64,000 nt of DNA, taken from contig CALXKU010000005.1 of NCBI GenBank assembly GCA_944389025.1, positions 1 through 64,000 on the forward strand. Reading direction: 5' to 3'. Below, in pieces: positions 1-64,000 of this stretch. Each line of letters opens with the position of its first letter. Position 1 is the stretch's first letter. A model generated the notes under the pieces. The model was not told where the DNA came from. It did not search any database and was given only the letters and a program-made list of their open reading frames with translations. The stretch is from an uncultured Spirochaetaceae bacterium (lineage in GTDB: Bacteria > Spirochaetota > Spirochaetia > Sphaerochaetales > Sphaerochaetaceae). Made by a program: the position numbers and the translations under genes.

Positions 1-13
1 TTTTCTTTCCCAT
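1..13 (-). CDS. Start of a gene running off the left edge
   Basis: An ATG on the minus strand at 13-11 begins a frame reading M-G-K-K before the window ends. A GGGAG ribosome-binding sequence lies 7 nt upstream (21-25), inside one arm of the hairpin at 21-66. It would be the next gene after the ABC transporter operon. Too little is visible to name it, and the ATG could be fortuitous if the region is part of an insertion element. Confidence 0.3.
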
Positions 14-20
14 GTGAATA

Positions 21-193
21 CTCCCTTCAAGTAGTTTTCGTTTTTCTTTGTCCTACTTGAGGGGAGCGTATCAGAGCGGATGTCAGGCTTCGATACCTCG
101 TATGAGATATGGAAGCAATCTGCGAAACGCCCACAGATGGGAAAGAGCCCGGAAGCTCCATCTTCAAGCGTTAGCTAAGGTGGAGTAGTTCAC
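21..193 (+). mobile_element. IS200/IS605-like right end and folded RNA-like segment
   Basis: This stretch is almost entirely dyad structure. Arms 21-34 and 53-66 form a 14-bp stem with one G-T wobble. 87-91 pairs with 112-116 with further inner pairs. 156-164 pairs with 177-185, containing an inner AGC-GTTA-GCT hairpin, and is followed at once by TAGTTCAC (186-193). A hairpin followed by a TTCAC-type cleavage site is the layout of the right end of IS200/IS605 (TnpB-type) elements, whose 3' part encodes the guide-binding omega/reRNA. The ABC permease gene ends inside TTCAC, so the insertion may supply its stop codon. Either a tnpB lies upstream of the window or this is a short non-autonomous remnant, with the 21-66 hairpin as its left end. 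No transposase is visible. Confidence 0.45.
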
Positions 194-1332
194 TCTGATG
201 AAAGCCTGTTCACTATTGTGCGTCTTCCAATAACACGCAGTGAGATCAGAAGGGAGATGTAAGAAAGCACAATGAGCAGTAAATTGACCGCAAAGAGACG
301 GAAAGCTGGAATCACGATTTCAAACGATGTGAGGTAAGCATCGAGAGCCTCGTAGCCAGCATCCGATAAATACGAGATGATAGCCGGGCTAAGGAAAGAA
401 AGAGATATGGCAAGGATGAATCCGATAAGAATGGAAATGAATACGCTGGAAAGGGTGATCACACGGTAGACTTTTCTTATCTGACCATCCGAAAGACCTG
501 AGAGGCTAAGCATCGCTATATCGCCCATATCACGATCTATATAGCTGATCGAGATATTCCCTGCAAAGAAGGATGCGAGAATGACAAGAATCACGAAAAC
601 ACCGTATAGCGTGTTAACACTCAGCTCGATATTATCATATATCGCACTATAGAGACTCTTATATGAGTAGGCATCATACCCATTCTCCCTGAGAGCAATC
701 AGAATGGCCTCATCATCATAGCCCCTGTTTGTTACGAGCTCAGTATAGATTGCCCCATCAAGGGTTGAAAGAGGAACGAAGGCAAGCGTGCTATCGAATT
801 CCATATAGCCGGAGTCATATGTCCCTGCCACAGTAAGAAGAAGGGGGCGCGTCCTCTTCGCATTATCATCGTATATCAGAACAGAGAACCTGTCCGAAAT
901 ATCGAGGGACAGCCTGGAAGAGAGCTCTTTGCTAAGAATCACAGGATTGAGAGCATCAAGAGCCTCATATTCAAGATGTAGAACATCCCTCCTCTCCTTA
1001 GTGAAATAAGAGGAAAAATCAACCCCTTTCAGATACATCGGAGAACTTGAGCTCTCACTGAAAGCAAGGGAGCCGGAATAGCGTGTCTCATAAGTGGAGA
1101 ATGCCTCGCTCTCATCCATCTTCCCCTTCACCATGATATTCCCGGAGCCCAGATATATGAGCAGATTTTCAATGCCTTGGGACATGCTGATTATGAAAAT
1201 CAGTGAGAAGTTCAGAACAAGGGAAACCAGGACTATGAGGACTGCGGGGCTAAGCACCCTTAGTTTGTAGGATAGCGGCATTCCGAATCCCATCTTCCTT
1301 TTAATGTAGAGAGAGAGGTCAGACAGTTTCAA
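190..1332 (-). CDS. ABC transporter permease, FtsX/MacB-like (LolC/LolE type)
   Basis: This 380-residue protein has one N-terminal membrane helix (about 28-50), a long extracytoplasmic domain and three C-terminal helices (about 245-370), the topology of LolC/LolE/MacB permeases. It should pair with the ATPase gene just upstream and the second permease at 1983-3047 to form a lipoprotein-release or efflux-type transporter. The start is TTG, chosen because AGGAGG lies 5 nt before it and because it overlaps the end of the ATPase gene (14 nt). The stop codon lies within the putative IS right end (TTCAC), so the native C-terminus may have been slightly altered. Substrate is not predictable; the role in lipoprotein traffic is inferred from family. 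Confidence 0.85.
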   Translation of the reverse strand: MKLSDLSLYIKRKMGFGMPLSYKLRVLSPAVLIVLVSLVLNFSLIFIISMSQGIENLLIYLGSGNIMVKGKMDESEAFSTYETRYSGSLAFSESSSSPMYLKGVDFSSYFTKERRDVLHLEYEALDALNPVILSKELSSRLSLDISDRFSVLIYDDNAKRTRPLLLTVAGTYDSGYMEFDSTLAFVPLSTLDGAIYTELVTNRGYDDEAILIALRENGYDAYSYKSLYSAIYDNIELSVNTLYGVFVILVILASFFAGNISISYIDRDMGDIAMLSLSGLSDGQIRKVYRVITLSSVFISILIGFILAISLSFLSPAIISYLSDAGYEALDAYLTSFEIVIPAFRLFAVNLLLIVLSYISLLISLRVIGRRTIVNRLSSE

Positions 1333-1990
1333 GAACCCCTCCTTTCAAAAGATACCTCTTGGATGTTCTGAGACTGAGGTCGCTGTCATGTGTGACGATT
1401 ATGAATGCCTTCTTTTGAAGATAAGGACTTGAGAAGAGAAGGTTCTCAACGGAAAAGCGCGCCTCTTCATCAAGGCTTCCTGTCGGCTCATCAAGAAAGA
1501 TGAGTGATGAAGATGATGCTACAGCACGGGATATCGCAGTCCTCTGCCTCTCTCCTCCCGAAAGCTCCTTAGGCCTATGATTCATCCTGTCTTTGAGCCC
1601 TACGCTCTCAAGAACCTCGGTTGCCCTCTCCCAAGCCTCCTTCTTGCTAAAACCTGCAATAAAGAGCGCTATCATGACATTCTCCAAAGCGGAGAAATCC
1701 TCAAGCAGTAATGAGTTCTGAAAGACAAATGATACTGTATTGCGCCTTAAGGCAACAAGATCCTTTTCTGAGAATGCATCGGTATCTTTTCCCTCGTAAT
1801 AGATCTTTCCGCCATCCTTTCTGTCAAGAAGTGCCAATAGATTGAGCAGCGTGCTTTTCCCACTCCCGCTCTTACCGACTATGGAACAGTTCTCCCCCTT
1901 TCCGATTGAGAAGTCAAGACCTTTCAGGATTTCCACATCACCGTAACTCTTATGAAGATTCTCAGCTCTGAGAAGCGGCGCATCACCCAT
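1319..1990 (-). CDS. lolD: ABC transporter ATP-binding protein, LolD/MacB-type
   Basis: A 223-residue ABC ATPase with Walker A GKSGSGKST (39-47), signature LSGGE (143-147) and Walker B LIFLDE (163-168) followed by PTGSLD, typical of the LolD/FtsE/MacB-like class. It would energise the two FtsX-like permeases that flank it on both sides. GGAGG is 6 nt before the ATG. It overlaps the upstream permease gene by 8 nt and the downstream one by 14 nt, so the three are translationally coupled. The LolD symbol is by family resemblance; a MacB-like exporter is the alternative. Confidence 0.88.
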   Translation of the reverse strand: MGDAPLLRAENLHKSYGDVEILKGLDFSIGKGENCSIVGKSGSGKSTLLNLLALLDRKDGGKIYYEGKDTDAFSEKDLVALRRNTVSFVFQNSLLLEDFSALENVMIALFIAGFSKKEAWERATEVLESVGLKDRMNHRPKELSGGERQRTAISRAVASSSSLIFLDEPTGSLDEEARFSVENLLFSSPYLQKKAFIIVTHDSDLSLRTSKRYLLKGGVLETV

Positions 1991-3047
1991 TGATAACCTC
2001 CATCATGCTTTTCCTGTCCTCCCTGATAAGCATAACGTAAACCGTGATGGCAGTCAGCATTAGAAAGGCGATATTCAGAATTACGAACAGCCCGTAATCA
2101 ATTTTTAGAGTCATGAACATGGAAAATCCCCGTCTCATAATTGATGAGAAGGCTCTCAGGAAAATCTCCTGAAGAAGAACTGAAAGCAGAGAGGCTGATA
2201 AAATCACGAGCAAAAATGAGGCGATGAACACCCCTTGAGCCTCTCTCTTTCCCAGCCCCATTATCTCAAGCTCAAGACGCTCCTTCCTCTTATTTCTCAA
2301 AAACACCCTCGCCTCGGAGTAAAGCTCTACATAGACTATAACGAGAAGGATCATAAGCACGGCAAACATCATGAAATTCTCCAGCGTGAAAGCCGAATAG
2401 AGCGTACTCTCACTCTCCTTCCAGGTCCTGAAATTGCCGATTCCGTTCTCAGCTAGAGGAGAGACATCATCAGAGCCTTTGACAGCGACGTAGCTGATCT
2501 CATTTCCCAGAGCACTATCATAAGGAAGGAAGGCATGGGTCGAATCGAACTCGGCGGAGAGCGCAGTATGGTATACCCCGGATGGCACCATTTCAATATT
2601 GACAGGAGTACTACGGGAAGAAGTACGGCTAAGGCTTGAAAAATCGATTTCTAGCTCACTAAGCGTCGCATAGAGCGAATACGGTATCACAAGAGAGCCC
2701 ATAGAGCCAAATAACATGTTGATGCCGCCATCGTAGTTCTCATCTACATATCTTATGCTGAACGGACTTCCATTAAGCAGCGCATACCCTTCTTTATAGC
2801 TGAAAACGGAACATTCAGGGTAAAGATCTCTTATCTCCTCCTCATTCCCATCCTCTATGAGGATATCGAAGCTTTTTATATCCCTGATAAGAGAGAACCG
2901 TGATGTCTGAAGCATCTGCATGACAGAGAGTATGAGCATGAGAATCGCCATGCTGAAAGCATAAGAAAGGGCAATCCTGATACTCGATATCCTGTGCCTG
3001 TTATATCGTGAGAATGAATACCGCCCGATTAAAGAGATAATGCTCAT
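1983..3047 (-). CDS. ABC transporter permease, FtsX-like
   Basis: A 354-residue membrane protein with an N-terminal helix (about 25-47), a large external domain and three C-terminal helices (about 225-345). It is the partner of the 190-1332 permease but diverged in sequence, as LolC and LolE are. It lies between a secreted repeat-like protein (4-nt overlap) and the ATPase (8-nt overlap), so it is the third-last gene of a long operon. No clear Shine-Dalgarno precedes the ATG, which fits translational coupling from the overlapping upstream gene. Confidence 0.82.
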   Translation of the reverse strand: MSIISLIGRYSFSRYNRHRISSIRIALSYAFSMAILMLILSVMQMLQTSRFSLIRDIKSFDILIEDGNEEEIRDLYPECSVFSYKEGYALLNGSPFSIRYVDENYDGGINMLFGSMGSLVIPYSLYATLSELEIDFSSLSRTSSRSTPVNIEMVPSGVYHTALSAEFDSTHAFLPYDSALGNEISYVAVKGSDDVSPLAENGIGNFRTWKESESTLYSAFTLENFMMFAVLMILLVIVYVELYSEARVFLRNKRKERLELEIMGLGKREAQGVFIASFLLVILSASLLSVLLQEIFLRAFSSIMRRGFSMFMTLKIDYGLFVILNIAFLMLTAITVYVMLIREDRKSMMEVING

Positions 3048-3931
3048 AGGATTTTCACATCCCTCACAGTTCTGCCATCCATGTCATAGCTTATTATCGC
3101 ATAAGGCCTGCCGTCACGAAAGCGCTTTTCTTCAATAGAGCCCTCGCCATAGCTTCTTACCCTTTTCATCTCATCTCCATCGTAATACTCGATTCTCTTG
3201 AGAGCAGAGTTCTCATAATGCCTGATTTCCGTTTCATGACCACGGGTTATGCTCTCACTTGAAAGGGATCCATCTTCCGAATATGAGAAACTTCTCACCT
3301 CATCCCCATGCTCTTCTCTCATGAGAAGCCCCGAAGGGGAGTATGTCCTCACCTTGCCATCCGATTCATGGCTCACTATGCTCCCATCCTCCATTCTTGT
3401 TATGCCATCTGCTGCTGAGGAAGAAACAGCTGAACTCATGCCTTCCGGAACGAATGACACATCGTCTCCAGAGCCGAAATAGAAAGAGTGATCGGAGAAT
3501 ACGTACGAAAAATCTAGGCTATCAAGGCGTATAAGATTCCCGATACTGTCATAGAAATACGAGTCGTACGAGATAATCTCATCCCCAGCTGAGAGCACGG
3601 AAGAGATGAGAAGACCGTCATCGCTATAGTTGTTACGCCTGACCCCTTCCTGGCTCTCCTCTCTGATTATCCTTTTCTCATCATCAAGAGTAATTGATAT
3701 CCTGCCACCTTCATCGATGATGACATATCCATCATCATTCCTCTCAACCCTTCTGATCTCGCGCCCATCCTTAAAGAGGATTTCAACATCATCCTCAACT
3801 GACAGCTCATACCCAGTTCCATCCAGAGCTTCCTTCTGAGATAGCCTCATACCAAGCTCATTGCTCTCATAAGAGGCGGAAAACATGGATGTCATGATCA
3901 GAGAGATAAGAAGGAATGTGATTATTCTCAA
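3044..3931 (-). CDS. Secreted protein with YD/RHS-like short repeats, unknown function
   Basis: This 295-residue protein has a cleavable-looking signal peptide (about residues 1-19, ending FSA). The mature part is almost wholly short beta-type repeats rich in D, G, S, Y and charged residues, such as DGSIVSHESDGKVRTYSPSG, which resemble MORN/YD-type repeats. The start is TTG, overlapping the ftsY stop by 4 nt; a later ATG exists at codon 13 but would cut the signal peptide. It sits directly upstream of the transporter genes, so a periplasmic role connected with that transporter is possible but unproven. No catalytic motif is seen. Confidence 0.6.
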   Translation of the reverse strand: MRIITFLLISLIMTSMFSASYESNELGMRLSQKEALDGTGYELSVEDDVEILFKDGREIRRVERNDDGYVIIDEGGRISITLDDEKRIIREESQEGVRRNNYSDDGLLISSVLSAGDEIISYDSYFYDSIGNLIRLDSLDFSYVFSDHSFYFGSGDDVSFVPEGMSSAVSSSAADGITRMEDGSIVSHESDGKVRTYSPSGLLMREEHGDEVRSFSYSEDGSLSSESITRGHETEIRHYENSALKRIEYYDGDEMKRVRSYGEGSIEEKRFRDGRPYAIISYDMDGRTVRDVKIL

Positions 3932-4803
3932 TTAAGACCTACCAGAGAATCGAGGAACTCTTCCTTGTTAAACGGCCTGATATCATCATAGCCCTCACCA
4001 GTGCACACAAATGCGATAGGTACGGATAAAAGCTTTCCGATCTGCACAAGCGCCCCTCCCTTCGCAAGACTGTCATACTTGGTAAGGATTATTCCGGAAA
4101 GAGGGACCACCTGATTGAAAAGCATCGCCTGAGAAAGCCCGTTCTGCCCTGTCGTCGCATCTATTACGAGGAAGCGGTAATAGTTTTCATCCTTGATTCC
4201 CTTCGCTTTTATGACCTTGTCTATCTTGCCAAGCTCCTTAAGCAGGTTCTCCTTGTTATGCATCCTTCCGGCAGTATCAACAAGGATGAGGTTCTCCCCC
4301 TGGGCTCTTGCGCTTGTTATCGCATCGAATACGACAGCCCCAGGATCGGAGCCTGTCTTCTGCTTCACGATTCTCATCCCGAGGCGGTCAGCATGTATCT
4401 CCAGCTGGTCCACAGCCGCTGCACGGAAGGTATCGGCAGCTGCGAGCAGCACCTTCTCCCCTCTCTTCTCATATAGCTTTGCCAGCTTGGCTATCGTGGT
4501 TGTCTTTCCAACCCCGTTAACACCAAGCATCATGAAAACGGTTGGATCTTCTTTGCTTATCTCTGGATCCAGGGTTTTAAGATACGGTGAGAGCAGGTCT
4601 TTCATCATCATCTGCAAATCATCGCTTGTAGCCTTCTCATCCTTGGCCTTCTTTCTTAGCGCCTCTGTTATCTCCTCAGTAAGCCGTGCTCCGAGATCCC
4701 CTTCAATAAGCGTATCTTCAAGGTCCTCGAAAAAGGACTCATCGATTTTCCTGGTTGTAAAAAGATTTTTGAGCTTTTCACCTATTTTTCTGAAAAAAGC
4801 CAT
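3928..4803 (-). CDS. ftsY: Signal recognition particle receptor FtsY
   Basis: FtsY is the membrane-associated SRP receptor GTPase that delivers ribosome-nascent chains to SecYEG. The 291-residue protein has a short basic N-terminus, an N domain helical bundle (about 15-85), the G1 loop GVNGVGKT (94-101), an ADTFRAAA segment, DTAGR and the G4 motif TKYD. It lacks the long acidic A domain of E. coli FtsY, as in many non-proteobacterial homologues. G4 is followed by SLAKGG where GTAKGG is usual. It lies in the superoperon between two secreted-protein genes. Confidence 0.96.
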   Translation of the reverse strand: MAFFRKIGEKLKNLFTTRKIDESFFEDLEDTLIEGDLGARLTEEITEALRKKAKDEKATSDDLQMMMKDLLSPYLKTLDPEISKEDPTVFMMLGVNGVGKTTTIAKLAKLYEKRGEKVLLAAADTFRAAAVDQLEIHADRLGMRIVKQKTGSDPGAVVFDAITSARAQGENLILVDTAGRMHNKENLLKELGKIDKVIKAKGIKDENYYRFLVIDATTGQNGLSQAMLFNQVVPLSGIILTKYDSLAKGGALVQIGKLLSVPIAFVCTGEGYDDIRPFNKEEFLDSLVGLN

Positions 4804-4811
4804 CTCTCCTC

Positions 4812-6032
4812 CTAAATTCCATAATTTATCGCATCCCGGTACTCGAAGAGCGCGGTAAGAGTTCTTATTAGTTCCACGACACTGACACCCTTAGCAAGTA
4901 CCGAAACGGGAGCCAGATCGAAATCATAAATATCAGATACTACATCTATAGCAATAGAAGAGCCGTATGTTAAGAGCGTTATGAGCAGATGGGTGTAGAA
5001 TTCCCCTTTTTTCACCTCTACACGCTCCGGATCATGGAGTTCTGTCGCCAGCAACGTGGTCACAATGCTATGCTCCCCTATGTCCGACTGAAGACTTCTG
5101 GGCTCAAAGCCCTCACGGCTCACAATCAGGGAAAAAGGATACGTGGTCTCACTGACATATGACCCATAAACCCTCTCCCCCTGGTAGTATATCTCATCGG
5201 TATAAGGGATTGTCGATATGAAAAGGGGAAGGGTTCTCACCTCCTCCATCTCATAGCTGATCTCCTCAAGGCTGGAGTCCACCATCACATCCATCTCAAG
5301 CGGAAGATAGGAAGGACTGCGGAATTCAAGATGTCTTAGCCCCATGGGAAGAATCAGATAGGAATTGAAGCGCTCCGCATCTGATCCGTCAACCGATACG
5401 CTCGGCATCGTATTTCCGCTAATCCTTGCAAGGGCAGAGTGCCCTCCCCTGTAGCGAAGGACCATGTATCTCAGAATCTCGCTCTCCGCGTCGCTCTCTA
5501 CGTATTCTGAATAAATGAAACGGAAAAGGGGCTCCCCATTAAGGAATATCTCCACGAAACTTAACGAGTCATCATCCCTGACACGGATTAGATAAAGCTC
5601 ATCCAGATTATTGGTGCGAAAAACATACGAAAGTGCCGCTTCATCACAGGCTAAGAGAAATGAGCTATCTTCATCGGAAAGCTCGAGATTTACTATCTCC
5701 CCCTTATAGGTGGAACTCGCAAGACTCTCCCTCCGTACTGAAGAGACATCCCTTTCTTCACGGTATGCCCTGGCAACCGCCTTCTCATACTCAATCTCAA
5801 GCAGCTCCTCATCCCGCTTCTTTGCCGCATCAGAAAGGCTGTCGTTCATCACAACCCTGGAGGAGAACTCCAGATAGGACTCGAAGTTCTCCACGTACGG
5901 AACTGATGATTCTGCATCGATGACCACAGCAATCCGGTATTCTGAGGCGTAGCTTGAGAGTGCAATGAAAAGAAGAAGTGCGAGAAAACTAATCCTCTTT
6001 CTGCCAATGAAGATAGCTCTCGATAAAATCAT
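4812..6032 (-). CDS. Secreted protein of unknown function, PEGA-like segments
   Basis: A 406-residue exported protein. The chosen ATG at 6032 gives an N-terminus with basic residues and a hydrophobic core (LALLLFIALSSYA), a normal signal peptide. It has GGGGA shortly upstream but overlaps the end of prfB by 44 nt; an ATG four codons earlier is the alternative. The middle (about 190-330) contains beta-rich segments reminiscent of PEGA domains (for example GLRHLEFRSPSYLPLEMDV). A hydrophobic stretch near residue 350 could be a membrane segment. I do not recognise a catalytic family. It precedes ftsY by 8 nt and belongs to the superoperon. Confidence 0.6.
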   Translation of the reverse strand: MILSRAIFIGRKRISFLALLLFIALSSYASEYRIAVVIDAESSVPYVENFESYLEFSSRVVMNDSLSDAAKKRDEELLEIEYEKAVARAYREERDVSSVRRESLASSTYKGEIVNLELSDEDSSFLLACDEAALSYVFRTNNLDELYLIRVRDDDSLSFVEIFLNGEPLFRFIYSEYVESDAESEILRYMVLRYRGGHSALARISGNTMPSVSVDGSDAERFNSYLILPMGLRHLEFRSPSYLPLEMDVMVDSSLEEISYEMEEVRTLPLFISTIPYTDEIYYQGERVYGSYVSETTYPFSLIVSREGFEPRSLQSDIGEHSIVTTLLATELHDPERVEVKKGEFYTHLLITLLTYGSSIAIDVVSDIYDFDLAPVSVLAKGVSVVELIRTLTALFEYRDAINYGI

Positions 6033-7087
6033 CAATATCCCCATCCATGACAGCCTGTATGTTTCCAGTGCTGTAGTTCGTCCGATGGTCCTTGACCATC
6101 GTATATGGCTGGAAAACGTAGCTTCGGATCTGGTTACCCCATGCGATATCCTTCTTGGCTATCGCATTCTTCTCCTTCTCCTTCTCCTTTTCCTTCTGAT
6201 AATACTCATAGAGCTTACTTCTGAGCATCTTGAACGCCATTTCCTTGTTCATCAGCTGGCTTCTCTCGTTCTGGCACTGAACAACGATGCCTGTCGCGTA
6301 GTGCGTGATTCTTACAGCGCTGTCGGTCTTGTTAACATGCTGACCTCCAGCACCTCCAGCCCTGTAGGTGTCAAGACGGTAGTCCTCCGGCTTGATATCT
6401 ATCTCTATAGTATCATCGACCTCCGCTGAGCAGTATACGCTTGAGAATGAGGTATGCCTTCTCTTCTGCGCATCGAACGGACTGATCCTTACAAGGCGGT
6501 GGACACCAGCCTCTCCCTTGAGATATCCGAAAGCATAGGGACCGTCAACCTTTATGGTGACGCTCTTGATTCCCCCCTCGTTCTCTTCCATATCGAGAAT
6601 CTCGCTCTTGAATCCATGACGCTCTGTCCACCTGAGATACATTCTCATGAGCATGCTTGCCCAGTCCGAAGCCTCGGTACCGCCAGCACCTGAGTGGATC
6701 GAAAGATAGAGGTTGTTCTTATCGAACTCCCCGTCAAGCAGCGTCTTCGTCTTAAGCGGCCTGAACTTCTCACCTATGGCTTTTATCTGCCCCTCAAGTT
6801 CTTCTCTAAGATCCTCATCCTCTTCGGAGGAATACAGCTCTATAAGCTCGCTCAGATCATCTATCTCCGCTATGAGCTCCTTCCATGGATAATAGCTGTC
6901 CTTAAGCGCGTTCAGCCTCTGGTATGTCTTCTCCGCCTCATCCTTGTCATTCCAGAAATCGGGGGCAAGGGTCTTCTCCTCTTCAGCCTTTATCTTATTC
7001 TCAACCCCGGCCTCGTCAAAGACGCCTCCATACTTGGTAGGCTTCTTCCTTAACGGTGTCAAATTCAGCTCTGTTCTCTAAAAACAT
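5989..7087 (-). CDS. prfB: Peptide chain release factor 2, programmed +1 frameshift
   Basis: RF2 releases the peptide at UGA and UAA. The gene is read in two frames. The first frame starts at ATG 7087, with AAGGAG 8 nt upstream, encodes 23 residues ending RRL and reaches an in-frame TGA at 7018-7016. After a +1 shift the second frame continues DEAGVENK to 5989. The product is 365 residues, the normal RF2 length. It carries the RF2 recognition tripeptide SPF and the GGQ motif of peptidyl-tRNA hydrolysis (GGAGGQHVNK). A plain ORF search gives a false start in the second frame (MTPLRKK). The gene lies 4 nt after the GH57 gene. Confidence 0.97.
7015..7029 (-). promoter_or_regulatory. prfB autoregulatory +1 frameshift site
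   Basis: Read on the minus strand the site is GGAGG-CGT-CTT-TGA-C: an internal Shine-Dalgarno-like GGAGG (7029-7025), a 3-nt spacer, the slippery CTT and the in-frame TGA followed by C. This is the classical prfB arrangement, in which low RF2 lets the ribosome slip from CUU to UUU and read on, so RF2 controls its own synthesis. Confidence 0.95.
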
Positions 7088-7091
7088 ATCA

Positions 7092-8924
7092 TCACTCCTT
7101 AATCTTGTTCTCAGTGCTTCTCAGTATCAGTTTAAAAGAGAAGCTATCGCCCTTTTTCCCAGAGAATGGGGATGAGAACGTAAATTTGTTATAAAGGTTA
7201 AAACTCTCTTTGCCAAGTACCGTGAACTGGCTCTGTTTCCTTATATCCTGTCTGACGGAGAATGCTGAGGTGCTGGTAAATACGATCTGCACATCGCTTC
7301 TTTCACTGAATGCCCTCATTGTCTTTATGTTTTCAAGCGAACCGAGAAGCATCGCCCTGTTCTGCTCCTGACTGAGGCTCAACTGATCTGGGAGCATGAG
7401 GAAACAGTTCACAGAATAGATGGCAGAAGGGGCATCCTCTTTTAGAGTAAGCGTGCTCTCAAGTGTGAATGTCTGGCTTCTGAGCTTATAATGCTTTTCA
7501 AGGGCGAATGGAAGACTCCCTTCTTCCAAGCGGAAGAGATAATCGCTTCTCATCCTGTTCTGCGCCTCACATGAGAAAAGGTAATGCTTACTCTTGTAGA
7601 TGTTATCGCCAATCGTGATTGTATCTGAGAACGAATGCTTTATGCTCCTATTCTCTGGGTTCTTCTCAAACGGGGATTTCGCATCTATCACATTGATGAG
7701 CTTATCCATCAGATCAAGCTCGACGACAGAGCCCCCGAACGGGGAATAGACCACGGTGAAATTCTGACTTCTTGAGAAGAAATTCCCCTCACCCAGGTCC
7801 TCAAGTTCAGCCTCATAAGGAAGGGATAGTTCATTGGCCTCGTAAAGCATCTTCTCTATGCTTAGCACCGCTTTCCAGAAAACCTCCCTCTCGCTTGTTC
7901 TCAGCGGTCCGCACTGCGGATCAAAGAGGAAAAGAGGGCCTGAGCCCGCATTTGTGATATGATCCTCGCAGAAACGCTTGACGTCTCTGTCCTTTCTGAA
8001 CGATGAGAGCGCGTCACTTACATAGAACAGCCTGTTAAGGAGATAACGGTTAGTGCCATCCTTGACGAAAATCTCATTGAAGGACGAAAGTCCAAGCGTG
8101 GATGCATCCCTCCCGTACCATCCAGAATCCAGGTAGCATGGGCCCTTAGGCTCGAAATCCGATACGTTCACGAGCTTTCCACCCCTCTTGGATACGAGTT
8201 CCACAATGTAAGAAAAAAGGGATGAGGCATCCTCATCAGCTTCCGCAGAGAGTGCCATCCCCTGCAAAAGCTGATCAAGATTGATGAAGAGGAACACATC
8301 CTCATCATCTCCAAGCCCCATTATTATCTCCTCAGCACTGCTTTTAAGGGTGCCGTAATCTATCTCACGTTGCGCGTACTTGGAAACGAGGGATGAGAGC
8401 GAATCGGAAATCGGTATGATCTTAATCCTCTTTCCAAGCTCATTCATAATCGAGCAATCCTTGAAAAGTATGCTCTTGCTTGTCGCCTTGTAGCTTGAGA
8501 TTGCAACAGATGAGAGTGCACAGTTTGAGAGTGTCGAAATGAACTGGGGGGACCATATCTGGCCATAAAAAAACGCGGTGCGAGCCTTGCTACCGTATGT
8601 CTTACGGATGAATGTCGTCATCTTCTCAATCTGACGTCCCCTGTCCTTTGGGAGATTAAGGCCGATGATCGACTGGCTGTAGCTGCCACTCAGGATTTCC
8701 AGATCCCCCCTCTTGCAAAGGGCGGAGATGAGCATGTTTATCTCGGGGTTGTTCGCCTCGAAATATTTCATCACCCCGCTTGACTGGTAGAGGTTGAATT
8801 TAACCCCCTCCCTGTTGTAGAGCATTCGCAGTACCGGCTGGTAAATGAGTGAAAGCGCCCGTTTGAATGCGGGCGCCGGAGTTGAACTGCTAAGCGTTGT
8901 GTACATGCCTAACGCAACTTTCAC
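7092..8924 (-). CDS. Glycoside hydrolase family 57-like protein
   Basis: This 610-residue cytoplasmic protein resembles GH57 alpha-amylases/4-alpha-glucanotransferases. It has an N-terminal (beta/alpha)7-like part with YQSSGVMKYF, a GDLEILSGSYSQ segment and FFYGQIWSPQ, which match the spacing of the conserved GH57 motifs, and a beta-rich C-terminal half. The catalytic residues cannot be assigned with confidence because the usual motifs are degenerate. It starts with GTG, preceded by AGGTAGGAA, 3 nt after rnfB. Possible roles are glycogen or maltodextrin processing; its place between rnfB and prfB gives no functional hint. Confidence 0.7.
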   Translation of the reverse strand: MKVALGMYTTLSSSTPAPAFKRALSLIYQPVLRMLYNREGVKFNLYQSSGVMKYFEANNPEINMLISALCKRGDLEILSGSYSQSIIGLNLPKDRGRQIEKMTTFIRKTYGSKARTAFFYGQIWSPQFISTLSNCALSSVAISSYKATSKSILFKDCSIMNELGKRIKIIPISDSLSSLVSKYAQREIDYGTLKSSAEEIIMGLGDDEDVFLFINLDQLLQGMALSAEADEDASSLFSYIVELVSKRGGKLVNVSDFEPKGPCYLDSGWYGRDASTLGLSSFNEIFVKDGTNRYLLNRLFYVSDALSSFRKDRDVKRFCEDHITNAGSGPLFLFDPQCGPLRTSEREVFWKAVLSIEKMLYEANELSLPYEAELEDLGEGNFFSRSQNFTVVYSPFGGSVVELDLMDKLINVIDAKSPFEKNPENRSIKHSFSDTITIGDNIYKSKHYLFSCEAQNRMRSDYLFRLEEGSLPFALEKHYKLRSQTFTLESTLTLKEDAPSAIYSVNCFLMLPDQLSLSQEQNRAMLLGSLENIKTMRAFSERSDVQIVFTSTSAFSVRQDIRKQSQFTVLGKESFNLYNKFTFSSPFSGKKGDSFSFKLILRSTENKIKE

Positions 8925-8927
8925 TTC

Positions 8928-9719
8928 CTACCTCTTCACGATGCACTTCTTAGGACAGATCTCCGCGGCTTTGGCGGCAGAGCTCTGATCCAGCGCATAA
9001 TTATTGCTTGAAAGGAAATTATCCACTTTGAACGGAGAATTTTCAACCTTTAATTCGCACATTTTGCATCCGATGCACCCTTTCTGACAGTAAGTGCGCA
9101 CCTTCGCTCCGCTCTCGTGGTTGTTACATGCGACGATATACTCTGCACTATAAGGTACCATTTTGATGACCCCGTTAGGACATACCTTGGTGCACTTCTT
9201 GCATCCTATGCACCTTTCTTTATCGACAACGAGGTTGCCAGACTCATTGCGGCTTATCGCACCAACAGGACAGACCTCCATGCAGGATCCAAGATGCAGA
9301 CAGCCTTCCTTACAGCCGTTGGGACCGCCATGAAGAAGGGCGGCGGCATTGCAGTCGCTCATTCCCTTATATTCAAACTCAGTGATGGTATCATCCTTTC
9401 CGCCTTGGCAGAATACGAAAGCGACCTCCCTCTCCTTTACTTCGACCTTTATTCCGAGGATCTCCCCCATCCGTCTTGCGAGCTCCGCTCCTCCAGGGCT
9501 GCAGAGCCCAGGCTCAGCCTCCCCCTTGTAAACAGCCTCGGCATATGCCGAACACCCGGCAAAGCCGCATCCGCCACAGTTCGCACCGGGCATGGCCGCT
9601 TCAAGCTCCTCAAGCTTCTCATCCTTCTCAACCTTAAGCTTACCTTCCGCGAACTGCAGTCCCACACCAAGCACAAGGCCAAGGACCGCAATCACGATGA
9701 ATGCCAGAAATATTGCCAT
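8928..9719 (-). CDS. rnfB: Rnf complex subunit RnfB, iron-sulfur protein
   Basis: RnfB is the ferredoxin-like entry module of the Rnf complex, which couples ferredoxin:NAD+ electron transfer to ion pumping. The 263-residue protein has an N-terminal membrane anchor, the 4Fe-4S motif with NCGGCGFAGC and a fourth Cys downstream (about 47-73), then ferredoxin-type clusters (CMEVCP, CIGCKKCTKVCP) and a further C-terminal Cys set (CIGCKMC, CPKKC). Strong GGAGGGAG precedes the ATG. It is the last rnf gene, 10 nt after rnfA. Confidence 0.96.
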   Translation of the reverse strand: MAIFLAFIVIAVLGLVLGVGLQFAEGKLKVEKDEKLEELEAAMPGANCGGCGFAGCSAYAEAVYKGEAEPGLCSPGGAELARRMGEILGIKVEVKEREVAFVFCQGGKDDTITEFEYKGMSDCNAAALLHGGPNGCKEGCLHLGSCMEVCPVGAISRNESGNLVVDKERCIGCKKCTKVCPNGVIKMVPYSAEYIVACNNHESGAKVRTYCQKGCIGCKMCELKVENSPFKVDNFLSSNNYALDQSSAAKAAEICPKKCIVKR

Positions 9720-9729
9720 CTCTCCCTCC

Positions 9730-10323
9730 TTAACCCAGATGCAGATTGGTTATCAGGCTGCTATCGAATCCCATGAAGGCAAGCGCCATAAGGCTTGCAG
9801 ATATGAATGCGATAGGAACACCCCTGAACACCTTTCTCACAGGTGTCATCTCAAGTTTCTCCCTGATGTTACTCATCAGGATGATTGCCAGCGTAAAGCC
9901 AAGACCGGCCGCGATTCCAGCCGTGAATGACTCAAGCAGGTTGTACCCCTCATCGATATTGATGATTGCGATACCCAAAACAGCACAGTTCGTCGTTATG
10001 AGAGGAAGATAGATGCCAAGTGCCTGATAAAGAGCGGGGCTCATCTTCTTGATCACCATCTCGACAAGCTGTACGAGAGCCGCAATCACAAGAATGAATG
10101 CAATGGTCCTGAGATACTCGAGTGCAAACGGAACAAGCAGGAAAGTGTGAACGGCATAACAGACGACGGATGCGATTCCCGTAACAAATGTTACTGCGAT
10201 TCCCATTCCGATCGCACTCTCACTGTTCTTGCTGACTCCGATGAACGGACAGAGACCCATGAACTGCACAAGAATGAAGTTCTGGATGAATATATATGTG
10301 ATTAGAATTCCGATATAGCTCAT
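9730..10323 (-). CDS. rnfA: Rnf complex subunit RnfA, membrane protein
   Basis: A 197-residue integral membrane protein with six predicted helices, one of the two homologous ion-translocating cores (RnfA/RnfE, like NqrE/NqrD). The NFILVQFMGLCPFIG and TTNCAVLG motifs are hallmarks of the family; the cysteines in them hold the intramembrane iron-sulfur centre shared with RnfE. It overlaps rnfE by 4 nt. Confidence 0.96.
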   Translation of the reverse strand: MSYIGILITYIFIQNFILVQFMGLCPFIGVSKNSESAIGMGIAVTFVTGIASVVCYAVHTFLLVPFALEYLRTIAFILVIAALVQLVEMVIKKMSPALYQALGIYLPLITTNCAVLGIAIINIDEGYNLLESFTAGIAAGLGFTLAIILMSNIREKLEMTPVRKVFRGVPIAFISASLMALAFMGFDSSLITNLHLG

Positions 10324-10946
10324 TTCTTCCCCCTAGAACTCTTCCACTGGAAGAACGCCTTAAGATAACCCATCACAAGAAGGGCTCCGCTGGCAAGCGT
10401 CAGAACACCTATAGGAGATTCGCTGAGTCCAGGAATCTCTATTACGCCATCAAAACCACCGACTGCGAAAAGGGTGATCGTTCCGCTTCCGAATACCTCT
10501 CTGATGAGAGATATCAAAGTCAGCGACATCGTGAATCCTATTCCCATTCCAATCCCATCAAGAGCGCTGTCAAGCACGGTGTTCTTGTTTGCGAACGCCT
10601 CCGCCCTTCCAAGGATTATGCAGTTTACAACAATCAGCGGAAGATACACACCGAGAGCCGCATAAACGGATGGCACATAAGCGTGCAGAACCATCTCAAC
10701 AATCGTGACGAATGATGCAATGATTACGATGTAAGACGGGATTCTGATCGTATCAGGAATGATCTTTCTCAATGCGGAAATCGCCATATTGGAGAAAGTC
10801 AGGACGAAGATTACGCTTAACCCCATTCCAAGAGCGTTTGACACCTGTGTCGAAACACCTAAAGTTGGACACATTCCAAGCATTATTATGAAAGTCGGGT
10901 TCTCTTTGAAGAGCCCCTTTGTCAGTTCCTTCATATGAGCACTCAT
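10320..10946 (-). CDS. rnfE: Rnf complex subunit RnfE, membrane protein
   Basis: A 208-residue, six-helix membrane subunit homologous to RnfA with inverted topology. It has the paired family motifs MLGMCPTLGVS near the N-terminus and VNCIILGRAEAFA in the middle, including the cysteines of the intramembrane cluster. It is coupled by 4-nt overlaps to rnfG upstream and rnfA downstream. Confidence 0.96.
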   Translation of the reverse strand: MSAHMKELTKGLFKENPTFIIMLGMCPTLGVSTQVSNALGMGLSVIFVLTFSNMAISALRKIIPDTIRIPSYIVIIASFVTIVEMVLHAYVPSVYAALGVYLPLIVVNCIILGRAEAFANKNTVLDSALDGIGMGIGFTMSLTLISLIREVFGSGTITLFAVGGFDGVIEIPGLSESPIGVLTLASGALLVMGYLKAFFQWKSSRGKK

Positions 10947-11497
10947 ACCGCACCTCCAAGGCTCTTTGCGAGAGCACTACCGTTTCTTAGCGCTTCTGCT
11001 ACCCCGCTGAACGTAACGGTCGCACCGCTAACCGCATCAGCATATTCCGCAGGAAGATCTGCAGAGGAAGACGGGAGAGGAGCATCTGATCCAAGACCTG
11101 TGAACATCTGCATGTACCCGGGATCCTCCGCCCTCTTTCCTAGCCCCGGGGTCTCACTGTTAGTCGTCAGCTGGGCACTTATGAGCTCACCATCGCTGTA
11201 ATACGATGCGATAATCGTCATCGCACCACCATAGCCCGTAGCATTGAGTTCAAATACATAGCCAACAACATTTCCCTTGTCCAGGATGGTATAAGCGACA
11301 TTCGCATCAGGAGTGTCGATCGCAACCTCATCTCCGACGGAGTACTCACCAGCGGCAACCGCTAATGCTTCTTCCCTCTCCCTGATAAGATTCTCCTCGA
11401 TCACGGGGGCAGTAACACTGTTAACAACACCGCAGAGTCCCGCGGAGACGGCACAGATTAAAAAGAGGATTATGCCTGTTCTCAAGATCTCTTTCAT
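10943..11497 (-). CDS. rnfG: Rnf complex subunit RnfG, covalent flavoprotein
   Basis: A 184-residue protein with one N-terminal membrane helix and an FMN-binding domain facing outside. The flavinylation motif SGATVT (about residues 157-162) supplies the Thr that carries FMN by a phosphoester bond, placed there by ApbE; no apbE lies in this window. TPGLGKR and similar segments are usual for the family. It is coupled by 4-nt overlaps to rnfD and rnfE. Confidence 0.95.
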   Translation of the reverse strand: MKEILRTGIILFLICAVSAGLCGVVNSVTAPVIEENLIREREEALAVAAGEYSVGDEVAIDTPDANVAYTILDKGNVVGYVFELNATGYGGAMTIIASYYSDGELISAQLTTNSETPGLGKRAEDPGYMQMFTGLGSDAPLPSSSADLPAEYADAVSGATVTFSGVAEALRNGSALAKSLGGAV

Positions 11498-12567
11498 GCC
11501 TTCTCCTCCTTCTTTTTCTTCTCCGGCTTAACATAGCCGAACTTCTTCGGTCTGATGTAGCGGTCTATCGTAGGTGTTACGATGTTCATTAAAAGGATTG
11601 CGATTGAGACTCCCTCTGGAAGAGAGGCGAAATATCTGATAAGGAACGTGAAGAATCCGCACCCTACTGCATAAATCACCTGCCCTTTCCTGCTTGTAGG
11701 ACTTGTAACCCAATCAGTTGCCATGAAGAATGCTCCGAGGAAGAGTCCACCCGACAAAAGGGGAAGAATCACCTCGCCACCAAATAGCCCTACCCCTCGC
11801 GGAAGGCCACCGAAAATCCAGCTGAGAACAGCAAAAGAGCCTAGGTAAATCACAGGAATATGCCATGTGATGATTCTCTTTGCGATGAGGAATATGCCAC
11901 CGACAAGCAGAAGCAGGGCACTCACTTCTCCGATACAGCCGGCTTTATTACCAATGAACGCATCCACGATATAACCGCTGATTCCTGTCGAGTTCTCGAT
12001 ATCCGAGGCAAAAGTACTCATCGCCATGGATGCAGAGGAAAGAATCTCGGCATTACTGCCACTTGCACCTGCTGAAACCGCGGTCTTTATGGATGAGAGT
12101 ATCGTTGCACTTGAAAGGGCATCAACAGAACTCTGGAGGAAACGGGGAGTGACGAATGAACTCATAGCACTTGAGAAGCTGAAGAATACGAAGACCCTTC
12201 CAGCAAGAGCAGGGTTCATCCAGTTGCAACCAAGCCCTCCGAACGTCCACTTGACAACGACGATTGCGAAAACAGACGCAAGAACCGGGATATAAAGCGG
12301 AATTGACGGGCTCATATTCATACCTATGAGCAGTCCCGTCACGACAGCGGAGAAATCACGGATCGTATCCTCCTTGCTGATACGTGAGAAAATGTATTCG
12401 ACAATCACCGAGGATGCAACAGAGACCAAAAGCACCAGTAGGGCTCTCAGGCCGAATGCGGCAACGCCCCAGATGGCAGATGGCAAGAGGGCGATTGCGA
12501 CATACAGCATCGCCTTATCCGTTGACAACGGTGAATGCACATGCGGACTTACAGATACGCTTTTCAT
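11494..12567 (-). CDS. rnfD: Rnf complex subunit RnfD, membrane flavoprotein
   Basis: A 357-residue, roughly nine-helix membrane subunit (RnfD/NqrB family). It contains the family signature WMNPALAGRVF and an SSAT motif (about residues 150-155) that matches the covalent FMN attachment site. The C-terminus is a Lys/Glu-rich tail (KPEKKKKEEKA). It overlaps rnfC and rnfG by 4 nt each. Confidence 0.95.
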   Translation of the reverse strand: MKSVSVSPHVHSPLSTDKAMLYVAIALLPSAIWGVAAFGLRALLVLLVSVASSVIVEYIFSRISKEDTIRDFSAVVTGLLIGMNMSPSIPLYIPVLASVFAIVVVKWTFGGLGCNWMNPALAGRVFVFFSFSSAMSSFVTPRFLQSSVDALSSATILSSIKTAVSAGASGSNAEILSSASMAMSTFASDIENSTGISGYIVDAFIGNKAGCIGEVSALLLLVGGIFLIAKRIITWHIPVIYLGSFAVLSWIFGGLPRGVGLFGGEVILPLLSGGLFLGAFFMATDWVTSPTSRKGQVIYAVGCGFFTFLIRYFASLPEGVSIAILLMNIVTPTIDRYIRPKKFGYVKPEKKKKEEKA

Positions 12568-13877
12568 TTCGCCTTCCTCCCCAGTTTCTTACCCAGCTTG
12601 AAGCCCTGGACGAGAGGGATATGGGAAGGGCATGAGAATGCGCAGCATCCGCACTCCTTGCAATCCATCAGACCATAATCCATTGCCGCCTGGTAATTTC
12701 CATATTTGATATTCCTGAACATCTTGTTAGGCATGAGCCCCATGGGGCAGTGTTCGACACACTTTCCACAGGAAACACATGGCATCGTGTCCTTTGTGAT
12801 CATCACAGGAAGAGCAAGAAGACCTCCTGTCCCCTTGGTAATCGGGGTATCTTCGAGAGCGAATGCGAAACCCATCATGGGACCGCCTGAGATCAGCTTG
12901 TTGATGTCATCCTTGAGTCCTCCAGAAAAAGCGTAGAGATCTGAGGCTTTCGCCCCGATTGGAGCAATAACGTTTTTCGGCTCATTAACCGACTCTCCCG
13001 TTACGGATACGACCCTCTCAATCAAAGGCTTATGATGGACAATGGCCTCATATACGGCATAGCATGTGCTGATATTGGCAACCACGGCACCGATATCCAG
13101 AGGCAGCTTTCCAGATGGAACCTCTCGCCCAATTGTCGCCTTGAGAAGCTGCTTCTCATCACCCTGAGGGTATTTGACCTTGAGTGCGACCACCTCAATC
13201 GGATAATGAAGAGCGCTGATCCTCTCTTCAAGAACCCTTATGGCATCCATTTTGTTCATCTCAACTCCGATCATTATCTTCTCAGGGCTTACGATTCTAG
13301 AGATGATCATTATCCCCTCGAGCACCTTGTCCGTGCGCTCAAGCATCGTCCTGTAATCGGATGTGAGATAAGGCTCGCACTCCACCCCGTTCACGACAAG
13401 GGCATCAACCTTCTTACCCTTTGGAATGGAGAATTTCACATGTGCTGGGAATGTCGCACCACCCATACCCACGATTCCCATCTCCTTGACAGAGGCAAGC
13501 AAATCCTCAGCAGAAAGGGAGCTGTAATCGTATACGGCATCGAACATGCCGTCATCCTGCTTCTCATCAACCTTTATCACAAGGCAGTCGGCAACAGCGC
13601 CATTAGCAAGGCGTACTTTCCTTACATCGCTCACCGTCCCATCCACAGGAGAGTGGACATTGGCGGAGATGAATGAGGATGCCTCTCCTACCAGCTCTCC
13701 CCTTCTCACGCTGTCTCCCTTTTTTTTCAAAGGGGTTGCCGGTGCGCCTAAATGTTGTGACATGGATAAAAGCAGTTCTCCGGGAAGGGGCAGTTTCTCA
13801 ATAGGTGAATCCTTGGATAGCTCCTTCCTGTCAAGAGGATGTACTCCACCCCTCCTGAACGTGGAAATTCGGCTCAT
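12564..13877 (-). CDS. rnfC: Rnf complex subunit RnfC, NADH-side iron-sulfur protein
   Basis: RnfC carries the NAD(H)- and FMN-binding site of the Rnf complex. The 437-residue protein has the N-terminal biotinyl-lipoyl-like/NQR domain, the Nuo51-like FMN-binding region (GMGGATFPAHVK, NGVECEPYLTSD) and two C-terminal 4Fe-4S motifs, CVSCGKCVEHCP and CKECGCCAFSCP. It is the first gene of the superoperon. AGGAG stands 5 nt before the ATG and a promoter lies at 13911-13939. Confidence 0.96.
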   Translation of the reverse strand: MSRISTFRRGGVHPLDRKELSKDSPIEKLPLPGELLLSMSQHLGAPATPLKKKGDSVRRGELVGEASSFISANVHSPVDGTVSDVRKVRLANGAVADCLVIKVDEKQDDGMFDAVYDYSSLSAEDLLASVKEMGIVGMGGATFPAHVKFSIPKGKKVDALVVNGVECEPYLTSDYRTMLERTDKVLEGIMIISRIVSPEKIMIGVEMNKMDAIRVLEERISALHYPIEVVALKVKYPQGDEKQLLKATIGREVPSGKLPLDIGAVVANISTCYAVYEAIVHHKPLIERVVSVTGESVNEPKNVIAPIGAKASDLYAFSGGLKDDINKLISGGPMMGFAFALEDTPITKGTGGLLALPVMITKDTMPCVSCGKCVEHCPMGLMPNKMFRNIKYGNYQAAMDYGLMDCKECGCCAFSCPSHIPLVQGFKLGKKLGRKAK

Positions 13878-13910
13878 ATTTACTCCTTTGTAGCATTGAT
13901 TAGATGATTT

Positions 13911-13939
13911 ATTTTAAGACAAACTTCTCCGATATGCAA
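13911..13939 (-). promoter_or_regulatory. Promoter of the rnf superoperon
   Basis: On the minus strand TTGCAT (13939-13934), a 17-nt spacer and TAAAAT (13916-13911) form a good sigma70-type promoter. About 25 nt of leader with an AGGAG ribosome-binding site precede rnfC. No other convincing promoter is seen in the closely packed genes down to 190. Confidence 0.7.
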
Positions 13940-14039
13940 ATTTAAAACTGCCTAAAAATGTTGAAATCATCCCAGAAACGCCATTTATCAGGATAAGCTA
14001 AAAATATATCGATAATTCGTTATCTTTTCTTTCAATCGT

Positions 14040-14069
14040 TTGACGTGCAGAGGCGTGTCGAATTATTAT
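14040..14069 (+). promoter_or_regulatory. Promoter with -10 box 7 nt before the start codon
   Basis: TTGACG (14040-14045), an 18-nt spacer and TATTAT (14064-14069) stand directly before the ATG at 14077. The expected transcription start falls on or next to that ATG, implying a leaderless mRNA. A second overlapping -10 (TATAAT, 14067-14072) has a poorer 21-nt spacing. Confidence 0.55.
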
Positions 14070-14076
14070 AATGCTT

Positions 14077-14931
14077 ATGAATCGATTCTTCAAATTCGCG
14101 TTCAGCAAGCTCAACGGCGTTAAGGTCTATGCCTTGGTAGGAAGGTCGGGAACGGGAAAGAGCTATCATAGCAAGCTGGTCGCGGCAAAGTACAGGATTG
14201 ACCTGATAATAGACGATGGCCTCCTAATAAGGGGGGATAAGATAGTAGCGGGACACTCAGCAAAAAGGGATCCCAATTTCATAAGCGCGGTACGTACGGC
14301 AGTATTCGATGACGATGAACACCGTGACCAGGTAATGAATGCACTGCAGAAGGAGAAGTACAAGAAGATCCTGATCATCGGCACCAGCGAGAAGATGATC
14401 GGAAAGATTACAAAGCGCCTCGAGCTTCCTCCTGCTGAGAAGATAATCCATATCGAGGACATTGCAAGCCCTGAGGAGATAGAGACCGCGATGAGAATCC
14501 GCTTCACCGAGGGCAAGCATGTGATTCCCGTACCAAGCATAGAGATAACCAGAAGCTATCCGCAGATAGTCTATGATTCAATGAAGATTCTCAAGAAGAA
14601 CAGTCCTCCAGGAAAGAAGCAGAGCTATGAGAAGACGATAGTGCGCCCGGAGTTCTCCCGCCCGGATAAGGAGGAGATATCCGAAGAGGCGATCACCCAG
14701 ATGGTAAAGCATTCGATCGGTGATTATGATCCTGTGATAAAAGTGAAGAAGGCAAGAGGGGTCAAGAACTCAGACTCCACCTACTCCATCTATGTGACAC
14801 TCCAGCTTCCCGTAAGGCACTACATGAGCACAACCATTTCCGACCTTCAGGAATACATAACGGAGTGCCTTGAGAAATACGGCGGAATACTGCTTAAAAA
14901 CGTAACGATAGAAATAGAAGAATGGGGTTAG
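14077..14931 (+). CDS. P-loop NTPase with Asp23/Gls24-like C-terminal region
   Basis: This 284-residue protein has a Walker A motif GRSGTGKS (about 22-29), then an NTPase-like part with a DDGLLI segment and an IIGTS strand, a Ser/Pro/Lys-rich linker (about 175-200) and a C-terminal domain of about 80 residues. That domain (IYVTLQLPVRHYMS, then VTIEIEEW) resembles Asp23/Gls24 (YloU-type) proteins. The combination occurs in clostridia and spirochaetes, but its function is not established to my knowledge. The ATG at 14077 is preferred over 14071, which overlaps the -10 region; neither has a Shine-Dalgarno. The gene converges on pcnB with a 4-nt overlap. Confidence 0.75.
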   Translation: MNRFFKFAFSKLNGVKVYALVGRSGTGKSYHSKLVAAKYRIDLIIDDGLLIRGDKIVAGHSAKRDPNFISAVRTAVFDDDEHRDQVMNALQKEKYKKILIIGTSEKMIGKITKRLELPPAEKIIHIEDIASPEEIETAMRIRFTEGKHVIPVPSIEITRSYPQIVYDSMKILKKNSPPGKKQSYEKTIVRPEFSRPDKEEISEEAITQMVKHSIGDYDPVIKVKKARGVKNSDSTYSIYVTLQLPVRHYMSTTISDLQEYITECLEKYGGILLKNVTIEIEEWG

Positions 14932-16178
14932 AGATCGTGGCTCTCTGCCAGTGAAGCAGCTGCCGGGATATCATCTTCGTAATCCTTTGGCCCCTGTACG
15001 ATCTTCTTAGCCTTTCTGGGCTTTCTCGGCTTCTTAGGCTTTGAGAGCTCTTCAGGCGCAGCATTTTTTCTTCCCATGCTTTTTCCCGGTTTCTTTCCTT
15101 GGATTGACGCGGCGGCAGCTTTGACCTTCGCCTTGCTCTTGAAGCCCATCTCCTCAAGAATTATGTCAGCGGACTTCTCAACCTCGTAGTTAGGAGGTGT
15201 CATCGGGGAGATGAAGACCTTTATCTGTCTGAACACCTCCCTTCTTCTCTCCTCATGACTCATCGCCTCAGCGTTATCCAGAATTATAAGAGGGCGCAGG
15301 AAGCGTGCGAATATAACTGCCCGGTCAATGTTACCCCCGCTTTTCTTTTCCTCCCTGACATACTCATCCATGCTCTCAAGAGAGGCGCGTATCTCGGGAT
15401 AGTCTATGTAAACGCTCAGGGAAGGCAGGACATACGGCAGGAGCTTATAGCGGTCCATCTCAGTGAAAATTCCTTTTGCTTCTCCGCTTGTGAGGATCTT
15501 ACCTACCTCCTCCGTGAGCCTTGAATTTGAAACAAGAGAAAGATTTGACGCGTTCCGCTTTATGGCACGTCTGACATTCCACATGAGATCAAAGCCTGTT
15601 GTTACATGGTATTTTATCGCACGTATCATGCGCACGGGATCCTCGGAGAACGAGTATGAGAGTGGAATCAGACTTCTTATCCTCTTTTTCTTGAAATCCT
15701 CCATCGCACCATTGAAATCAAGAAGCTGTCCGTTCTGAGGGTTGTAGTAGAGGCTGTTGATTGCAAAATCACGTCTTCTGGCATCCTGTTCTATCGTACC
15801 GAAAATGTTGTTGTTCCCCTCTTCAAAGTTCTCCTCATCGCTTCTGAATGTCGTAACTTCGATGATTTTATCATGGTTGAAATAAAGGTGGACGATCCGG
15901 AAACGCCGCCCGATGATTCTCGCATTCCAGAACAGTTTCTGCACCTGACGGGGAGAGAGGGATGTAGCAATATCGAAATCCTTCGGCTTGCGCCCAAGGA
16001 GCATGTCCCTGATAGCTCCTCCGACTATATATGCCTCTGCACCCTGAGCCTGGATTTTCCTTATAGCCCAGAGCGCATCCTTGTCTATCTGACTGTTTCT
16101 TACGGTGTGCTCCCTGGATGAATATATTCTTGCAACGACGACTTCCTTACCGCCGACTGTCTTATATCGAGTAAACAT
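14928..16178 (-). CDS. pcnB: Poly(A) polymerase / tRNA nucleotidyltransferase family protein PcnB
   Basis: A class II nucleotidyltransferase. It has the PcnB-type N-terminus (RNSQIDKDAL), the fold motif VGGAIRDMLLGR and catalytic DFDIAT, RRDFAINSLYY, then RNA-binding regions and a strongly basic tail (KPRKPRKAKK) typical of poly(A) polymerase I rather than CCA enzymes. A second family member without the tail lies at 57318-58670 and has an HD domain, so the tasks are probably split. A longer frame reaches a TTG at 16214, but that TTG is the -35 box; the ATG at 16178 lies 7 nt after the -10 and is preferred. Confidence 0.88.
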   Translation of the reverse strand: MFTRYKTVGGKEVVVARIYSSREHTVRNSQIDKDALWAIRKIQAQGAEAYIVGGAIRDMLLGRKPKDFDIATSLSPRQVQKLFWNARIIGRRFRIVHLYFNHDKIIEVTTFRSDEENFEEGNNNIFGTIEQDARRRDFAINSLYYNPQNGQLLDFNGAMEDFKKKRIRSLIPLSYSFSEDPVRMIRAIKYHVTTGFDLMWNVRRAIKRNASNLSLVSNSRLTEEVGKILTSGEAKGIFTEMDRYKLLPYVLPSLSVYIDYPEIRASLESMDEYVREEKKSGGNIDRAVIFARFLRPLIILDNAEAMSHEERRREVFRQIKVFISPMTPPNYEVEKSADIILEEMGFKSKAKVKAAAASIQGKKPGKSMGRKNAAPEELSKPKKPRKPRKAKKIVQGPKDYEDDIPAAASLAESHDL

Positions 16179-16185
16179 CATTACC

Positions 16186-16214
16186 ATTTTATTTGATAGC
16201 TGTAAGCCTTTCAA
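16186..16214 (-). promoter_or_regulatory. pcnB promoter, leaderless arrangement
   Basis: TTGAAA (16214-16209), a 17-nt spacer and TAAAAT (16191-16186) lie 7 nt before the ATG at 16178. The predicted transcription start coincides with the start codon. It is divergent from the hisS promoter. Confidence 0.65.
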
Positions 16215-16252
16215 GATATCAGCAATGGCAGTTGAGCACGGATTCCATCGGC

Positions 16253-16281
16253 TTGCAAACCGCTGATTAAAAAGCTATCAT
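16253..16281 (+). promoter_or_regulatory. hisS promoter
   Basis: TTGCAA (16253-16258), a 17-nt spacer and TATCAT (16276-16281). The predicted start lies just before the GGAGG at 16288-16292, giving a leader of only about 10 nt that still contains a Shine-Dalgarno sequence. Confidence 0.65.
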
Positions 16282-16297
16282 CCTTATGGAGGACCAG

Positions 16298-17581
16298 ATG
16301 ATAGATCCAATCGTTTTAAAAGGCTTCCGAGACAGCCTGCCATCAGAAGAAATTCCAAAGAAAAACATAGAAAGAAAGCTTGAGAGCGTTTTCGAAGGCT
16401 TCGGATTCGTTCCAATAGATACACCCGTTCTGGAGTACGAGTCGGTACTGCTTGGAAAAGGTGGAGGGGAGACTGATAAGCAGATCTTCCATTTCGAAGA
16501 CAACGGAGGAAGGAAGGTTGCGATGCGCTTTGATCTCACAGTGCCGTTCGCACGCTTTCTCGCCCTGCACCACGACACGCTGCCCATACCGTTCAAAAGA
16601 TATCACATAGCAAAGGCATGGAGAGGAGAGAATCCTCAGAAAGGCAGGTACAGGGAGTTCATCCAGTGCGATTTCGATATCGTGGGAGTGGACAACGCGG
16701 AGGCGGATTTCGAGATACTCTCGCTCATGTACGCATCCTTCAGGGCCATGGGGATCCAGAATGTGTGCTTCCATGTCGCAAACCGTGCTATTTTCAATGA
16801 CTTCCTTGAGACAATAGATGTAAAGGATAAGAGCATCGAGATTCTCCGTGCCGTAGACAAGCTCAGGAAGATCGGAAAAGATGAGGTGAAAAGCATACTG
16901 CTCTCCCTCACAGGGGACGAGGAAAAGAGCGAGATGATAATCTCGTTCATAACAAGCGGGGATAAAAAGAACTTTCTGGAGACACTCGATTCGATTGTTT
17001 CCTTAATCGGACGAGAGACTGAGAATACTGAAAGGATGAGAAGAATACATTCGTATCTCAAAGCGGCAGCAATCGATTCCTTCTTCGTCTATGACCCGTC
17101 AATAACGAGAGGCCTTGATTACTATACGGGAATCGTATACGAGACATTCCTTACGGATTTTGAGGCTATCGGTTCCGTCTGCTCGGGAGGAAGGTATAAC
17201 AATCTCGCATCACTGTACACGAAAGAAAATCTTCCAGGAGTCGGAGCATCTATAGGCCTTGACAGACTGCTTGCAGCACTTAGCGAGCTTAAAAGTCCTC
17301 TTGTCAGCAATCAGAGTTCTGCCGACTGCGTGGTCCTATACAAAAGCGGTGAGGATGAGAAAGCTGTCATGACAGCGTTCTCTCTCAGAATGAAAGGGCT
17401 TAAGACAGATGTCTACCTGCTTCCTGAAAAGAAAGCGAAAGCTCAGTACGAATACGCGGAGAAACTCAAAATACCGTACGCTCTGAGTTTCAAAGATGGG
17501 TTATTTGTAGTCAAGAACCTTAAAACGAGACAAACGAGCGAGACCGACAGTTTGGAGAGGGTTATAGAACTTTGTCGATAG
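16298..17581 (+). CDS. hisS: Histidyl-tRNA synthetase
   Basis: HisRS charges tRNA-His. The 427-residue class II synthetase has motif 1, motif 2 (KRYHIAKAWRGENPQKGRYREFIQCD), here split as KRYHIAKAWRGE followed by GRYREFIQCD, the histidine motif RGLDYYTG and motif 3 GASIGLDRL, plus the anticodon-binding C-terminal domain. The ATG at 16298 is chosen over 16286 because GGAGG lies 5 nt before it and it leaves the canonical IDPIVLKGFRD N-terminus. It overlaps the helicase start by 10 nt, forming an operon. Confidence 0.95.
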   Translation: MIDPIVLKGFRDSLPSEEIPKKNIERKLESVFEGFGFVPIDTPVLEYESVLLGKGGGETDKQIFHFEDNGGRKVAMRFDLTVPFARFLALHHDTLPIPFKRYHIAKAWRGENPQKGRYREFIQCDFDIVGVDNAEADFEILSLMYASFRAMGIQNVCFHVANRAIFNDFLETIDVKDKSIEILRAVDKLRKIGKDEVKSILLSLTGDEEKSEMIISFITSGDKKNFLETLDSIVSLIGRETENTERMRRIHSYLKAAAIDSFFVYDPSITRGLDYYTGIVYETFLTDFEAIGSVCSGGRYNNLASLYTKENLPGVGASIGLDRLLAALSELKSPLVSNQSSADCVVLYKSGEDEKAVMTAFSLRMKGLKTDVYLLPEKKAKAQYEYAEKLKIPYALSFKDGLFVVKNLKTRQTSETDSLERVIELCR

Positions 17582-20031
17582 ATTTCTTCAGCCTGCCAGT
17601 CTATCAGAATAAGAATGAGATCCTCGATGAGCTGAGAAAGAACCAGGTGATAGTCATCGAGAGCCCCACAGGCAGCGGCAAGACAACGCAGCTGCCCCTG
17701 ATACTCCGTGAGGACGGATATGATAAGAGGGGGATTATCGGAATCACCCAGCCAAGGAGGATCGCAACACTTTCCGTCACCGAGTTCATAAAGAAACAGA
17801 TAGGTGACAACGGCTCCTATGCCGCATATAAGATGCGTTTTGCCGACACTTCCACAACTGAGACGAGAATCAAGGTTATGACGGATGGCATACTGCTTCA
17901 GGAAGTGAAAGCGGATCCCCTTCTTTCAAAATATTCCGTCATAATGGTTGACGAGGCTCATGAGAGAAGTCTGAACATAGACTTCATTCTAGGCCTTCTG
18001 AAAGAGATCATAGCAAAAAGGAGCGACCTGAAGATCGTAGTGTCCTCCGCAACCATAAACACGAAGACATTCAGCGATTTCTTTTTCGGAGCTCCGATAA
18101 TATCAATAGATGCGAAGACCTACCCCATCGCCGTCAACTACATGCCACTGCGCCTGATGAAGGACAGGGAAGACGAGTACTATGGCAAAATTGATGAGCT
18201 GATATTCCGTGACAAGAAAAACAATCCGGGAGACGTGCTCGTATTTCTTCCCGGGGAAGCGGAGATAAAAGGACTTGTCGAAACCCTTGCCAGAGGGAAG
18301 CACTCATCGCTTTATCAGCTATATCCGCTCTATGGAAGACTCAGCAAGGAAGACCAGGAGAAGGTCTTCACCCCCACAAAAGAGGGAAAGGTCAAGGTAG
18401 TAGTTGCTACGAACATCGCTGAGACCAGCATTACGATTGACGGGATAACCACCGTCATAGACTCTGGACTTGCAAAGGTCAACTACTATAATCAGAGGGA
18501 TTTCACATCATCCCTTGTGGAGCAGAGCGTTTCAAGAAGCTCTGCAAACCAGAGAAAAGGAAGAGCGGGAAGAACAAGGGCGGGAGTCTGCTACCGTCTT
18601 TACAGCGAGGAGGACTTCAAGAGCCGTCCCGAGTTCTCCAAAGAGGAAATCCTCCACTCCGATCTTGCCGAGGTTGCACTCAGGATGAGCGAGCTTGGCA
18701 TATACAACTATGAGACATTCCCATTCATTACAGTGCCAAAAGCGAACGGGCTTAAGAGTGCGGAAGAAACGCTGAGAATCATAAACGCCATAAATGAGGA
18801 TCATACCCTCACCTCTATTGGTGAGATGATGATCAAGTTCCCACTGCTTCCACGACTTTCACGAGTGATTGTCGAATCGATAATGAACTACCCGTCGGTG
18901 ATGGATGAGGTACTTGTCGCAGTAAGCACCCTTTCAACCCGTCAGGCATATATTATGCCAATCGGAGAGGAGTATGAGGCAAGAAATGCCCATAAGGCGT
19001 TCCAGAACCCGAAATACGGTGATTTCATCGGGATGAGAACGATGTTCGATGCCTATAAGAGTCTTAAAAGCAGGGAAGAGAGGGAGGCGTTCGCAAAAGC
19101 ATACTATCTCGACATCCAGACTCTCGATGAGATACAGAACATACACCGTCAGCTCTCCGAACAGATTTCCGAGGAGGGCATATACATCGGACACGGCGGC
19201 TCGATTGACGAATATTTCTGCTGTCTTATAGCAGGGCTCAGACAGTATGTCGCAAGGAAGGAGGACAGCTACAGCTACAGGACGATTACAGCCGACAGGA
19301 TATACATCCATCCGGGCTCTTCCTGGTTCAGAATCCTTCCTGAGTACATACTTGCAGGAGAGATCGTGCGTACGAGCAAGATGTATGCCCGCACCGTAAG
19401 CCCGGTTCTCAAACGATGGCTTGACAGCGTTGATCCAACATTAATCGATGGCTTTAAGGGAACGCGTAAAGCCGAGAAAAAGGCGGAGAGGAAAGCTGAA
19501 AGAAGAGAAAAGGATAAGACGAAGGAAAGAAAGAATGCCGATGCCTACCTTGATGGCCTGAAAACTGTGAATGTAGGGAAAAAGACATACTACGTGCTCA
19601 GCGCGGAAGACCTTTATGATGTTAACTACAAAAACAAAGGACTCAAGTACTATCTCGAAACGGGAGGCAGGCTTTCAAGGGTCCCGATCAAGACCACACG
19701 GTTAAAGTATGCACGCCTCCTTAAATGGGGGAAGGTCCTGAAGGGCGCGGACATATTACCCGCTGTCAACTACCTTGAGGACGGGGATGGGCTCATCAGG
19801 CTGCTTGACAGCCTCTTTTCTCCGGTAGAAGGTGCGAAAAACACATTCGATGTGCTCGGTCTCAAACTCAGCGGGGACAAAGCAGCACTCGTTCCGTTCC
19901 AGAACATTGAGGACGCGATGGAGGAAACCCTATCATCACTATATGAGATAACGGAGCGCCTTCCAAAAAGGAAGAAGTCATTATTCAAGAAAATCTATCC
20001 ATACATGGAGAAGATAGAGGACTATCTCTGA
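17572..20031 (+). CDS. hrpA: DEAH-box ATP-dependent RNA helicase, HrpA/HrpB-like
   Basis: An 819-residue superfamily 2 helicase. The N-terminus LPVYQNKNEI leads into Walker A PTGSGKT (32-38), then DEAH (127-130), SSATINT, the C-terminal helicase motifs (TNIAETSITIDG, RKGRAGRTRAG) and the HA2/OB region. HrpA-type enzymes act in mRNA processing and ribosome rescue; the length is shorter than E. coli HrpA (about 1300) and closer to HrpB, so the symbol is provisional. A Lys/Glu-rich segment (about 630-660) precedes the last domain. The start is TTG, inside hisS, and gives exactly the family N-terminus. Confidence 0.87.
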   Translation: MSIDFFSLPVYQNKNEILDELRKNQVIVIESPTGSGKTTQLPLILREDGYDKRGIIGITQPRRIATLSVTEFIKKQIGDNGSYAAYKMRFADTSTTETRIKVMTDGILLQEVKADPLLSKYSVIMVDEAHERSLNIDFILGLLKEIIAKRSDLKIVVSSATINTKTFSDFFFGAPIISIDAKTYPIAVNYMPLRLMKDREDEYYGKIDELIFRDKKNNPGDVLVFLPGEAEIKGLVETLARGKHSSLYQLYPLYGRLSKEDQEKVFTPTKEGKVKVVVATNIAETSITIDGITTVIDSGLAKVNYYNQRDFTSSLVEQSVSRSSANQRKGRAGRTRAGVCYRLYSEEDFKSRPEFSKEEILHSDLAEVALRMSELGIYNYETFPFITVPKANGLKSAEETLRIINAINEDHTLTSIGEMMIKFPLLPRLSRVIVESIMNYPSVMDEVLVAVSTLSTRQAYIMPIGEEYEARNAHKAFQNPKYGDFIGMRTMFDAYKSLKSREEREAFAKAYYLDIQTLDEIQNIHRQLSEQISEEGIYIGHGGSIDEYFCCLIAGLRQYVARKEDSYSYRTITADRIYIHPGSSWFRILPEYILAGEIVRTSKMYARTVSPVLKRWLDSVDPTLIDGFKGTRKAEKKAERKAERREKDKTKERKNADAYLDGLKTVNVGKKTYYVLSAEDLYDVNYKNKGLKYYLETGGRLSRVPIKTTRLKYARLLKWGKVLKGADILPAVNYLEDGDGLIRLLDSLFSPVEGAKNTFDVLGLKLSGDKAALVPFQNIEDAMEETLSSLYEITERLPKRKKSLFKKIYPYMEKIEDYL

Positions 20032-20141
20032 GAGACTACGTAAATCGATGTGGAAGTGTCAGAGCCTCCGATAACACCGCTCTTTGAGCAGGAGACGAAG
20101 CTGAGGAACAAGAGCAGGAAAATCAGAAAACGTAATTTCAC
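20022..20141 (-). CDS. Possible 39-residue lipoprotein
   Basis: A minus-strand GTG frame reads a hydrophobic signal (RFLIFLLLFLSF) followed by a lipobox-like FVSC and a short Ser/Thr/Gly-rich tail, total 39 residues. It lies downstream of the phosphatase lipoprotein gene in the same direction and its end overlaps the helicase end by 10 nt. No good Shine-Dalgarno is visible. The composition is typical of small bacterial entericidin-like or bacteriocin-like lipoproteins, but this is a call from pattern only. Confidence 0.35.
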   Translation of the reverse strand: MKLRFLIFLLLFLSFVSCSKSGVIGGSDTSTSIYVVSQR

Positions 20142-20154
20142 ATCTTACGCAATA

Positions 20155-20173
20155 GGCCTGCGCGAAGCAGGCC
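20155..20173 (-). terminator. Hairpin between two lipoprotein genes
   Basis: GGCCTGC pairs with GCAGGCC across a 5-nt loop. It follows the phosphatase stop by 14 nt. There is no T-run, so it may be a processing or stabilising hairpin rather than an intrinsic terminator. Confidence 0.4.
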
Positions 20174-20187
20174 GTAATCATTAGCTA

Positions 20188-21312
20188 TCACTCGGTTATG
20201 AGGGACTCGAGAGTTGCTACATCAGCAGCAGAAAGCCCTACCTGGTTTATAAGATAATTCTCTGCAACGGTCTTCACGCTCTCTGCAGGGAACGGACGTC
20301 CGTTAACCGTCTGGAAGAAATCGGTTATGATCGAAGCTATCGCATCATACTGCTCACTTCCCTTCTCAACACCATAGTAGTTCTCATAGCTTCTCATGTA
20401 ATCTTCAACGATCTCATCCATGCTAGCTCCAGCAAGGGCCTCGACAAGGGCGCTCACTATTCCAGCTCTGTCCTTACCCTCGTTGCAATGAATTAGAACA
20501 GGTCCGACAGGATCGGAAAGGATGAACTCGAAGCCGCTCTTCAGCTTAGCCTTGAAATCATCAGTCCTGAAATCGACACCCATGTTGAGAAGCACGATAT
20601 CGCCATTCTCATAAAGGGTTGCATAATAAGAATTCGGATCGATCGTAATGAGTAGGGACTCATCACTGTCCGCAAGGTTCATGACCTTCCTGATTCCAAC
20701 CTCCTCTGCAAGGGCATCAGCATACGGGGCTCTCGCATCACCAAGACCAGGATTGCATGAACGGTAAATCAGGTTCTCCTTGAGATTGCCACCGCTTAAT
20801 GCTCTGAAATTCGCAAAGACCTCATCGCTCTCATAGTCTTCCCTGACATCGGTTCTCTCAAGATGCCTTACCTGGTATTCGGCAAGATAGCCTTCCTTCT
20901 CGAAAAGGGTGATAGTCATACCTGTACCGACTCCTGCGCCGTAAGTACCTGCGAAATCCGCATAAGAGAGTGCAACTTCGACATTCTCCCCATCAACCTT
21001 GACAAGAGGACTGCCGTTATCCACATCAGAGTAACTTGTAACAACAGGTGCCACGATCGTATTACCGTTCACGCTGATCTCAACGATATCGCCAAGAGCG
21101 AACTCCTCAAGCAGTGCATCCGTAGTGACATCAATATACGTATTCCCGTATTTGGAAACTTCGATTATCTCACCGCTTATCCCCTCTTCCTGCACATCTG
21201 GAACGGAAACAGGCTGAGGAGCGACAATCTCTGGGACAGCCTCCACCTTCGCTGTCGCACAGGATGTGAAAACAATGACGATGGATAATAACAGAATCAA
21301 AATCTTTTTCAT
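20188..21312 (-). CDS. Lipoprotein tyrosine phosphatase with N-terminal beta domain
   Basis: A 374-residue exported lipoprotein. The signal peptide MKKILILLLSIVIVFTSC ends in a Cys. Residues about 45-140 (GEIIEVSKYGNTYIDV, GDIVEISVNGN) resemble the C-terminal domain of SAM hydroxide adenosyltransferases (DUF62 family). The C-terminal half is a dual-specificity/tyrosine-phosphatase domain with the catalytic loop HCNEGKDRAG (Cys nucleophile, Arg five residues later), as in the Tyr_phosphatase_3/IphP group. The start at 21312 has AAGGAG 6-7 nt upstream; the frame extends 12 codons further but without support. The enzyme would act at the cell surface or in the periplasm. Confidence 0.85.
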   Translation of the reverse strand: MKKILILLLSIVIVFTSCATAKVEAVPEIVAPQPVSVPDVQEEGISGEIIEVSKYGNTYIDVTTDALLEEFALGDIVEISVNGNTIVAPVVTSYSDVDNGSPLVKVDGENVEVALSYADFAGTYGAGVGTGMTITLFEKEGYLAEYQVRHLERTDVREDYESDEVFANFRALSGGNLKENLIYRSCNPGLGDARAPYADALAEEVGIRKVMNLADSDESLLITIDPNSYYATLYENGDIVLLNMGVDFRTDDFKAKLKSGFEFILSDPVGPVLIHCNEGKDRAGIVSALVEALAGASMDEIVEDYMRSYENYYGVEKGSEQYDAIASIITDFFQTVNGRPFPAESVKTVAENYLINQVGLSAADVATLESLITE

Positions 21313-21450
21313 CTCATTCTCCTTATATGAATATTCTAGCATCATCACCGAATATGCAAAATGACAAAAATAACTAAATTACTTAAAATTTTATAATTCT
21401 AAATTCGGAATATTATTTTTACATATTATTTTAAATCAAGCGCAAAATAT

Positions 21451-21471
21451 GCGGTGGCTCAACACCACCGC
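21451..21471 (-). terminator. Terminator of the ygfK-ssnA-ygeY operon
   Basis: GCGGTGG and CCACCGC form a perfect 7-bp stem with a 7-nt loop, 7 nt after the ygeY stop. ATATTTT follows on the minus strand and TTTTT on the plus strand, so it may stop transcription in both directions. Confidence 0.65.
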
Positions 21472-21477
21472 AATTTT

Positions 21478-22701
21478 TCAGTCGATTTTCTTTTCGAGTG
21501 CATATGGAAGGAGTGTATAGAATCCCGAGCAGATTACGAGGTCCTCCACCCTGTTAATCTCATTCGGTGCATGTGCCTGTGCCTCATCTCCAGGGCCGAA
21601 TCCGATTGCAGGTATCTTATGCCTTCCTGTTGTCGCAACGAGGTTCGTGCTGAATGTCCACTTATCAACAACAGGATCCTTCGAATAAAGGGCCTTATAA
21701 TCGCTGATAGCAGCCTGAACAAGAGGATGGCTCTCATCGAGCTTCCATGTCGGGAAATAAAGCTCCTGCGAATATTCCTTGTTCGTCCAGCCGATCTTCT
21801 CGTAGTTTGGCATCTCAACAATGATTGACGAGGGATCATCCCCTGTCGCCTCGGCTACATATTTCCTTACCTGGGCTATGGCGAGATCCGCATCCTCTCC
21901 CCATGTGAGCCTTCTATCGAGATAGAGCATCGCATAGTCTGCAACAGCACACTGTGATGGTCCCTTAACATCCATCTGGCTTACAGTTATAGTTCCCTTT
22001 CCAAGGAAGTTCTCATCATCCGGCTGAAGATCCTCGTTAAGCTTTTCTATGGCAAGAGCTGCACGAGCGGCCTTGTATGCAGCCGACACACCGCGCTCAG
22101 GAGCAGAGCCATGGCATGAGATTCCTCTGAGAATAACCCTTATCTCCATCCTTCCCCTGTGGCCACGATAGATTCTGCAGCTTGTGGGCTCTGTGGAAAC
22201 AATCAGATCCGGCTTGAAATTCTCCTCCTCGATGAGATATTTCCAGCACATTCCATCGCAGTCCTCTTCCATTACCGTGAATGTAAAATATACTGTGTAC
22301 TCACCCGAGTATCCAAGTTCTTTGAGCATCCTTCCTGCGGTAATCATGCTTGCTGCACCACCTTTCTGGTCGCTTGCTCCACGTCCGAGAACGAGACCGT
22401 CCTTGATCTCCCCTGAGAACGGATCGAACTTCCAGTTCTTCATGTTGCCAACTTCAACGGTATCTATATGGGCATCGAACGCGATTTTCTTCGGTCCGTT
22501 TCCAACCCTGCCTACGACGGATCCGAGTCCATCGATATACACATCATCAAAACCGGCTTCCTTGCAAAGCTCGACGATGAGACGACATACATCCTCCTCC
22601 TTTGATGAGTAGCTCTTCGTCTTCACAAGCTTAGATAGGTTTTCAGCCGTATAGTCACGGTACTTCTCTGCCATTTCACGGATTTTTTCCGTAATTCCCA
22701 T
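21478..22701 (-). CDS. ygeY: YgeY-family M20-type peptidase/deacylase
   Basis: A 407-residue zinc hydrolase of the M20/ArgE/DapE family, matching the length of E. coli YgeY (about 400). Visible motifs are IAFDAHIDTVEVGN (metal-ligand His and Asp), GRGASDQKGGAA, VMEEDCDG and GFGPGDEAQAHAPNE with the last metal His. In the reported anaerobic uric-acid degradation gene set (ygeX, ygeY, ygeW, ygfK, ssnA, hydA/hyuA, xdhD), YgeY hydrolyses a late nitrogenous intermediate; the exact step here is inferred. It is the last gene of the operon, 9 nt after ssnA. Confidence 0.9.
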   Translation of the reverse strand: MGITEKIREMAEKYRDYTAENLSKLVKTKSYSSKEEDVCRLIVELCKEAGFDDVYIDGLGSVVGRVGNGPKKIAFDAHIDTVEVGNMKNWKFDPFSGEIKDGLVLGRGASDQKGGAASMITAGRMLKELGYSGEYTVYFTFTVMEEDCDGMCWKYLIEEENFKPDLIVSTEPTSCRIYRGHRGRMEIRVILRGISCHGSAPERGVSAAYKAARAALAIEKLNEDLQPDDENFLGKGTITVSQMDVKGPSQCAVADYAMLYLDRRLTWGEDADLAIAQVRKYVAEATGDDPSSIIVEMPNYEKIGWTNKEYSQELYFPTWKLDESHPLVQAAISDYKALYSKDPVVDKWTFSTNLVATTGRHKIPAIGFGPGDEAQAHAPNEINRVEDLVICSGFYTLLPYALEKKID

Positions 22702-22710
22702 AATTTCCTC

Positions 22711-24051
22711 CTACTTTATCCTGTCTGCTTTTTTCCAAAGCTTTTTAGCACACTCCCTGCTCTTAGCATAGATCTCATCAGCATCGATGCAGGTGAATTT
22801 CTTGTCGCGGAGAACGAGCTTGCCATTTATGATTACAGTATCCACCGCATTGCTGCTCATTCCCCATACGAAATGCGTCGCCACATTCTTTTTCACTATC
22901 GGTGTCGGAGCATCGTAATCGAGAAGTACGAGATCCGCCTTGTAGCCTTCCTTGATCCTGCCAAGCTTTATTCTTGAAGAGAAAGCGCTTTCCATAAGCT
23001 TGTTGCCGCGGCTGAGAGCCCCAAGAAAATCAGCAGGCCAGAAAGGTCCGCCATCATCCTTATGCTTGAAGAACGCTATCTTTATCTCCTCAAACATGTT
23101 TCCACCACATCCATCAGTGCCAAGCACAAGCTTCTTGATATCCGCAAGATGACGGTTATAACCGACATGATTGTTCATATTGCTTCTCGGATTATGAGCG
23201 AAGAAACAGCCCCTCTCATTAAGAAGTTCGATCTCCCCATCATAGAGGTAAAGCCCATGAACCAGAAGGGACTTCTCGCTTAAAAGTGAGAAGGAATCCA
23301 GTCTGTTAACGATATCCTCTGCATATCGGTGATGCGAGAATACCTGGTCATAAGCGTCCTCAGCCACATGGATATGTATACCCCGTCCGCTCTCTTTCAC
23401 TGCCGATGAGAGCATCTCCATCCCCTTATCCGGGATAGTGAATGGCGCATGAGCACCTATCATGGCCTCAACCATGACATCATCACCCGCCTTCAGCCTC
23501 TGATCGCGTTCCCTGGCAAAGCGGACATTCTCCCTTACACCGTCTGAAACCTCATCCATGCCACGGTTACGGTCCGTAACCTCATAACATGTAACGCCGC
23601 GGACACCGACTTCTTCCATTCCTTTGGCTATCACGGAAAGAGAGCCATCTATGAAAGAGGGGGATGCGTGGTGATCAACGACACTCGTGGTTCCAGCCTT
23701 TATGGCATCTAAAGAACATATGAGGGAGGAATAATACGTGCTCTCCTCATCGAGTGCACGATCAAGACGCCACCACCACTCTCTGAGAACCTCGATGAAA
23801 TCCCTCTGAGGACCGGCTGATATAAGCATTCCCCTCGACAGTCCTGAGTAATAATGGTGATGGGCACATACATTGCCGGGTATGAGCGTCTTTCCACTCC
23901 CATCGATAACGGTATCGGCTTTTGCCTCGATATTCTTTCCAACCTTCTTGATCTCACTGCTCTCAATGAGGACATCCATGTCCTCCTGAACGAAGAAAGG
24001 AGGTTTCGTCTCAAAGAGACGGACGTTTCTGATCAGAATACTCATACTCAC
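22711..24051 (-). CDS. ssnA: SsnA-family aminohydrolase
   Basis: A 446-residue amidohydrolase-superfamily enzyme (TRZ/ATZ type), the size of E. coli SsnA. Metal-binding motifs are CAHHHYYSG, VVDHHASPSF, HIHVAED and LGTDGCGG. SsnA members occur beside ygfK and ygeY and are taken to act on purine-derived heterocycles. The gene overlaps ygfK by 4 nt (ATGA) and is followed by ygeY. Confidence 0.92.
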   Translation of the reverse strand: MSMSILIRNVRLFETKPPFFVQEDMDVLIESSEIKKVGKNIEAKADTVIDGSGKTLIPGNVCAHHHYYSGLSRGMLISAGPQRDFIEVLREWWWRLDRALDEESTYYSSLICSLDAIKAGTTSVVDHHASPSFIDGSLSVIAKGMEEVGVRGVTCYEVTDRNRGMDEVSDGVRENVRFARERDQRLKAGDDVMVEAMIGAHAPFTIPDKGMEMLSSAVKESGRGIHIHVAEDAYDQVFSHHRYAEDIVNRLDSFSLLSEKSLLVHGLYLYDGEIELLNERGCFFAHNPRSNMNNHVGYNRHLADIKKLVLGTDGCGGNMFEEIKIAFFKHKDDGGPFWPADFLGALSRGNKLMESAFSSRIKLGRIKEGYKADLVLLDYDAPTPIVKKNVATHFVWGMSSNAVDTVIINGKLVLRDKKFTCIDADEIYAKSRECAKKLWKKADRIK

Positions 24052-27000
24052 TCCTCAACAGGGCCGAGCAGATAATGATAGCTGGTGAAAATCTCATCGA
24101 TGAGCATTTCCAGCTCTGGAGGAAGCCCTTCAACATTCACAAGCCCCTCATTATCCAGCGTGCCTACAAGATCCTTCTTCTCATAGCGGACGAAAAGATT
24201 CTCACCGTCATAGAAGAAACCGTCATTCTCACTGTTATCGTAATCAGCTTTCAAGCTGAATAGCGTGAACTTCTTCCTGTAAGGTCCTCCGCTATATGGG
24301 CAGAAAGTCTCACAGTTACCGCACTCATTGCAGTATGCGTCAAGATGTATGATCTCATAAGGATCGGAGAACGCCTCCCAAGCTCTCATGTCTATGGCTA
24401 CATTCGCCCTGTTCGGACAGACATCAACACACTTTGAGCAGAGATAAGAGCATTCGAGACATCTGGAAGCCTCTCTCTTAAAGAAAGATTCATCATCAAG
24501 ACTCTCATCGGATGGAAGAATATGGCTCTTCTTTGCAAGAAGATCTCCAAAATACTTATCCTCCGCAGCTCTGAGCTCATCATCGCTCTCTTCATCCTCA
24601 TCTTCCTCATCTTCCTCATCCTCGTCATCATGGTGATGATGAGAACAGGAACATTCCTCATCGTCATGGTGGTGATGTCCGCATGAACACTCCTCTCCAT
24701 CCCCGTGATCATGGTGATGGCCACATGTGCACTCTTCATCATCCTCGTCATCATCAGCAATGTCCTCATACACCCTGTCTATGGCAGCTTCCACAGCTTT
24801 TCTTGCAGAGGCCATGCATTCAACGACGGTGCTAGGACCGGAGGCGGCATCTCCGATAAGATAGACCTTATCATCTTCGGTGCTGAAAGCAAGCTCCTCA
24901 AGTGCCTTCTCATCCGCAGTCTCACCAATAGCAAGAACAAGATAATCGCAAGGGAGCGTTATCTTTTCTCCAGTAGGGACAGGCCTTCTTCTGCCTGAGG
25001 AGTCCTTCTCCCCGAGTGCCATCTTCTCAAGAGTGAGGAGTCCGTCGGTAAAATCAACAGGATTATTCAGCCAGTTGAATACAATGCCCTCTTTAAGGGC
25101 CTCCTCATACTCCTCCCTGTCTGCAGGCATCTCGCCAAAGCTCCTCCTGTATACGATGTTCACACTCTCGACTCCGCCAATCCTCTTAGCAGCGCGCGAC
25201 GCATCCATTGCAGTGTTTCCCGCCCCGACGACAACGACATTTCTGCCAAGGGTTATCTTATCCCCCCTCTTGATACGCCGAAGCATGCTGATGGCGCTCT
25301 CCCTCTTACCATTGCCCGAGATTCCCATTTCCTTGGATTTTTCCGCACCGATAGCGACAAAGACATACTCAAATCCCTCATTCCTGAGTTCACTTATGCT
25401 CTTTTTAGTGGAGAAATGGAAATCAACACCGTTTTCCTCTATGAATGCAACATCCCGATCGATTATCTCGGATGGAATTCTGAATTCAGGGATCGTTGAT
25501 CTGCAGACACCCCCCGCGCTCTCATCTTTCTCAAAGACAGAAACTGCAAAGCCGGCACGGCGGAGGAAGAAAGCGGCTGCAAGACCTGCAGGGCCTGCTC
25601 CGATTACAGCGGCTTTTACATCACCTTCCTCAGGAGATTCCCAGAGTTCTTTCTTATACTCATTGAAATATGATGCAGCAAGACGTTTCTTTACATCCCT
25701 TATCCTGACAGGCCCTTCGTAATCCTTTCTTGTACAGTGGTTCTGGCACTCATGGGAGCAGATCCAGCCTGTAATGTTTGGAAGTGCGTTATCCAGGTAA
25801 ATAAGGGCAAGAGCCTCTGCCCCACGCCCCTCCCCCGCGAGGTTTACATAATCGGGAATCATCTGGTGGATTGGACAGGATTCCACGCAAGGGGCGATAA
25901 AGCAATCGAGAAGAGGAAGTTCCTGTCCAAGCTTTATGCTTCCATGTCCCTTGAAATCCTTTGAAGAGAATGCCTTCGGATCCTTTGCCTTCTCAGAAAG
26001 CGCTTCAAGCTTGGAAATATCTATTCCATCACTCTCCCACGAAGGAAGGGATGAGAGAATCCTCGCATCCTCCCTCAGGCGGTAATAGCCTCCCGGCTGA
26101 AGCATATCGGTTGCAACGGTTATAGGTCTTATACCTGTCTCAAACAGCTTTTCAATATTGAACGCGTTCGCACCACCGGAGTATGAGATAGGAAGCTTTC
26201 CATCAAATTCCTTTGATAGCTTCAATGCGACAGAGAGAGAAATCGGCATGAGAGCACGACCTGACATGTACATCTCGTCCCCAGGAAGGATTCCCTGATT
26301 GTTCACAGAGCCAAGAGTGTTCGTAAGCTTTACGCCAAAGCCTCTTCCATCTTCCTTTGCCTTGGCAACAAGACGCCTAAGCATCGCTATCGCATCACCA
26401 TACTGTAGATCATGCTCAAAGCTCTCTCGTCTTAACGTAAGATAATCGTATCCAAGGGCGTCAAGAATCTCACGAACGCCCTCATAGCCTAATAGTGTCG
26501 GATTGAGTTTGATGAAAGTATCAAGGCCTTTCTCATCAAGCATGTAGCTTGCTATCGCCTCGATCTCCTTAGGCGGACAGCCATGCATAGTAGAAAGTGT
26601 TACTGATGGTGAGATATTTGCACTGATTTTATCAATATTCTTTATTACATCACCTTCTTTTCCCTCATAGATGGTGCCTGAGAAGATATCATCTTCCATC
26701 ATCGCCTTAAGAGATGCCTTATATTCCTCGAAAAGACCGCTCTTCTTCGCATCCATCATCTGGGAGATGAAAGCATCCATTCTCTCACTCTTTATGCCCT
26801 CAAGGTTGTACCCTACGGACATGTTGAATATGAAGCCCGGCTCAGTCCAGCTATCATGGCTTACGATATCCAGGACATGCACGATGAACCACGCTTTAAG
26901 ATACTCATCAAACGCTTTCTCAAGACTGAGCTCTGTAGACCATTCGGTATTATACCCCTCGTCCCTCGCATCGATGCAAGGCTTGGCAATCTCAAGAGAG

Positions 27001-27266
27001 TCCATAATCTGAACGGTTTTAAGCTCTATGAACCTAGCTCCTACGAGATAGCTTGTTATGATATTCTGAGCAAGCTGGGTATGGGGACCAGCGGCAGGCC
27101 CAAGAGGTGTTTTCGCTCTCTGGTTGAAGACCCTTACACTCTTTTTCTCATCATCGGAGAAAAACATCTCCTTCTTGATGTTGAATATGCTTCCCTGATT
27201 ACGGAGCTCTCCCGTAATCCTCTCCAACAGTTCCTCAAACGGTACAGGTCTCATTATATCTGCCAT
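24048..27266 (-). CDS. ygfK: YgfK-family redox subunit (putative selenate reductase) with His/Cys-rich insert
   Basis: A 1072-residue oxidoreductase, slightly longer than E. coli YgfK (about 1030). The N-terminal half is a dihydropyrimidine-dehydrogenase-like TIM barrel (NTEWSTELSLEKAF, STMHGCPPKEIEAIA, KLNPTLLGYEG). A GltD-like part follows: Cys cluster, NAD/FAD motif GAGPAGLAAAFFLRRAG and second motif VVVGAGNTAMDASRAAKRIG. The C-terminus has two 4Fe-4S sets (CLECSYLCSKCVDVCP, CNECGNCETFCP). Between flavin and C-terminal domains, about residues 838-893, lies an insert of acidic runs with repeated CxCGHHH-type units. The start has AGGAG 7 nt upstream. First gene of the operon. Confidence 0.93.
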   Translation of the reverse strand: MADIMRPVPFEELLERITGELRNQGSIFNIKKEMFFSDDEKKSVRVFNQRAKTPLGPAAGPHTQLAQNIITSYLVGARFIELKTVQIMDSLEIAKPCIDARDEGYNTEWSTELSLEKAFDEYLKAWFIVHVLDIVSHDSWTEPGFIFNMSVGYNLEGIKSERMDAFISQMMDAKKSGLFEEYKASLKAMMEDDIFSGTIYEGKEGDVIKNIDKISANISPSVTLSTMHGCPPKEIEAIASYMLDEKGLDTFIKLNPTLLGYEGVREILDALGYDYLTLRRESFEHDLQYGDAIAMLRRLVAKAKEDGRGFGVKLTNTLGSVNNQGILPGDEMYMSGRALMPISLSVALKLSKEFDGKLPISYSGGANAFNIEKLFETGIRPITVATDMLQPGGYYRLREDARILSSLPSWESDGIDISKLEALSEKAKDPKAFSSKDFKGHGSIKLGQELPLLDCFIAPCVESCPIHQMIPDYVNLAGEGRGAEALALIYLDNALPNITGWICSHECQNHCTRKDYEGPVRIRDVKKRLAASYFNEYKKELWESPEEGDVKAAVIGAGPAGLAAAFFLRRAGFAVSVFEKDESAGGVCRSTIPEFRIPSEIIDRDVAFIEENGVDFHFSTKKSISELRNEGFEYVFVAIGAEKSKEMGISGNGKRESAISMLRRIKRGDKITLGRNVVVVGAGNTAMDASRAAKRIGGVESVNIVYRRSFGEMPADREEYEEALKEGIVFNWLNNPVDFTDGLLTLEKMALGEKDSSGRRRPVPTGEKITLPCDYLVLAIGETADEKALEELAFSTEDDKVYLIGDAASGPSTVVECMASARKAVEAAIDRVYEDIADDDEDDEECTCGHHHDHGDGEECSCGHHHHDDEECSCSHHHHDDEDEEDEEDEDEESDDELRAAEDKYFGDLLAKKSHILPSDESLDDESFFKREASRCLECSYLCSKCVDVCPNRANVAIDMRAWEAFSDPYEIIHLDAYCNECGNCETFCPYSGGPYRKKFTLFSLKADYDNSENDGFFYDGENLFVRYEKKDLVGTLDNEGLVNVEGLPPELEMLIDEIFTSYHYLLGPVEE

Positions 27267-27288
27267 TAGTCTTCTCCTATCTATTTAA

Positions 27289-27316
27289 ATTCTACCTTAT
27301 CTAAATGATGTGTCAA
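27289..27316 (-). promoter_or_regulatory. Promoter of the ygfK-ssnA-ygeY operon
   Basis: A consensus -35 TTGACA (27316-27311), 16-nt spacer and TAGAAT (27294-27289) precede ygfK by about 22 nt. The rest of 27317-27544 is AT-rich and holds no recognisable gene or RNA; the left border of the accessory island lies in or near it. Confidence 0.7.
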
Positions 27317-27544
27317 TCAAAATATCGCAACAAAGTGCAACATAAGAAAGGCGGTTTTAAGCCCGTTTGAATTCTATCATTCTGCAAATTCTCACTTTCT
27401 AAATATTATTTATTCGCTTTCGAGAAATAAGCTATTTTTCATCTATATATGCTGTGAAGAGGGAAAAAGAAATACTAAACGCGATATCAATACTCCTGAC
27501 ATTCAATCTTTTTTCGTCCGTAATTGAAGATAATAACAGCGTGT

Positions 27545-29908
27545 TTAAATGCACTTTAAATTGGAAAGGCAGGTTGTATTTTTATCAACAGGCAGATTAT
27601 TCAAAAGATTTATCAACTCATCTTCGTCCTTTAAACAACCAGCCCACCAGTTATTTTGCTGAGTTATGTAAATACATCTTTCTTCTGCCTTATTCCAATT
27701 AAAAGTATTTCCATCATCGTCAAATTCTTTTTTGGTAAAAATAACACCTTCTGCACCTAGGAAGTATTCATTAGCTCTGTAAGAAAACTTTATATACCCA
27801 TGCCCCTTCCAAATTTTAATTATAATCACCATATGCTTTTGAGAACTAGATACTGTGTCGCCCTCATCATTAATAAAAATACGGTTGTCATTATCAATAG
27901 TTACTCCATGTTTCTCCATCAGATCAAAAAATTCGGTAAGTTGTCTATTGTATTTAATGTTTTCATTAGAAGGGTATGTCCATATACCGGCATCAAAAAG
28001 AATATATTTTCTTTTATTACCTTCTTGAAAGTAGGGTTGGTAACCTTTCCATTTTATTTTGAAATCACCGTTGTTAGATTTTATCATCCATTTGATAAAC
28101 CACGAATTTTTAATTAAAGACTCTCGAACAGCTTTAGAAGATGGGGTATGGTCTTTTACCGATTCTAAATCTGTCATCACTATGTCTTTATCTAAATCAT
28201 TAGCAGATAGTAGATTACGGACTATATGACGATACCCATCTCCATAGTCTTTGTTGTTGATTCTTCCAAAAATTATGTTTTTCCAATGCTCTTTTGAAGT
28301 ATTAAAATAAGCTTCCTCCCAATCCCATGGCGACAGTTTTATGTATGCAGTAACAATATCTTGCTTGTAACAAGCTATTACACCGTCCTTACCAAACCAT
28401 TTATTAAAGTTTTCAGTATACTTTTTGAAGCTTTCCCATCCACCAATATACAGAAAATCAATCCTGCCATCAGCAAAAGCGGTATTTTCGGCTTCAATAA
28501 TATCAGCTCTTGTTACTTTTTCTTTTAATATGGCATTAGCTTTCTTGACTTCTTCCTTATATTGTCTTCGAGTCGATACATTATCAGAATCTTCATCTGG
28601 ACTGAGTAAAAATATATTTTCTTCTTTAGAGGCTAAGAATTTAATAATATTTGAAGCTTTTTTTCGTAAGGAATAAATCCATTTCAGTGCATAAGCAACA
28701 TTACTGCTATTCCAAATAAGATTTGCACAAACTCTAAGCCAATCTTCAAAATATTCTTTATTTTCAATTGGAACCACTATCAGATAAGAGAAAAAAAGAG
28801 CTGTGAGTTTTTGATCATGTTTTGAATAATCTAACAGGAAATCTAGTGTCCCATTATATCCTTTCTCTATTGCATACTCTTTTACATATTTTGGCAAACA
28901 GTGAAAGGAGTCAAAGATATTCTTTGCTCCCACTATGTTTAGCTTGTCAAAAATACCCAATATTGTGGCTCTATTTTCTGTAGTATTATATTTGAGATAC
29001 TCATCCTGACTGATGTATTCTGCACTAAAAAAGTCAAATGAAGAAACTTTATCTTTTTTTATTTTCTGGATACCTTCAAAAATAATGTTAACTATATACA
29101 TTATTATTTTTTCAAAAACTTGGTCTTTATTTTCAACTGTAATTACATCAAAAAGGCTTTCGGCAAAGCCGTCAAAATTATTTGCCGGAGAATTTCCCAT
29201 AGAAGCAGAATCACTTGATAAATAGGATGCCTTAAATATCTCAGAAGGTGTAAGAGATCTTCCTCGAGCATTCATTTTCCAGAAGATATTTTGAGGTAAT
29301 TCATGGCCTTTTGTATCAACTACTTCAAAAGTTATGTTATTGAGTTTCTTTCTTATATTATCACGTTCTATTCCAACCATAAAATTCAGTTTTGATTCTA
29401 TTATGCGATATGTTTTTAAAAGAGCACCTGCGGTAGGATCCCCAGAAATCTTATTGAAAATATCTATCCAATTATGCCAATCTGGGCTTAGGGGATCCTG
29501 TGCTTGCTCATAATCAATTAGCAAATTAATTAATTCGTTTGATGTTGATCTGATATCATATCTAAATCGTTTCAGGAATTCTTTTTCTCGCTTTTCTGCA
29601 GTCTGATAGCAATAGACGTAAAAGAGAAAAAGTGTAGTTAACCTTTGTTGTCCATCGACTGGATAAAAGAACGATATGTTATTGTGTTGCTCGATATTCC
29701 CATATACATAATCAAGATGAAGATGATTGCCTTTAATTAATGCATCAACTATTTCTTTTACAAACATATTTAGTACATGTTCGTCTCTTGGATTTGATCG
29801 TCCTTGTGCATAGTCTCTCTGGTATTCTGGAACTATAAAAATGCAGCTATTTAGAAGCTCTTGCAAAGTATATGTATGATTAAAATTTGTGTTTGCATCC
29901 ATATTCAA
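27545..29908 (-). CDS. DUF262 protein, large, unknown C-terminal region
   Basis: A 787-residue protein starting with a DUF262 domain: IVPEYQRDYAQG (the IPxYQRxYxW-like motif) and DGQQRLTTLFLF (about 83-94), residues implicated in NTP-driven activity of GmrS-like proteins. It lacks the HNH-type signature of GmrD; the C-terminal third (WTYPSNENIKYNR, HMVIIIKIWKGHGYIKF) is unfamiliar. DUF262 proteins are known from GmrSD type IV restriction and other anti-phage loci. It overlaps the upstream DUF262 gene by 4 nt and is visibly AT-richer than the flanking chromosome. Low GC and strong Lys/Asn/Ile usage indicate transfer. Confidence 0.82.
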   Translation of the reverse strand: MNMDANTNFNHTYTLQELLNSCIFIVPEYQRDYAQGRSNPRDEHVLNMFVKEIVDALIKGNHLHLDYVYGNIEQHNNISFFYPVDGQQRLTTLFLFYVYCYQTAEKREKEFLKRFRYDIRSTSNELINLLIDYEQAQDPLSPDWHNWIDIFNKISGDPTAGALLKTYRIIESKLNFMVGIERDNIRKKLNNITFEVVDTKGHELPQNIFWKMNARGRSLTPSEIFKASYLSSDSASMGNSPANNFDGFAESLFDVITVENKDQVFEKIIMYIVNIIFEGIQKIKKDKVSSFDFFSAEYISQDEYLKYNTTENRATILGIFDKLNIVGAKNIFDSFHCLPKYVKEYAIEKGYNGTLDFLLDYSKHDQKLTALFFSYLIVVPIENKEYFEDWLRVCANLIWNSSNVAYALKWIYSLRKKASNIIKFLASKEENIFLLSPDEDSDNVSTRRQYKEEVKKANAILKEKVTRADIIEAENTAFADGRIDFLYIGGWESFKKYTENFNKWFGKDGVIACYKQDIVTAYIKLSPWDWEEAYFNTSKEHWKNIIFGRINNKDYGDGYRHIVRNLLSANDLDKDIVMTDLESVKDHTPSSKAVRESLIKNSWFIKWMIKSNNGDFKIKWKGYQPYFQEGNKRKYILFDAGIWTYPSNENIKYNRQLTEFFDLMEKHGVTIDNDNRIFINDEGDTVSSSQKHMVIIIKIWKGHGYIKFSYRANEYFLGAEGVIFTKKEFDDDGNTFNWNKAEERCIYITQQNNWWAGCLKDEDELINLLNNLPVDKNTTCLSNLKCI

Positions 29909-31680
29909 ATCCCCTCTTTAATTAAGGTATCGACAATATCTTTCAAATAAATGTCGCCTATTTCTCGTGTCCACATCGATTCTTCTGCAGTGCTGTGGAA
30001 ATCAGATTCTATCACATTAAAAATCATTGCTGTTACAATAGGTAGTTCTTCTGTTGAAGAATATATTTGCCATGTTACAGCTCTCTTTTTTTCTTCAAAA
30101 TCGTTGCATCCGATGCTTTTGTTGATTGATTCCTGTAAGAGACATAGGTTTCGTATTGAGAAATATTTCCATGCATCTGCGCTGTCTTGCTCTGATGATG
30201 GCATTTCATATTTCCATTCACCATTATGATTTGTAACAGAACCTCCACATTGTAATGCCCAAATGCAATTCTCAATTATTTTAAGTTTATTTTTGATCTG
30301 TAATTCGGGGGTATCATCAGTATTGCATAAATCAATACAATATTCATAAAAGGATTCATTTTTCTTTCTTAGTTCATTTTTGTTCTTTATTAGAACATCA
30401 GTAAGAAGTTTCTTGCTTGATATTGAAGCTTTTGCATTAATATGCTCAAGATTATAAGTATTATTTCTATATGCGTTATAATTAAACCTGTAATTATGTT
30501 TAATGCTCTTCAAAGCATTATGTAGTAATAAAATCTTTGTAATATCTCTATTGTCATGACCATAAATCAAAGTAAAATTATTTTTCTCTGTTTCAGCATC
30601 TTCCTTTCTAAGATACAATCGATCTGGAACAATTTTGCCGATTGAAGTATGTATTTGTTCATGAAGATAAGAATCAATTAATTCTATTATCTGTTCATTT
30701 AGACAATATTCATTTAATTCTATTTCTTTCTCAAATAATGTCTTACAGAGCAATAAAGCCTCTTTATGGTCTGGGTGACAAGAGATAAAACCAAACAGGT
30801 TATAGAGACTAATATCAGAATATACACGCTGAAAAACTTCAAACATAAATCCTAACCTATCAATAAAGTCTTTTGGAGTATGTTTAGGGACGATCCACTC
30901 AGAAAGTTTATTAAAAATGAAATTGGGGTTCTTTTCATATTCTTCTTTTATAGTTTTTGGGCTATTCACGCCACAAAAAATCAAAGCAAATACTTCCAAA
31001 AAGAAATCCATCCTTGTAGAATAATATCGAAGGAGCTTGGTCTTATCATCCTGGCTGAAAAAGTAGTAAAAATCATCATCCTGTAATATGGATTCAATGC
31101 GGTTCCAAATACCAATGAAATTAATTCTCTTACATTCCTCTTTGTATTCTGTAAGGCAGTAAGCTTTGAATATCTCAGCAGGAGAGAGTGGTATTTTCCC
31201 ATCGTTTAGGCGCAAGAATATCTTTTCTGCTTCTTTATTTTCAACTTTCAAAGTGCATACTATGAAAATACATTCTTTAAGTTTAGTTTTTAATTTTGAA
31301 TTATCTATGATTCTTATTTTTGCTTCGATGGTTTCTTTAGCTATTTTTAGAAAATGTTTATCAATATTGTTTCTCTTATTATTTTTTAGAGACTCACATA
31401 TTTCCTTGTTTTCCCAATTAAGTGCTTCCCCTATTAAAGAGATTGTCGTAAGTCGTTGCTGGCCATCCACAATATCAGGTTGCTCTTTCGTTTTTTCCCC
31501 TGTACCTAAATTAAAAATAATTGGCTGAAGGCAGTATTTTTGTTCATCGTTATAAATATCATCAATAAGCTCTTCAATATTTTCTTTTCTCCAACGGTAT
31601 CCTCTTTGAAAATGCGGAATTTCGAATCCTTTATTATACTCTAAAAAGACTTCTTCAACTGTTCTAATGTTAGTATTCAT
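29905..31680 (-). CDS. DUF262 protein with C-terminal HNH/DUF1524-like nuclease region
   Basis: A 591-residue protein. The N-terminus carries the DUF262 motifs IPHFQRGYRWRKENIEELIDD (cited in parts: HFQRGYRW) and VDGQQRLTTISL. The C-terminal part has YNLEHINAK, then FSIRNLCLLQESINKSIG and FEEKKRAV, which follow the pattern of DUF1524 His-Me-finger nucleases (EHI..., GNLxLL...N...., FxxKR). It is therefore a fused GmrSD-like protein, in contrast to its downstream partner, which has only the DUF262 part. AAAGGA lies upstream of the ATG. It lies 20 nt after the WYL regulator gene, in one operon. AT-rich, probably transferred. Confidence 0.84.
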   Translation of the reverse strand: MNTNIRTVEEVFLEYNKGFEIPHFQRGYRWRKENIEELIDDIYNDEQKYCLQPIIFNLGTGEKTKEQPDIVDGQQRLTTISLIGEALNWENKEICESLKNNKRNNIDKHFLKIAKETIEAKIRIIDNSKLKTKLKECIFIVCTLKVENKEAEKIFLRLNDGKIPLSPAEIFKAYCLTEYKEECKRINFIGIWNRIESILQDDDFYYFFSQDDKTKLLRYYSTRMDFFLEVFALIFCGVNSPKTIKEEYEKNPNFIFNKLSEWIVPKHTPKDFIDRLGFMFEVFQRVYSDISLYNLFGFISCHPDHKEALLLCKTLFEKEIELNEYCLNEQIIELIDSYLHEQIHTSIGKIVPDRLYLRKEDAETEKNNFTLIYGHDNRDITKILLLHNALKSIKHNYRFNYNAYRNNTYNLEHINAKASISSKKLLTDVLIKNKNELRKKNESFYEYCIDLCNTDDTPELQIKNKLKIIENCIWALQCGGSVTNHNGEWKYEMPSSEQDSADAWKYFSIRNLCLLQESINKSIGCNDFEEKKRAVTWQIYSSTEELPIVTAMIFNVIESDFHSTAEESMWTREIGDIYLKDIVDTLIKEGI

Positions 31681-31700
31681 GTTCGAGAATCCTTTGTTAT

Positions 31701-32699
31701 TTAGCTATATTTTGTTATTATAGCATTGAGATCTTCTTTTACAAGTTTCCTCATACTTTCAGGCTTTATGAGAGTAGCACTTGAGCCCATACTCATAAGC
31801 CATTTCTGAAGGCCATAAGAACTAGCTGTTTTAATTGTAAACAGATAGTTACCATCTTCTTGCTGTTTGAATGTGACGCTATCCGGCCAAGCTTTCTGAA
31901 TCTCATACCATCCCTGGTATTCATCAATCAAAACTTCAGCGATGAATGGATCATCTGTCCGATAAAAAGGGAATGGATCTTCGAAATCATTGCCCTTCTC
32001 CATCTCTGGATATTTTTCTTTTTTAAGCTTTATCAATCTGATGATTCTTGATAATGCCAACAGCTGCCTCTGTCCATAGTTGTTGAGAACCTCAGCATAA
32101 ACTGCACCATCTTGTACAATAACCTTTAACGGATAGATATCATATTCCACATCACACTCTGAGTTTCTACTTTCATAAACTATATGGCATTTTATTTTCT
32201 TCTCTGATGTTTCAAGGAGAAGAAGCAATGTTTTGAAGTACTCTGGTGAAAGCTTGAAGAAGGAGCCGAACCTTGAGAAAAGAGGATTGATTTCACTCTT
32301 AGTATTCGGATTTATAACCATTCTGAGTCTGGATATGAAATCAGAACCGCACATCTCCATAAGCGGAGATGTTGAAGATACTGTTTCTAGGACAAAGTTA
32401 AGGAAACGGATGTCATCTTCGCTCAGAACTTCGCCGACAATGCCACTCTTCCAGCGAGCAGCCGCATCAGACTCAATCTTGTAAAGCATCTTCCTGCTTC
32501 CATCACTTGATTTCTCCGTGTAATATGCAAAACCCATCTCTTCCAGGATATCAAGCACATTAAAAGCTGATGAGCGGTTATTGACTCCAAGTATGTCCAT
32601 TATTTCATATATTGTGCATCCTCTTTCCCCTCTTTCGGCTATCAAGGAGGCAACAGCAAATATCTTGGTAAATCGTGACCACACTTTTTCTTCTTTCAT
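31701..32699 (-). CDS. WYL-domain transcriptional regulator (first copy)
   Basis: A 332-residue regulator with an N-terminal winged helix-turn-helix (RGCTIYEIMDILGVNNRSSAFNVL region) and a WYL domain (about 150-230; YDIYPLKVIVQDGAVYAEVLN) with a C-terminal WCX-like extension. WYL proteins sense nucleic acid or nucleotide ligands and control many defence loci (for example BrxR-like and CRISPR regulators). The start at 32699 has AGGTGA before it; the open frame begins at a GTG 17 codons earlier without support. It heads the DUF262 operon and is divergent from the ankyrin gene across about 70 nt. A distinct paralogue lies at 36248-37252. Confidence 0.85.
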   Translation of the reverse strand: MKEEKVWSRFTKIFAVASLIAERGERGCTIYEIMDILGVNNRSSAFNVLDILEEMGFAYYTEKSSDGSRKMLYKIESDAAARWKSGIVGEVLSEDDIRFLNFVLETVSSTSPLMEMCGSDFISRLRMVINPNTKSEINPLFSRFGSFFKLSPEYFKTLLLLLETSEKKIKCHIVYESRNSECDVEYDIYPLKVIVQDGAVYAEVLNNYGQRQLLALSRIIRLIKLKKEKYPEMEKGNDFEDPFPFYRTDDPFIAEVLIDEYQGWYEIQKAWPDSVTFKQQEDGNYLFTIKTASSYGLQKWLMSMGSSATLIKPESMRKLVKEDLNAIITKYS

Positions 32700-32770
32700 T
32701 TTCATCACCTGCTCAAAGATTATCACACAACTGTACAATATTTTAAACACTTGATGTTTATCATGAAGCT

Positions 32771-34711
32771 ATGAATAGAGAAATAGAGAAGTATTACATT
32801 ACGCACATTGATAAAAATCAATCTGAGTATTTCATAAGAGAAGCTCTTGTTTCAGGAATCAGGTCTGACAACGCAAAACTTACAAGAAAGGCTGCTAGTG
32901 CATTACATTTCCGTGGCGACTTCTTTGGGCATTCTTCTCCACTGGTATTTGCCATTAAGGAGATGGCTTCTGCTGGAGTAATAAGAGCTCTTACGGAGGC
33001 AGGATATAAGCTTTCCAGGCCTTGCCACGATCTTACACCATTCGATGGCTCTCCTGAGAATCTTGCAGATCTATTGATGGAAATAAACGGAAAAACAAAA
33101 GAAGTAGCTTTACAGGTTTTGGCTACAGATATAGCCTACTTCTTCCATGTGATAAGGACTAATTACTCCTGCTACAGAATTCCTTGTAACATAGACTCAG
33201 AAGATAGATACAAACCTTGTTTCTGGAATTATCTTGATCAATGGATGTCAGATTTCATCAAGCTTCTGATAGATGAAAAGTGTACTGAAATTATGGACTC
33301 ATATTTTATCAGAAGCATCATCGAGAATGCAGAACTGAAAAAAGCATTTGATACCCTTATTGAATTGCTCGGAAAAACCTTTTGTAAGGATGATCTCATC
33401 TGGTACATTAATATTGCTGTCAGCCATGATAACGAGCATGCATTTGAGAAGCTTTTTGAATACAGTCCATCTCTAATAAAAGAAGTGAATTGTTATCCAT
33501 CCTCAAGCAGGAAGATCCTCTCTACCCTCTTTGATAAAGGAATCCTAGCACCAGGAACAAATGAGGGTTTCAATGCATTCGTTCCATTCATTTCATATGG
33601 AAAAACTGACAAGGATATTCTCTGTTCAATCGTTCACCCGTCATATCCGAGACGTACCATTGAAGATGGAGTTACGCCTCTTATGGTTGCTGTGAAGAAT
33701 GAGGATTTCCCAGTCGAGCTGTATAAACTCCTGATTACATCACCAAATGACATCAACATGCAGGATGAAGATGGGAAGACGGCTCTGCATTATATGGCAG
33801 AGACAGAATACCCTGAATGCATAGAAACCCTTCTCAAACTTGGTACAGATCCATTCATCCGAGATAACAAGGGAAACAATGTCCTCCACATCCTTGCAGA
33901 AAACAAGGGAGGACTCTCTTTCGATATTTTCAGCGATTGCATCTCTCTCCTTCCTAAAAAGCTTCTCACAATGGAAAACAGTAACGGAATGACACCAATT
34001 ACCCTGTTTTTCCAAAGGCTGACAGGAACAGAGGAAGATCCCTATAAGAAACTTTCTTTTAATCAATTTCTTGAACAGTATCTTGCCTCTCCGGAGTCTA
34101 TGAATGGTAACCTCCTTATAGGTGGATCAAACAAAGAGACGAGACTGAAGACGCTCTCTTTGGTAAGAGATCAGGTCATCCGACAACTCAATAACAGGGC
34201 AATTGAATTTGAATTGATTGCCGACAAATCACCTGAAGAAACAGTGTATATGCTTGAGAAGCTTGCAGATGAAGAAATTGAAAATAATACTTCATCTCCC
34301 CATCTTATCATCATTGACGAGCTATATGATTGTTTGAGTCCAGAACTTGGAGTACGGTTTGAATATGCAGCGCATCAGCTAGATGGCAATGCAGATGTCC
34401 TTATCATAGCAGCATCAAAGTTCAGCTCAGCGGATATAATCACAGATATAATCCAGCATGCATTTCCCTACAGGATTACGTCAAAGCAGTCTAGTGACCT
34501 GACCAGCAAGATATTCATTGGAGAGGATTACGCTGCATATATTGGACAAGAAGAAGTCATCATCAAAGGCTTCGTCGATGACCTCCTGTTAAGCAATCTT
34601 AAATCAGACGGAATAGAAAACGAGGAAATGGATGAGGATTCCATCGCCCTTGCTGAAGCCGAAAGAATCCTAGAAAAGCACCTCTCCGCCTTCAAGGAGC
34701 TTGCAAAATGA
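32771..34711 (+). CDS. Ankyrin-repeat protein fused to degenerate FtsK-like ATPase domain
   Basis: A 646-residue protein. Residues about 50-82 and 298-415 contain ankyrin repeats (DGVTPLMVAVKN, DGKTALHYMAE, KGNNVLHILAE). Residues about 445-605 follow the layout of the FtsK/SpoIIIE motor: a strand plus a ruined P-loop (LLIGGSNKETR instead of GxxGxGKS), a Walker B-like HLIIIDE (511-517), AASKFSSADIITDIIQ and FPYRITSKQSSDLTSKI, then GQEEVIIKGFVDD. The C-terminus is acidic. Lacking the Walker A Lys-Ser pair, it probably does not hydrolyse ATP. Its -10 box (TATCAT, 32759-32764) lies 6 nt before the ATG with no Shine-Dalgarno. It overlaps the Fic gene by 4 nt, suggesting that the two products act together. 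Confidence 0.8.
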   Translation: MNREIEKYYITHIDKNQSEYFIREALVSGIRSDNAKLTRKAASALHFRGDFFGHSSPLVFAIKEMASAGVIRALTEAGYKLSRPCHDLTPFDGSPENLADLLMEINGKTKEVALQVLATDIAYFFHVIRTNYSCYRIPCNIDSEDRYKPCFWNYLDQWMSDFIKLLIDEKCTEIMDSYFIRSIIENAELKKAFDTLIELLGKTFCKDDLIWYINIAVSHDNEHAFEKLFEYSPSLIKEVNCYPSSSRKILSTLFDKGILAPGTNEGFNAFVPFISYGKTDKDILCSIVHPSYPRRTIEDGVTPLMVAVKNEDFPVELYKLLITSPNDINMQDEDGKTALHYMAETEYPECIETLLKLGTDPFIRDNKGNNVLHILAENKGGLSFDIFSDCISLLPKKLLTMENSNGMTPITLFFQRLTGTEEDPYKKLSFNQFLEQYLASPESMNGNLLIGGSNKETRLKTLSLVRDQVIRQLNNRAIEFELIADKSPEETVYMLEKLADEEIENNTSSPHLIIIDELYDCLSPELGVRFEYAAHQLDGNADVLIIAASKFSSADIITDIIQHAFPYRITSKQSSDLTSKIFIGEDYAAYIGQEEVIIKGFVDDLLLSNLKSDGIENEEMDEDSIALAEAERILEKHLSAFKELAK

Positions 34712-35124
34712 TTCGGCTCACAAAAGAACAGATTCTTTCAATATACAGAATGCTTATCGATAAGACCGGAGGCTCTCCCGGAGTGATAAACGAATCGTTG
34801 CTTGACTCCGCCCTCAACAACATCTGGCAGACATTTGATGGAGTAGAACTGTATCCTACACTGGAAGAAAAAGGTGCAAGGCTCGGGTACTCACTTGTGA
34901 GCAATCATTCTTTCAAAGATGGAAACAAGCGGATTGGGATTCTTGCAATGCTGACATTCCTATCTCTCAATGGAATTGAAATCAATTGTACTGATACAGA
35001 GATTGTTGAAACGGGATTTACTCTTGCATCCGGACTAATGGGTTATGAAACGCTGTTTTCCTGGCTGACAGAACATTGCAATACCAATGATCCAGAAAAA
35101 CAGAACACGAACTTCAGATTGTAA
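34708..35124 (+). CDS. Fic/Doc-family protein
   Basis: A 138-residue protein of the death-on-curing type: after ILSIYRMLIDKTGGSPGV the active-site loop reads HSFKDGNKRIG (about 71-81), which keeps His, Asp, Gly-Asn and Lys-Arg of the Doc/Fic motif. Doc-type enzymes inactivate translation factors by phosphorylation, Fic enzymes by AMPylation; the reaction here is unknown. No phd-like antitoxin gene is visible. The gene is coupled by ATGA overlap to the ankyrin-FtsK-like gene, whose product might control it. Confidence 0.88.
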   Translation: MIRLTKEQILSIYRMLIDKTGGSPGVINESLLDSALNNIWQTFDGVELYPTLEEKGARLGYSLVSNHSFKDGNKRIGILAMLTFLSLNGIEINCTDTEIVETGFTLASGLMGYETLFSWLTEHCNTNDPEKQNTNFRL

Positions 35125-35159
35125 GAACAAAGTCAAAAGCACAGGCAGGAGGTGATGTA

Positions 35160-35690
35160 ATGCACTTATCAGGCAGGATGATATTGGTAAAATTTCTTGA
35201 GATATATGAAGACAGCTTTACCATACCAGACTATCATGGAGGATTCCATTGGCACATTTTCAATGTCCTTCGTTATGGATTTCCATTCAGCTCCAAATCA
35301 AATGACTTCGGGAGATTCATTCTTAAGGGAAATCGCATAGTCGATGGTTATCAGAGGCTTGTTGCAACAGCAATGCATCTCAAGACTTTCTCTGCTATAA
35401 GTCCAGAGTTCTTCTTTTCAATTATCAAAAAGGAGAATTTCTTCAGCAGACAAGCCTGGAAGGTGGTTAACCGGGCAGGTAACGGTCTTTTGATAAACGA
35501 ACTAGAGAAAATACTCAAAGCAAAACTCACTATATATGAACTTGATGACTATGATGATGAAGAGGACACATACTGGAAACTCAAGATAGGAGAAACCAGG
35601 AATCCAGAGATAAAAAAGATCCGCATCCGTATTATTACATGGAGACCCATCCATGCTGGAGCAGAGAATATTCTGTATCTCCGGCAATAG
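35160..35690 (+). CDS. Short degenerate DUF262-like protein
   Basis: A 176-residue protein that looks like the N-terminal part of a DUF262 domain with key residues replaced: IPDYHGGFHW where IPxYQRxYxW is usual, and VDGYQRLVATAM where DGQQRLTT is usual. A very strong AGGAGG 7 nt before the ATG argues that it is expressed, not a dead fragment. It lies 35 nt after the Fic gene and is probably in the same transcript. A decoy, regulator or inhibitor of the two full DUF262 proteins would fit, but that is inference. Confidence 0.6.
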   Translation: MHLSGRMILVKFLEIYEDSFTIPDYHGGFHWHIFNVLRYGFPFSSKSNDFGRFILKGNRIVDGYQRLVATAMHLKTFSAISPEFFFSIIKKENFFSRQAWKVVNRAGNGLLINELEKILKAKLTIYELDDYDDEEDTYWKLKIGETRNPEIKKIRIRIITWRPIHAGAENILYLRQ

Positions 35691-35843
35691 ATAACAACTA
35701 TTTCAGGCTTTTGACTCCTGAAAAATTCGAAATGTTACGCATATCGACTAAAGATATCTGATAGACATAGTGTGATATCAATTCACATGTATCTCGATTT
35801 ATACAGATCGGGAGTACAATGAAAATAAATTGGAGGTTTTGCC

Positions 35844-36095
35844 ATGGCAAACTACTATTGCAAGAATTGTGGAGAAAAGTTTTCAAGTGTTTCAGCACTG
35901 ACAATCAACAAATGTATCAAACATCCTGCAGGCCCAGGGAAAGGGCCTCATGAGCTGTACGAAGGAAGTGAGAAATCTCAGTATACCTGTAAATACTGTG
36001 GCCAGAAATTCCCAAGTATCAGAGCAATGACAATAAACAGATGCATACGCCATCCTGATGGCCCCGGAAAGGGAAACCACTCTCCTGCTTTATAA
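35844..36095 (+). CDS. Small protein with two tandem zinc-finger-like repeats
   Basis: An 83-residue protein made of two near-identical units of about 40 residues, each with CxxC, a Cys about 18 residues later and a His-Pro four residues further (YCKNCGEKF...CIKHPAGPGKG and YTCKYCGQKF...CIRHPDGPGKG). This is a known type of bacterial zinc-ribbon-like repeat, often found duplicated. TTGGAGG stands 7 nt before the ATG. The gap 35691-35843 holds a possible -10 (TACAAT, about 35814) but no other gene. Function unknown. Confidence 0.75.
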   Translation: MANYYCKNCGEKFSSVSALTINKCIKHPAGPGKGPHELYEGSEKSQYTCKYCGQKFPSIRAMTINRCIRHPDGPGKGNHSPAL

Positions 36096-36247
36096 GACCG
36101 TAAGTCTTAATATCATTGACAGAAAATGATTAACCCTCGTGCTAGTCATTCGCACCATCCGCTGCTGTACATTTTTCATCGTTCAATCTTTTGAGATTAC
36201 AAAGCATAATCGGGAATGAGGCGTCCTTGAATTTGATTTAGGGTTTC

Positions 36248-37252
36248 TCAGCTTTTGCTTTCCAAGACGGAATTGAGTTTGAGTCCAGCAGCAAGCGTCT
36301 CATTAATGTCTTTCCTCACCCACTCTGGAGATAAGACTTTGACATGAGGAGTACGTTCAAGAATCCATCTTTTCAAATCGAAATACGAATGGGTTCTTGT
36401 TTTCATTACCAATATACCGTCCTCTTTTTCTTCAAGTGTTGTTGATTCCGGCCAATTGATTGCCTTCTCAAAAGGAGCTTGATCCGCATCAATTTCAACT
36501 GTGACTTCCGTTTCATCAATGTCACAGATGAAACCGAATGGATCATCAAGGAGTTTGACTACATCTGTATCATCAGGCAGAATCTCCCCTTCAAAAATAC
36601 GCTCTATTTTCTCTATACGCTCAAGAGCTATCACCCTTAGTCCATTGAATCTGTTTTTAACATAGGCATAGCTATCGCCCTTGTGGATAAAAATGATGAG
36701 GGGAAACACCGAGTAGCTGAAGGTCCTCTTTCCTCCAGCATTCCGATATTCCAACGTGACCCATTTCTTTTCTTTTATCACTTTCAAGAGTTCTGATGTG
36801 ACTGTACTGAGTTTCTTGTTATCGGTGTTCTTGCGCAAAGTCTTCGTGTTGACTATCAGAACCGGCTTACGCTGTCCATTCTCAATCAGAGCACCACGTT
36901 CTGCGGCCATCAGCTTGAGCTTATTGAAAAGCCTTCTTGCATCTATTTCAATACCGGGAACAGAATCAGAGGCATTGATCATATAATTGAATACAGCCTT
37001 CTCTTCGTCAGAGAAATCCAAGGATGGAAGATATTCAGCGAATGCCCTATCCGCATGATAGCGTTTCTTCTTGGGATTATCAGGATCAGGCATGTCATAA
37101 ATCGGGAACATCATTGAATCGAGCTGATTTAGAATTGAAAAGACAGCCCGAGGAGTCTTATCCAGTGCTTCCGATAGTTCTTCGATAGTAGCCCCACCGT
37201 CACGATGTATCAGCCTTGTTGCAATGATGTATTCATCCAGATAATTTTTCAT
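36248..37252 (-). CDS. WYL-domain transcriptional regulator (second copy)
   Basis: A 334-residue regulator related in layout to the one at 31701-32699: N-terminal helix-turn-helix (DGGATIEELSEALDKTPRAV) and a WYL domain (WVTLEYRNAGGKRTFSYSVF, then FPLIIFIHKGDSYAYVKN), with a C-terminal extension. It is divergent from the AAA+ gene across 70 nt, repeating the regulator-versus-effector arrangement of the first WYL gene. The start is the only upstream ATG. The gap 36096-36247 shows nothing recognisable. Confidence 0.84.
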   Translation of the reverse strand: MKNYLDEYIIATRLIHRDGGATIEELSEALDKTPRAVFSILNQLDSMMFPIYDMPDPDNPKKKRYHADRAFAEYLPSLDFSDEEKAVFNYMINASDSVPGIEIDARRLFNKLKLMAAERGALIENGQRKPVLIVNTKTLRKNTDNKKLSTVTSELLKVIKEKKWVTLEYRNAGGKRTFSYSVFPLIIFIHKGDSYAYVKNRFNGLRVIALERIEKIERIFEGEILPDDTDVVKLLDDPFGFICDIDETEVTVEIDADQAPFEKAINWPESTTLEEKEDGILVMKTRTHSYFDLKRWILERTPHVKVLSPEWVRKDINETLAAGLKLNSVLESKS

Positions 37253-37322
37253 TTTCTCATTTTGCTGTGAACAAAATCTTCACTCTTACAGGATAGCATG
37301 AAGCTGAAAGGATGGAAAACAT

Positions 37323-39317
37323 ATGCTTTACTACAAATTCAATCTTACAAATGAACATAGAGAGCAGCTTGCAAAAAATGATGACAGTGAATTCGTGAGT
37401 AAGGTCAATTCAGCAATCGGAGAAGTGAACAACAAGCTGGAAGGGAAAGCTTACGCTCTTATTAGTTCTGTAACAAGGAAAGGCAGAAAGCTTCGTTGCT
37501 GTGCAGAAATACTCGATTACTCCATCACGCCAGAAGCCATCGGTCAGATGATAAAAGATGAGTTAGATGAAGAATATGAAATAGATAATATCGCAGAAAC
37601 CACACTCTCACGTTTTGATTCCCTCGCCGACGATGCTTTTAATTATGATCTGGCGCATAGACAGTTTCCAGGTGGTCTTATGAGCAGTGATGAATATTCT
37701 TACATCTTCAGGCGCGGATATGCCAAGGAGATTCTGATCCAAAAGAAAATGAATAAGAAAACGGCTATGCGAAACGTAGCCGAATTCTGGACGCATATCA
37801 GTGGACTGGCTGAGGAAATCGAGAGGATATTTCTAGTAAAGACATCTTCGTATAAAGGCAATCCCGTACACTATGCGATTGAGATTGAGAGTACTAAAGA
37901 CAGGATAGAAGTACGTAATCTCCTTATTTCCTGTCTGCTTGAACAGAACAGAACCATCCTCAGAAGAGTTACTGAGATAAAACTCAATACAGTTGCTGAG
38001 TTATCCACAGAAAGATTATCCGAATTCTTTGAACTGCAGAAATGCGGCATAGTTGTCGTTTCTCTGTACAAGAGTTTTGACAGAGGTGATTCTCTCAACG
38101 ATATGCATCGGGCAATGGATGATCTGGTTGCACAAATAAAAGGAGTAAAAAGGGATGTACTGTTTGTCTTTGAATTCTCAAAAGCTGCAGAACCATCATG
38201 GAAGTACATAAAGAGTTCGCTGAAAGAAATCAATTTCATAGAACTGAAAGAGAAGAATCTATCAAACGCGGAGTCAAGGAATTTCATTGATAAACTTGCA
38301 GCATCTGATAACATCAAAGACCGGACATCACTCATTAGATTGATTGATGAGTCCTCATACTCAGTAGGCGATCTCAAGGCAATCTATTCATCATGGTACG
38401 ACAAGCATCTTTGTTCTGCAGTCTTTCCTGCTTACTCGGATCTTTCGGGATATAGTATTAATGACATAAAGCAGAATAAAGGAAATGCCTATCAGAAGCT
38501 TTCAAATATGATCGGGCTAGATGATGTTAGAGCTGTAATAACAAGTGCAATTGATTACTCGCGTGTCCAGAGCCTATATGAGAAAGCTGGCATAGCCAAT
38601 TCTGAAATGACACGTCACATGGTCTTCTATGGCAATCCAGGAACAGCCAAGACGACATGCGCCAGGCTATATGCTCAGATAATGAAAGACAATGAACTTC
38701 TGAAGAAAGGACATCTTATCGAAGTCGGAAGGAAGGACATTGTAAGCAAATATCTTGGCGGGACAGCGCCTTTGATCAAAGAATACTTTGAAAAAGCTGA
38801 CGGCGGTGTGCTTTTCATAGATGAAGCCTATTCCCTTGTCGATGACAAGAAAGGTCTCTACGGGGATGAGGCAATAAACACAATCGTACAGGAAATGGAG
38901 AATAGAAGGGATTCTGTTGTCGTGATTCTTGCGGGATATCCAGAAGAGATGGAAACTTTCCTGTCACGGAATCCGGGACTGAGAAGCAGAATCAGTTTCC
39001 ATGTCCATTTCAGGGATTATACACCCAAAGAACTCTTATCCATTCTGAAACTGTTCATCAGCGAAGCGGGAATGGATCTTGAAGATGCAGCAACACCAAA
39101 GCTTCTGAATATCTTCAAAGAAGCTACAGAACAAAAAGACTTCGGCAATGGAAGATTCGCACGTAATCTCTTTGAACAGGCCAGACTGAGACAGGCTAGC
39201 AGGGTCCTCCATATCGCATCACCTTCCGATGCTGATATCCGTACTCTCTCTGCTGATGATTTTATCGAACCAGAAAGGAAAGAAGAGAAAAGACGACATA
39301 TAGGATTTGTCTTCTAA
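37323..39317 (+). CDS. CbbX/SpoVK-like AAA+ ATPase with long N-terminal region
   Basis: A 664-residue AAA+ ATPase. The C-terminal half has Walker A GNPGTAKT (437-444), a pore-loop region (SKYLGGTAPLIKEYFEKA), Walker B VLFIDE (496-501) and an arginine-finger segment (NPGLRSRI), the pattern of CbbX, SpoVK and EccA proteins, which remodel protein complexes as hexamers. Residues about 230-365 resemble a degenerate first AAA module and lid (VLFVFEFS... then SVGDLKAIYSSWYDK). The first 230 residues are unfamiliar. AAGGATGG lies upstream of the ATG. It is divergent from the second WYL regulator and presumably its target. Confidence 0.86.
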   Translation: MLYYKFNLTNEHREQLAKNDDSEFVSKVNSAIGEVNNKLEGKAYALISSVTRKGRKLRCCAEILDYSITPEAIGQMIKDELDEEYEIDNIAETTLSRFDSLADDAFNYDLAHRQFPGGLMSSDEYSYIFRRGYAKEILIQKKMNKKTAMRNVAEFWTHISGLAEEIERIFLVKTSSYKGNPVHYAIEIESTKDRIEVRNLLISCLLEQNRTILRRVTEIKLNTVAELSTERLSEFFELQKCGIVVVSLYKSFDRGDSLNDMHRAMDDLVAQIKGVKRDVLFVFEFSKAAEPSWKYIKSSLKEINFIELKEKNLSNAESRNFIDKLAASDNIKDRTSLIRLIDESSYSVGDLKAIYSSWYDKHLCSAVFPAYSDLSGYSINDIKQNKGNAYQKLSNMIGLDDVRAVITSAIDYSRVQSLYEKAGIANSEMTRHMVFYGNPGTAKTTCARLYAQIMKDNELLKKGHLIEVGRKDIVSKYLGGTAPLIKEYFEKADGGVLFIDEAYSLVDDKKGLYGDEAINTIVQEMENRRDSVVVILAGYPEEMETFLSRNPGLRSRISFHVHFRDYTPKELLSILKLFISEAGMDLEDAATPKLLNIFKEATEQKDFGNGRFARNLFEQARLRQASRVLHIASPSDADIRTLSADDFIEPERKEEKRRHIGFVF

Positions 39318-39358
39318 AGCAGCGTAAAGGATATAAGAAGCCATACACATGTTTCTTT

Positions 39359-39703
39359 TCACAGTATGCTTTTTGGCTTATCTTTATCAGCCATCTCTTC
39401 CTTAACTTATGGCAAATTGAGCTTCGTCAATAAATATGAAATACTGCTTATCAGAAGCAGTCATATGCTGTCGTATATAGTCTTTGAGGTTATCTGGATT
39501 ACGAAGTTCACTGTAATCATCATCGTCAAGAGGAATCTTTATGATGCAGTCTTCATCAGTTCCATGTGCCAAAAAATAATCAGAAAAAAGGTTGAAAAGC
39601 AGATAGGATTTTCCACACCTTCTTACACCGGTGTGACCTTAATCATACCATTTCCTATCTTAGATATAAGTCTGTCCATGTATTCCGGCCTATCAATTAT
39701 CAT
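39359..39703 (-). pseudogene. Remnant of an AAA_14-type ATPase gene
   Basis: The minus strand encodes the N-terminal part of a second ATPase of the AAA_14/DUF4143 class. Starting at ATG 39703 it reads DRPEYMDRLISKIGNGMIKV, then one base is missing where GTC-ATC-ACC is expected. After the shift it continues TGVRRCGKSYLLFNLF (Walker A) and YFIFIDEAQFAIS (Walker B), followed by a second frameshift, KEEMADKDKPKSIL and a stop at 39359. The rest of the gene is missing. It lies between the AAA+ gene and an intact relative. Confidence 0.8.
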
Positions 39704-39709
39704 ACTCAC

Positions 39710-39822
39710 TCCATTTTATATTTTGTGAATTATTACAAGTTATATAAAGCATAATGGAATGGAGTAATCATGCAAGGCTATTTTATATTTTCTGTAATTT
39801 TACCAATTATATAAAATACAAA
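39710..39822. repeat. Two imperfect AT-rich repeats upstream of the ATPase remnant
   Basis: A segment of about 34 bp containing TTTTATATTTT and ATTATATAA occurs twice, 67 bp apart (from 39714 and 39781). Read on the minus strand each holds a near-palindromic GTAAnAATTnAC. They lie where the promoter and operator of the broken ATPase gene would be, parallel to the repeats at 41174-41215. Confidence 0.5.
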
Positions 39823-39847
39823 AATCTGTATTCTTTTATACAAGTTA

Positions 39848-41140
39848 TCAAGGTGCTAATAGTGAAATCGGGATTTCATATACTCCATCGGGACGCCTTC
39901 GGGCATATTTACCTGCGGTTATCACCATCAGAAATGATGGCTCTTTCATACTTGAGTAATTCATCTTCTCCTTTATTTTAAGAAGATTTCTGGCACCTTG
40001 ATCGACCCTTTCAGGATTGAATAGCTTCACCTCAAACATCGCCCATCTCTGATCCCTGAGCTCTATTACGGCATCAGCTTCCAAACCTTTGTAATCCCGA
40101 TAATGGAATACATTACCATTCATAGATGTCGCATATACCCTCAAATCTTTTATCACGTAAGACTCGAAAAGAAATCCAAATGTCTTAAAATCCTTGATTA
40201 ATCCCCCAGGGGAAAGACCTAGAGAAGCAACAGCTAACGATGGCTCGGAAAGATGACGTGTAGGCATTCCCTGCACTCTTACTTTTGATCTTACACTTGG
40301 TGCCCACGCTTCAAGGTCTTCTGTAATGAACATCGACTCTAAAAGAGCAAGATATTTATTAAACGTCTCCTCGTTGAATAATGTATCCTCATTACTGCTC
40401 AAATCTTTTCGAATCAAATTTTTCGAAGCCTGTGTCGAGACATTCCTGGAATAGGAGCGCAAAAGTCTTCTGACTTCACTTGGATTTTTTCTAAGTCCCA
40501 TCTCCTCCAATTTTCTCTGAACATCAACATTTATCAGTTCATCAAGAAGAATATAAGGTATCTCCAAAGCATCTTCATCCGTATCATCAATTGAATTCGG
40601 CCATCCTCCACGGCAAAGGGCCAATGCGGCATCCTCAATGCTGCGATCCGAGTGCTCACTTATATCCATATTTCCATCTTCGAAGAGTTTTGACAAAGAT
40701 ACCTTTCCATAAGAAAACCCTGTTTCATAAGAGCTCATCGTATGCATCTTTAAATTTGCAATACGACCGAAACCCGAATGGAATATCTCACTTTTCGACT
40801 TTTCATCAATAGGGGTTGAAGATCCTGTTAAAATGAACTGACCTCGCTTACCCCTGTTATCGACCTCACGTCTTACAGCATCCCAGAGTCTCGGGGCATT
40901 CTGCCATTCATCAATCAAGAGTGGAGCTTCCCTGTTAAGAACATCTGAAGGCATCGCATTCGCCCTTGCGATAAGATCCTTTCCCTCTTCTGAATTATCT
41001 AGCGTAACCTCTGATTTAGCATACTGTCTTGAAGATGTGGTTTTGCCGCACCATTTTACCCCAGTAACCAAAACAGCACCTGAAAGCCTCAACAGTTTTT
41101 CAAGCTGTTTATCAGATATTCTTTCCCTGTATTTCTCCAT
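39848..41140 (-). CDS. AAA_14/DUF4143 ATPase
   Basis: A 430-residue protein with Walker A GVKWCGKTTSS (about 28-38), Walker B LLIDEWQNAP and a C-terminal DUF4143 domain. The C-terminal motif GLEADAVIEL followed by FEVKLF has the E/D...ExK spacing of PD-(D/E)XK nuclease folds, which is typical of this class. The family (COG1373) is common in anaerobes, often in multiple copies and near mobile or defence genes; the function is not established. A -10 box (TATCAT) lies 7 nt before the ATG without a Shine-Dalgarno, and paired repeats lie just upstream. Confidence 0.85.
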   Translation of the reverse strand: MEKYRERISDKQLEKLLRLSGAVLVTGVKWCGKTTSSRQYAKSEVTLDNSEEGKDLIARANAMPSDVLNREAPLLIDEWQNAPRLWDAVRREVDNRGKRGQFILTGSSTPIDEKSKSEIFHSGFGRIANLKMHTMSSYETGFSYGKVSLSKLFEDGNMDISEHSDRSIEDAALALCRGGWPNSIDDTDEDALEIPYILLDELINVDVQRKLEEMGLRKNPSEVRRLLRSYSRNVSTQASKNLIRKDLSSNEDTLFNEETFNKYLALLESMFITEDLEAWAPSVRSKVRVQGMPTRHLSEPSLAVASLGLSPGGLIKDFKTFGFLFESYVIKDLRVYATSMNGNVFHYRDYKGLEADAVIELRDQRWAMFEVKLFNPERVDQGARNLLKIKEKMNYSSMKEPSFLMVITAGKYARRRPDGVYEIPISLLAP

Positions 41141-41173
41141 AGTGTTAATGATAGAACAAAATAATTAAGAAGT

Positions 41174-41215
41174 CTAGTATGGTAAATTCACCACACCTAG
41201 TATGGTAAATTTACC
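41174..41215. repeat. Paired operator-like direct repeats
   Basis: CTAGTATGGTAAATTCACC (41174-41192) and CTAGTATGGTAAATTTACC (41197-41215) are two 19-bp copies differing at one base, spaced 23 bp start to start (about two helical turns). The second contains the perfect palindrome GGTAAATTTACC. They overlap the -35 region of the ATPase gene, so binding would probably control it. Confidence 0.7.
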
Positions 41216-41270
41216 CGATTAGAATCTATTTTTAAGACTTAAGGTCAAGTATTTTCATTTTTGTTTACTT

Positions 41271-42587
41271 TTAATTTCCTTTCGTTCCTTCTTCTTTAGG
41301 AAGGATAAGATTCATTATGATTGCGACAATGGTTGCAAGAACCACAGGAGAGGATGCGAATACCATCGTAACCCATGAAGGGAAACGCGAAAGGGATTCG
41401 CTAACAAGGCTTACACCCATTCCAAGTGCTGCCGACAGTCCTACGATCGAGGTGTTGCGATAGCTCATCGGTTGCATGGCAACAAGTTTCATGCCTGTCA
41501 TGGCAATGGATGCAAAAACACTTACCGTAGCACCCCCTAACACGCACTGAGGAATTGTCGTAAGGAGGGCGGAGAACTTAGGGACGAGGCCTGCAAAAAG
41601 AAGCATTACCGCAGTCAGGGCGAGAACCTTCCTGTTGACGACCTTCGTTGACGATACTATGCCGACATTCTGGGAGTATGTGGCATTAGGCAGTCCTCCG
41701 AAGAGTGCTGAAAACATATTCGAAACTCCGAATCCGATAATACCTCCTCTAAGCTCATCTCCATCGGGTTCCCTGTCCATACCTCCGATTGTCGTAGCTG
41801 ACATGTCCCCTATCGCCTGAACAGCGTTTATCGCAAAGAGTACGGAAATCGCCAAGACAGAAGAGAATTCGAATTCAATTCCAAATGGTGCGATGCGAGG
41901 AAGGGAGAAAAGGCCAGCCTCTCCTACTGCACTTAGGTCGACCATGCCGAAAAACGATGAGAAAATGTAGCCGAACACGATTCCAAGGAGAATGGATGCA
42001 AGCTTGAGCATTCCTTTTCCAAAATGATTAAGAAGGGTCACAGCTATAAGTGTGACTATTGAAACGAGCCAGTTCTGCCAGCTTCCGAAATCGGGATTGC
42101 CACTTCCACCCGCCATGTATGTTATCGCCGTTGGATAGAGCGAAAGCCCGATCGTAAACACAACCGTTCCCGTTATAAGAGGTGGAAAAAGGCGCTGAAG
42201 ACGCTTAGCGAATATACCGATTACGAGAGCGACAAAACCTCCTATGATCTGAGCTCCAAATACGTGAGCTATGGAAAAAGAGCCTACTATGCTCTGCATT
42301 GTGGCAAGGTAAGCGAAACTTACACCCATTATTACGGGAAGCCTTGCACCACACATCCTTGTTATGCCGAAAAGCTGGAGCAGTGTAGATAACGCGGCAC
42401 ACACAAGCGATGACTGGATTAGGAGAATCCTTGATGCATTATCAAATCCTGCGACAGTGGAGATTATGATTGCAGGCGTCACACAGCCGACAATCATGGC
42501 AACAAGATGCTGCAGCGCCATTGGGAAAGAGTATTTCAATGATGGAAGAGGAGCATCCATCTCAAATAAGAGTTTTCTGCTGTCCAT
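41271..42587 (-). CDS. Uracil/xanthine permease (NCS2 family)
   Basis: A 438-residue, about 14-helix nucleobase:cation symporter-2 protein. Family motifs include SLKYSFPMALQHLVAM at the N-terminus, TGTVVFTIGLSLYPTA, and the substrate-site region GVSNMFSALFGGLPNATYSQNVG. It most probably imports xanthine or uric acid, in line with the ygfK-ssnA-ygeY operon on the far side of the island. The ATG at 42587 is chosen over an upstream one because the -10 box TATACT (42600-42595) ends 7 nt before it. Confidence 0.9.
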   Translation of the reverse strand: MDSRKLLFEMDAPLPSLKYSFPMALQHLVAMIVGCVTPAIIISTVAGFDNASRILLIQSSLVCAALSTLLQLFGITRMCGARLPVIMGVSFAYLATMQSIVGSFSIAHVFGAQIIGGFVALVIGIFAKRLQRLFPPLITGTVVFTIGLSLYPTAITYMAGGSGNPDFGSWQNWLVSIVTLIAVTLLNHFGKGMLKLASILLGIVFGYIFSSFFGMVDLSAVGEAGLFSLPRIAPFGIEFEFSSVLAISVLFAINAVQAIGDMSATTIGGMDREPDGDELRGGIIGFGVSNMFSALFGGLPNATYSQNVGIVSSTKVVNRKVLALTAVMLLFAGLVPKFSALLTTIPQCVLGGATVSVFASIAMTGMKLVAMQPMSYRNTSIVGLSAALGMGVSLVSESLSRFPSWVTMVFASSPVVLATIVAIIMNLILPKEEGTKGN

Positions 42588-42633
42588 AGCCGAAAGTATA
42601 TCATGTTTTCCAATGTAGAAGGAAAACATTAGC

Positions 42634-42662
42634 TTGCTCTGTTGAAAATTCGGGGGTAAACT
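42634..42662 (+). promoter_or_regulatory. Promoter with -10 box 6 nt before the start codon
   Basis: TTGCTC (42634-42639), 17-nt spacer, TAAACT (42657-42662), then 6 nt to the ATG at 42669. It is back-to-back with the permease promoter (42595-42600), and both predict leaderless transcripts. Confidence 0.55.
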
Positions 42663-42668
42663 ATTTCC

Positions 42669-43250
42669 ATGATTGAAAAAAGAGCATACGAGAGAGCAGA
42701 GCTTGAGACGATACCGGTCATCTCAGATGACTTTCTCAAGGGAGATTACAAGGAGGAGGCGAAAAGCCGTATTCTTAAGATAATCGAAACGGAAGCCCCT
42801 ATAACGGAATCACTTCTCTCAAAAAGGCTTATCAACAGCTTTTCAATCAAGAGACTCGGATCTTCACTGGCAGAGTACTTCGAGAACGCTCTTTTAAAGG
42901 AGCTTGAGGAGGAAGGAAAGCTTGATGAGTGCATAGTTGCGGGGGAAAAGGTTTTCCATAACGGGAAGGACCTATCTTTTTTTCGCCCCACCCCTGACGA
43001 TCCGGATGAGATAAGATACTCATACCAGATTCCCGTTGAAGAGGCACTCAATGCCATTATCTACATATTTGAGACGACAGGAAAAAAATTCCTAAAGAAG
43101 GACCTTCTTTCTGAGTTTTCGAAGGAACTGGAATACCAGAGGAAAGGGAGCCAGGTCGTAATGCTTTTCAACAAGGCATTCGAAGAGGGAAAGAAAAGAG
43201 GCCTCATCAGGAAAAACAGCAGTGGAAAGTTCTTTTTCGAAGCTGTGTAA
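42669..43250 (+). CDS. DUF3320-like protein, stand-alone
   Basis: A 193-residue, highly charged helical protein. Its first half (IIETEAPITESLLSKRLINSF, cited in part, then IKRLGSSL) resembles the DUF3320 domain normally found at the C-terminus of large superfamily 1 DNA helicases. The second half (DDPDEIRYSYQIPVEEALNAI, cited in part) continues the pattern. Here there is no helicase. The gene is divergent from the permease and precedes the PLP-enzyme gene, with its own promoter. A DNA-binding regulator is possible; the domain assignment is from memory of the pattern. Confidence 0.55.
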   Translation: MIEKRAYERAELETIPVISDDFLKGDYKEEAKSRILKIIETEAPITESLLSKRLINSFSIKRLGSSLAEYFENALLKELEEEGKLDECIVAGEKVFHNGKDLSFFRPTPDDPDEIRYSYQIPVEEALNAIIYIFETTGKKFLKKDLLSEFSKELEYQRKGSQVVMLFNKAFEEGKKRGLIRKNSSGKFFFEAV

Positions 43251-43334
43251 TTATTCCAAATCTACAAAAGAAATGACTTAAAATTTATATTTTACTCAAT
43301 TTATGCGTAAAAATATGCATTTAAAATCTTTTTC

Positions 43335-43362
43335 TTTACAAATGACTTTCATCAGCTATACT
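43335..43362 (+). promoter_or_regulatory. Promoter of the PLP-enzyme gene
   Basis: TTTACA (43335-43340), 16-nt spacer, TATACT (43357-43362). The leader of about 22 nt contains the Shine-Dalgarno AAGGAGAG before ATG 43392. An interrupted dyad ATGC-N10-GCAT lies about 25 nt upstream (43303-43320) and could be an operator. Confidence 0.6.
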
Positions 43363-43391
43363 TAGAGTGAAATAAAATAAGGAGAGTTAAC

Positions 43392-44855
43392 ATGCTGATT
43401 AACCTTGGCGTCAAACCTGAAATCAGGAAAAAGAACATCGCTAGATGCAGGGAAAAAGGAATAAAGCTACCGACATTTAAGGAAATGATCAATCCGAAGC
43501 TCATTAAGGGCGATGTGCTTGAGAAGCTCAGCGTCACAGGGCTCTGGGATGTGAATCCAGTAAACCTGTACAGAATCAACTGGCATAACGAAAGGAAGGA
43601 GAAAGGAGGCCTTTTCGGAGGTGTCAACTACATAGAGATTCCTCATGAGATTACAGGCGTGAAAGCCCGTGTTTTCGCTCTTGCGGGAAAGTACTTCCCC
43701 TGTGGCGTTCACAAGGTTGGAGCAACTTACTCATGCCTGGCTCCGGCACTGGTGACAGGAAACTTCGATGCGGTTGAGCAGCAGGCGGTATGGCCGAGTA
43801 CCGGTAACTACTGCCGCGGAGGGGCATACAACTCAGCCCTTCTCGGATGCAAGAGCATCGCAATCCTTCCTGAGGATATGAGTCAAGAGAGATTCAACTG
43901 GCTTAAGACGGTTGCGGGAGAAATCATCGCAACTCCGGGATGCGAATCCAATGTCAAGGAAATCTTCGACAAGTGTCATGAGCTCAATGCTGAACGTGGA
44001 AACCATATCGTAATATTCAACCAATTCGAACAGTTCGAGAACTATCTCTGGCACTATGAGGTGACTGGTTCTGCAATTCTGGAAGTTCTCAAAGAACTTG
44101 GAATAAAAGCGGAAGATGTGAAGGGTTATGTTTCCAGTACCGGCAGTGGTGGAACGCTTGCCGCAGGTGATCATCTGAAAGAGGTGTTCCCTCATATAAA
44201 GATCGGAGCTGGTGAGGCTCTGCAGTGCCCCACCCTGCTCAGGAACGGATTCGGAGCGCACAGAATCGAGGGTATCGGGGACAAGCACGTACCATGGATC
44301 CACAACGTAAGAAATACGGACATGGTCCTTTCAATCGATGATCAGGACTGCATGGACACCTACCGCCTCTTCAACGAGAAGGAAGGACTGGAATACCTTA
44401 GGAAGGCAGGACTGAACGAGAGCCAGATAGAAGATCTCTCACTCTTCGGAATCTCAGGAATCGGAAACCTCCTCGGTGCGATAAAGATGGCCAAGTATTA
44501 CGAGATGGATGAGGATGATGTCGTATTCACAATTCTCACCGACAGCTCAGTAATGTACACATCCCGTCTTAACGAGCTTACGGAGCAGCAGGGTGCATTC
44601 AGCGAGCTTGAGGCCGCGAAGGTACACTCTTCTGCACTCATGCATCAGGGTATAGATAACGCTCTGGAGCTTGGATACTACGATAGGCTGAGAATACACA
44701 ACCTCAAGTACTACACATGGGTTGAACAGCAGGGAAAGACTTACGAGGAACTTAACAGGCAGTGGTACGATAAGAACTACTGGAAGGACATTCCTAAACT
44801 CACACCTATGATTGATGAGCTTATCGAATCGTTCAATGCGGAGATTGAGAAATAA
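43392..44855 (+). CDS. PLP-dependent lyase, fold type II, substrate uncertain
   Basis: A 487-residue enzyme of the tryptophan-synthase-beta/cysteine-synthase fold. The probable PLP lysine is in GVHKVGATYS, the substrate loop in WPSTGNYCRGGAYNS and the phosphate-binding loop in SSTGSGGTLAAG. It is longer than cysteine synthase and diaminopropionate ammonia-lyase (YgeX, about 400). Proteins of this type are annotated only as PLP-dependent lyase/thiolase. The adjacent threonine-synthase-like gene and the nearby purine genes suggest beta-elimination of an amino acid arising from nitrogen-compound breakdown, a role equivalent to YgeX being one possibility. Confidence 0.75.
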   Translation: MLINLGVKPEIRKKNIARCREKGIKLPTFKEMINPKLIKGDVLEKLSVTGLWDVNPVNLYRINWHNERKEKGGLFGGVNYIEIPHEITGVKARVFALAGKYFPCGVHKVGATYSCLAPALVTGNFDAVEQQAVWPSTGNYCRGGAYNSALLGCKSIAILPEDMSQERFNWLKTVAGEIIATPGCESNVKEIFDKCHELNAERGNHIVIFNQFEQFENYLWHYEVTGSAILEVLKELGIKAEDVKGYVSSTGSGGTLAAGDHLKEVFPHIKIGAGEALQCPTLLRNGFGAHRIEGIGDKHVPWIHNVRNTDMVLSIDDQDCMDTYRLFNEKEGLEYLRKAGLNESQIEDLSLFGISGIGNLLGAIKMAKYYEMDEDDVVFTILTDSSVMYTSRLNELTEQQGAFSELEAAKVHSSALMHQGIDNALELGYYDRLRIHNLKYYTWVEQQGKTYEELNRQWYDKNYWKDIPKLTPMIDELIESFNAEIEK

Positions 44856-44861
44856 GATTTG

Positions 44862-44880
44862 ATGCCGGGATTCCCGGCAT
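44862..44880 (+). terminator. Intergenic hairpin after the PLP-enzyme gene
   Basis: ATGCCGGG and CCCGGCAT form a perfect 8-bp stem with an ATT loop, starting 6 nt after the stop codon. It is followed by TATTAAAAAGG rather than a T-run, so it may be a partial terminator or stabiliser between two co-transcribed genes. Confidence 0.45.
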
Positions 44881-44899
44881 TATTAAAAAGGAAAGGAAC

Positions 44900-46120
44900 A
44901 TGAGATTCAGATACGTCTGCTCCGACTGCGGCAAGATATATGAGAGCGATGAGATAATGTACCTCTGCCCTGCTTGCAGCAAGCAAAACGATGGAAAGAC
45001 ATTTTCCAAGGGCAGCCTCATAGTGGAGCTCTCGGAAGAGGTACTTAAAAAAGCCCGAAGTAAGGAGCATGTTACGCCGGAGGACTTCTATCCATATGAG
45101 ACAAGGCATTCAAAAGAATTCCCGATAGGAGTAACACCGCTTTTAGAAGCAAAAAGACTGAACAGCAAGAGCGGGCTCAAAAACACCCTTTACAAGCTTG
45201 ACAGCCAGCTGATCTCAGGCTCATTCAAGGACAGGGCAAGCTACCTTGTTGCAGAGCAGGCCATCTCTCATGGGGAGAGGAGGATAGCACTTGCCTCAAC
45301 GGGAAACGCAGGAGCCGCGATGAGTGCCGTCGGAGCCGCCCTTGGACTTGATATCATACTCTTCGTTCCTGAGAGCGCTCCGATAAACAAGCTCATGCAG
45401 TCCGTCCTGTACGGGGCTCATGTGGTCCCTGTCAAAGGGAGCTACGACGATGCATTCTCCCTCTCTATTGAGTATACGAGAAGATTCGGAGGAATAAATC
45501 GGAACACCGCATATAATCCTATGACAATCGAGGGAAAGAAAAGCATCTCGATAGAGCTTTTTGAGCAGCTGGGAAGGAGAGCGCCAGATGCCATCTACGT
45601 TCCTGTTGGAGACGGGTGCATAATCGCGGGCGTTGCGAAAGGCTTCATCGATCTAAAACGCGCAGGCCTTATCGATAAGCTACCCCACATCATATGCTCG
45701 CAGAGTGACCAGTCAGATGCTATTTCAAGAGCGTTTGAAAGCGGTGATTATCTGCCTGTTAAAGCCACGACCAGAGCGGACAGCATATCCGTATCACTTC
45801 CTGCGAACGGAAGGATGGCAGTGCGTTACATAAAGGAAAGCGATGGCTGGTGCGTGAGAGTCAGTGATGATGAGATAATAAATGCCGAGCTTGAGCTTGC
45901 ACGGGAGGCGGGAATACTCTCAGAACCTGCTGCCGCATGCGCATATGCCGCCTACAAGAAAGATGCAGGCAACCTCAAAAACAAGCTTGGAGAGGATGCT
46001 TCGGTAGTCGTCCTCTTAACCGGTACCGGCTTCAAGGATATGGCTGTCTTTGAAGGGAAAGTAGCTCTCCCAAAGGCAATAGAGGCAACTAAAGAGGCTG
46101 TTGGGAAACTGAGTTTCTGA
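44900..46120 (+). CDS. thrC: Threonine synthase-like PLP enzyme
   Basis: A 406-residue fold type II PLP enzyme with an N-terminal zinc-ribbon-like segment (CSDCGKIY and CPACSK) and the threonine-synthase motifs SGSFKDRASY (PLP lysine), ASTGNAGAAMSA (substrate) and PVGDGCIIAGVAKGF (phosphate). Threonine synthase makes threonine from O-phosphohomoserine. Because the gene lies after another PLP lyase and near purine genes, a related catabolic role (diaminopropionate- or serine-type lyase) cannot be excluded. GGAAAGGAA precedes the ATG. Confidence 0.8.
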   Translation: MRFRYVCSDCGKIYESDEIMYLCPACSKQNDGKTFSKGSLIVELSEEVLKKARSKEHVTPEDFYPYETRHSKEFPIGVTPLLEAKRLNSKSGLKNTLYKLDSQLISGSFKDRASYLVAEQAISHGERRIALASTGNAGAAMSAVGAALGLDIILFVPESAPINKLMQSVLYGAHVVPVKGSYDDAFSLSIEYTRRFGGINRNTAYNPMTIEGKKSISIELFEQLGRRAPDAIYVPVGDGCIIAGVAKGFIDLKRAGLIDKLPHIICSQSDQSDAISRAFESGDYLPVKATTRADSISVSLPANGRMAVRYIKESDGWCVRVSDDEIINAELELAREAGILSEPAAACAYAAYKKDAGNLKNKLGEDASVVVLLTGTGFKDMAVFEGKVALPKAIEATKEAVGKLSF

Positions 46121-46156
46121 GGCAATAACTTTTCAAACAACTTTGTTAATATTTAG

Positions 46157-46191
46157 AGAGCCCGATTCCTCAATACTATCGGGCTCTTTTC
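46157..46191 (+). terminator. Intrinsic terminator after the threonine synthase-like gene
   Basis: AGAGCCCGAT (46157-46166) pairs perfectly with ATCGGGCTCT (46178-46187) across an 11-nt loop and is followed by TTTT. It closes the PLP-enzyme operon. Confidence 0.85.
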
Positions 46192-46256
46192 CTTAATTAA
46201 TTTTCTAGCAACAATTAACTATGCGAAAATTGTTATTTTCGTCTTTTCAAAACTTT

Positions 46257-46262
46257 TATAAT
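46257..46262 (+). promoter_or_regulatory. -10 box of the activase operon
   Basis: TATAAT lies 20 nt before the ATG at 46283. The expected leader is only about 13 nt and has no Shine-Dalgarno. The -35 is unclear (TTGTTA is at a long 21-nt spacing). Confidence 0.5.
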
Positions 46263-46282
46263 TCAGTATTTTCTTTACTGAT

Positions 46283-49189
46283 ATGTTGAAAATTGGAATT
46301 GATGTCGGCTCAACTACGATGAAAGTTGTCGCCATTGACGAGAATCTGAAACCGATATACAGCGCCTATGAGCGCCACTACTCAGAAATATTCAAGAGAG
46401 CCGCGAAGATGCTCTCAGATGCATTAGATAAACTTGGGGATAGAGAGGTACTGGTATCACTCTCAGGATCAGCCGGAATGGGGCTGAGCGAGAAATCGGG
46501 AATTCCGTTCGTTCAGGAGGTTTATGCGACGCGTGTTGCGGTAAACAGCTATCTGCCCTCTACAGACGCCGTAATAGAGCTTGGTGGAGAGGATGCGAAA
46601 ATCCTCTTTCTGAAGAATGGACTTGAAGTCAGGATGAACGGCTCGTGTGCAGGTGGAACCGGTGCGTTCATAGACCAGATGGCGACGCTGCTTGGAATCT
46701 CGATGAATGATATCGACCGTCTTGCGGATAAGGCGACTGAAATCTATACAATCGCCTCGAGATGCGGCGTCTTCGCGAAATCCGACATACAGCCTCTTAT
46801 CAACCAGGGAGCGAGAACGGAGGATATCGCGGCATCAATACTTGTCGCTGTTGTGAACCAGACGATAGCAGGTCTTGCCCAAGGTCGTAAGATCGAGGGC
46901 CATGTCGTATACCTTGGAGGTCCTCTAACATTCATAAAGAACCTAAGAAAACACTTTGATGAGGCTCTTGGAACGAGGGGAACATGCCCTGAGAACTCAT
47001 TATATTATGTCGCACTTGGCACAGCACTCTCCCCAGGCGGAAAGGAAACAAAGCTCTCTTCTCTCATTGACGAGATAGGCTCTTTAAAGGGAAGTGGCAA
47101 CTACACGAAACTGCCGGCCCTTTTCAAGGACAGATCCGATTACGATGCTTTCATCGCAAGGCATAAAAAGGCAACAGTTGAATCCACCAATCCCCTTACC
47201 TACCATGGGGAGGCATATCTGGGAATAGATGCGGGAAGCACCACCATAAAGTGCGCACTCATAGATATAAACGAGAAAATGCTGCTATCACGCTACAGTC
47301 CGAACAACGGTAATCCCGTTCAGGCGATAGCCAGCTTTCTTAACTCCGTATACGACGAGTATCCGGATATAATAATCAGGGCAAGTGCATCCACGGGATA
47401 TGGAGAGGAGCTTTTAAAGACCGCATTCAACCTCGACTACGGTCTTGTTGAGACCCAGGCTCATTTTCTAGGGGCGAAGCATTTCAAGAGTGATGTCGAC
47501 TTCATCATCGATATCGGAGGGCAGGACATAAAGTGCTTCAAAATCAGAGATGGTGCAATCGATGACATATTCTTGAACGAGGCATGCTCATCCGGTTGCG
47601 GCTCATTCCTCCAGACCTTTGCGAACGCTCTTGGAAAATCAAGCCAGGAGTTTGCAGAGCTTGCCATCGACTCCAAAGCACCTGTAGACCTCGGCTCCAG
47701 GTGCACTGTCTTCATGAACAGCTCGGTAAAGCAGGCTCAGAAAGACGGGGCAAGCATAGAGGACATATCCGCAGGTCTTGCAATAAGCGTCGTAAAGAAT
47801 GCCCTATACAAGGTCATAAGGGCACAGAGCAAGGACGCCCTTGGCAAGAACATTGTTGTTCAGGGTGGAACATTCCTCAATGACGCCGTACTCAGAGCTT
47901 TTGAGATGGAGCTTGAAAGAGAGGTGATCAGACCCGAGATAGCTGGACTGATGGGAGCCTTCGGTGCAGCACTTTATGCAAAGAGGATGAAAGAGAGGGA
48001 CAAGAGCCCCTCAACAATCATATCCAAAGAGGAGCTCAGGGAGCTCAATCCCCGTCTTAAAAGCGTGAGGTGCAATGGATGTAACAACCATTGTCTCCTT
48101 ACCATTAACGATTTCGGACTCTCAAGAAGGCTCATAAGCGGGAACAAGTGTGAGAAGCCTATCACGGGTGTGAAGAAAGCAGAAAGCGACGAGTTCAACC
48201 TATACATGTATAAGCAGGAGATACTCAGAAGCTACATGGAAAGAAAGGGAGAAAACAGGAGAGGAAGGATTGGAATACCCCTTGCACTTGGAATGTACGA
48301 ACTTCTTCCCTTCTACCAGACACTCTTTGAGAATCTCGGATATGAGACAGTGATCTCCCCCTTCTCAGACAGGGCGCTTTACATCTCAGGCCAGGCATCA
48401 ATCCCGTCAGATACAGTATGCTTCCCTGCAAAACTCATGCATGGAGCGATTGAATACCTGAAGAGGCAGAAAGTCGATATGATATTCATACCCGCCTCCT
48501 CATACAATGTTGATGAAGAGAAGGGAACAAACCACTTCAACTGCCCTATAGTAGCCTATTACGGAGAGGTTATCAGGGCAAACCAAGACCTGGAAGGAAT
48601 TCCACTCCGTCTCGCATACCTCTCTCTTGAGAGGCCAAAGGTATTTGCAAGAAGAATCGCAGAGACCTTCTCATTAGATAAGAAGGAGGTTCTGAAAGCA
48701 ACGGAGAAAGCATTCATTGCCCTCTCCGACTACCACAGGAAGGTGATAGAGAAAGGAGATGAGATTATCCGGAGGGCCCGTGAGGAGAAGAGGCATATCA
48801 TCGTACTCTCTGGAAGGCCATACCATGTAGACCCTGAGATCAATCATGGTATCGACCGCCTGCTGGTATCACTGGGAGCTGCGGTAATAACGGAAGACAG
48901 CATAAGCTACAAGGAAGAGAAGAAGAGCGTCGGAGTACTTAACCAGTGGACATACCACGCAAGGCTCTATGATGCGGCCCATTACATCGCTGATAAGAGC
49001 GACATGGATCTCGTCCAGCTCGTATCCTTCGGATGCGGCCTTGATGCGGTCACAACCGATGAGGTCCGTGATATTTTGCGTGAGGAGGACAAGATCTACA
49101 CGCAGATCAAGATTGACGAGATCACGAATCTCGGAGCTGTGAAGATAAGACTCAGAAGCCTCTTTGCTGCTATGGAGATGAAAGAATAA
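46283..49189 (+). CDS. 2-Hydroxyacyl-CoA dehydratase activator-related ATPase, two BadF domains plus DUF2229
   Basis: A 968-residue protein. Two BadF/BadG/HgdC-type ATPase domains follow one another: the first starts KIGIDVGSTTMKVV and has GSCAGGTGAFIDQM, the second starts LGIDAGSTTIKCALID (about 313) and has EACSSGCGSFLQT; both have the Cys of a subunit-bridging 4Fe-4S cluster. From about residue 595 a CxGCxNxC segment and a DUF2229/HgdB-like region follow. Such activases drive ATP-dependent electron transfer to a dehydratase or reductase. In many anaerobes this protein is about 1400 residues with the next gene fused; here the two are separate and overlap by one base (TAATG). Confidence 0.9.
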   Translation: MLKIGIDVGSTTMKVVAIDENLKPIYSAYERHYSEIFKRAAKMLSDALDKLGDREVLVSLSGSAGMGLSEKSGIPFVQEVYATRVAVNSYLPSTDAVIELGGEDAKILFLKNGLEVRMNGSCAGGTGAFIDQMATLLGISMNDIDRLADKATEIYTIASRCGVFAKSDIQPLINQGARTEDIAASILVAVVNQTIAGLAQGRKIEGHVVYLGGPLTFIKNLRKHFDEALGTRGTCPENSLYYVALGTALSPGGKETKLSSLIDEIGSLKGSGNYTKLPALFKDRSDYDAFIARHKKATVESTNPLTYHGEAYLGIDAGSTTIKCALIDINEKMLLSRYSPNNGNPVQAIASFLNSVYDEYPDIIIRASASTGYGEELLKTAFNLDYGLVETQAHFLGAKHFKSDVDFIIDIGGQDIKCFKIRDGAIDDIFLNEACSSGCGSFLQTFANALGKSSQEFAELAIDSKAPVDLGSRCTVFMNSSVKQAQKDGASIEDISAGLAISVVKNALYKVIRAQSKDALGKNIVVQGGTFLNDAVLRAFEMELEREVIRPEIAGLMGAFGAALYAKRMKERDKSPSTIISKEELRELNPRLKSVRCNGCNNHCLLTINDFGLSRRLISGNKCEKPITGVKKAESDEFNLYMYKQEILRSYMERKGENRRGRIGIPLALGMYELLPFYQTLFENLGYETVISPFSDRALYISGQASIPSDTVCFPAKLMHGAIEYLKRQKVDMIFIPASSYNVDEEKGTNHFNCPIVAYYGEVIRANQDLEGIPLRLAYLSLERPKVFARRIAETFSLDKKEVLKATEKAFIALSDYHRKVIEKGDEIIRRAREEKRHIIVLSGRPYHVDPEINHGIDRLLVSLGAAVITEDSISYKEEKKSVGVLNQWTYHARLYDAAHYIADKSDMDLVQLVSFGCGLDAVTTDEVRDILREEDKIYTQIKIDEITNLGAVKIRLRSLFAAMEMKE

Positions 49190-50457
49190 TGCCTTATTTT
49201 ACGAAGGAGATGAAAAAGGACGGCTGGACCATAGTCGTTCCTAACATGTCAGAGATACATTTCGACATAATGAAGAGGATTTTCGATAACTATGACTTCA
49301 ATGTCCTCTTACTTGAGAATAATGACCCCACCCTGATTGAGGAAGGGCTCAAATACGTACATAACGACATGTGCTACCCATGTCTGCTCGTAATCGGGCA
49401 GATGCTTGATGCGATAAAACGCGGTCTTGTGGATAAAGACAGGTGTGCCCTCGCGATAAGCCAGACAGGAGGCGGGTGCAGAGCCTCGAACTACTATTTC
49501 CTCCTTCTAAAAGCGCTCAAGAGAGCAGGACTTGAGAACATTCCTGTGATATCTTTCAATCTTCAGGGCATGAACTCCAACCCCGGACTCAAAATCACAA
49601 AGGTCATGATACTCCAGGCATTCACTGCCCTTATTTACGGGGACATGCTGATGATGGTGTCGAACCAGACAAGACCATATGAGGTCAACAAGGGGGATAC
49701 CGACCGCCTGGTGAAGAAATGGACAGAAGAGCTCGGTAAGAGGTATGCAAGAAACCGTGGCTACTTCGGAAAGAACATGAGGCGTAACCTCAACCAGATA
49801 AGTGATGATTTCGCAGCAATCAAGCAGAACAGGGTTCCAAAGGTCAGAGTCGGCGTCGTCGGGGAAATATACATGAAGTATTCCCGCCTTGGGAACAACA
49901 ACCTCAAGGACTTTCTTGAGAGCCAGGACTGTGAGGTAATGCTCCCTCCGATGCTCGGTTTCGTTTTCTACGGTTTTACGAACGGAATACACGATAACGA
50001 GTTCTACGGAGGGAGAAAGAAGTACAGCTTCCTAATAAAGAAAATAGTGATGCCGTATCTTGAGCACTTCGAGCGCTGGATGATCGAAGCAATAGAACGC
50101 CATGACATATTCCACCGCCCAGCAACATTCAAAGAGCTTGAGGAGTATGGCAAGAGCATGATAAGTCCCGGTTGCAAGATGGGAGAAGGCTGGCTGTTAA
50201 CTGCAGAGATGGTCGAACTTGTCGAGAAAGGCTATGGCAACATTGTCTGCACTCAGCCATTCGGATGCCTGCCGAACCACGTATGCGGTAAGGGCATGGT
50301 ACGCCCGATTAAGGAGAAATACCCCGAATCGAACATCGTACCGATAGATTACGACCCGTCCGCGACGAAGGTTAACCAGGAGAACAGGATCAAACTCATG
50401 CTTGCAATCGCGAAAGAGAACCTCGATAAGGAATTAAGCAAAAAAGAAATTAAATAG
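49189..50457 (+). CDS. 2-Hydroxyacyl-CoA dehydratase-like (HgdB family) protein
   Basis: A 422-residue protein of the HgdB/2-hydroxyglutaryl-CoA dehydratase D-component type. Conserved Cys motifs are NDMCYPCLL, GGGCRASNYY and QPFGCLPNHVCGKG, candidate ligands of a 4Fe-4S cluster. It corresponds to the C-terminal part of the long fused activase proteins found in other anaerobes, and is translated in coupling with the gene before it. Substrate unknown; the double-cubane-cluster type of ATP-driven reductases is a reasonable comparison. Confidence 0.85.
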   Translation: MPYFTKEMKKDGWTIVVPNMSEIHFDIMKRIFDNYDFNVLLLENNDPTLIEEGLKYVHNDMCYPCLLVIGQMLDAIKRGLVDKDRCALAISQTGGGCRASNYYFLLLKALKRAGLENIPVISFNLQGMNSNPGLKITKVMILQAFTALIYGDMLMMVSNQTRPYEVNKGDTDRLVKKWTEELGKRYARNRGYFGKNMRRNLNQISDDFAAIKQNRVPKVRVGVVGEIYMKYSRLGNNNLKDFLESQDCEVMLPPMLGFVFYGFTNGIHDNEFYGGRKKYSFLIKKIVMPYLEHFERWMIEAIERHDIFHRPATFKELEEYGKSMISPGCKMGEGWLLTAEMVELVEKGYGNIVCTQPFGCLPNHVCGKGMVRPIKEKYPESNIVPIDYDPSATKVNQENRIKLMLAIAKENLDKELSKKEIK

Positions 50458-50473
50458 CAATTCTCATTTTCTC

Positions 50474-50504
50474 ATCCAGAAGGAAGCCCTTCTGGATTTT
50501 CTTT
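50474..50504 (+). terminator. Intrinsic terminator after the HgdB-like gene
   Basis: ATCCAGAAGG (50474-50483) pairs perfectly with CCTTCTGGAT (50488-50497) across AAGC and is followed by TTTCTTT. Confidence 0.88.
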
Positions 50505-50555
50505 ATGCAGCGCAGAGACAATTCTGTGCTACACTTTCTGTAGAAGGAGGAAAGA

Positions 50556-50987
50556 ATGGACATCTGGCTCATATGGTTCATAGCCGGCGCTGTTGCAGCC
50601 GTTCTTGAAATAGCAATACCTGGGTTCTACATGCTCACGATCAGTGCAGCATGCATAGGGGGATGCATAGCATCACTCTTATCCCTTTCCCTGGTTTGGC
50701 AGATGGTTTTCGCCCTCGCCTTCCTTCTTGCATTCTCCCTCCTCTTGAGACCACTGCTTTACAAAAGTAAAAGCGGCTACTCTTCAAATAATAAAATAAT
50801 AGGAAAAACCGTAACAATTACCAAAGATGTCCTTCCTCCTGATAAAGGAAGGGGTATGCTTTCTGGAGTGGACTGGGCAATCTCTTCAGATGAAGAGATA
50901 AAAGCAGGAGAAAAAGCTAGAGTGGAATCTGTCGGAGGGGCTGTGCTTCATGTCAGAAAATTGAATAAGGAGGAGAGTGGATGCTGA
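50556..50987 (+). CDS. NfeD-like membrane protein
   Basis: A 143-residue protein with N-terminal membrane helices (about 3-70) and a C-terminal OB-fold-like domain (KIIGKTVTITKDV, GMLSGVDWAISSDEEI). NfeD proteins pair with SPFH/stomatin proteins, and the next gene, overlapping by 7 nt, is one. AGGAGG precedes the ATG by 6 nt. Expected role: assembly or protection of membrane protein complexes. Confidence 0.85.
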   Translation: MDIWLIWFIAGAVAAVLEIAIPGFYMLTISAACIGGCIASLLSLSLVWQMVFALAFLLAFSLLLRPLLYKSKSGYSSNNKIIGKTVTITKDVLPPDKGRGMLSGVDWAISSDEEIKAGEKARVESVGGAVLHVRKLNKEESGC

Positions 50988-51946
50988 CAGCTATCATCGC
51001 ATTAATTATCGTAGTCCTTGTTTTCCTGTTTGCAGGAATAAGAATAGTACCGCAGGGAATGACCATGGTCATCGAGCGTCTCGGGAAATACAAAAGAACG
51101 CTCGAAAGCGGAATAAACATAATAATCCCGTTCTTTGACAAGCCCAGAGTCGTAAGCTGGGACATGCCAAGCCAGGATTCAAGGAACAACAGAAGGAAGA
51201 CCACACCTTGGATCGACCTGAGGGAACAGGTATATGACTATCCTAAGCAGGGAGTCATCACAAAGGACAATGTTACAATCTCCATTGATGCTCTACTCTA
51301 TTTCCAGATATACAATGCTGCCGATGCTTGCTATGAGGTTGCGAATCTCACGAAAGCAATAGAGATGCTTACACAGACGACACTGAGAAACGTCATAGGA
51401 AAACTCACTTTGGATGAGTGTCTCACATCAAGGGATGACATCAATAAGGAGCTGTGTCTCATTCTTGATGAAGCGACAGACAAATGGGGTGTAAAAGTTA
51501 ACAGGGTCGAAGTGAAGGATATCGATGTACCTGAATCCATAAGAAATCAGATGGAAAAACAGATGTCCGCAGAACGGGACCAGAGAGCTATGGTATCTAT
51601 AGCCGAGGGAGAGAAGAAAGCGAAAATCCTCGAAGCGGAAGGTTTCAAGACCTCGGAGATCAACAAAGCAGAAGGTGATAAGCAGGCCTCGATTCTAAGG
51701 GCTGAAGGAGAGGCGGAGGCAATGAAACTGAAAGCAGAGGCAGAGGCTGCCGCACTTGAGAAGATAAAAGAAGTATTCGGATCTAATGAGGAATATTATG
51801 AGTACCTGAGGGCGATACGATATATCGATACGATGAAAGATATCTTTGCCGGAAAAGACACGAAGACAATCTTCATGCCATACGAGACGGAAAAGACTCT
51901 TGCATCTCTTGGCGCCATTGGAGAGATTTTAAAAGAGAAACCCTGA
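50981..51946 (+). CDS. qmcA: SPFH/band 7 (stomatin-like, QmcA-type) protein
   Basis: A 321-residue protein with an N-terminal membrane anchor (about 3-22), the SPFH domain (VPQGMTMVIERLGKY, GINIIIPFFDK, DVPESIRNQMEKQMSAERDQRA in pieces) and a coiled-coil region rich in KAEGEAEA repeats (about 200-265). Such proteins form cage-like rings with proteases or NfeD in the membrane. AGGAGG stands 9 nt before the ATG. The last six codons lie in the first unit of a 39-bp tandem repeat. Confidence 0.92.
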   Translation: MLTAIIALIIVVLVFLFAGIRIVPQGMTMVIERLGKYKRTLESGINIIIPFFDKPRVVSWDMPSQDSRNNRRKTTPWIDLREQVYDYPKQGVITKDNVTISIDALLYFQIYNAADACYEVANLTKAIEMLTQTTLRNVIGKLTLDECLTSRDDINKELCLILDEATDKWGVKVNRVEVKDIDVPESIRNQMEKQMSAERDQRAMVSIAEGEKKAKILEAEGFKTSEINKAEGDKQASILRAEGEAEAMKLKAEAEAAALEKIKEVFGSNEEYYEYLRAIRYIDTMKDIFAGKDTKTIFMPYETEKTLASLGAIGEILKEKP

Positions 51947-52043
51947 TAAGGAAACCGCCTATCTCTTTTAAAAGAGAAACCCTGATAAGGAGACCGCCTA
52001 TCTCTTTTAAAAGAGAAACCCTGATAAGGAAACCGCCCATCTC
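51927..52043. repeat. Three 39-bp tandem repeats between convergent genes
   Basis: Three almost identical 39-bp units start at 51927, 51966 and 52005 (differences at one base each in units 2 and 3). At each internal junction TCTCTTTTAAAAGAGA forms a perfect 16-bp palindrome. The first unit carries the qmcA stop codon, and the array ends 15 nt before the trpS stop. It probably acts as a bidirectional terminator region that grew by slippage. It is not a CRISPR: the units abut without spacers. Confidence 0.9.
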
Positions 52044-52057
52044 TGAGCGGTCATTTA

Positions 52058-53041
52058 TCACATTACAACGTGCATCTTTTCCTTTATCTTTGCGATATTC
52101 TCATTTCCAATCGCATTGGCTTTTTTCGTGCCTTCGCTTACGATCTCCTTAACCTCATCGATATGGCTCTCGTAATAGGCCCTCTTCTCCCGGATCGGAT
52201 CGAGAATGCTGTTGAGCTTCTCCGCAAGCAGTTTCTTGCAGGCTACGCAGCCAATCTGTGCATTCTTACACATGCTCGTGATATTAGGGCACTCTTCGGC
52301 ATTGAATGCCTGATGGTATTTGTATATCGTGCAGACATCCGGATTTCCAGGAATCTTGACGCTTATCCTGTTGGTATCCGTCACTCCGCTCTTTACCTTT
52401 TTTACGATCTCCTCAGCACTGTCTGAGAGATAGATGGCGTTACCAAGACTTTTGCCCATCTTCGCATTCCCGTCGATTCCACAGAGCCTGCCAACAGATG
52501 AGAGTTTGTACTCGGGCTCGACAATCTCCGTATGATAGAGATCATTGAACTTTCTTACAATCTTTCGTGTCATCTCAATATGCGGTATCTGATCCTCACC
52601 CACAGGAACGAGGTGCGCATTGCAGAACGTTATGTCCGCACTCTGTGATACGGGATAACCAAGGAAGCCGTATGTCATGTCCTTGTAGCCGTAATTCTTA
52701 GCCTCCGTCTTGATAGTAGGATTGTGCGACAGCTGGCTTACTGTGACAAGCATGCTGTAGAACATCGTAAGCTCCGCGATTGACGGAATCATCGACTGCT
52801 GTATGATCGTGGTCTTCTCAGGATCGAGTCCGACGGAGAGGTTATCGATCGCAACCTGATAGATTGAATCATGAATCAGCTCTGGATGCTCAAAGTGCGT
52901 CGTGAGAGCCTGAACATCCGCAATAAGAATGAACTCCTCATACTCATCCTGGAGCTCAACCCTGCTCTTGAGAGATCCGACGTAATGTCCAAGATGAAGA
53001 CGTCCCGTGGGCCTGTCACCTGTAAGAATCCTTTTTTTCAT
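52058..53041 (-). CDS. trpS: Tryptophanyl-tRNA synthetase
   Basis: A 327-residue class I synthetase with the HIGH-type motif RPTGRLHLGHYVGS at the N-terminus, the KMSKS-type motif AKMGKSLGNAI and a Cys-rich segment (CKNAQIGCVACKKLL). GGAGGGAA precedes the ATG at 53041, which overlaps the fmdB-like stop (TGATG). It converges on qmcA across the tandem repeats. Confidence 0.95.
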   Translation of the reverse strand: MKKRILTGDRPTGRLHLGHYVGSLKSRVELQDEYEEFILIADVQALTTHFEHPELIHDSIYQVAIDNLSVGLDPEKTTIIQQSMIPSIAELTMFYSMLVTVSQLSHNPTIKTEAKNYGYKDMTYGFLGYPVSQSADITFCNAHLVPVGEDQIPHIEMTRKIVRKFNDLYHTEIVEPEYKLSSVGRLCGIDGNAKMGKSLGNAIYLSDSAEEIVKKVKSGVTDTNRISVKIPGNPDVCTIYKYHQAFNAEECPNITSMCKNAQIGCVACKKLLAEKLNSILDPIREKRAYYESHIDEVKEIVSEGTKKANAIGNENIAKIKEKMHVVM

Positions 53042-53238
53042 CACTTTCCCTCCGCGCCTTTCTTATGGTCTGTCACATAGAATCCGCTTCCATGGAACAC
53101 GACCTCAGGGGCTTCGAACACCCTCTTTGCCTCAGCCTTGCACTCTGGGCATAGCTCAGGGTCATCGGCCTCATCAAAACTCTTATAATCTTCAAAATGC
53201 TTACCGCACCTCGTGCATATGTAATCGTAATATGGCAT
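53041..53238 (-). CDS. FmdB-family zinc-ribbon protein
   Basis: A 65-residue protein of the FmdB regulatory family: YDYICTRCGKHFE, then CPECKAEAKRVF, forming one zinc ribbon. The family is of uncertain, possibly regulatory, function. It is embedded in the operon ileS-lipoprotein-fmdB-trpS, with one-base and three-base overlaps at both ends. Confidence 0.85.
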   Translation of the reverse strand: MPYYDYICTRCGKHFEDYKSFDEADDPELCPECKAEAKRVFEAPEVVFHGSGFYVTDHKKGAEGK

Positions 53239-54110
53239 TAAATCATACCTCCTGAGAGAGCAAGAGCCCTCTCCATGTAACCTCTGACATCCTCCTTAGA
53301 CATCTCCATGTTTCGAATCAGAGTTCGCTCGCCGTCCTTGGCTATCATCTCGGAAAGGAGCTTGAAATCGAGCTTTCCCCCTTCCCTTCTGATCTGCTGG
53401 ACCACCATGTTCCTTATGAGGGTCATGAAAGTCTGTGCATCCCGCTCCTCGCAGAAACTTACTGTTGCAGAAAGGAAGAATGAACCGTCCTTCTCAGTTA
53501 TGGTAATCAGAGCGAATTCCATTCCCGTAATCACCGCATAAGGGATCTCGAAACCAAGATCGATCATCGTCCTAGGCTCTGAGACATAGATCGACATGAG
53601 CGGAGAGGCCATCTCTTCTGCAAGGGAATGAGGAATCAGGATAGAGCGGTTATCGAGGGTCTTATCCTTCGCCTCAAGATAATCCCCCGTTGAGAATAAG
53701 AGGAGGCCAGTTTCAGGAACACCGACAGAAATAGAGCCGTTGGTGTAGTACCTGGTTTTCCCCTCTCCACGCTCAAAACCGTCAAGGTGTGAGATAACCG
53801 CCGGAACCAGAAGAGTTCCGAAATTTCCCTCAGCGGCCCCATAGAGCGTCCAGGAAGAAAGCGGGAGAGGATAGATGGATGACTCCTGACTTGGAGTCAT
53901 TGCAACGCTTATCCTCTCACTTCTATCGAGTATCTCATTTGATGGGATGCTCACTGAGGAGTTTTTAAGAGCCTCTGCATCCAGAGTCATGACAAGCTCC
54001 CCATCATCCCCCATAGCCTGAAAATAATATTCGCTCAAAAACGGGGAATGATGAACGCAGCCTGTGATCATGAGAGCTGCAGCAAATGCAAGAAGAACCT
54101 TTCTTCTCAT
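53238..54110 (-). CDS. Lipoprotein of unknown function
   Basis: A 290-residue exported protein with signal peptide RRKVLLAFAAALMITGC, ending in a Cys lipidation site (residue about 18), followed by a beta-rich body. I do not recognise a domain; the general build suggests a surface or periplasmic protein. It overlaps ileS by 4 nt and the fmdB-like gene by 1 nt, so its expression follows translation of those genes. Confidence 0.7.
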   Translation of the reverse strand: MRRKVLLAFAAALMITGCVHHSPFLSEYYFQAMGDDGELVMTLDAEALKNSSVSIPSNEILDRSERISVAMTPSQESSIYPLPLSSWTLYGAAEGNFGTLLVPAVISHLDGFERGEGKTRYYTNGSISVGVPETGLLLFSTGDYLEAKDKTLDNRSILIPHSLAEEMASPLMSIYVSEPRTMIDLGFEIPYAVITGMEFALITITEKDGSFFLSATVSFCEERDAQTFMTLIRNMVVQQIRREGGKLDFKLLSEMIAKDGERTLIRNMEMSKEDVRGYMERALALSGGMI

Positions 54111-57100
54111 ACCTTCTCTATCTTTATAGTGATGGCTGACTCGGCAATCTCACCGCTCTTACCATCGTTTTCCTCTATGCTGAGAGAATCAGCAAGCGTC
54201 TCATTCGCAATATAAGAGGAGAAAGCCTTGACGGCATCGTCAATCCTACCCTCACCTTTGATAGCCACCTTGATATGGTCTGAGACCTCGAAGCCCTCAT
54301 CCTTCCTTTCAGACTGAATGAAGCGTACGATATCCCTCGCAATTCCTTCAAGAAGAAGCTCATCCGTAACATTCGTATCATAGCCGACAGTGATGCTACC
54401 CTCGTTGAGTACCTTGACATTCTCCTTCTCGCTTCTGGAAACGGCAAGATCGGAGCTTGTTATATCGATACTTCCTGCAGAGTATTCAACACTCCTGCTC
54501 TCCCCATCAAGGATGGCTGCGATATCATCATTTGTGAATGTCTGTATGATCGCCGCAACTTCCTTCATGTTCTTTCCAAGCCTTGAGCCGAGTGCCTTGA
54601 AGTTCGCCTTCGCAGAATATGAGACAAGCTCGGACTCATCGCTCTCGATATGCACACTCTTGACGTTGAGCTCCTCTTTCACGATATCCACATTCCTCTC
54701 GAGAATCGCCCTCTCCTCATCATTGCGATCAACGATGAAGAAGGATGAGAGAGGCTGGCGGATCTTGAGGTTGGAGCTGCTTCTAAGAGCTCTTCCCATC
54801 GTGATTGCCTGCATGACAAGGCTCATCTCCCTCTCAAGCGCCTCATCACGCTCATCGCTCCTGTACTCTGGCCAGGATGTAAGGTGGATTGACTCCGGCA
54901 TGTCAGCCGTTTTCAGATTCTGATAGACCTCCTCGGTCACAAACGGAATAAGAGGACATGCTACCTGCATGACCGTGAGAAGGACCTTGTAAAGCGTATC
55001 GTAGGCAGCTTTCTTGTCCTCATCGTTCTCACTGCGCCAGAATCTTCTCCTGCTACGTCTGATGTACCAGTTGTTAAGATCATCGACGAAAGAGACGACA
55101 GCATTGCAAGCTCCCTGCACATCGTAGGTGTCAAAGCTGTGACCGACTTCATAAATAAGGCGGTTGGTAGCGCTTATGATCCATCTGTCCAGAGGATTCT
55201 TCAGATCCTTATACTCAGTCTTTCCAGGCTCGTAGCCATCGATGTTCGCATAGGTTACGAAGAACGAATACGCGTTCCAGAGTGGTATGAGAAGGTTCTT
55301 AAGAACATCCTTCACCATCTCATCGCTGAACTTGAGGTCCTCCGCCTTGACAAGACAGGAATCAACAAGTGCAAAGCGAAGCGCATCGGCACCATACTGA
55401 TTCACAAGCTCCATCGGATCGGTGTAGTTATGCTCGCTCTTACTCATCTTCCTTCCATCGGAGGCAAGCACGATTCCAGAAACGATGCAGTTGTAGAATG
55501 CGGGTTTCTCAAAGAGTGCCGCAGCAAGAACTGTAAGGGAATAGAACCAACCCCTTGTCTGGTCAAGACCTTCGTTGATGAAGTTGGCAGGGAAGATCCT
55601 CTTGAACCTCTCCTCGTTCTCAAACGGATAATGCTGCTGGGCATATGGCATGCTGCCAGACTCGAACCAGCAGTCAAGGACATCAGGAATCCTCCTCATC
55701 GTCCCCTTTCCATCCGGACTTGGCCAGGTGAGGTTGTCGACATAGTGCTTATGAAGGTCCTCGACCTTCTTTCCGCACTTCGCTTCAAGCTCCGCCCTGC
55801 TTCCGATTACCTCGATATAATCAGAGCCATCACACTTCCAGATTGGAATCGGATTTCCCCAGAAACGGTTACGGCTTATCGCCCAGTCCTTCGCTCCCTC
55901 AAGCCACTTTCCGAATCTTCCGTGCTTGATATGCTCAGGAACCCAGGTAATTTCCTCGTTAGCCTCTATCATGTGCTTCTTTATCTTCTGCACGTCCACG
56001 AACCAGCAGCTCATCGCACGATAGATAAGCGGGCTGTGAGTCCTCCAGCAGAACGGATATGAGTGGAGGTAATTTTCTCTCTTGACGAGCTTACCGTTCG
56101 CTTTGAGCCACTCGATTATGCTCTTATCCGCATCTTTTACGAACACTCCCTTCCAGTCTGGAACCTCGTCTGTGAAACGGCATGCGGAATCTATTGGGCA
56201 TACTGTAGGAATGCCAGTGCCCTTGAGCACGTTGTAGTCATCCTCACCAAATCCTGGAGCGGTATGTACGATACCGCATCCGTCTTCGGTCGTAACGTAA
56301 TCTCCACAGACTACGATGAACGCACCCTGCTTCTTGAGATCCGCAAAATAAGGGAAGAGCGGCTCATAGGTCATACCCTTCATCTCGCTTCCCTTAAGGT
56401 GCTTTACGATCTTGCATCCCTTGCCGTCCTTGTAATACTTTCCAAGGAGCTTCTCGGCAAGATAATAATACTCGCCACCTTCCTCGTCCTGAACCTTCAC
56501 ATAGTCGATATCCGGACCGACAGCCAGTGCGAGGTTTGAAGGAAGGGTCCATGGTGTCGTCGTCCACGCGAGGAAATAAGAGTTCTCCTCTCCATCGACC
56601 TTGAAACGGACTGTTACCGCAGGATCCGTAACATCCTTGTATCCTCCGAGGTTCACCTCCATGTTGGAAAGTGGGCACTCAAGTTTCGGAGAGTAAGGAA
56701 GGATGTTGAATCCCTCATATATGTAACCCTTCTCATAAAGGGATTTGAACACCCACCACACGCTCTCCATGAAAGATGGGTCCATGGTCTTGTAGTCGTT
56801 ATCGAAATCGACCCAGCGCCCCATGCGCGTCACATACTCCCTCCACTCCTTCGTATACATCTGCACCTTGGAGCGGCAGGTCTCGTTGAACTTATCGACA
56901 CCGTACTCCGTTATGGCCTGATGACCGTGGATGTTAAGTTCATTCTCAACAATGCTCTCAATAGGAACGCCATGGCAGTCCCATCCGAAACGACGGATGA
57001 CCCTCTTTCCTCTCATCGTCTGATAGCGTGGGATGGCATCTTTTATGGTGCCTGGCACAAGGTGTCCAAAGTGTGGAAGTCCGGTTGCGAACGGAGGTCC

Positions 57101-57235
57101 ATCGTAGAATACGAATTCATTATCTTCAGGTCTGGAATCTATCGACTTCTTGAATATGTCATGCTCTCTCCAGAATTTCAGAATCTCCTCTTCCATCGCG
57201 GGGAAATCCACCTTGTTATTTACTGAGTGAAACAT
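54107..57235 (-). CDS. ileS: Isoleucyl-tRNA synthetase
   Basis: A 1042-residue class I synthetase. Motifs are PPFATGLPHFGHLVPGTIKD (HIGH region), TTPWTLPSN of the editing domain, and DGRKMSKSEHNYTDP (KMSKS). The sequence features and lack of a C-terminal zinc finger place it with the IleRS2 (eukaryote-like) type, which is often mupirocin-tolerant, as in several anaerobes and spirochaetes. The ATG at 57235 has AGGAG 8 nt upstream; the longer frame has no support. It is divergent from cca. Confidence 0.96.
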   Translation of the reverse strand: MFHSVNNKVDFPAMEEEILKFWREHDIFKKSIDSRPEDNEFVFYDGPPFATGLPHFGHLVPGTIKDAIPRYQTMRGKRVIRRFGWDCHGVPIESIVENELNIHGHQAITEYGVDKFNETCRSKVQMYTKEWREYVTRMGRWVDFDNDYKTMDPSFMESVWWVFKSLYEKGYIYEGFNILPYSPKLECPLSNMEVNLGGYKDVTDPAVTVRFKVDGEENSYFLAWTTTPWTLPSNLALAVGPDIDYVKVQDEEGGEYYYLAEKLLGKYYKDGKGCKIVKHLKGSEMKGMTYEPLFPYFADLKKQGAFIVVCGDYVTTEDGCGIVHTAPGFGEDDYNVLKGTGIPTVCPIDSACRFTDEVPDWKGVFVKDADKSIIEWLKANGKLVKRENYLHSYPFCWRTHSPLIYRAMSCWFVDVQKIKKHMIEANEEITWVPEHIKHGRFGKWLEGAKDWAISRNRFWGNPIPIWKCDGSDYIEVIGSRAELEAKCGKKVEDLHKHYVDNLTWPSPDGKGTMRRIPDVLDCWFESGSMPYAQQHYPFENEERFKRIFPANFINEGLDQTRGWFYSLTVLAAALFEKPAFYNCIVSGIVLASDGRKMSKSEHNYTDPMELVNQYGADALRFALVDSCLVKAEDLKFSDEMVKDVLKNLLIPLWNAYSFFVTYANIDGYEPGKTEYKDLKNPLDRWIISATNRLIYEVGHSFDTYDVQGACNAVVSFVDDLNNWYIRRSRRRFWRSENDEDKKAAYDTLYKVLLTVMQVACPLIPFVTEEVYQNLKTADMPESIHLTSWPEYRSDERDEALEREMSLVMQAITMGRALRSSSNLKIRQPLSSFFIVDRNDEERAILERNVDIVKEELNVKSVHIESDESELVSYSAKANFKALGSRLGKNMKEVAAIIQTFTNDDIAAILDGESRSVEYSAGSIDITSSDLAVSRSEKENVKVLNEGSITVGYDTNVTDELLLEGIARDIVRFIQSERKDEGFEVSDHIKVAIKGEGRIDDAVKAFSSYIANETLADSLSIEENDGKSGEIAESAITIKIEKV

Positions 57236-57317
57236 TGCAAAAACTCCTATCTCGCATATATTAAAGAAAAGAAGTATCATCTTCAAGTATCATGAAAAAG
57301 GGATAGGGCCAGAAAGC

Positions 57318-58670
57318 ATGTTAAGATACCCCGTCAGCGATAAGCTCAAGGATTTCTCATCCGTTTTCACGAAAAACGGGTTTTCAATATATCTCGTAGG
57401 TGGAGCCGTGCGCGATTTCCTTCTTAAGAAGGAAAACCATGACTATGACTTCGCAACGGATGCCGAGCCTGTGGAAATCAAGAGGATATTCCGACGCACA
57501 ATAGACACGGGGATAAAACATGGGACAGTAACCGTGCTCTACAAGGGAGAGAGCTACGAGGTCACCTCTTTCAGAACCGACGGCAGTTACAGCGATATGA
57601 GGCACCCTGAGAACGTGCATTTCGTCAAAAACCTCTCAGAAGATCTCATGCGCCGCGATTTCACTATAAACGCACTTGCAGCCTCCCTTCCAAAGGGTGA
57701 GATAATAGATGAGCATGATGGAATCAGGGACCTGAAAAAGAAGACTATAAGGGCAATTGGGAATCCATACGAGCGCTTTCAGGAAGATGCGCTGAGAATG
57801 CTGAGGGCATGCCGCTTCGCTTCAAAACTCTCATTCGATATCGAAAAGGAGACATTCCTGGCGATGAGAGAACTTAAGGATAACGTGAGTGCTGTTTCCG
57901 CAGAGAGGATAAAGGAGGAGATCTTCGCTCTCATCCTCTCCTCAAATCCGGTAAAAGGGCTTGAATATATGCGCCTCTCCGGTCTTATGGAGATAATCCT
58001 TCCCGAGCTATATGCCACATACGGCGTTGAACAGAAGGGGATACACCAGGATGATGTCTACCATCACCTGTTGAAAACGCTATATGCCGCAGAGAAGAAT
58101 GGGCATGGCTGGAAAGTGCGCCTTGCAGCGCTATTTCACGATATCGGGAAGGTTGAGACTAGAAGGAAGGGATCTGACAGGGAGTACACATTCTTCGGCC
58201 ACGATGAGAAGAGTGCTGAGCTTTATGAGAAGATTGCAACCCGTCTGAAGACAAGCAACGAGGAGAAATACGAAGTAAGCCACCTCATAAGAAACCACAT
58301 GTTCTCATACGATCCCTCATGGACCGATGCTGCCGTCAGGCGCTTTATAAGAAGGGTTGGAAAGGAGAATATCAATGATCTGATAGACCTCAGGATAGAT
58401 GATGCCGAGGCGATATCGGGGCGTATTAATCCTATGCTGATCATCTCTCTCATCGAGAGGATAAACGATGAGTATGAGAAGGAGTCAGCTCTCAGCCTCA
58501 AAGACCTGAAGATAAAGGGGGATGATCTCATCAGGGAAAAGATTCTCTCCCCCTCCCCTCTGATGGGAAAAATCCTGAACACACTGCTTGATGAGGTGAT
58601 AGAAAATCCCTCTCTCAATGAGAGGGAGAAGCTGATTGCACGAGCTAGGGAATTAGTCCAAGGGATGTGA
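57318..58670 (+). CDS. cca: CCA tRNA nucleotidyltransferase with HD domain
   Basis: A 450-residue class II nucleotidyltransferase: VGGAVRDFLL, catalytic DYDFATDAEP, RRDFTINALA, the ERFQEDALRMLRACRFA region, and a C-terminal HD phosphohydrolase region (LAALFHDIGKV, HDEKSAEL). It would add or repair the 3' CCA of tRNAs, complementing the PcnB-type protein at 14928-16178. Its 3' end overlaps the convergent rnc gene by 26 nt. Confidence 0.92.
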   Translation: MLRYPVSDKLKDFSSVFTKNGFSIYLVGGAVRDFLLKKENHDYDFATDAEPVEIKRIFRRTIDTGIKHGTVTVLYKGESYEVTSFRTDGSYSDMRHPENVHFVKNLSEDLMRRDFTINALAASLPKGEIIDEHDGIRDLKKKTIRAIGNPYERFQEDALRMLRACRFASKLSFDIEKETFLAMRELKDNVSAVSAERIKEEIFALILSSNPVKGLEYMRLSGLMEIILPELYATYGVEQKGIHQDDVYHHLLKTLYAAEKNGHGWKVRLAALFHDIGKVETRRKGSDREYTFFGHDEKSAELYEKIATRLKTSNEEKYEVSHLIRNHMFSYDPSWTDAAVRRFIRRVGKENINDLIDLRIDDAEAISGRINPMLIISLIERINDEYEKESALSLKDLKIKGDDLIREKILSPSPLMGKILNTLLDEVIENPSLNEREKLIARARELVQGM

Positions 58671-59385
58671 GCGCAAGCTTTGCCGCCTTCTGCTCCGCAC
58701 TCTTCTTGTTCTTACCGCTTGCAGGGCCGTATTCCTTATCAAGGACACGCACGGAGACCTTGAACTCCTGATTGTGATCCGGTCCGCTCTGCCCGACAAG
58801 ACGGTACTGGGGTAACATTTTCTTCCTTTTCTGAAGATACTCCTGAAGCTGGGTCTTATAATCCTTGAAATCGAGACTGCCCTTGAGATACCTGTCAATC
58901 TGCCCGCTTATGAATGAAAGCGTGTACCGCTTTGCCGTCTCCAGTCCCTGATCGAGATATATTGCGGCGATGACAGCTTCCATCGCATCTGCAAGAACGG
59001 CCTTCTTGTGCTTTCCACCCTGAAGCTCCTCACCGTGCCCCATGAGAAGGTATTTATCAAAACCCATCTCGATAGCGATCTCAGAAAGGCTCTCCTCACT
59101 TACGACGCTTGCCTTTATTTTAGAGAAGTCCCCTTCATGAAGGCTCTTGAACGATGAGAAAAGATACTCCGCAGTAATCATGCCGAGCACGCTGTCTCCG
59201 AGGAACTCGAGGCGTTCGTTATTATCAACATCCTCCTTCTGCTCATTGGCATAGGAGGTGTGAGTGAAGGCAAGATTGAGATATCTCAAATCATTGAAAT
59301 GAAGTCCATATTTCTCCTGAAAAGAGAAAAGCTCCCTTTCACGCTCATGCGTAATTCTGGGAGCTTTGATAACCTGAGCGTCCAA
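58645..59385 (-). CDS. rnc: Ribonuclease III
   Basis: A 246-residue double-strand RNA endonuclease. The catalytic signature is NNERLEFLGDSVLG, with the second acidic site in ADAMEAVIAAIYLD. The C-terminal dsRNA-binding domain ends in KKSAEQKAAKLAL. It processes rRNA and structured mRNAs. It lies 1 nt after acpP, and its last 26 nt overlap the convergent cca gene. Confidence 0.96.
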   Translation of the reverse strand: MDAQVIKAPRITHERERELFSFQEKYGLHFNDLRYLNLAFTHTSYANEQKEDVDNNERLEFLGDSVLGMITAEYLFSSFKSLHEGDFSKIKASVVSEESLSEIAIEMGFDKYLLMGHGEELQGGKHKKAVLADAMEAVIAAIYLDQGLETAKRYTLSFISGQIDRYLKGSLDFKDYKTQLQEYLQKRKKMLPQYRLVGQSGPDHNQEFKVSVRVLDKEYGPASGKNKKSAEQKAAKLALTSLGLIP

Positions 59386-59386
59386 T

Positions 59387-59629
59387 TCAGCTCAATTCCT
59401 TTGCCAAATAGCGTACGGCATCTCCGACGGTCTCAAATTCGTTAGCCATATCATCGCTGATAGTGACACCGAGTTCTTCCTCAATTGCATAAACGAGCTC
59501 GTAGGTGTCAAGACTGTCCGCCCCGAGATCCTTTCTGAAATTGGCATCCATCGTAATCTTTGCCGGATCGATCGATAACTTCTCTACAACGAGATCCTTA
59601 ACCTTAGAAAATACTTCGTTTTCTGTCAT
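59387..59629 (-). CDS. acpP: Acyl carrier protein
   Basis: An 80-residue acidic helical protein with the phosphopantetheine attachment serine in GADSLDTYEL (usually DSLDTVEL). It carries acyl chains in fatty-acid synthesis. The operon is rpmF-acpP-rnc; plsX and fab genes that often intervene are absent. Confidence 0.96.
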   Translation of the reverse strand: MTENEVFSKVKDLVVEKLSIDPAKITMDANFRKDLGADSLDTYELVYAIEEELGVTISDDMANEFETVGDAVRYLAKELS

Positions 59630-59646
59630 TTCAAACCCTCTTCAGA

Positions 59647-59832
59647 TTATTCCTCATCCTTTACAACTACCTGCTTTCCAGCATAGTAACCGCACTTAGG
59701 GCAGACGCGGTGTGAAGGAATAAGGTTTCCACATGTCTGGCATTCGCTCAGATTTGGAGCAGAGAGCTTCATGTTAGCTGCCTTTCTTGACGCAGCCTTT
59801 GCTTTTGATGTTTTATACTTAGGAGTTGCCAT
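59647..59832 (-). CDS. rpmF: Ribosomal protein L32
   Basis: A 61-residue basic protein with two CxxC motifs (CQTCG, CPKCG) forming a zinc ribbon, and an N-terminus rich in Lys/Ser/Ala (ATPKYKTSKAKAASRKA). AAGAGG lies 7 nt before the ATG. First gene of the rpmF-acpP-rnc operon. Confidence 0.96.
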   Translation of the reverse strand: MATPKYKTSKAKAASRKAANMKLSAPNLSECQTCGNLIPSHRVCPKCGYYAGKQVVVKDEE

Positions 59833-59872
59833 TTGTAAACCTCTTCTATGTTATTTTTACCGACATCTCACG

Positions 59873-59901
59873 ATATTAACAAAAGTAAAATATCGCGTCA
59901 A
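59873..59901 (-). promoter_or_regulatory. rpmF operon promoter
   Basis: TTGACG (59901-59896), 17-nt spacer, TAATAT (59878-59873), then about 40 nt to the rpmF ATG. The region 59902-60070 contains A/T-rich sequence with no gene recognised. Confidence 0.75.
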
Positions 59902-60067
59902 CGGTTTTTAGAAAGAAAGCCTAAATGAAATCCGCTCTTTTCCTGACAACAAATACCAAACTGTTGAAATAATTATACACCAAAAGAGTAATAATAAAAG
60001 TAAAAGTTTAGTAATAGGTTCTATTTGTATCAAAAAAAACCTGAAAAACGAAAATACCCAGCAAGAA

Positions 60068-60096
60068 AAACTGAACCTCCTGTAGCGCTCAGGAGG
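60068..60096 (-). terminator. Intrinsic terminator of the lipoprotein gene at 60108
   Basis: CCTCCTG (60076-60082) and CAGGAGG (60090-60096) pair across a 7-nt loop. On the minus strand TTCAGTTTTTC follows, a typical T-rich tail. Confidence 0.8.
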
Positions 60097-60107
60097 CGTA
60101 AATAAGA

Positions 60108-61493
60108 CTATCTGCTGATATCCTCTACCCTGACAGTCATTACTGGATCTGCTACAGTGTGGATCCCTTTTATGGAGACAAATGCTTCCACGGGCCTCTC
60201 ATCACGCCGCATGTCTATGCTGAAGCTTCCTCCTCTGTTATAGACACCCTGATTATTTGGTGAAGTTGCTACAAGATGACAAGATGCCTCAAGCCCCTCG
60301 GAGAATTCCACACTCACCCTTACCTTTTCAGGATCATATCCATCCGCAAATTCAAAAAATCCTTTCACCATGATTTCATCTTTGCCGCTGGAAATTGATT
60401 TTAAGGGGAAAGAGCATTCTGGATTATTTTCTGAGAATTCCATTCTCCCTTGTTCGAGAAAAGTTTGTTCTTCTTCTGATACCGCTCTCAGCTTCAAACC
60501 ATTTTCAATCTCACCATATGTAACATCGCTTTCCCCATTCCACCAGTAACTCTCAAAATAGACTGGATAATCGAGCTTTCCTACATGAATGACTATCTTT
60601 TCATCGCCAACATTCACTGCAGCCTTATGAAAGATTTTTCCATCGTCTGGATCAACAGGAAAGAACTCTACAGTATAATTTCTGTAAACATTCGATTTTT
60701 CAGGAATCGAGAATTCCAGTACGAGATCATCCACAGTGTTATCAATTTCATATGTGGCAGGACTAACCAGGTTGACAACGTCTCCAATATCTATTCTAAC
60801 AGGAGTTCTCATCGCAATCTGCCACTGTCCGTCGCAATTCCCCTCCGCCTTTGCAAGCATTAGGAAACGGAAAGAATCAATATTGGAAAAATTATGCACT
60901 CCGAACCATGAAAGTTTTGCCTCCGGAATATCTTCAAAGATATACGCAGAAGTCTCTCCATCAGCATCAAGAATCATATCGACAAACGTCACTCTCTCTG
61001 GATTTTCAATGCCATACTTCCCAGGGTCCTTCATATCAACCTGATAATAGTTCATATATACCCTGTTTCCTGCAAAATCATGAAAAAGCTCAGGCTTTGC
61101 AAAATCCAGTATCATATCTGTATTGATGTCGAAAACCATCCTTTGCAGGCAATAGACCATATATTTCCCTATCGCTCCGAGCTCAAGGTCTGCAATTGAG
61201 AAGGAGAAGGAATCATCCTCAGCCTCAAAAATATATGAGCCCAAAGGATTTCTATTGGACCTGTACTTTGTAATCGACCTGTTCCTGTTTTCAAGCGGCA
61301 TGAGTCCATAGAGATTACCTCCTTTCACCCATTTAAGAATTATCTCCTGATTCATGCTGGAAACAGTCACCTCTTCGGCAGAGGTATCTGTAATATCAAC
61401 CGTTTGAGGCTTAAAGACCTCCTGATTATCATCCATATTGCAGGAGGAAAAGCACAACAGTAAGAGTAGGAAAACAAATAATGGCTTCTTCAT
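60108..61493 (-). CDS. Lipoprotein of unknown function
   Basis: A 461-residue exported lipoprotein with signal peptide KKPLFVFLLLLLCFSSC. The body alternates short beta segments, acidic stretches and several aromatic residues (WYSYWWNGESDV-type regions around 315-330), suggesting an outer-surface beta-sandwich protein. AGGAG 5 nt before the ATG supports this start over one 20 codons earlier. It stands alone, with a terminator behind it. No domain is recognised. Confidence 0.7.
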   Translation of the reverse strand: MKKPLFVFLLLLLCFSSCNMDDNQEVFKPQTVDITDTSAEEVTVSSMNQEIILKWVKGGNLYGLMPLENRNRSITKYRSNRNPLGSYIFEAEDDSFSFSIADLELGAIGKYMVYCLQRMVFDINTDMILDFAKPELFHDFAGNRVYMNYYQVDMKDPGKYGIENPERVTFVDMILDADGETSAYIFEDIPEAKLSWFGVHNFSNIDSFRFLMLAKAEGNCDGQWQIAMRTPVRIDIGDVVNLVSPATYEIDNTVDDLVLEFSIPEKSNVYRNYTVEFFPVDPDDGKIFHKAAVNVGDEKIVIHVGKLDYPVYFESYWWNGESDVTYGEIENGLKLRAVSEEEQTFLEQGRMEFSENNPECSFPLKSISSGKDEIMVKGFFEFADGYDPEKVRVSVEFSEGLEASCHLVATSPNNQGVYNRGGSFSIDMRRDERPVEAFVSIKGIHTVADPVMTVRVEDISR

Positions 61494-61574
61494 AGCAACT
61501 CCTATAGCTATGATACCCCTATAAATATGAACTGCAAGAGAAGAACTTAACACATGAAGCGGAAAACATATTTC

Positions 61575-62054
61575 TCAGAGCTTGACCACATCACAGAGCT
61601 CAGCACTCGAAGCTCTCACCAGATCCTCAACCTTAAGACGCACTTGATAACCCCTCTTTCCTGCACTCACATAGATACTGTCGAAAAGCAGTGCACTCTC
61701 ATCGATAACTGTCTTGAACTGTTTTTTCATCCCGATTGGAGAGCAGCCACCATGAACATACCCTGTTAGTGGAAGCAGTTCCTTCTGTCTTATCATCTCG
61801 ATGTCCTTCACACCAACCGCTTCTGCCGCTTTCTTCAGATCCAGCTCATAGGCGGATGGAATGCAGAATACGAAATGCTCCCTCGCTTTCTCCGAATATG
61901 TGACAAGAGTCTTGAAAAGCGCATCCTCATCCTCTCCGAGGGCCTTTGCGACCTCCACACCGCTTACATACTTCTCCGCATCGTATTCAAACGCCTCATA
62001 ATCGATTTTCTGAGCATCAAGAAGACGCATGACATTGGTTTTCTCACTTTTCAT
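61575..62054 (-). CDS. ybaK: YbaK/EbsC family Cys-tRNA(Pro) deacylase
   Basis: A 159-residue protein of the YbaK/aminoacyl-tRNA deacylase superfamily. Motifs are ALFKTLVTY, GGCSPIGMKKQF and VSAGKRGYQV, of which the Lys and the Gly-rich loop form the active site. It hydrolyses Cys misattached to tRNA-Pro. The -10 TACTAT lies 6 nt before the ATG. Confidence 0.92.
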   Translation of the reverse strand: MKSEKTNVMRLLDAQKIDYEAFEYDAEKYVSGVEVAKALGEDEDALFKTLVTYSEKAREHFVFCIPSAYELDLKKAAEAVGVKDIEMIRQKELLPLTGYVHGGCSPIGMKKQFKTVIDESALLFDSIYVSAGKRGYQVRLKVEDLVRASSAELCDVVKL

Positions 62055-62060
62055 GGCTAA

Positions 62061-62089
62061 ATAGTATCTTTTGCAAAAGATTGAGACAA
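62061..62089 (-). promoter_or_regulatory. ybaK promoter, leaderless arrangement
   Basis: TTGTCT (62089-62084), 17-nt spacer, TACTAT (62066-62061), then 6 nt to the ATG at 62054. It overlaps the divergent yidD promoter. Confidence 0.65.
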
Positions 62090-62097
62090 CATATAAT
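62069..62097 (+). promoter_or_regulatory. yidD promoter, leaderless arrangement
   Basis: TTTTGC (62069-62074; or TTTGCA with 16-nt spacing), 17-nt spacer, consensus TATAAT (62092-62097), then 7 nt to the ATG at 62105. It overlaps the ybaK promoter almost entirely, so only one may fire at a time. Confidence 0.65.
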
Positions 62098-62104
62098 CTA
62101 CTTT

Positions 62105-62395
62105 ATGGATTTTAAAAGGCTATTAAGGCAGATATTCCTCATCCCCGTATATCTATACAAGGGGCTGCTGAGCTCATTCGGAGGTCCATGCTGCCGTTAT
62201 ACGCCATCATGCTCGTCATATTTCGTAGATGCAGTGCTAAAGCATGGAATACTCAGGGGAACGATACTCGGATGCGCAAGGCTCTTCAGATGCAGAGGAA
62301 GCTACCTTGGAGGACCGGATCCGGTTCCAGATGAGTTTTCCTTTAAGGATATAAAAGATAAATATAGGATCTACAAAAAGCCGAAGGACTACTGA
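62105..62395 (+). CDS. yidD: Membrane protein insertion efficiency factor YidD
   Basis: A 96-residue protein with a short N-terminal amphipathic helix and the family signature CRYTPSCSSYFVDAVLKHG, then RLFRCRGSYLGGPDPVP. It assists YidC-dependent insertion. The ATG at 62105 is favoured over one at 62081 because of the family N-terminus and the promoter at 62092. It overlaps the convergent udk end by 7 nt. Confidence 0.92.
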   Translation: MDFKRLLRQIFLIPVYLYKGLLSSFGGPCCRYTPSCSSYFVDAVLKHGILRGTILGCARLFRCRGSYLGGPDPVPDEFSFKDIKDKYRIYKKPKDY

Positions 62396-63009
62396 TCCTC
62401 TTCATGAAGGATTGAGGAGACGAATGAGAAAAGGACTCTCATCGCATTCTCATTGTACCCCCCTTCGGGAATTATGATATCCGCATACTCCTTCGTCGGC
62501 TCGATGAAATTATAGTGCCCTGGGCGTACGACCTCGGTATACTGTTTTATGACACTCTCCATCGTCCTTCCCCTCTCCGTGATATCCCTTTTAAGACGTC
62601 TGATGAAGCGGATATCCGCAGGGGTATCCACATAGATCTTGAGATCAAGAAGATTGCGTATCCTCTCGTCATAAAGCACCATTAGCCCGTCAAGGATTAT
62701 TATCTTCTTCGGATCAAGGCGCACCATCTCATTCTTCCTGGAATGGGTAACGAAATCATACTGAGGCATCATGACACTCTTGCCTTTTTTGAGGTCCAAA
62801 AGGTTATCAAGCATCAGATCCATATCGAAGGCATCGGGATGGTCGAAATTGACCGCCGTGATATTCTCATTGCTTACCTGAGGGGCACTCTTGTAATAGT
62901 TGTCCTGCTCAATGAGAAGGCACTCGGAAGAGAGCGCCTCTATTCTTTTGACAACAGTACTCTTTCCACTTCCTGAACCACCTGTTATACCAATGAGCTT
63001 TACATTCAT
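62389..63009 (-). CDS. udk: Uridine kinase
   Basis: A 206-residue P-loop kinase: GITGGSGSGKSTV (Walker A), FDHPDAFD, IILDGLMVLYDERI, and R-rich lid (RFIRRLKRDITERGR). It phosphorylates uridine/cytidine. GAGGA precedes the ATG at 63009, 1 nt after the galM stop, with which it forms an operon. Confidence 0.92.
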   Translation of the reverse strand: MNVKLIGITGGSGSGKSTVVKRIEALSSECLLIEQDNYYKSAPQVSNENITAVNFDHPDAFDMDLMLDNLLDLKKGKSVMMPQYDFVTHSRKNEMVRLDPKKIIILDGLMVLYDERIRNLLDLKIYVDTPADIRFIRRLKRDITERGRTMESVIKQYTEVVRPGHYNFIEPTKEYADIIIPEGGYNENAMRVLFSFVSSILHEEDQ

Positions 63010-63010
63010 G

Positions 63011-63964
63011 CTATATCCTCTCAAGCCTGTAACTTGTAGTAGATCTCCATGTCAGTCCGCTCTCAAGATAGCAGCCCTTGTATCCCGGGTGATTTACGAA
63101 ATCTGGATAGTACTCACTCTCAAGGCAGAAGCCCATGAAAGGACCGACGGGAATGCCATCGTATGCCTCATAATCGGAAGATAGGAACTCCCCCGTATAA
63201 AGCTGTACCCCGGGCATCGTCGTCTTCATTGTAAGCCTTCTGTCCCCGGCTTCCACAACGACGCCTCCCTCAAGAGAAAGGCAGAAGCAATGATCATAGG
63301 CTCCGCCACGGCGCTCTCCTATCCTGTGTAGCGTGAGGAAATCGAAATCAGTACCTTCCACCCTGTCCACAGAAGCAGGGATGAGCTCATCATCGACCCT
63401 TATGTATTCTTCTGCATCAATCCTGATGAGGTGCTCCCTTATATCCCCACCTCCGTTGAGGTTAAAATATGCATGGTTTGTGACATTCACAGGGCACCTT
63501 CTGTCGCTTCTCACCTGATAGTCAATCGTCAGCACCCCATCGGAGGAAAGGAGATAGGTAACCATCACCTCGTGGTTCCCCGGAAATCCTGCCCTCTCCT
63601 TTGAAAGAAGCGCAAGTGTGACTGAGTCATCCGAAAGTCCTGCAATCTCAAAGATCTCATCACCATAGTTCCTGCTTCCCGAATGAAGACTGTTCTTCCC
63701 ATCATTCTTATCAAGCTCATAGCTTACGCCATCCATGGTATAAGAGGCACCCTTTATCCTGTTTGCGAAAGGTCCCACGACCTCCCCCATGTAGGACGGG
63801 GCATGAATGTATGCCCTCCAATCATCAAAGCCCAGAATCGCATTCTTCCCATCAAGGGTGAACCTGTTGAGAATAGCCCCCTGGGTGAGCACCGAGAAGG
63901 AGTAGGAGCCAAGCGTTATTGTCACCTTCTTCCTTCCCTCTCCGAGATCCATAGTTTCAACCAT
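63011..63964 (-). CDS. galM: Aldose 1-epimerase (mutarotase)
   Basis: A 317-residue GalM-type enzyme. The catalytic His residues are in NSLHSGSRNYG and VTNHAYFNLNGG, the catalytic Glu near LESEYYPDFVNHPG. It interconverts alpha and beta anomers of galactose/glucose. GGAGGAG lies 8 nt before the ATG. It is followed by udk. The 36 nt beyond it at the right edge hold no recognisable feature. Confidence 0.93.
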   Translation of the reverse strand: MVETMDLGEGRKKVTITLGSYSFSVLTQGAILNRFTLDGKNAILGFDDWRAYIHAPSYMGEVVGPFANRIKGASYTMDGVSYELDKNDGKNSLHSGSRNYGDEIFEIAGLSDDSVTLALLSKERAGFPGNHEVMVTYLLSSDGVLTIDYQVRSDRRCPVNVTNHAYFNLNGGGDIREHLIRIDAEEYIRVDDELIPASVDRVEGTDFDFLTLHRIGERRGGAYDHCFCLSLEGGVVVEAGDRRLTMKTTMPGVQLYTGEFLSSDYEAYDGIPVGPFMGFCLESEYYPDFVNHPGYKGCYLESGLTWRSTTSYRLERI

Positions 63965-64000
63965 TATTCTTTCTCCTCCGTTTTTAGAACTGCCAAGAAT

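Follow-up and report, generated by a model that had tools for sequence, protein, structure and literature searches.

Doc, the toxin of type II Phd-Doc modules, phosphorylates EF-Tu. Such modules have been described in P1, Salmonella (PMC9207808) and Enterococcus faecalis (PMC13034048). Phd of Salmonella binds Doc through its C-terminal helix, and this tail alone suffices for neutralisation (PMC9207808); Doc proteins carry the motif HxFx(D/N)(A/G)NKR (PMC13034048). The closest precedent for the gene pair reported here is PanA with Phd-C, together with Doc, from Corynebacterium doosanense; SUMO-Phd-C neutralises Doc, and the Panacea domain beside Phd-C has been proposed to act as a sensor (PMC10440598). 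GmrSD proteins and WYL regulators (BrxR/CapW-type), for their part, are typical constituents of defence loci (PMC9122601, PMC9122588).

The locus described here lies within a window of 64,000 nucleotides, by which we mean the whole stretch of DNA analysed, on contig C5 of the 2.3 Mb genome of a gut spirochaete. Like the GmrSD/DUF262 and WYL loci it encodes two GmrSD_N proteins and a WYL regulator, but it also contains a gene for an ankyrin-pseudoFtsK protein followed by doc, and members of these kinds occur in no known system of this type. Its features are the following.

27545..29908, minus strand: GmrSD_N (DUF262) protein 2, overlapping protein 1 by 4 bp (PF03235, 2.3e-24)
29905..31680, minus strand: GmrSD_N (DUF262) protein 1 (PF03235, 1.3e-32; PADLOC similarity to HEC-06, Orf5 and SspE)
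31701..32750, minus strand: WYL/WCX regulator WYL_1, divergent (Pfam)
32771..34711, plus strand: ankyrin-pseudoFtsK-tail ORF, 646 aa (ORF list; full-length orthologues in genomes G009, 72%, and G161, 63%)
32771..34030, plus strand: ankyrin/helical solenoid region, residues 1-420 (Pfam repeats, AF2 model, Foldseek)
34106..34588, plus strand: pseudo-FtsK domain, residues ~446-606 (profile, PDB profile match, Foldseek, alignment)
34124..34147, plus strand: degenerate Walker A GSNKETRL, residues 452-459, with R458 at the Lys position (alignment)
34301..34321, plus strand: Walker B-like HLIIIDE, residues 511-517, the acidic pair apparently not conserved across the family
34628..34708, plus strand: predicted Phd-C-type Doc-binding tail, residues 620-646 (tail profile; purifying selection)
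34694..34699, plus strand: AAGGAG, the likely ribosome-binding site of doc, inside tail codons
34708..35124, plus strand: Doc toxin gene, 138 aa, motif HSFKDGNKR intact (Pfam Fic, 1e-15; TIGR01550, 58.2 bits against a cutoff of 38.65; PDB Doc 9vzc, 2.3e-9)
36248..37252, minus strand: WYL_2, a second WYL regulator (Pfam; comparison with genome G158)
37323..39317, plus strand: CbbX/SpoVK-type AAA ATPase adjoining WYL_2, a pairing also seen in G158 (Pfam, homologue comparison)

The last ~27 residues of the 646-aa protein (MDEDSIALAEAERILEKHLSAFKELAK) are a predicted Doc-binding tail of a Phd antitoxin, and with doc as the next gene an unconventional antitoxin is the best interpretation of the protein. 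As in Phd-Doc modules, the two genes occur in this order, the doc start and the antitoxin stop share 4 bp (ATGA), the Doc motif is present, and the upstream product ends in a C-terminal helical tail; unlike in those modules, the carrier of the tail is 646 rather than ~80 aa long and has no Phd/YefM DNA-binding domain, PF02604 not being found in the window protein, in which ankyrin repeats are the sole domain called by Pfam. The resemblance to PanA consists in a Phd-C-like C-terminal element on an unrelated fold, although that of PanA neutralises Doc whereas that of the window protein is recognised by sequence profile only. The carriers differ as well: a Panacea domain in PanA, none being found by Pfam in the window protein, as against ankyrin repeats and a dead FtsK motor here, and carriers of the window kind (ankyrin-pseudoFtsK, or a WYL regulator) lie inside a GmrSD locus. 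A previous sequence-only reading of the ORF placed an FtsK-like region correctly at residues about 445-605 but missed residues 620-646, which look like a Phd-type tail and are not FtsK-like.

The tail profile has a single match in the window genome, at the end of the 646-aa protein (E 2.7e-14), and when all frames of more than 120 aa in 139 genomes are searched its matches below E 1e-3 are five fused carriers only. Among pseudoFtsK proteins the tail is present in all four that are followed by doc and in none of the seven that are not. The window tail bears a modest likeness to the published tails of distant Phd proteins, in that 2 of 915 control C-termini outscored it against the E. faecalis Phd C-peptide and 22 of 915 against the Salmonella Phd peptide; a search of the PDB with the tail profile returned designed helical proteins only. 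The tail has a dN/dS of about 0.10 in comparison with G009 and 0.25 with G161, against 0.74 and about 2, respectively, in the adjoining linker. The dS of the tail is also lowered, and the ribosome-binding site of doc within its codons could be a partial source of the C-terminal conservation. Both this reduction and the position of AAGGAG within the KEL codons would fit a tail that is a mere relic of the 3' end of phd, fused to the upstream ORF and kept for the ribosome-binding site and translational coupling of doc. We consider such a relic very improbable, given that conservation reaches back ~20 residues from the ribosome-binding site (AERILxKH) and that synonymous changes have occurred in this stretch, that the tail is found on unrelated carriers, and that a functional doc without antitoxin should be lethal, there being no second Phd-type tail in the genome.

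A survey of the 27 best related Docs in the 139 family genomes places this arrangement in context. Each of the 27 shares 4 bp with the ORF before it, and that ORF always ends in the tail; the carrier is a short Phd-type ORF in 21 cases and something else in six. The short carriers are about 80 aa long (80-115 by the longest reading), and the ~80-aa ORFs match PF02604 at a borderline level (29.6 bits against 29.8 for L126). The other carriers are the ankyrin-pseudoFtsK fusion in the window, G009 and G161, a separate pseudoFtsK in G075, a WYL_2 regulator in G158, and a mini-ORF of 46 aa in G018. The WYL_2 gene of the window has no tail and no doc after it, whereas its G158 homologue has both. 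The WYL_1/pseudoFtsK loci (GmrSD/WYL type) house all six non-Phd carriers and none of the 21 Phd-Docs (three of the latter, L094, L136 and L138, being on contigs under 5 kb), although these co-occurrence counts are not independent because most of the grafted Docs form one clade. In the Doc tree this clade (86/94) contains five of the six grafted Docs and sits among the Phd-Docs, with the WYL-linked Doc as sister to the pseudoFtsK-linked ones and the placement of the G018 Doc uncertain. The simplest history is that Doc entered loci of this kind once and that the carrier later changed at least once.

The remainder of the 646-aa protein, whose start is common to its orthologues, consists of two main parts. 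The fusion to ankyrin repeats proposed from sequence inspection holds, the Pfam repeats being best at residues 304-378, and an AF2 model of the full-length protein (pLDDT 69) gives ankyrin matches in Foldseek; a paralogue of the ankyrin region without the FtsK part is present at G000:C22. A Pfam search with the single sequence gave no FtsK match, and we therefore used profiles. A profile built from a five-member alignment of the C-terminal part matched 128 of the 139 family genomes at a threshold of E<=1e-5, usually through a single ORF of FtsK size (E 1e-8 to 1e-18, length about 800-1200 aa); the window genome's own FtsK was matched at E 2.1e-13, and in the PDB the E. coli and P. aeruginosa FtsK proteins were found at E 1.4e-6 and 1.3e-5 (2ius at E 1.4e-6). 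Foldseek matched an AF2 model of residues 421-646 (pLDDT 64.5, core 70-86; pTM 0.62) to TcpA 6o1x (1.7e-6) and FtsK 2iut (1.1e-5), then to 6t8g and EssC, with TM-scores of about 0.5, so that the predicted fold class is clear and its details are not. The C-terminal part descends from an FtsK motor, and the expectation of an FtsK/HerA-type fold with FtsK-type motors (TcpA, FtsK, EssC) among the best structural matches is borne out. The window protein has in common with the FtsK/SpoIIIE and TcpA motors the fold and the region from Walker B to SADxIT, but it lacks Walker A, and the insert that separates the Walker A and Walker B positions is shorter; compared with FtsK/SpoIIIE it also lacks the C-terminal gamma (KOPS-reading) domain, and the linker and tail come after the motor domain instead.

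The equivalent of the P-loop is LLIGGSNKETR (residues 448-458), without GK[ST], as had been pointed out for GGSNKETR in the sequence-only reading, and inspection of the whole 646-aa protein revealed no intact P-loop elsewhere. In the alignment the Walker A Lys position is occupied by Arg in 11/11 relatives of 17-75% identity, and this is one of only five invariant columns in alignment A6 (L29, G32, R38, S133, S159). The quoted HLIIIDE and SADIIT motifs are both present, but the Walker B acids appear not to be kept across the family, IDE of the window being replaced in several relatives (INE, IKD, IND, IDH, LDD). The segment from Walker A to Walker B is about half its FtsK length. The domain is thus predicted to be without ATP hydrolysis. 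It has a dN/dS of about 0.18 against both G009 and G161, and this purifying selection indicates that it is functional, a true pseudo-ATPase and not a product of decay. A decaying gene without function, which the lost catalytic motifs and a broken GmrSD fragment nearby (35160-35690) might suggest, is extremely improbable: orthologues as distant as 38% identity keep the frame open, dN/dS is 0.15-0.2 in both the ankyrin and the FtsK-like parts, the Arg is fixed in the relatives, and the selection test disfavours it. Clear descent from FtsK also invites the idea that the domain joins or mimics the cell's FtsK hexamer, either inhibiting division or luring phage proteins directed against FtsK. This we regard as improbable, as the Walker A-to-B region that holds the DPK segment is missing along with the gamma domain, interface residues are not known to have been retained, and few residues are invariant.

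Relatives with the C-terminal part are found in G009 (72%), G025 (38%), G075 (as two genes), G018, G161, G158, G149, G154, G152 and G031, and among 395 genomes of the class the pseudo-FtsK family is limited to two genera of one Spirochaetales family. A profile search of genome contigs with a four-member alignment yielded three loci only, and no members were found in viral contigs or, by tblastn, in plasmids and phages. One candidate relative, G304 (L184), turned out to be an ordinary FtsK and was dropped. We note that G018 also encodes a near-complete FtsK motor of 377 aa (L087:9442-10575; Pfam FtsK, E 3.8e-24), amid housekeeping genes, in which the Walker A Lys is replaced by Gln (GSGNSGQL). 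Two mini-FtsKs (L089:6980-8050 and L090:6732-7832) have alpha and motor domains and an intact P-loop but no gamma domain; they lie near WYL genes, and each overlaps a small Cys-rich ORF. G071 and G195 have WYL-linked mini-FtsKs with intact P-loops, and a GmrSD-like gene (IIDGQQRLTT motif, identified by eye) accompanies the one in G195. A series leading from these intact forms through the Lys-to-Gln motor of G018 to the short Arg forms is possible as judged from the sequences. The short Arg forms, a pseudo-ATPase family of FtsK descent in which the change from Lys to Arg is fixed, offer a handle on why dead P-loop folds persist.

The ankyrin-pseudoFtsK and doc genes are flanked on one side by WYL_1, whose true start is probably slightly downstream of the listed GTG, and the two GmrSD_N genes, and on the other by a zinc-finger gene, WYL_2 and the AAA ATPase. 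The window genome has only two WYL_1-like genes, both in the window. Wherever the contig of a relative is long enough, a WYL_1 homologue is found near pseudoFtsK, and in most relatives so are GmrSD-like genes. PADLOC reported no complete named system in the window, only single-domain similarities, which together with the GmrSD and WYL context make phage defence a likely role; its mad8 match (E 0.004) and the matches to Legionella Ank models, which fall far below cutoff, were set aside as chance or repeat matches. The GC content of 0.32-0.43 over 26-42 kb (26000-42000), compared with about 0.48 on both sides, suggests that this is probably an acquired island.

A simpler role, that of addiction only, would have Doc and its tail stabilise the GmrSD/WYL island, such that loss of the locus kills the cell, with the ankyrin-pseudoFtsK serving GmrSD otherwise, as scaffold or regulator. 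The low GC content accords with this, a tail at the 3' end could be a passive arrangement without sensing, and in G025 and G149 pseudoFtsK, WYL_1 and GmrSD occur together without a nearby Doc, so that the role of pseudoFtsK does not depend on Doc there. We nonetheless judge addiction only to be rather unlikely; a normal Phd-Doc would suffice without replacement of Phd, and the tail has been put on members of the locus with the carrier switched (WYL in G158, pseudoFtsK elsewhere), a pattern suggestive of coupling to the state of the carrier.

The best reading, and probably the correct one, is that of a modular antitoxin and probable guard that connects Doc with a sensing part inside a defence locus of GmrSD type. 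A cassette of tail, ATGA and doc would have been joined to the 3' end of an ankyrin-pseudoFtsK gene already resident in the locus, with loss of the Phd DNA-binding domain, and transcription would be controlled by the divergent WYL regulator. The tail would fold on the translationally coupled Doc and keep it inactive; that the tail neutralises Doc is very probable. The ankyrin solenoid and dead FtsK motor would form the sensing or docking part within the GmrSD/WYL locus, and a sensing or guard role for them has about an even chance of being right. When this part is bound, displaced or degraded, presumably by foreign DNA or phage invasion, Doc would be freed to phosphorylate EF-Tu, and growth would stop; phage as the trigger falls a little short of an even chance. 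The earlier description of the protein as a 'recruited scaffold or sensor' is compatible with the modular antitoxin.

More speculatively, and in our view less likely than not, the dead translocase may be an immune guard that keeps watch over an invader or over the GmrSD complex while its grafted tail holds Doc, the tail-ATGA-doc cassette may be a plug-in that makes any gene before it a Doc antitoxin, and the fixed Arg may reflect binding of a new ligand or partner. These loci bear on what triggers chromosomal Phd-Doc type toxins and on the role of the non-neutralising parts of modular antitoxins. Nature here provides the same toxin and tail on Phd, pseudoFtsK or WYL, and the same carriers also without both; with such clean natural variants, whether the carrier sets the trigger becomes directly testable.

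Several other features of these regions deserve mention. The fragment at 35160-35690 is GmrSD_N-like, with IVDGYQRLVA in place of DGQQRLTT and no Pfam match, and is probably a broken copy. The zinc-finger gene (35844-36095) encodes a double zinc-finger protein of 83 aa that is single-copy in the genome, and its homologues adjoin pseudoFtsK genes in L034, L035, L081, L085 and L086. Large ankyrin proteins with N-terminal regions of no known type cluster in the same loci (L034:62-8516, L037:1-6800, L081:2894-6942). Ankyrin-only paralogues of the N-terminal region (L038:8083-10050, L043, L046 and similar) lie 3' of a NUDIX gene and a gene of no known type (~85-100 aa), often with overlap, forming another recurrent ankyrin operon. 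Finally, a large oxidoreductase-like ORF at 24048-27266 carries an inserted Cys/His/acidic repeat (CSCGHHHHDDEE...) that is perhaps metal-binding.

What the first reader, a model, noticed from the sequence alone, without database searches (positions are those of the whole stretch)
41174..41215. Paired 19-bp repeats with a GGTAAATTTACC palindrome before the AAA_14 ATPase
Two copies 23 bp apart overlap the -35 region, and a similar GTAAnAATTnAC pair precedes the broken paralogue at 39.70 kb. The shared architecture suggests an own regulator or self-regulation of this poorly understood ATPase class.
Basis: partly seen in the sequence, partly recalled or inferred. Interest (0 to 1): 0.5.

Follow-up and report, generated by a model that had tools for sequence, protein, structure and literature searches.

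The report
ATPase genes with private promoter repeats
Many genes of a poorly studied ATPase-nuclease family carry their own evenly spaced DNA repeats in their promoter, and the repeat sequence changes together with the protein's DNA-binding helix, which suggests that each protein recognises and controls its own gene.

Summary
The two 19-bp repeats at 41174-41215 are real (0 of 1000 shuffles reach their score) and overlap a putative -35 box of an intact AAA_14-DUF4143 gene. Intact copies occur nowhere else in the own genome, so this is no shared regulon. It is one case of a wider pattern. Of 169 homologues (90 from the same family, 79 GTDB loci), 149 score >=10 for an upstream direct repeat, 148 of these with period 23, 24 or 46 bp; other ORFs of the same loci do so in 19 of 212 and 56 of 464 cases, mostly with other periods. 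Repeat sequence differs between lineages while spacing is kept. Two other AAA_14-DUF4143 subfamilies show other spacings (32-34 and about 73 bp); a mostly classic GPRQSGKT sample shows none above chance (2 of 30). Repeat similarity tracks the protein's winged-helix region; Lys258 goes with G at one repeat position (29 of 30; 11 of 12 against 0 of 12 in tree-disjoint pairs). Best reading: a STAND-like ATPase with a nuclease-like tail binds private iterons and controls its own promoter, probably by repression. No binding was measured; the window gene itself was not in the covariation set.

The parts
39848..41140 (-). Intact AAA_14-DUF4143 ATPase gene, 430 aa (KWCGKT type; STAND-like ATPase, winged helix, PD-(D/E)XK-like tail)
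   Evidence: ORF; Pfam; AlphaFold2 model pLDDT 93.8
41174..41192 (-). Iteron copy nearest the gene, GGTGAATTTACCATACTAG in gene orientation
41197..41215 (-). Iteron copy 2, GGTAAATTTACCATACTAG in gene orientation; contains the palindrome 41204-41215
41171..41176 (-). Putative -35 hexamer TAGACT, overlapping the nearer iteron copy
41148..41153 (-). Putative -10 hexamer TATCAT (17-bp spacer)
39713..39748 (-). Repeat copy next to the start of the broken paralogue
39780..39815 (-). Second repeat copy before the broken paralogue, 67 bp away
39405..39656 (-). Remnant of the broken AAA_14 paralogue, L010 (GLRRSGKS) type, stop inside
   Evidence: tblastn

Best explanation
The repeats are iterons: private operator sites of the ATPase gene, bound by the ATPase's own winged-helix domain. 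Protomers line up on the 23-bp-spaced sites at and just upstream of the -35 box and control the gene's own transcription, most likely by blocking RNA polymerase (autorepression). Since repeat and recognition helix change together, paralogues in one genome can become separate self-controlled units. Supported by computation: repeats, fixed spacing, privacy in the own genome, register with the -35 box, covariation with the winged helix in homologues. Inferred: physical binding, assembly on the array, sign of regulation, and that the window protein behaves like its homologues. Not known: what the ATPase-nuclease does; PADLOC lists it among defence candidates.
For: Period 23, 24 or 46 bp in 80 of 90 same-family homologues (81 of 90 score >=10; controls 19 of 212) and in 68 of 79 GTDB loci from Bacteroidota, Bacillota, Actinomycetota, Spirochaetota and one archaeon, L149 (controls 56 of 464; the 80 loci are the best of 586 relatives). 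Partial Mantel peak within residues 241-310: 0.20 against at most 0.109 in 58 windows outside the winged helix; 0 of 200 label permutations reach it; in each half analysed alone the top window lies in or overlaps the winged helix. Lys258 with G9 in 29 of 30, Asp258 in 9 of 32; 12 tree-disjoint pairs: 11 of 12 against 0 of 12. Residue 258 lies in helix 257-269 of the model. In 61 of 80 genes with a good promoter score, out of 128 examined, the -35 box falls in 5 of 23 phases of the array. Largest neighbour cluster 18 of 170 loci. Motif private in the own genome; the three exact repeats of paralogue L007 too, apart from one 3-mismatch match.
Against: No binding or expression data. The window gene is not in the covariation set because its array could not be phased (score -0.5), and the phase of its closest relatives is doubtful. 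Controls with score >=10 include 5 of 19 and 5 of 56 with period 23, 24 or 46; at least two of the latter are explained by a neighbouring AAA_14 gene or a shared intergenic region. Random sets of 30 scattered columns reach 0.212 at most for all 20 repeat positions (mean 0.052, 400 sets), above the observed 0.203; for positions 4-14 they reach 0.171 against 0.199. Raw MI is diffuse (18 of the top 60 in residues 241-300). Residue 350, in the nuclease part, couples to repeat positions 0-3 at 0.53, more than any winged-helix residue. In set A a window at 341 reaches 0.276 (top 0.352), in set B one at 401 reaches 0.169 (top 0.195; 2 of 200 permutations reach it). The Lys258-G9 link and the five phases were picked after looking; 20 of the 61 in-register -35 boxes overlap the unit itself. 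Within-genome paralogue pairs at 50-60% identity have slightly more similar motifs than between-genome pairs (0.592 against 0.515), so there is no sign of active insulation. 20 of 169 homologues score below 10. Winged helices of NLR proteins are not known to me as DNA binders (recalled).
Confidence: 0.72

Rival explanations
1. A separate regulator, encoded elsewhere, reads the repeats and controls the ATPase genes.
For: Direct-repeat operators can belong to small dedicated regulators: RptR represses a defence island through three direct repeats (abstract seen).
Against: No neighbour family in more than 18 of 170 loci, and that one looks like AAA_14 itself; repeats differ between lineages and paralogues; repeat covaries with the ATPase's own winged helix.
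Confidence: 0.08
2. The iterons are mainly a functional DNA ligand rather than an operator: an assembly platform, self-tag or off-switch for the ATPase-nuclease, or a handling site like an origin.
For: 14 and 17 copies in L061 and L124, more than an operator needs; Orc1/Cdc6 bound to origin DNA among the Foldseek hits; a solo 23-bp array without an ATPase match beside it at G000:C10:390-467.
Against: Register with the -35 box; 2-4 copies in 114 of 147 genes.
Confidence: 0.15
3. The repeats are accidental or neutral tandem duplications in promoters.
For: Short repeats occur in control regions too: 19 of 212 and 56 of 464 score >=10.
Against: One period, conserved position across phyla, covariation with the protein, and near absence in the mostly classic sample (2 of 30 score >=10).
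Confidence: 0.02

Closest known systems
PADLOC PDC-S01 (candidate defence proteins)
   Same: The window protein and three other own-genome types (L007, L010, L001) match PDC-S01 models; window E 1.5e-55.
   Different: The library holds protein models with no description; it says nothing of cis-acting repeats or mechanism.
Archaeal ATPases PABY2304 (2qen) and SSO1545 (2fna); NB-ARC cores of NLRs and CED-4
   Same: Best structural matches over model residues 1 to about 308: Z 14.8 and 13.7, then NLR and CED-4 entries at Z about 10 to 11.5 (unrelated models have typical best Z of 7 to 8 by the tool's note).
   Different: The window protein adds a PD-(D/E)XK-like tail, and its winged helix covaries with DNA repeats in homologues.
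Orc1/Cdc6 initiators at origin repeats
   Same: AAA+ plus winged helix reading repeated DNA; 2qby Foldseek E 6.4e-06. Origin repeats near the gene are recalled, not tested.
   Different: TM-scores only 0.23-0.28; nuclease-like tail; several dispersed copies per genome; repeats at a promoter.
Plasmid iterons autoregulating Rep genes (recalled)
   Same: Direct repeats of about 20 bp in the gene's own promoter, read by winged helices of the gene product.
   Different: Here mostly in genome contigs and in several paralogues; no Rep domain by Pfam.
RptR and its three promoter direct repeats (PMC12255303, abstract and section list seen)
   Same: Repression of a defence locus through direct repeats.
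   Different: Small separate regulator with a 6-bp palindromic site.

Membership tests
AAA_14-DUF4143 (PF13173 + PF13635) | Both domains above the gathering score | tested here: met
   DUF4143 97.2 bits (cut-off 28.1), AAA_14 56.1 bits (cut-off 27)
AAA_14-DUF4143 (PF13173 + PF13635) | Walker A and B residues conserved | tested here: met
   G27, K29-K33 and D77-W79 invariant, T34 at least 90%, in 66 sequences incl. the window
STAND/NB-ARC-like ATPase | ATPase + helical + winged-helix arrangement | tested here: met
   Model and VIA-align; fold similarity only
STAND/NB-ARC-like ATPase | Sequence signatures of the class | not tested
   no profile of the class was run
PD-(D/E)XK nuclease | Fold match of the tail (residues 305-430) to known members | tested here: inconclusive
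   Cdn1, McrC, Card1 among the first hits, but best E 6.7e-3 and none <= 0.001
PD-(D/E)XK nuclease | E, D and ExK residues conserved | tested here: met
   E326, D356, E370, K372 invariant in 66 sequences; their catalytic role is inferred
PD-(D/E)XK nuclease | Nuclease activity | not testable with these tools
   needs protein
Iteron-type autoregulation | Regularly spaced direct repeats in own promoter | tested here: met
Iteron-type autoregulation | Gene product binds the repeats and controls the gene | not testable with these tools
   indirect support only
PDC-S01 defence candidate | HMM match | tested here: met
PDC-S01 defence candidate | Anti-phage activity | not testable with these tools
   needs infection assay

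The most novel reading that the evidence does not exclude
A self-addressed STAND ATPase-nuclease: a cross-phylum class of NLR-like proteins in which the winged-helix domain reads a private, diversifying iteron address at the gene's own promoter, with a simple recognition code at the helix (Lys to G, Asp to C). Each subfamily has its own array geometry (23, 32-34, about 73 bp). The bound array would be at once autorepressor and parking or assembly site, so that loss of occupancy, for example by titration or replication of invading DNA, releases both expression and nuclease.
Probability: 0.25. Interest if true: 0.9.

Novelty: new variant of a known kind. Interest (0 to 1): 0.72.

Why it matters
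AAA_14-DUF4143 genes are common and often multicopy in the genomes searched and little studied: 'DUF4143' occurs in the text of one of 5.39 million held papers. Repeats that covary with the recognition helix give the family a mechanistic handle: the likely DNA ligand of each protein can be read from its promoter. That makes it testable by gel shift and reporter, could yield many distinct repressor-operator pairs, and asks why an NLR-like fold would read DNA.

Tried and rejected
Shared regulon: rejected for this motif; GGTRAATTYACC occurs only at the two window sites in 2.31 Mb held; with up to 3 mismatches of the 19-mer there is one single match on C6 and a paired site on C10. Dedicated neighbour regulator: 1105 flanking ORFs of 170 loci were clustered; largest cluster 18 loci (longest member looks like an AAA_14 protein), next 6 loci (flanks of the first 30 loci are only 1.5 kb). 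A property of all DUF4143 genes: not supported, 2 of 30 phylum-level loci score >=10, and 6 of 11 own-genome genes (all: 8 of 41; controls 2 of 28). Active insulation of paralogues: no sign. Raw MI with APC was diffuse, so partial Mantel and tree-disjoint pairs were used. Solved relatives by sequence: none at E <= 1. NCBIfam: none. Ten literature searches listed nothing that I recognised, from titles and abstract starts, as describing repeats of DUF4143 genes; the library lacks most subscription papers and bioRxiv, so a prior report cannot be excluded. In PMC4406477 (one passage and section 7 read) a Thermus AAA_14/DUF4143 gene rises 6.6-fold with a plasmid in the Ago-positive strain only; suggestive at most.

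Rows and limits: the 90 same-family genes are 30 loci given plus 60 further listed matches that I chose for full length, not every match. L170 (N run) is dropped, giving 68 of 79 instead of 69 of 80; its N run also adds one hit to that call's controls. L084 is kept as a miss although its upstream was mis-sliced at a contig edge. L011 and L012 (fragments) were left out. L224, L238, L266, L272, L297 (locus edge) were left out; L222, L224, L238, L266, L272, L275 out. 11 of 170 genes (weak array, N run or short upstream) were left out of the motif alignment. The covariation set is 126 genes, 115 after 90% de-duplication, without the window gene. Sets A and B share near-identical loci in the counts (for example L044/L185, L029/L121).

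Full report
1. The observation. Two direct copies lie at 41174-41192 and 41197-41215, 23 bp apart, 18 of 19 identical; the second holds the palindrome GGTAAATTTACC, the first has one mismatch to it. Their self-match score is not reached in 1000 dinucleotide shuffles. The gene, 39848-41140 on the minus strand, is an intact 430-aa AAA_14-DUF4143 protein. The one promoter-like site found there, TAGACT-17-TATCAT, puts the -35 hexamer inside the nearer repeat (1.1 such sites expected in shuffles).

2. Not a regulon. The own genome (2.31 Mb, 39 contigs) has 13 DUF4143 matches, but GGTRAATTYACC occurs only at these two sites. Of 11 own genes examined, 6 score >=10: the window gene, L002 (period 32), L005, L006 and L007 (33; L005 and L006 only at score 12) and L010 (70), each with a different sequence. 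The three exact L007 repeats have one further, 3-mismatch match in the genome. The broken paralogue at 39.4-39.7 kb has a 36-bp pair 67 bp apart and matches the L010 type.

3. A wider rule. The window protein was searched in 101 genomes of its family (79 with a match). In the 200 bp upstream of 90 homologues, 81 score >=10, with period 23 in 66, 24 in 8, 46 in 6 and 32 in 1. Of 212 other ORFs in the same loci 19 do, 5 of them with 23, 24 or 46. In the best 80 of 586 relatives in GTDB contigs, 69 score >=10; L170 is a run of N and is dropped, leaving 68 of 79: 61 at 23 and 7 at 46. Controls: 56 of 464, 5 of them with 23 or 24; one of these precedes another AAA_14 gene (L151) and one shares the intergenic array (L124). 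Of the two archaeal loci, L149 has a strong array and L130 scores 8. Plasmid copies in Bacteroides ovatus and Collinsella show period 23 and one phage-labelled contig period 46.

4. Subfamilies. GARQVGKT type: 47 of 67 score >=10, 42 of these with periods 32-34 or 65-67. GLRRSGKS type: 30 of 47, 26 of these with periods 68-86 (13 at 73-74). The best of five shuffles reaches 10 in 10 of 67 and 7 of 47; other ORFs of the first loci do so in 3 of 44 and 0 of 53. In the GPRQ set 10 of 29 score >=10 (controls 3 of 43); seven of these have period 32 and are low-identity hits (26-32%), where the start can be read with GPRMTGKT or GPRQTGKT motifs. Of 30 phylum-level DUF4143 loci, mostly GPRQSGKT type, 2 score >=10.

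5. The repeat unit. Aligning 159 of 170 arrays gives a weak common unit, roughly CCAA-n7-A-A-Y-n-AAAAT in 23 bp, most variable in the middle. The units of the window clade do not fit well (window score -0.5). Of 41 within-genome pairs at 30-50% protein identity none share >=80% of the motif; between genomes 2 of 2504 do. At 50-60% identity within-genome pairs are slightly more alike (0.592 against 0.515), and three near-identical pairs in one genome share it. So differences follow divergence; nothing shows selection for difference.

6. Who reads it. Partial Mantel correlations of repeat similarity with protein similarity in 30-residue windows, controlling for the rest, peak within residues 241-310 (0.20; maximum outside 0.109 in 58 windows; permutation maximum 0.145 of 200). 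Random scattered 30-column sets average 0.052 and reach 0.212 in 400 draws (0.171 for positions 4-14, observed 0.199). The peak stays for pairs below 60% identity and for one member per 70% cluster; in set A the top window is 291-320, in set B 241-270, with smaller margins over other regions. In the AlphaFold2 model (mean pLDDT 93.8) the region is a winged helix, helices 220-232, 240-248 and 257-269, the last taken as recognition helix. Residue 258 is the best single column of 391 for repeat positions 4-10. Lys258 goes with G at position 9 in 29 of 30, Asp258 in 9 of 32, others 17 of 53; set A 13 of 13 against 3 of 12, set B 16 of 17 against 6 of 20; in 12 path-disjoint pairs on a tree built without residues 236-300, 11 of 12 Lys members and 0 of 12 partners have G. 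Asp258 goes with C at position 8 in 27 of 32, Lys258 in 8 of 30. The link was chosen after inspection, so the split and the pairs are the fairer test. The window protein has Glu258. Against: residue 350, in the nuclease part, couples at 0.53 to positions 0-3, and raw MI is diffuse.

7. Promoter register. Of 128 genes with aligned arrays, 80 have a promoter score >=7; in 61 of 80 the -35 box falls in 5 of 23 phases (offsets -5, -3, -2, 17 to 20, 41). In 20 of these it is part of the unit itself. The last repeat thus overlaps or abuts the -35 box, which fits repression by exclusion but does not prove the sign.

8. The protein. Structural matches over residues 1 to about 308 are archaeal ATPases PABY2304 and SSO1545 (Z 14.8 and 13.7), then plant NLRs and CED-4 (Z about 10-11.5): a STAND-like core. 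The tail alone matches PD-(D/E)XK proteins weakly (Cdn1 E 6.7e-3), with E326, D356, E370 and K372 invariant in 66 sequences. PADLOC models name it PDC-S01, which I recall as a phage-defence candidate. Function is untested.

9. Verdict. The finding is real and larger than stated. The most likely mechanism is autoregulation through private iterons. Iteron autoregulation is a known kind; its use, with a covarying code, by a widespread STAND-like ATPase-nuclease family did not appear in ten searches of the held library. On checking, confidence was lowered from 0.75 to 0.72 because the window clade itself is outside the covariation set and random column sets come close.

Noticed in passing
L309 (G000:C10:1-2500), 390-467: Array of three 23-bp-spaced repeats resembling the window iterons, with no ATPase match beside it in 2.5 kb; a D12-class adenine methyltransferase frame begins about 0.42 kb away. 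Possibly a remnant or an array with its own role; the contig starts 390 bp away.
   Followed up: partly
L124 and L061 upstream regions: Unusually long arrays, 17 and 14 copies within 480 and 367 bp, which might be mistaken for CRISPR-like repeats.
   Followed up: no
L251, L264, L274, L367 upstream regions: Units of the GLRRSGKS type, 73-77 bp apart, contain perfect or near-perfect palindromes (for example GTAGAATTCTAC, TGCGTAAATACGCA).
   Followed up: no
window 37323-39317 (+) and 36248-37252 (-): An AAA protein with AAA_lid_6, convergent with the broken AAA_14 paralogue, and a WYL/WCX protein.
   Followed up: no
L021, upstream of the homologue: A 77%-identical homologue lacks a clear repeat (score 9); its 164 bp upstream looks unlike that of its relatives.
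   Followed up: no
residue 350 of the window protein: A residue of the nuclease part couples strongly with repeat positions 0-3 (0.53); either a second DNA contact or a clade effect.
   Followed up: no
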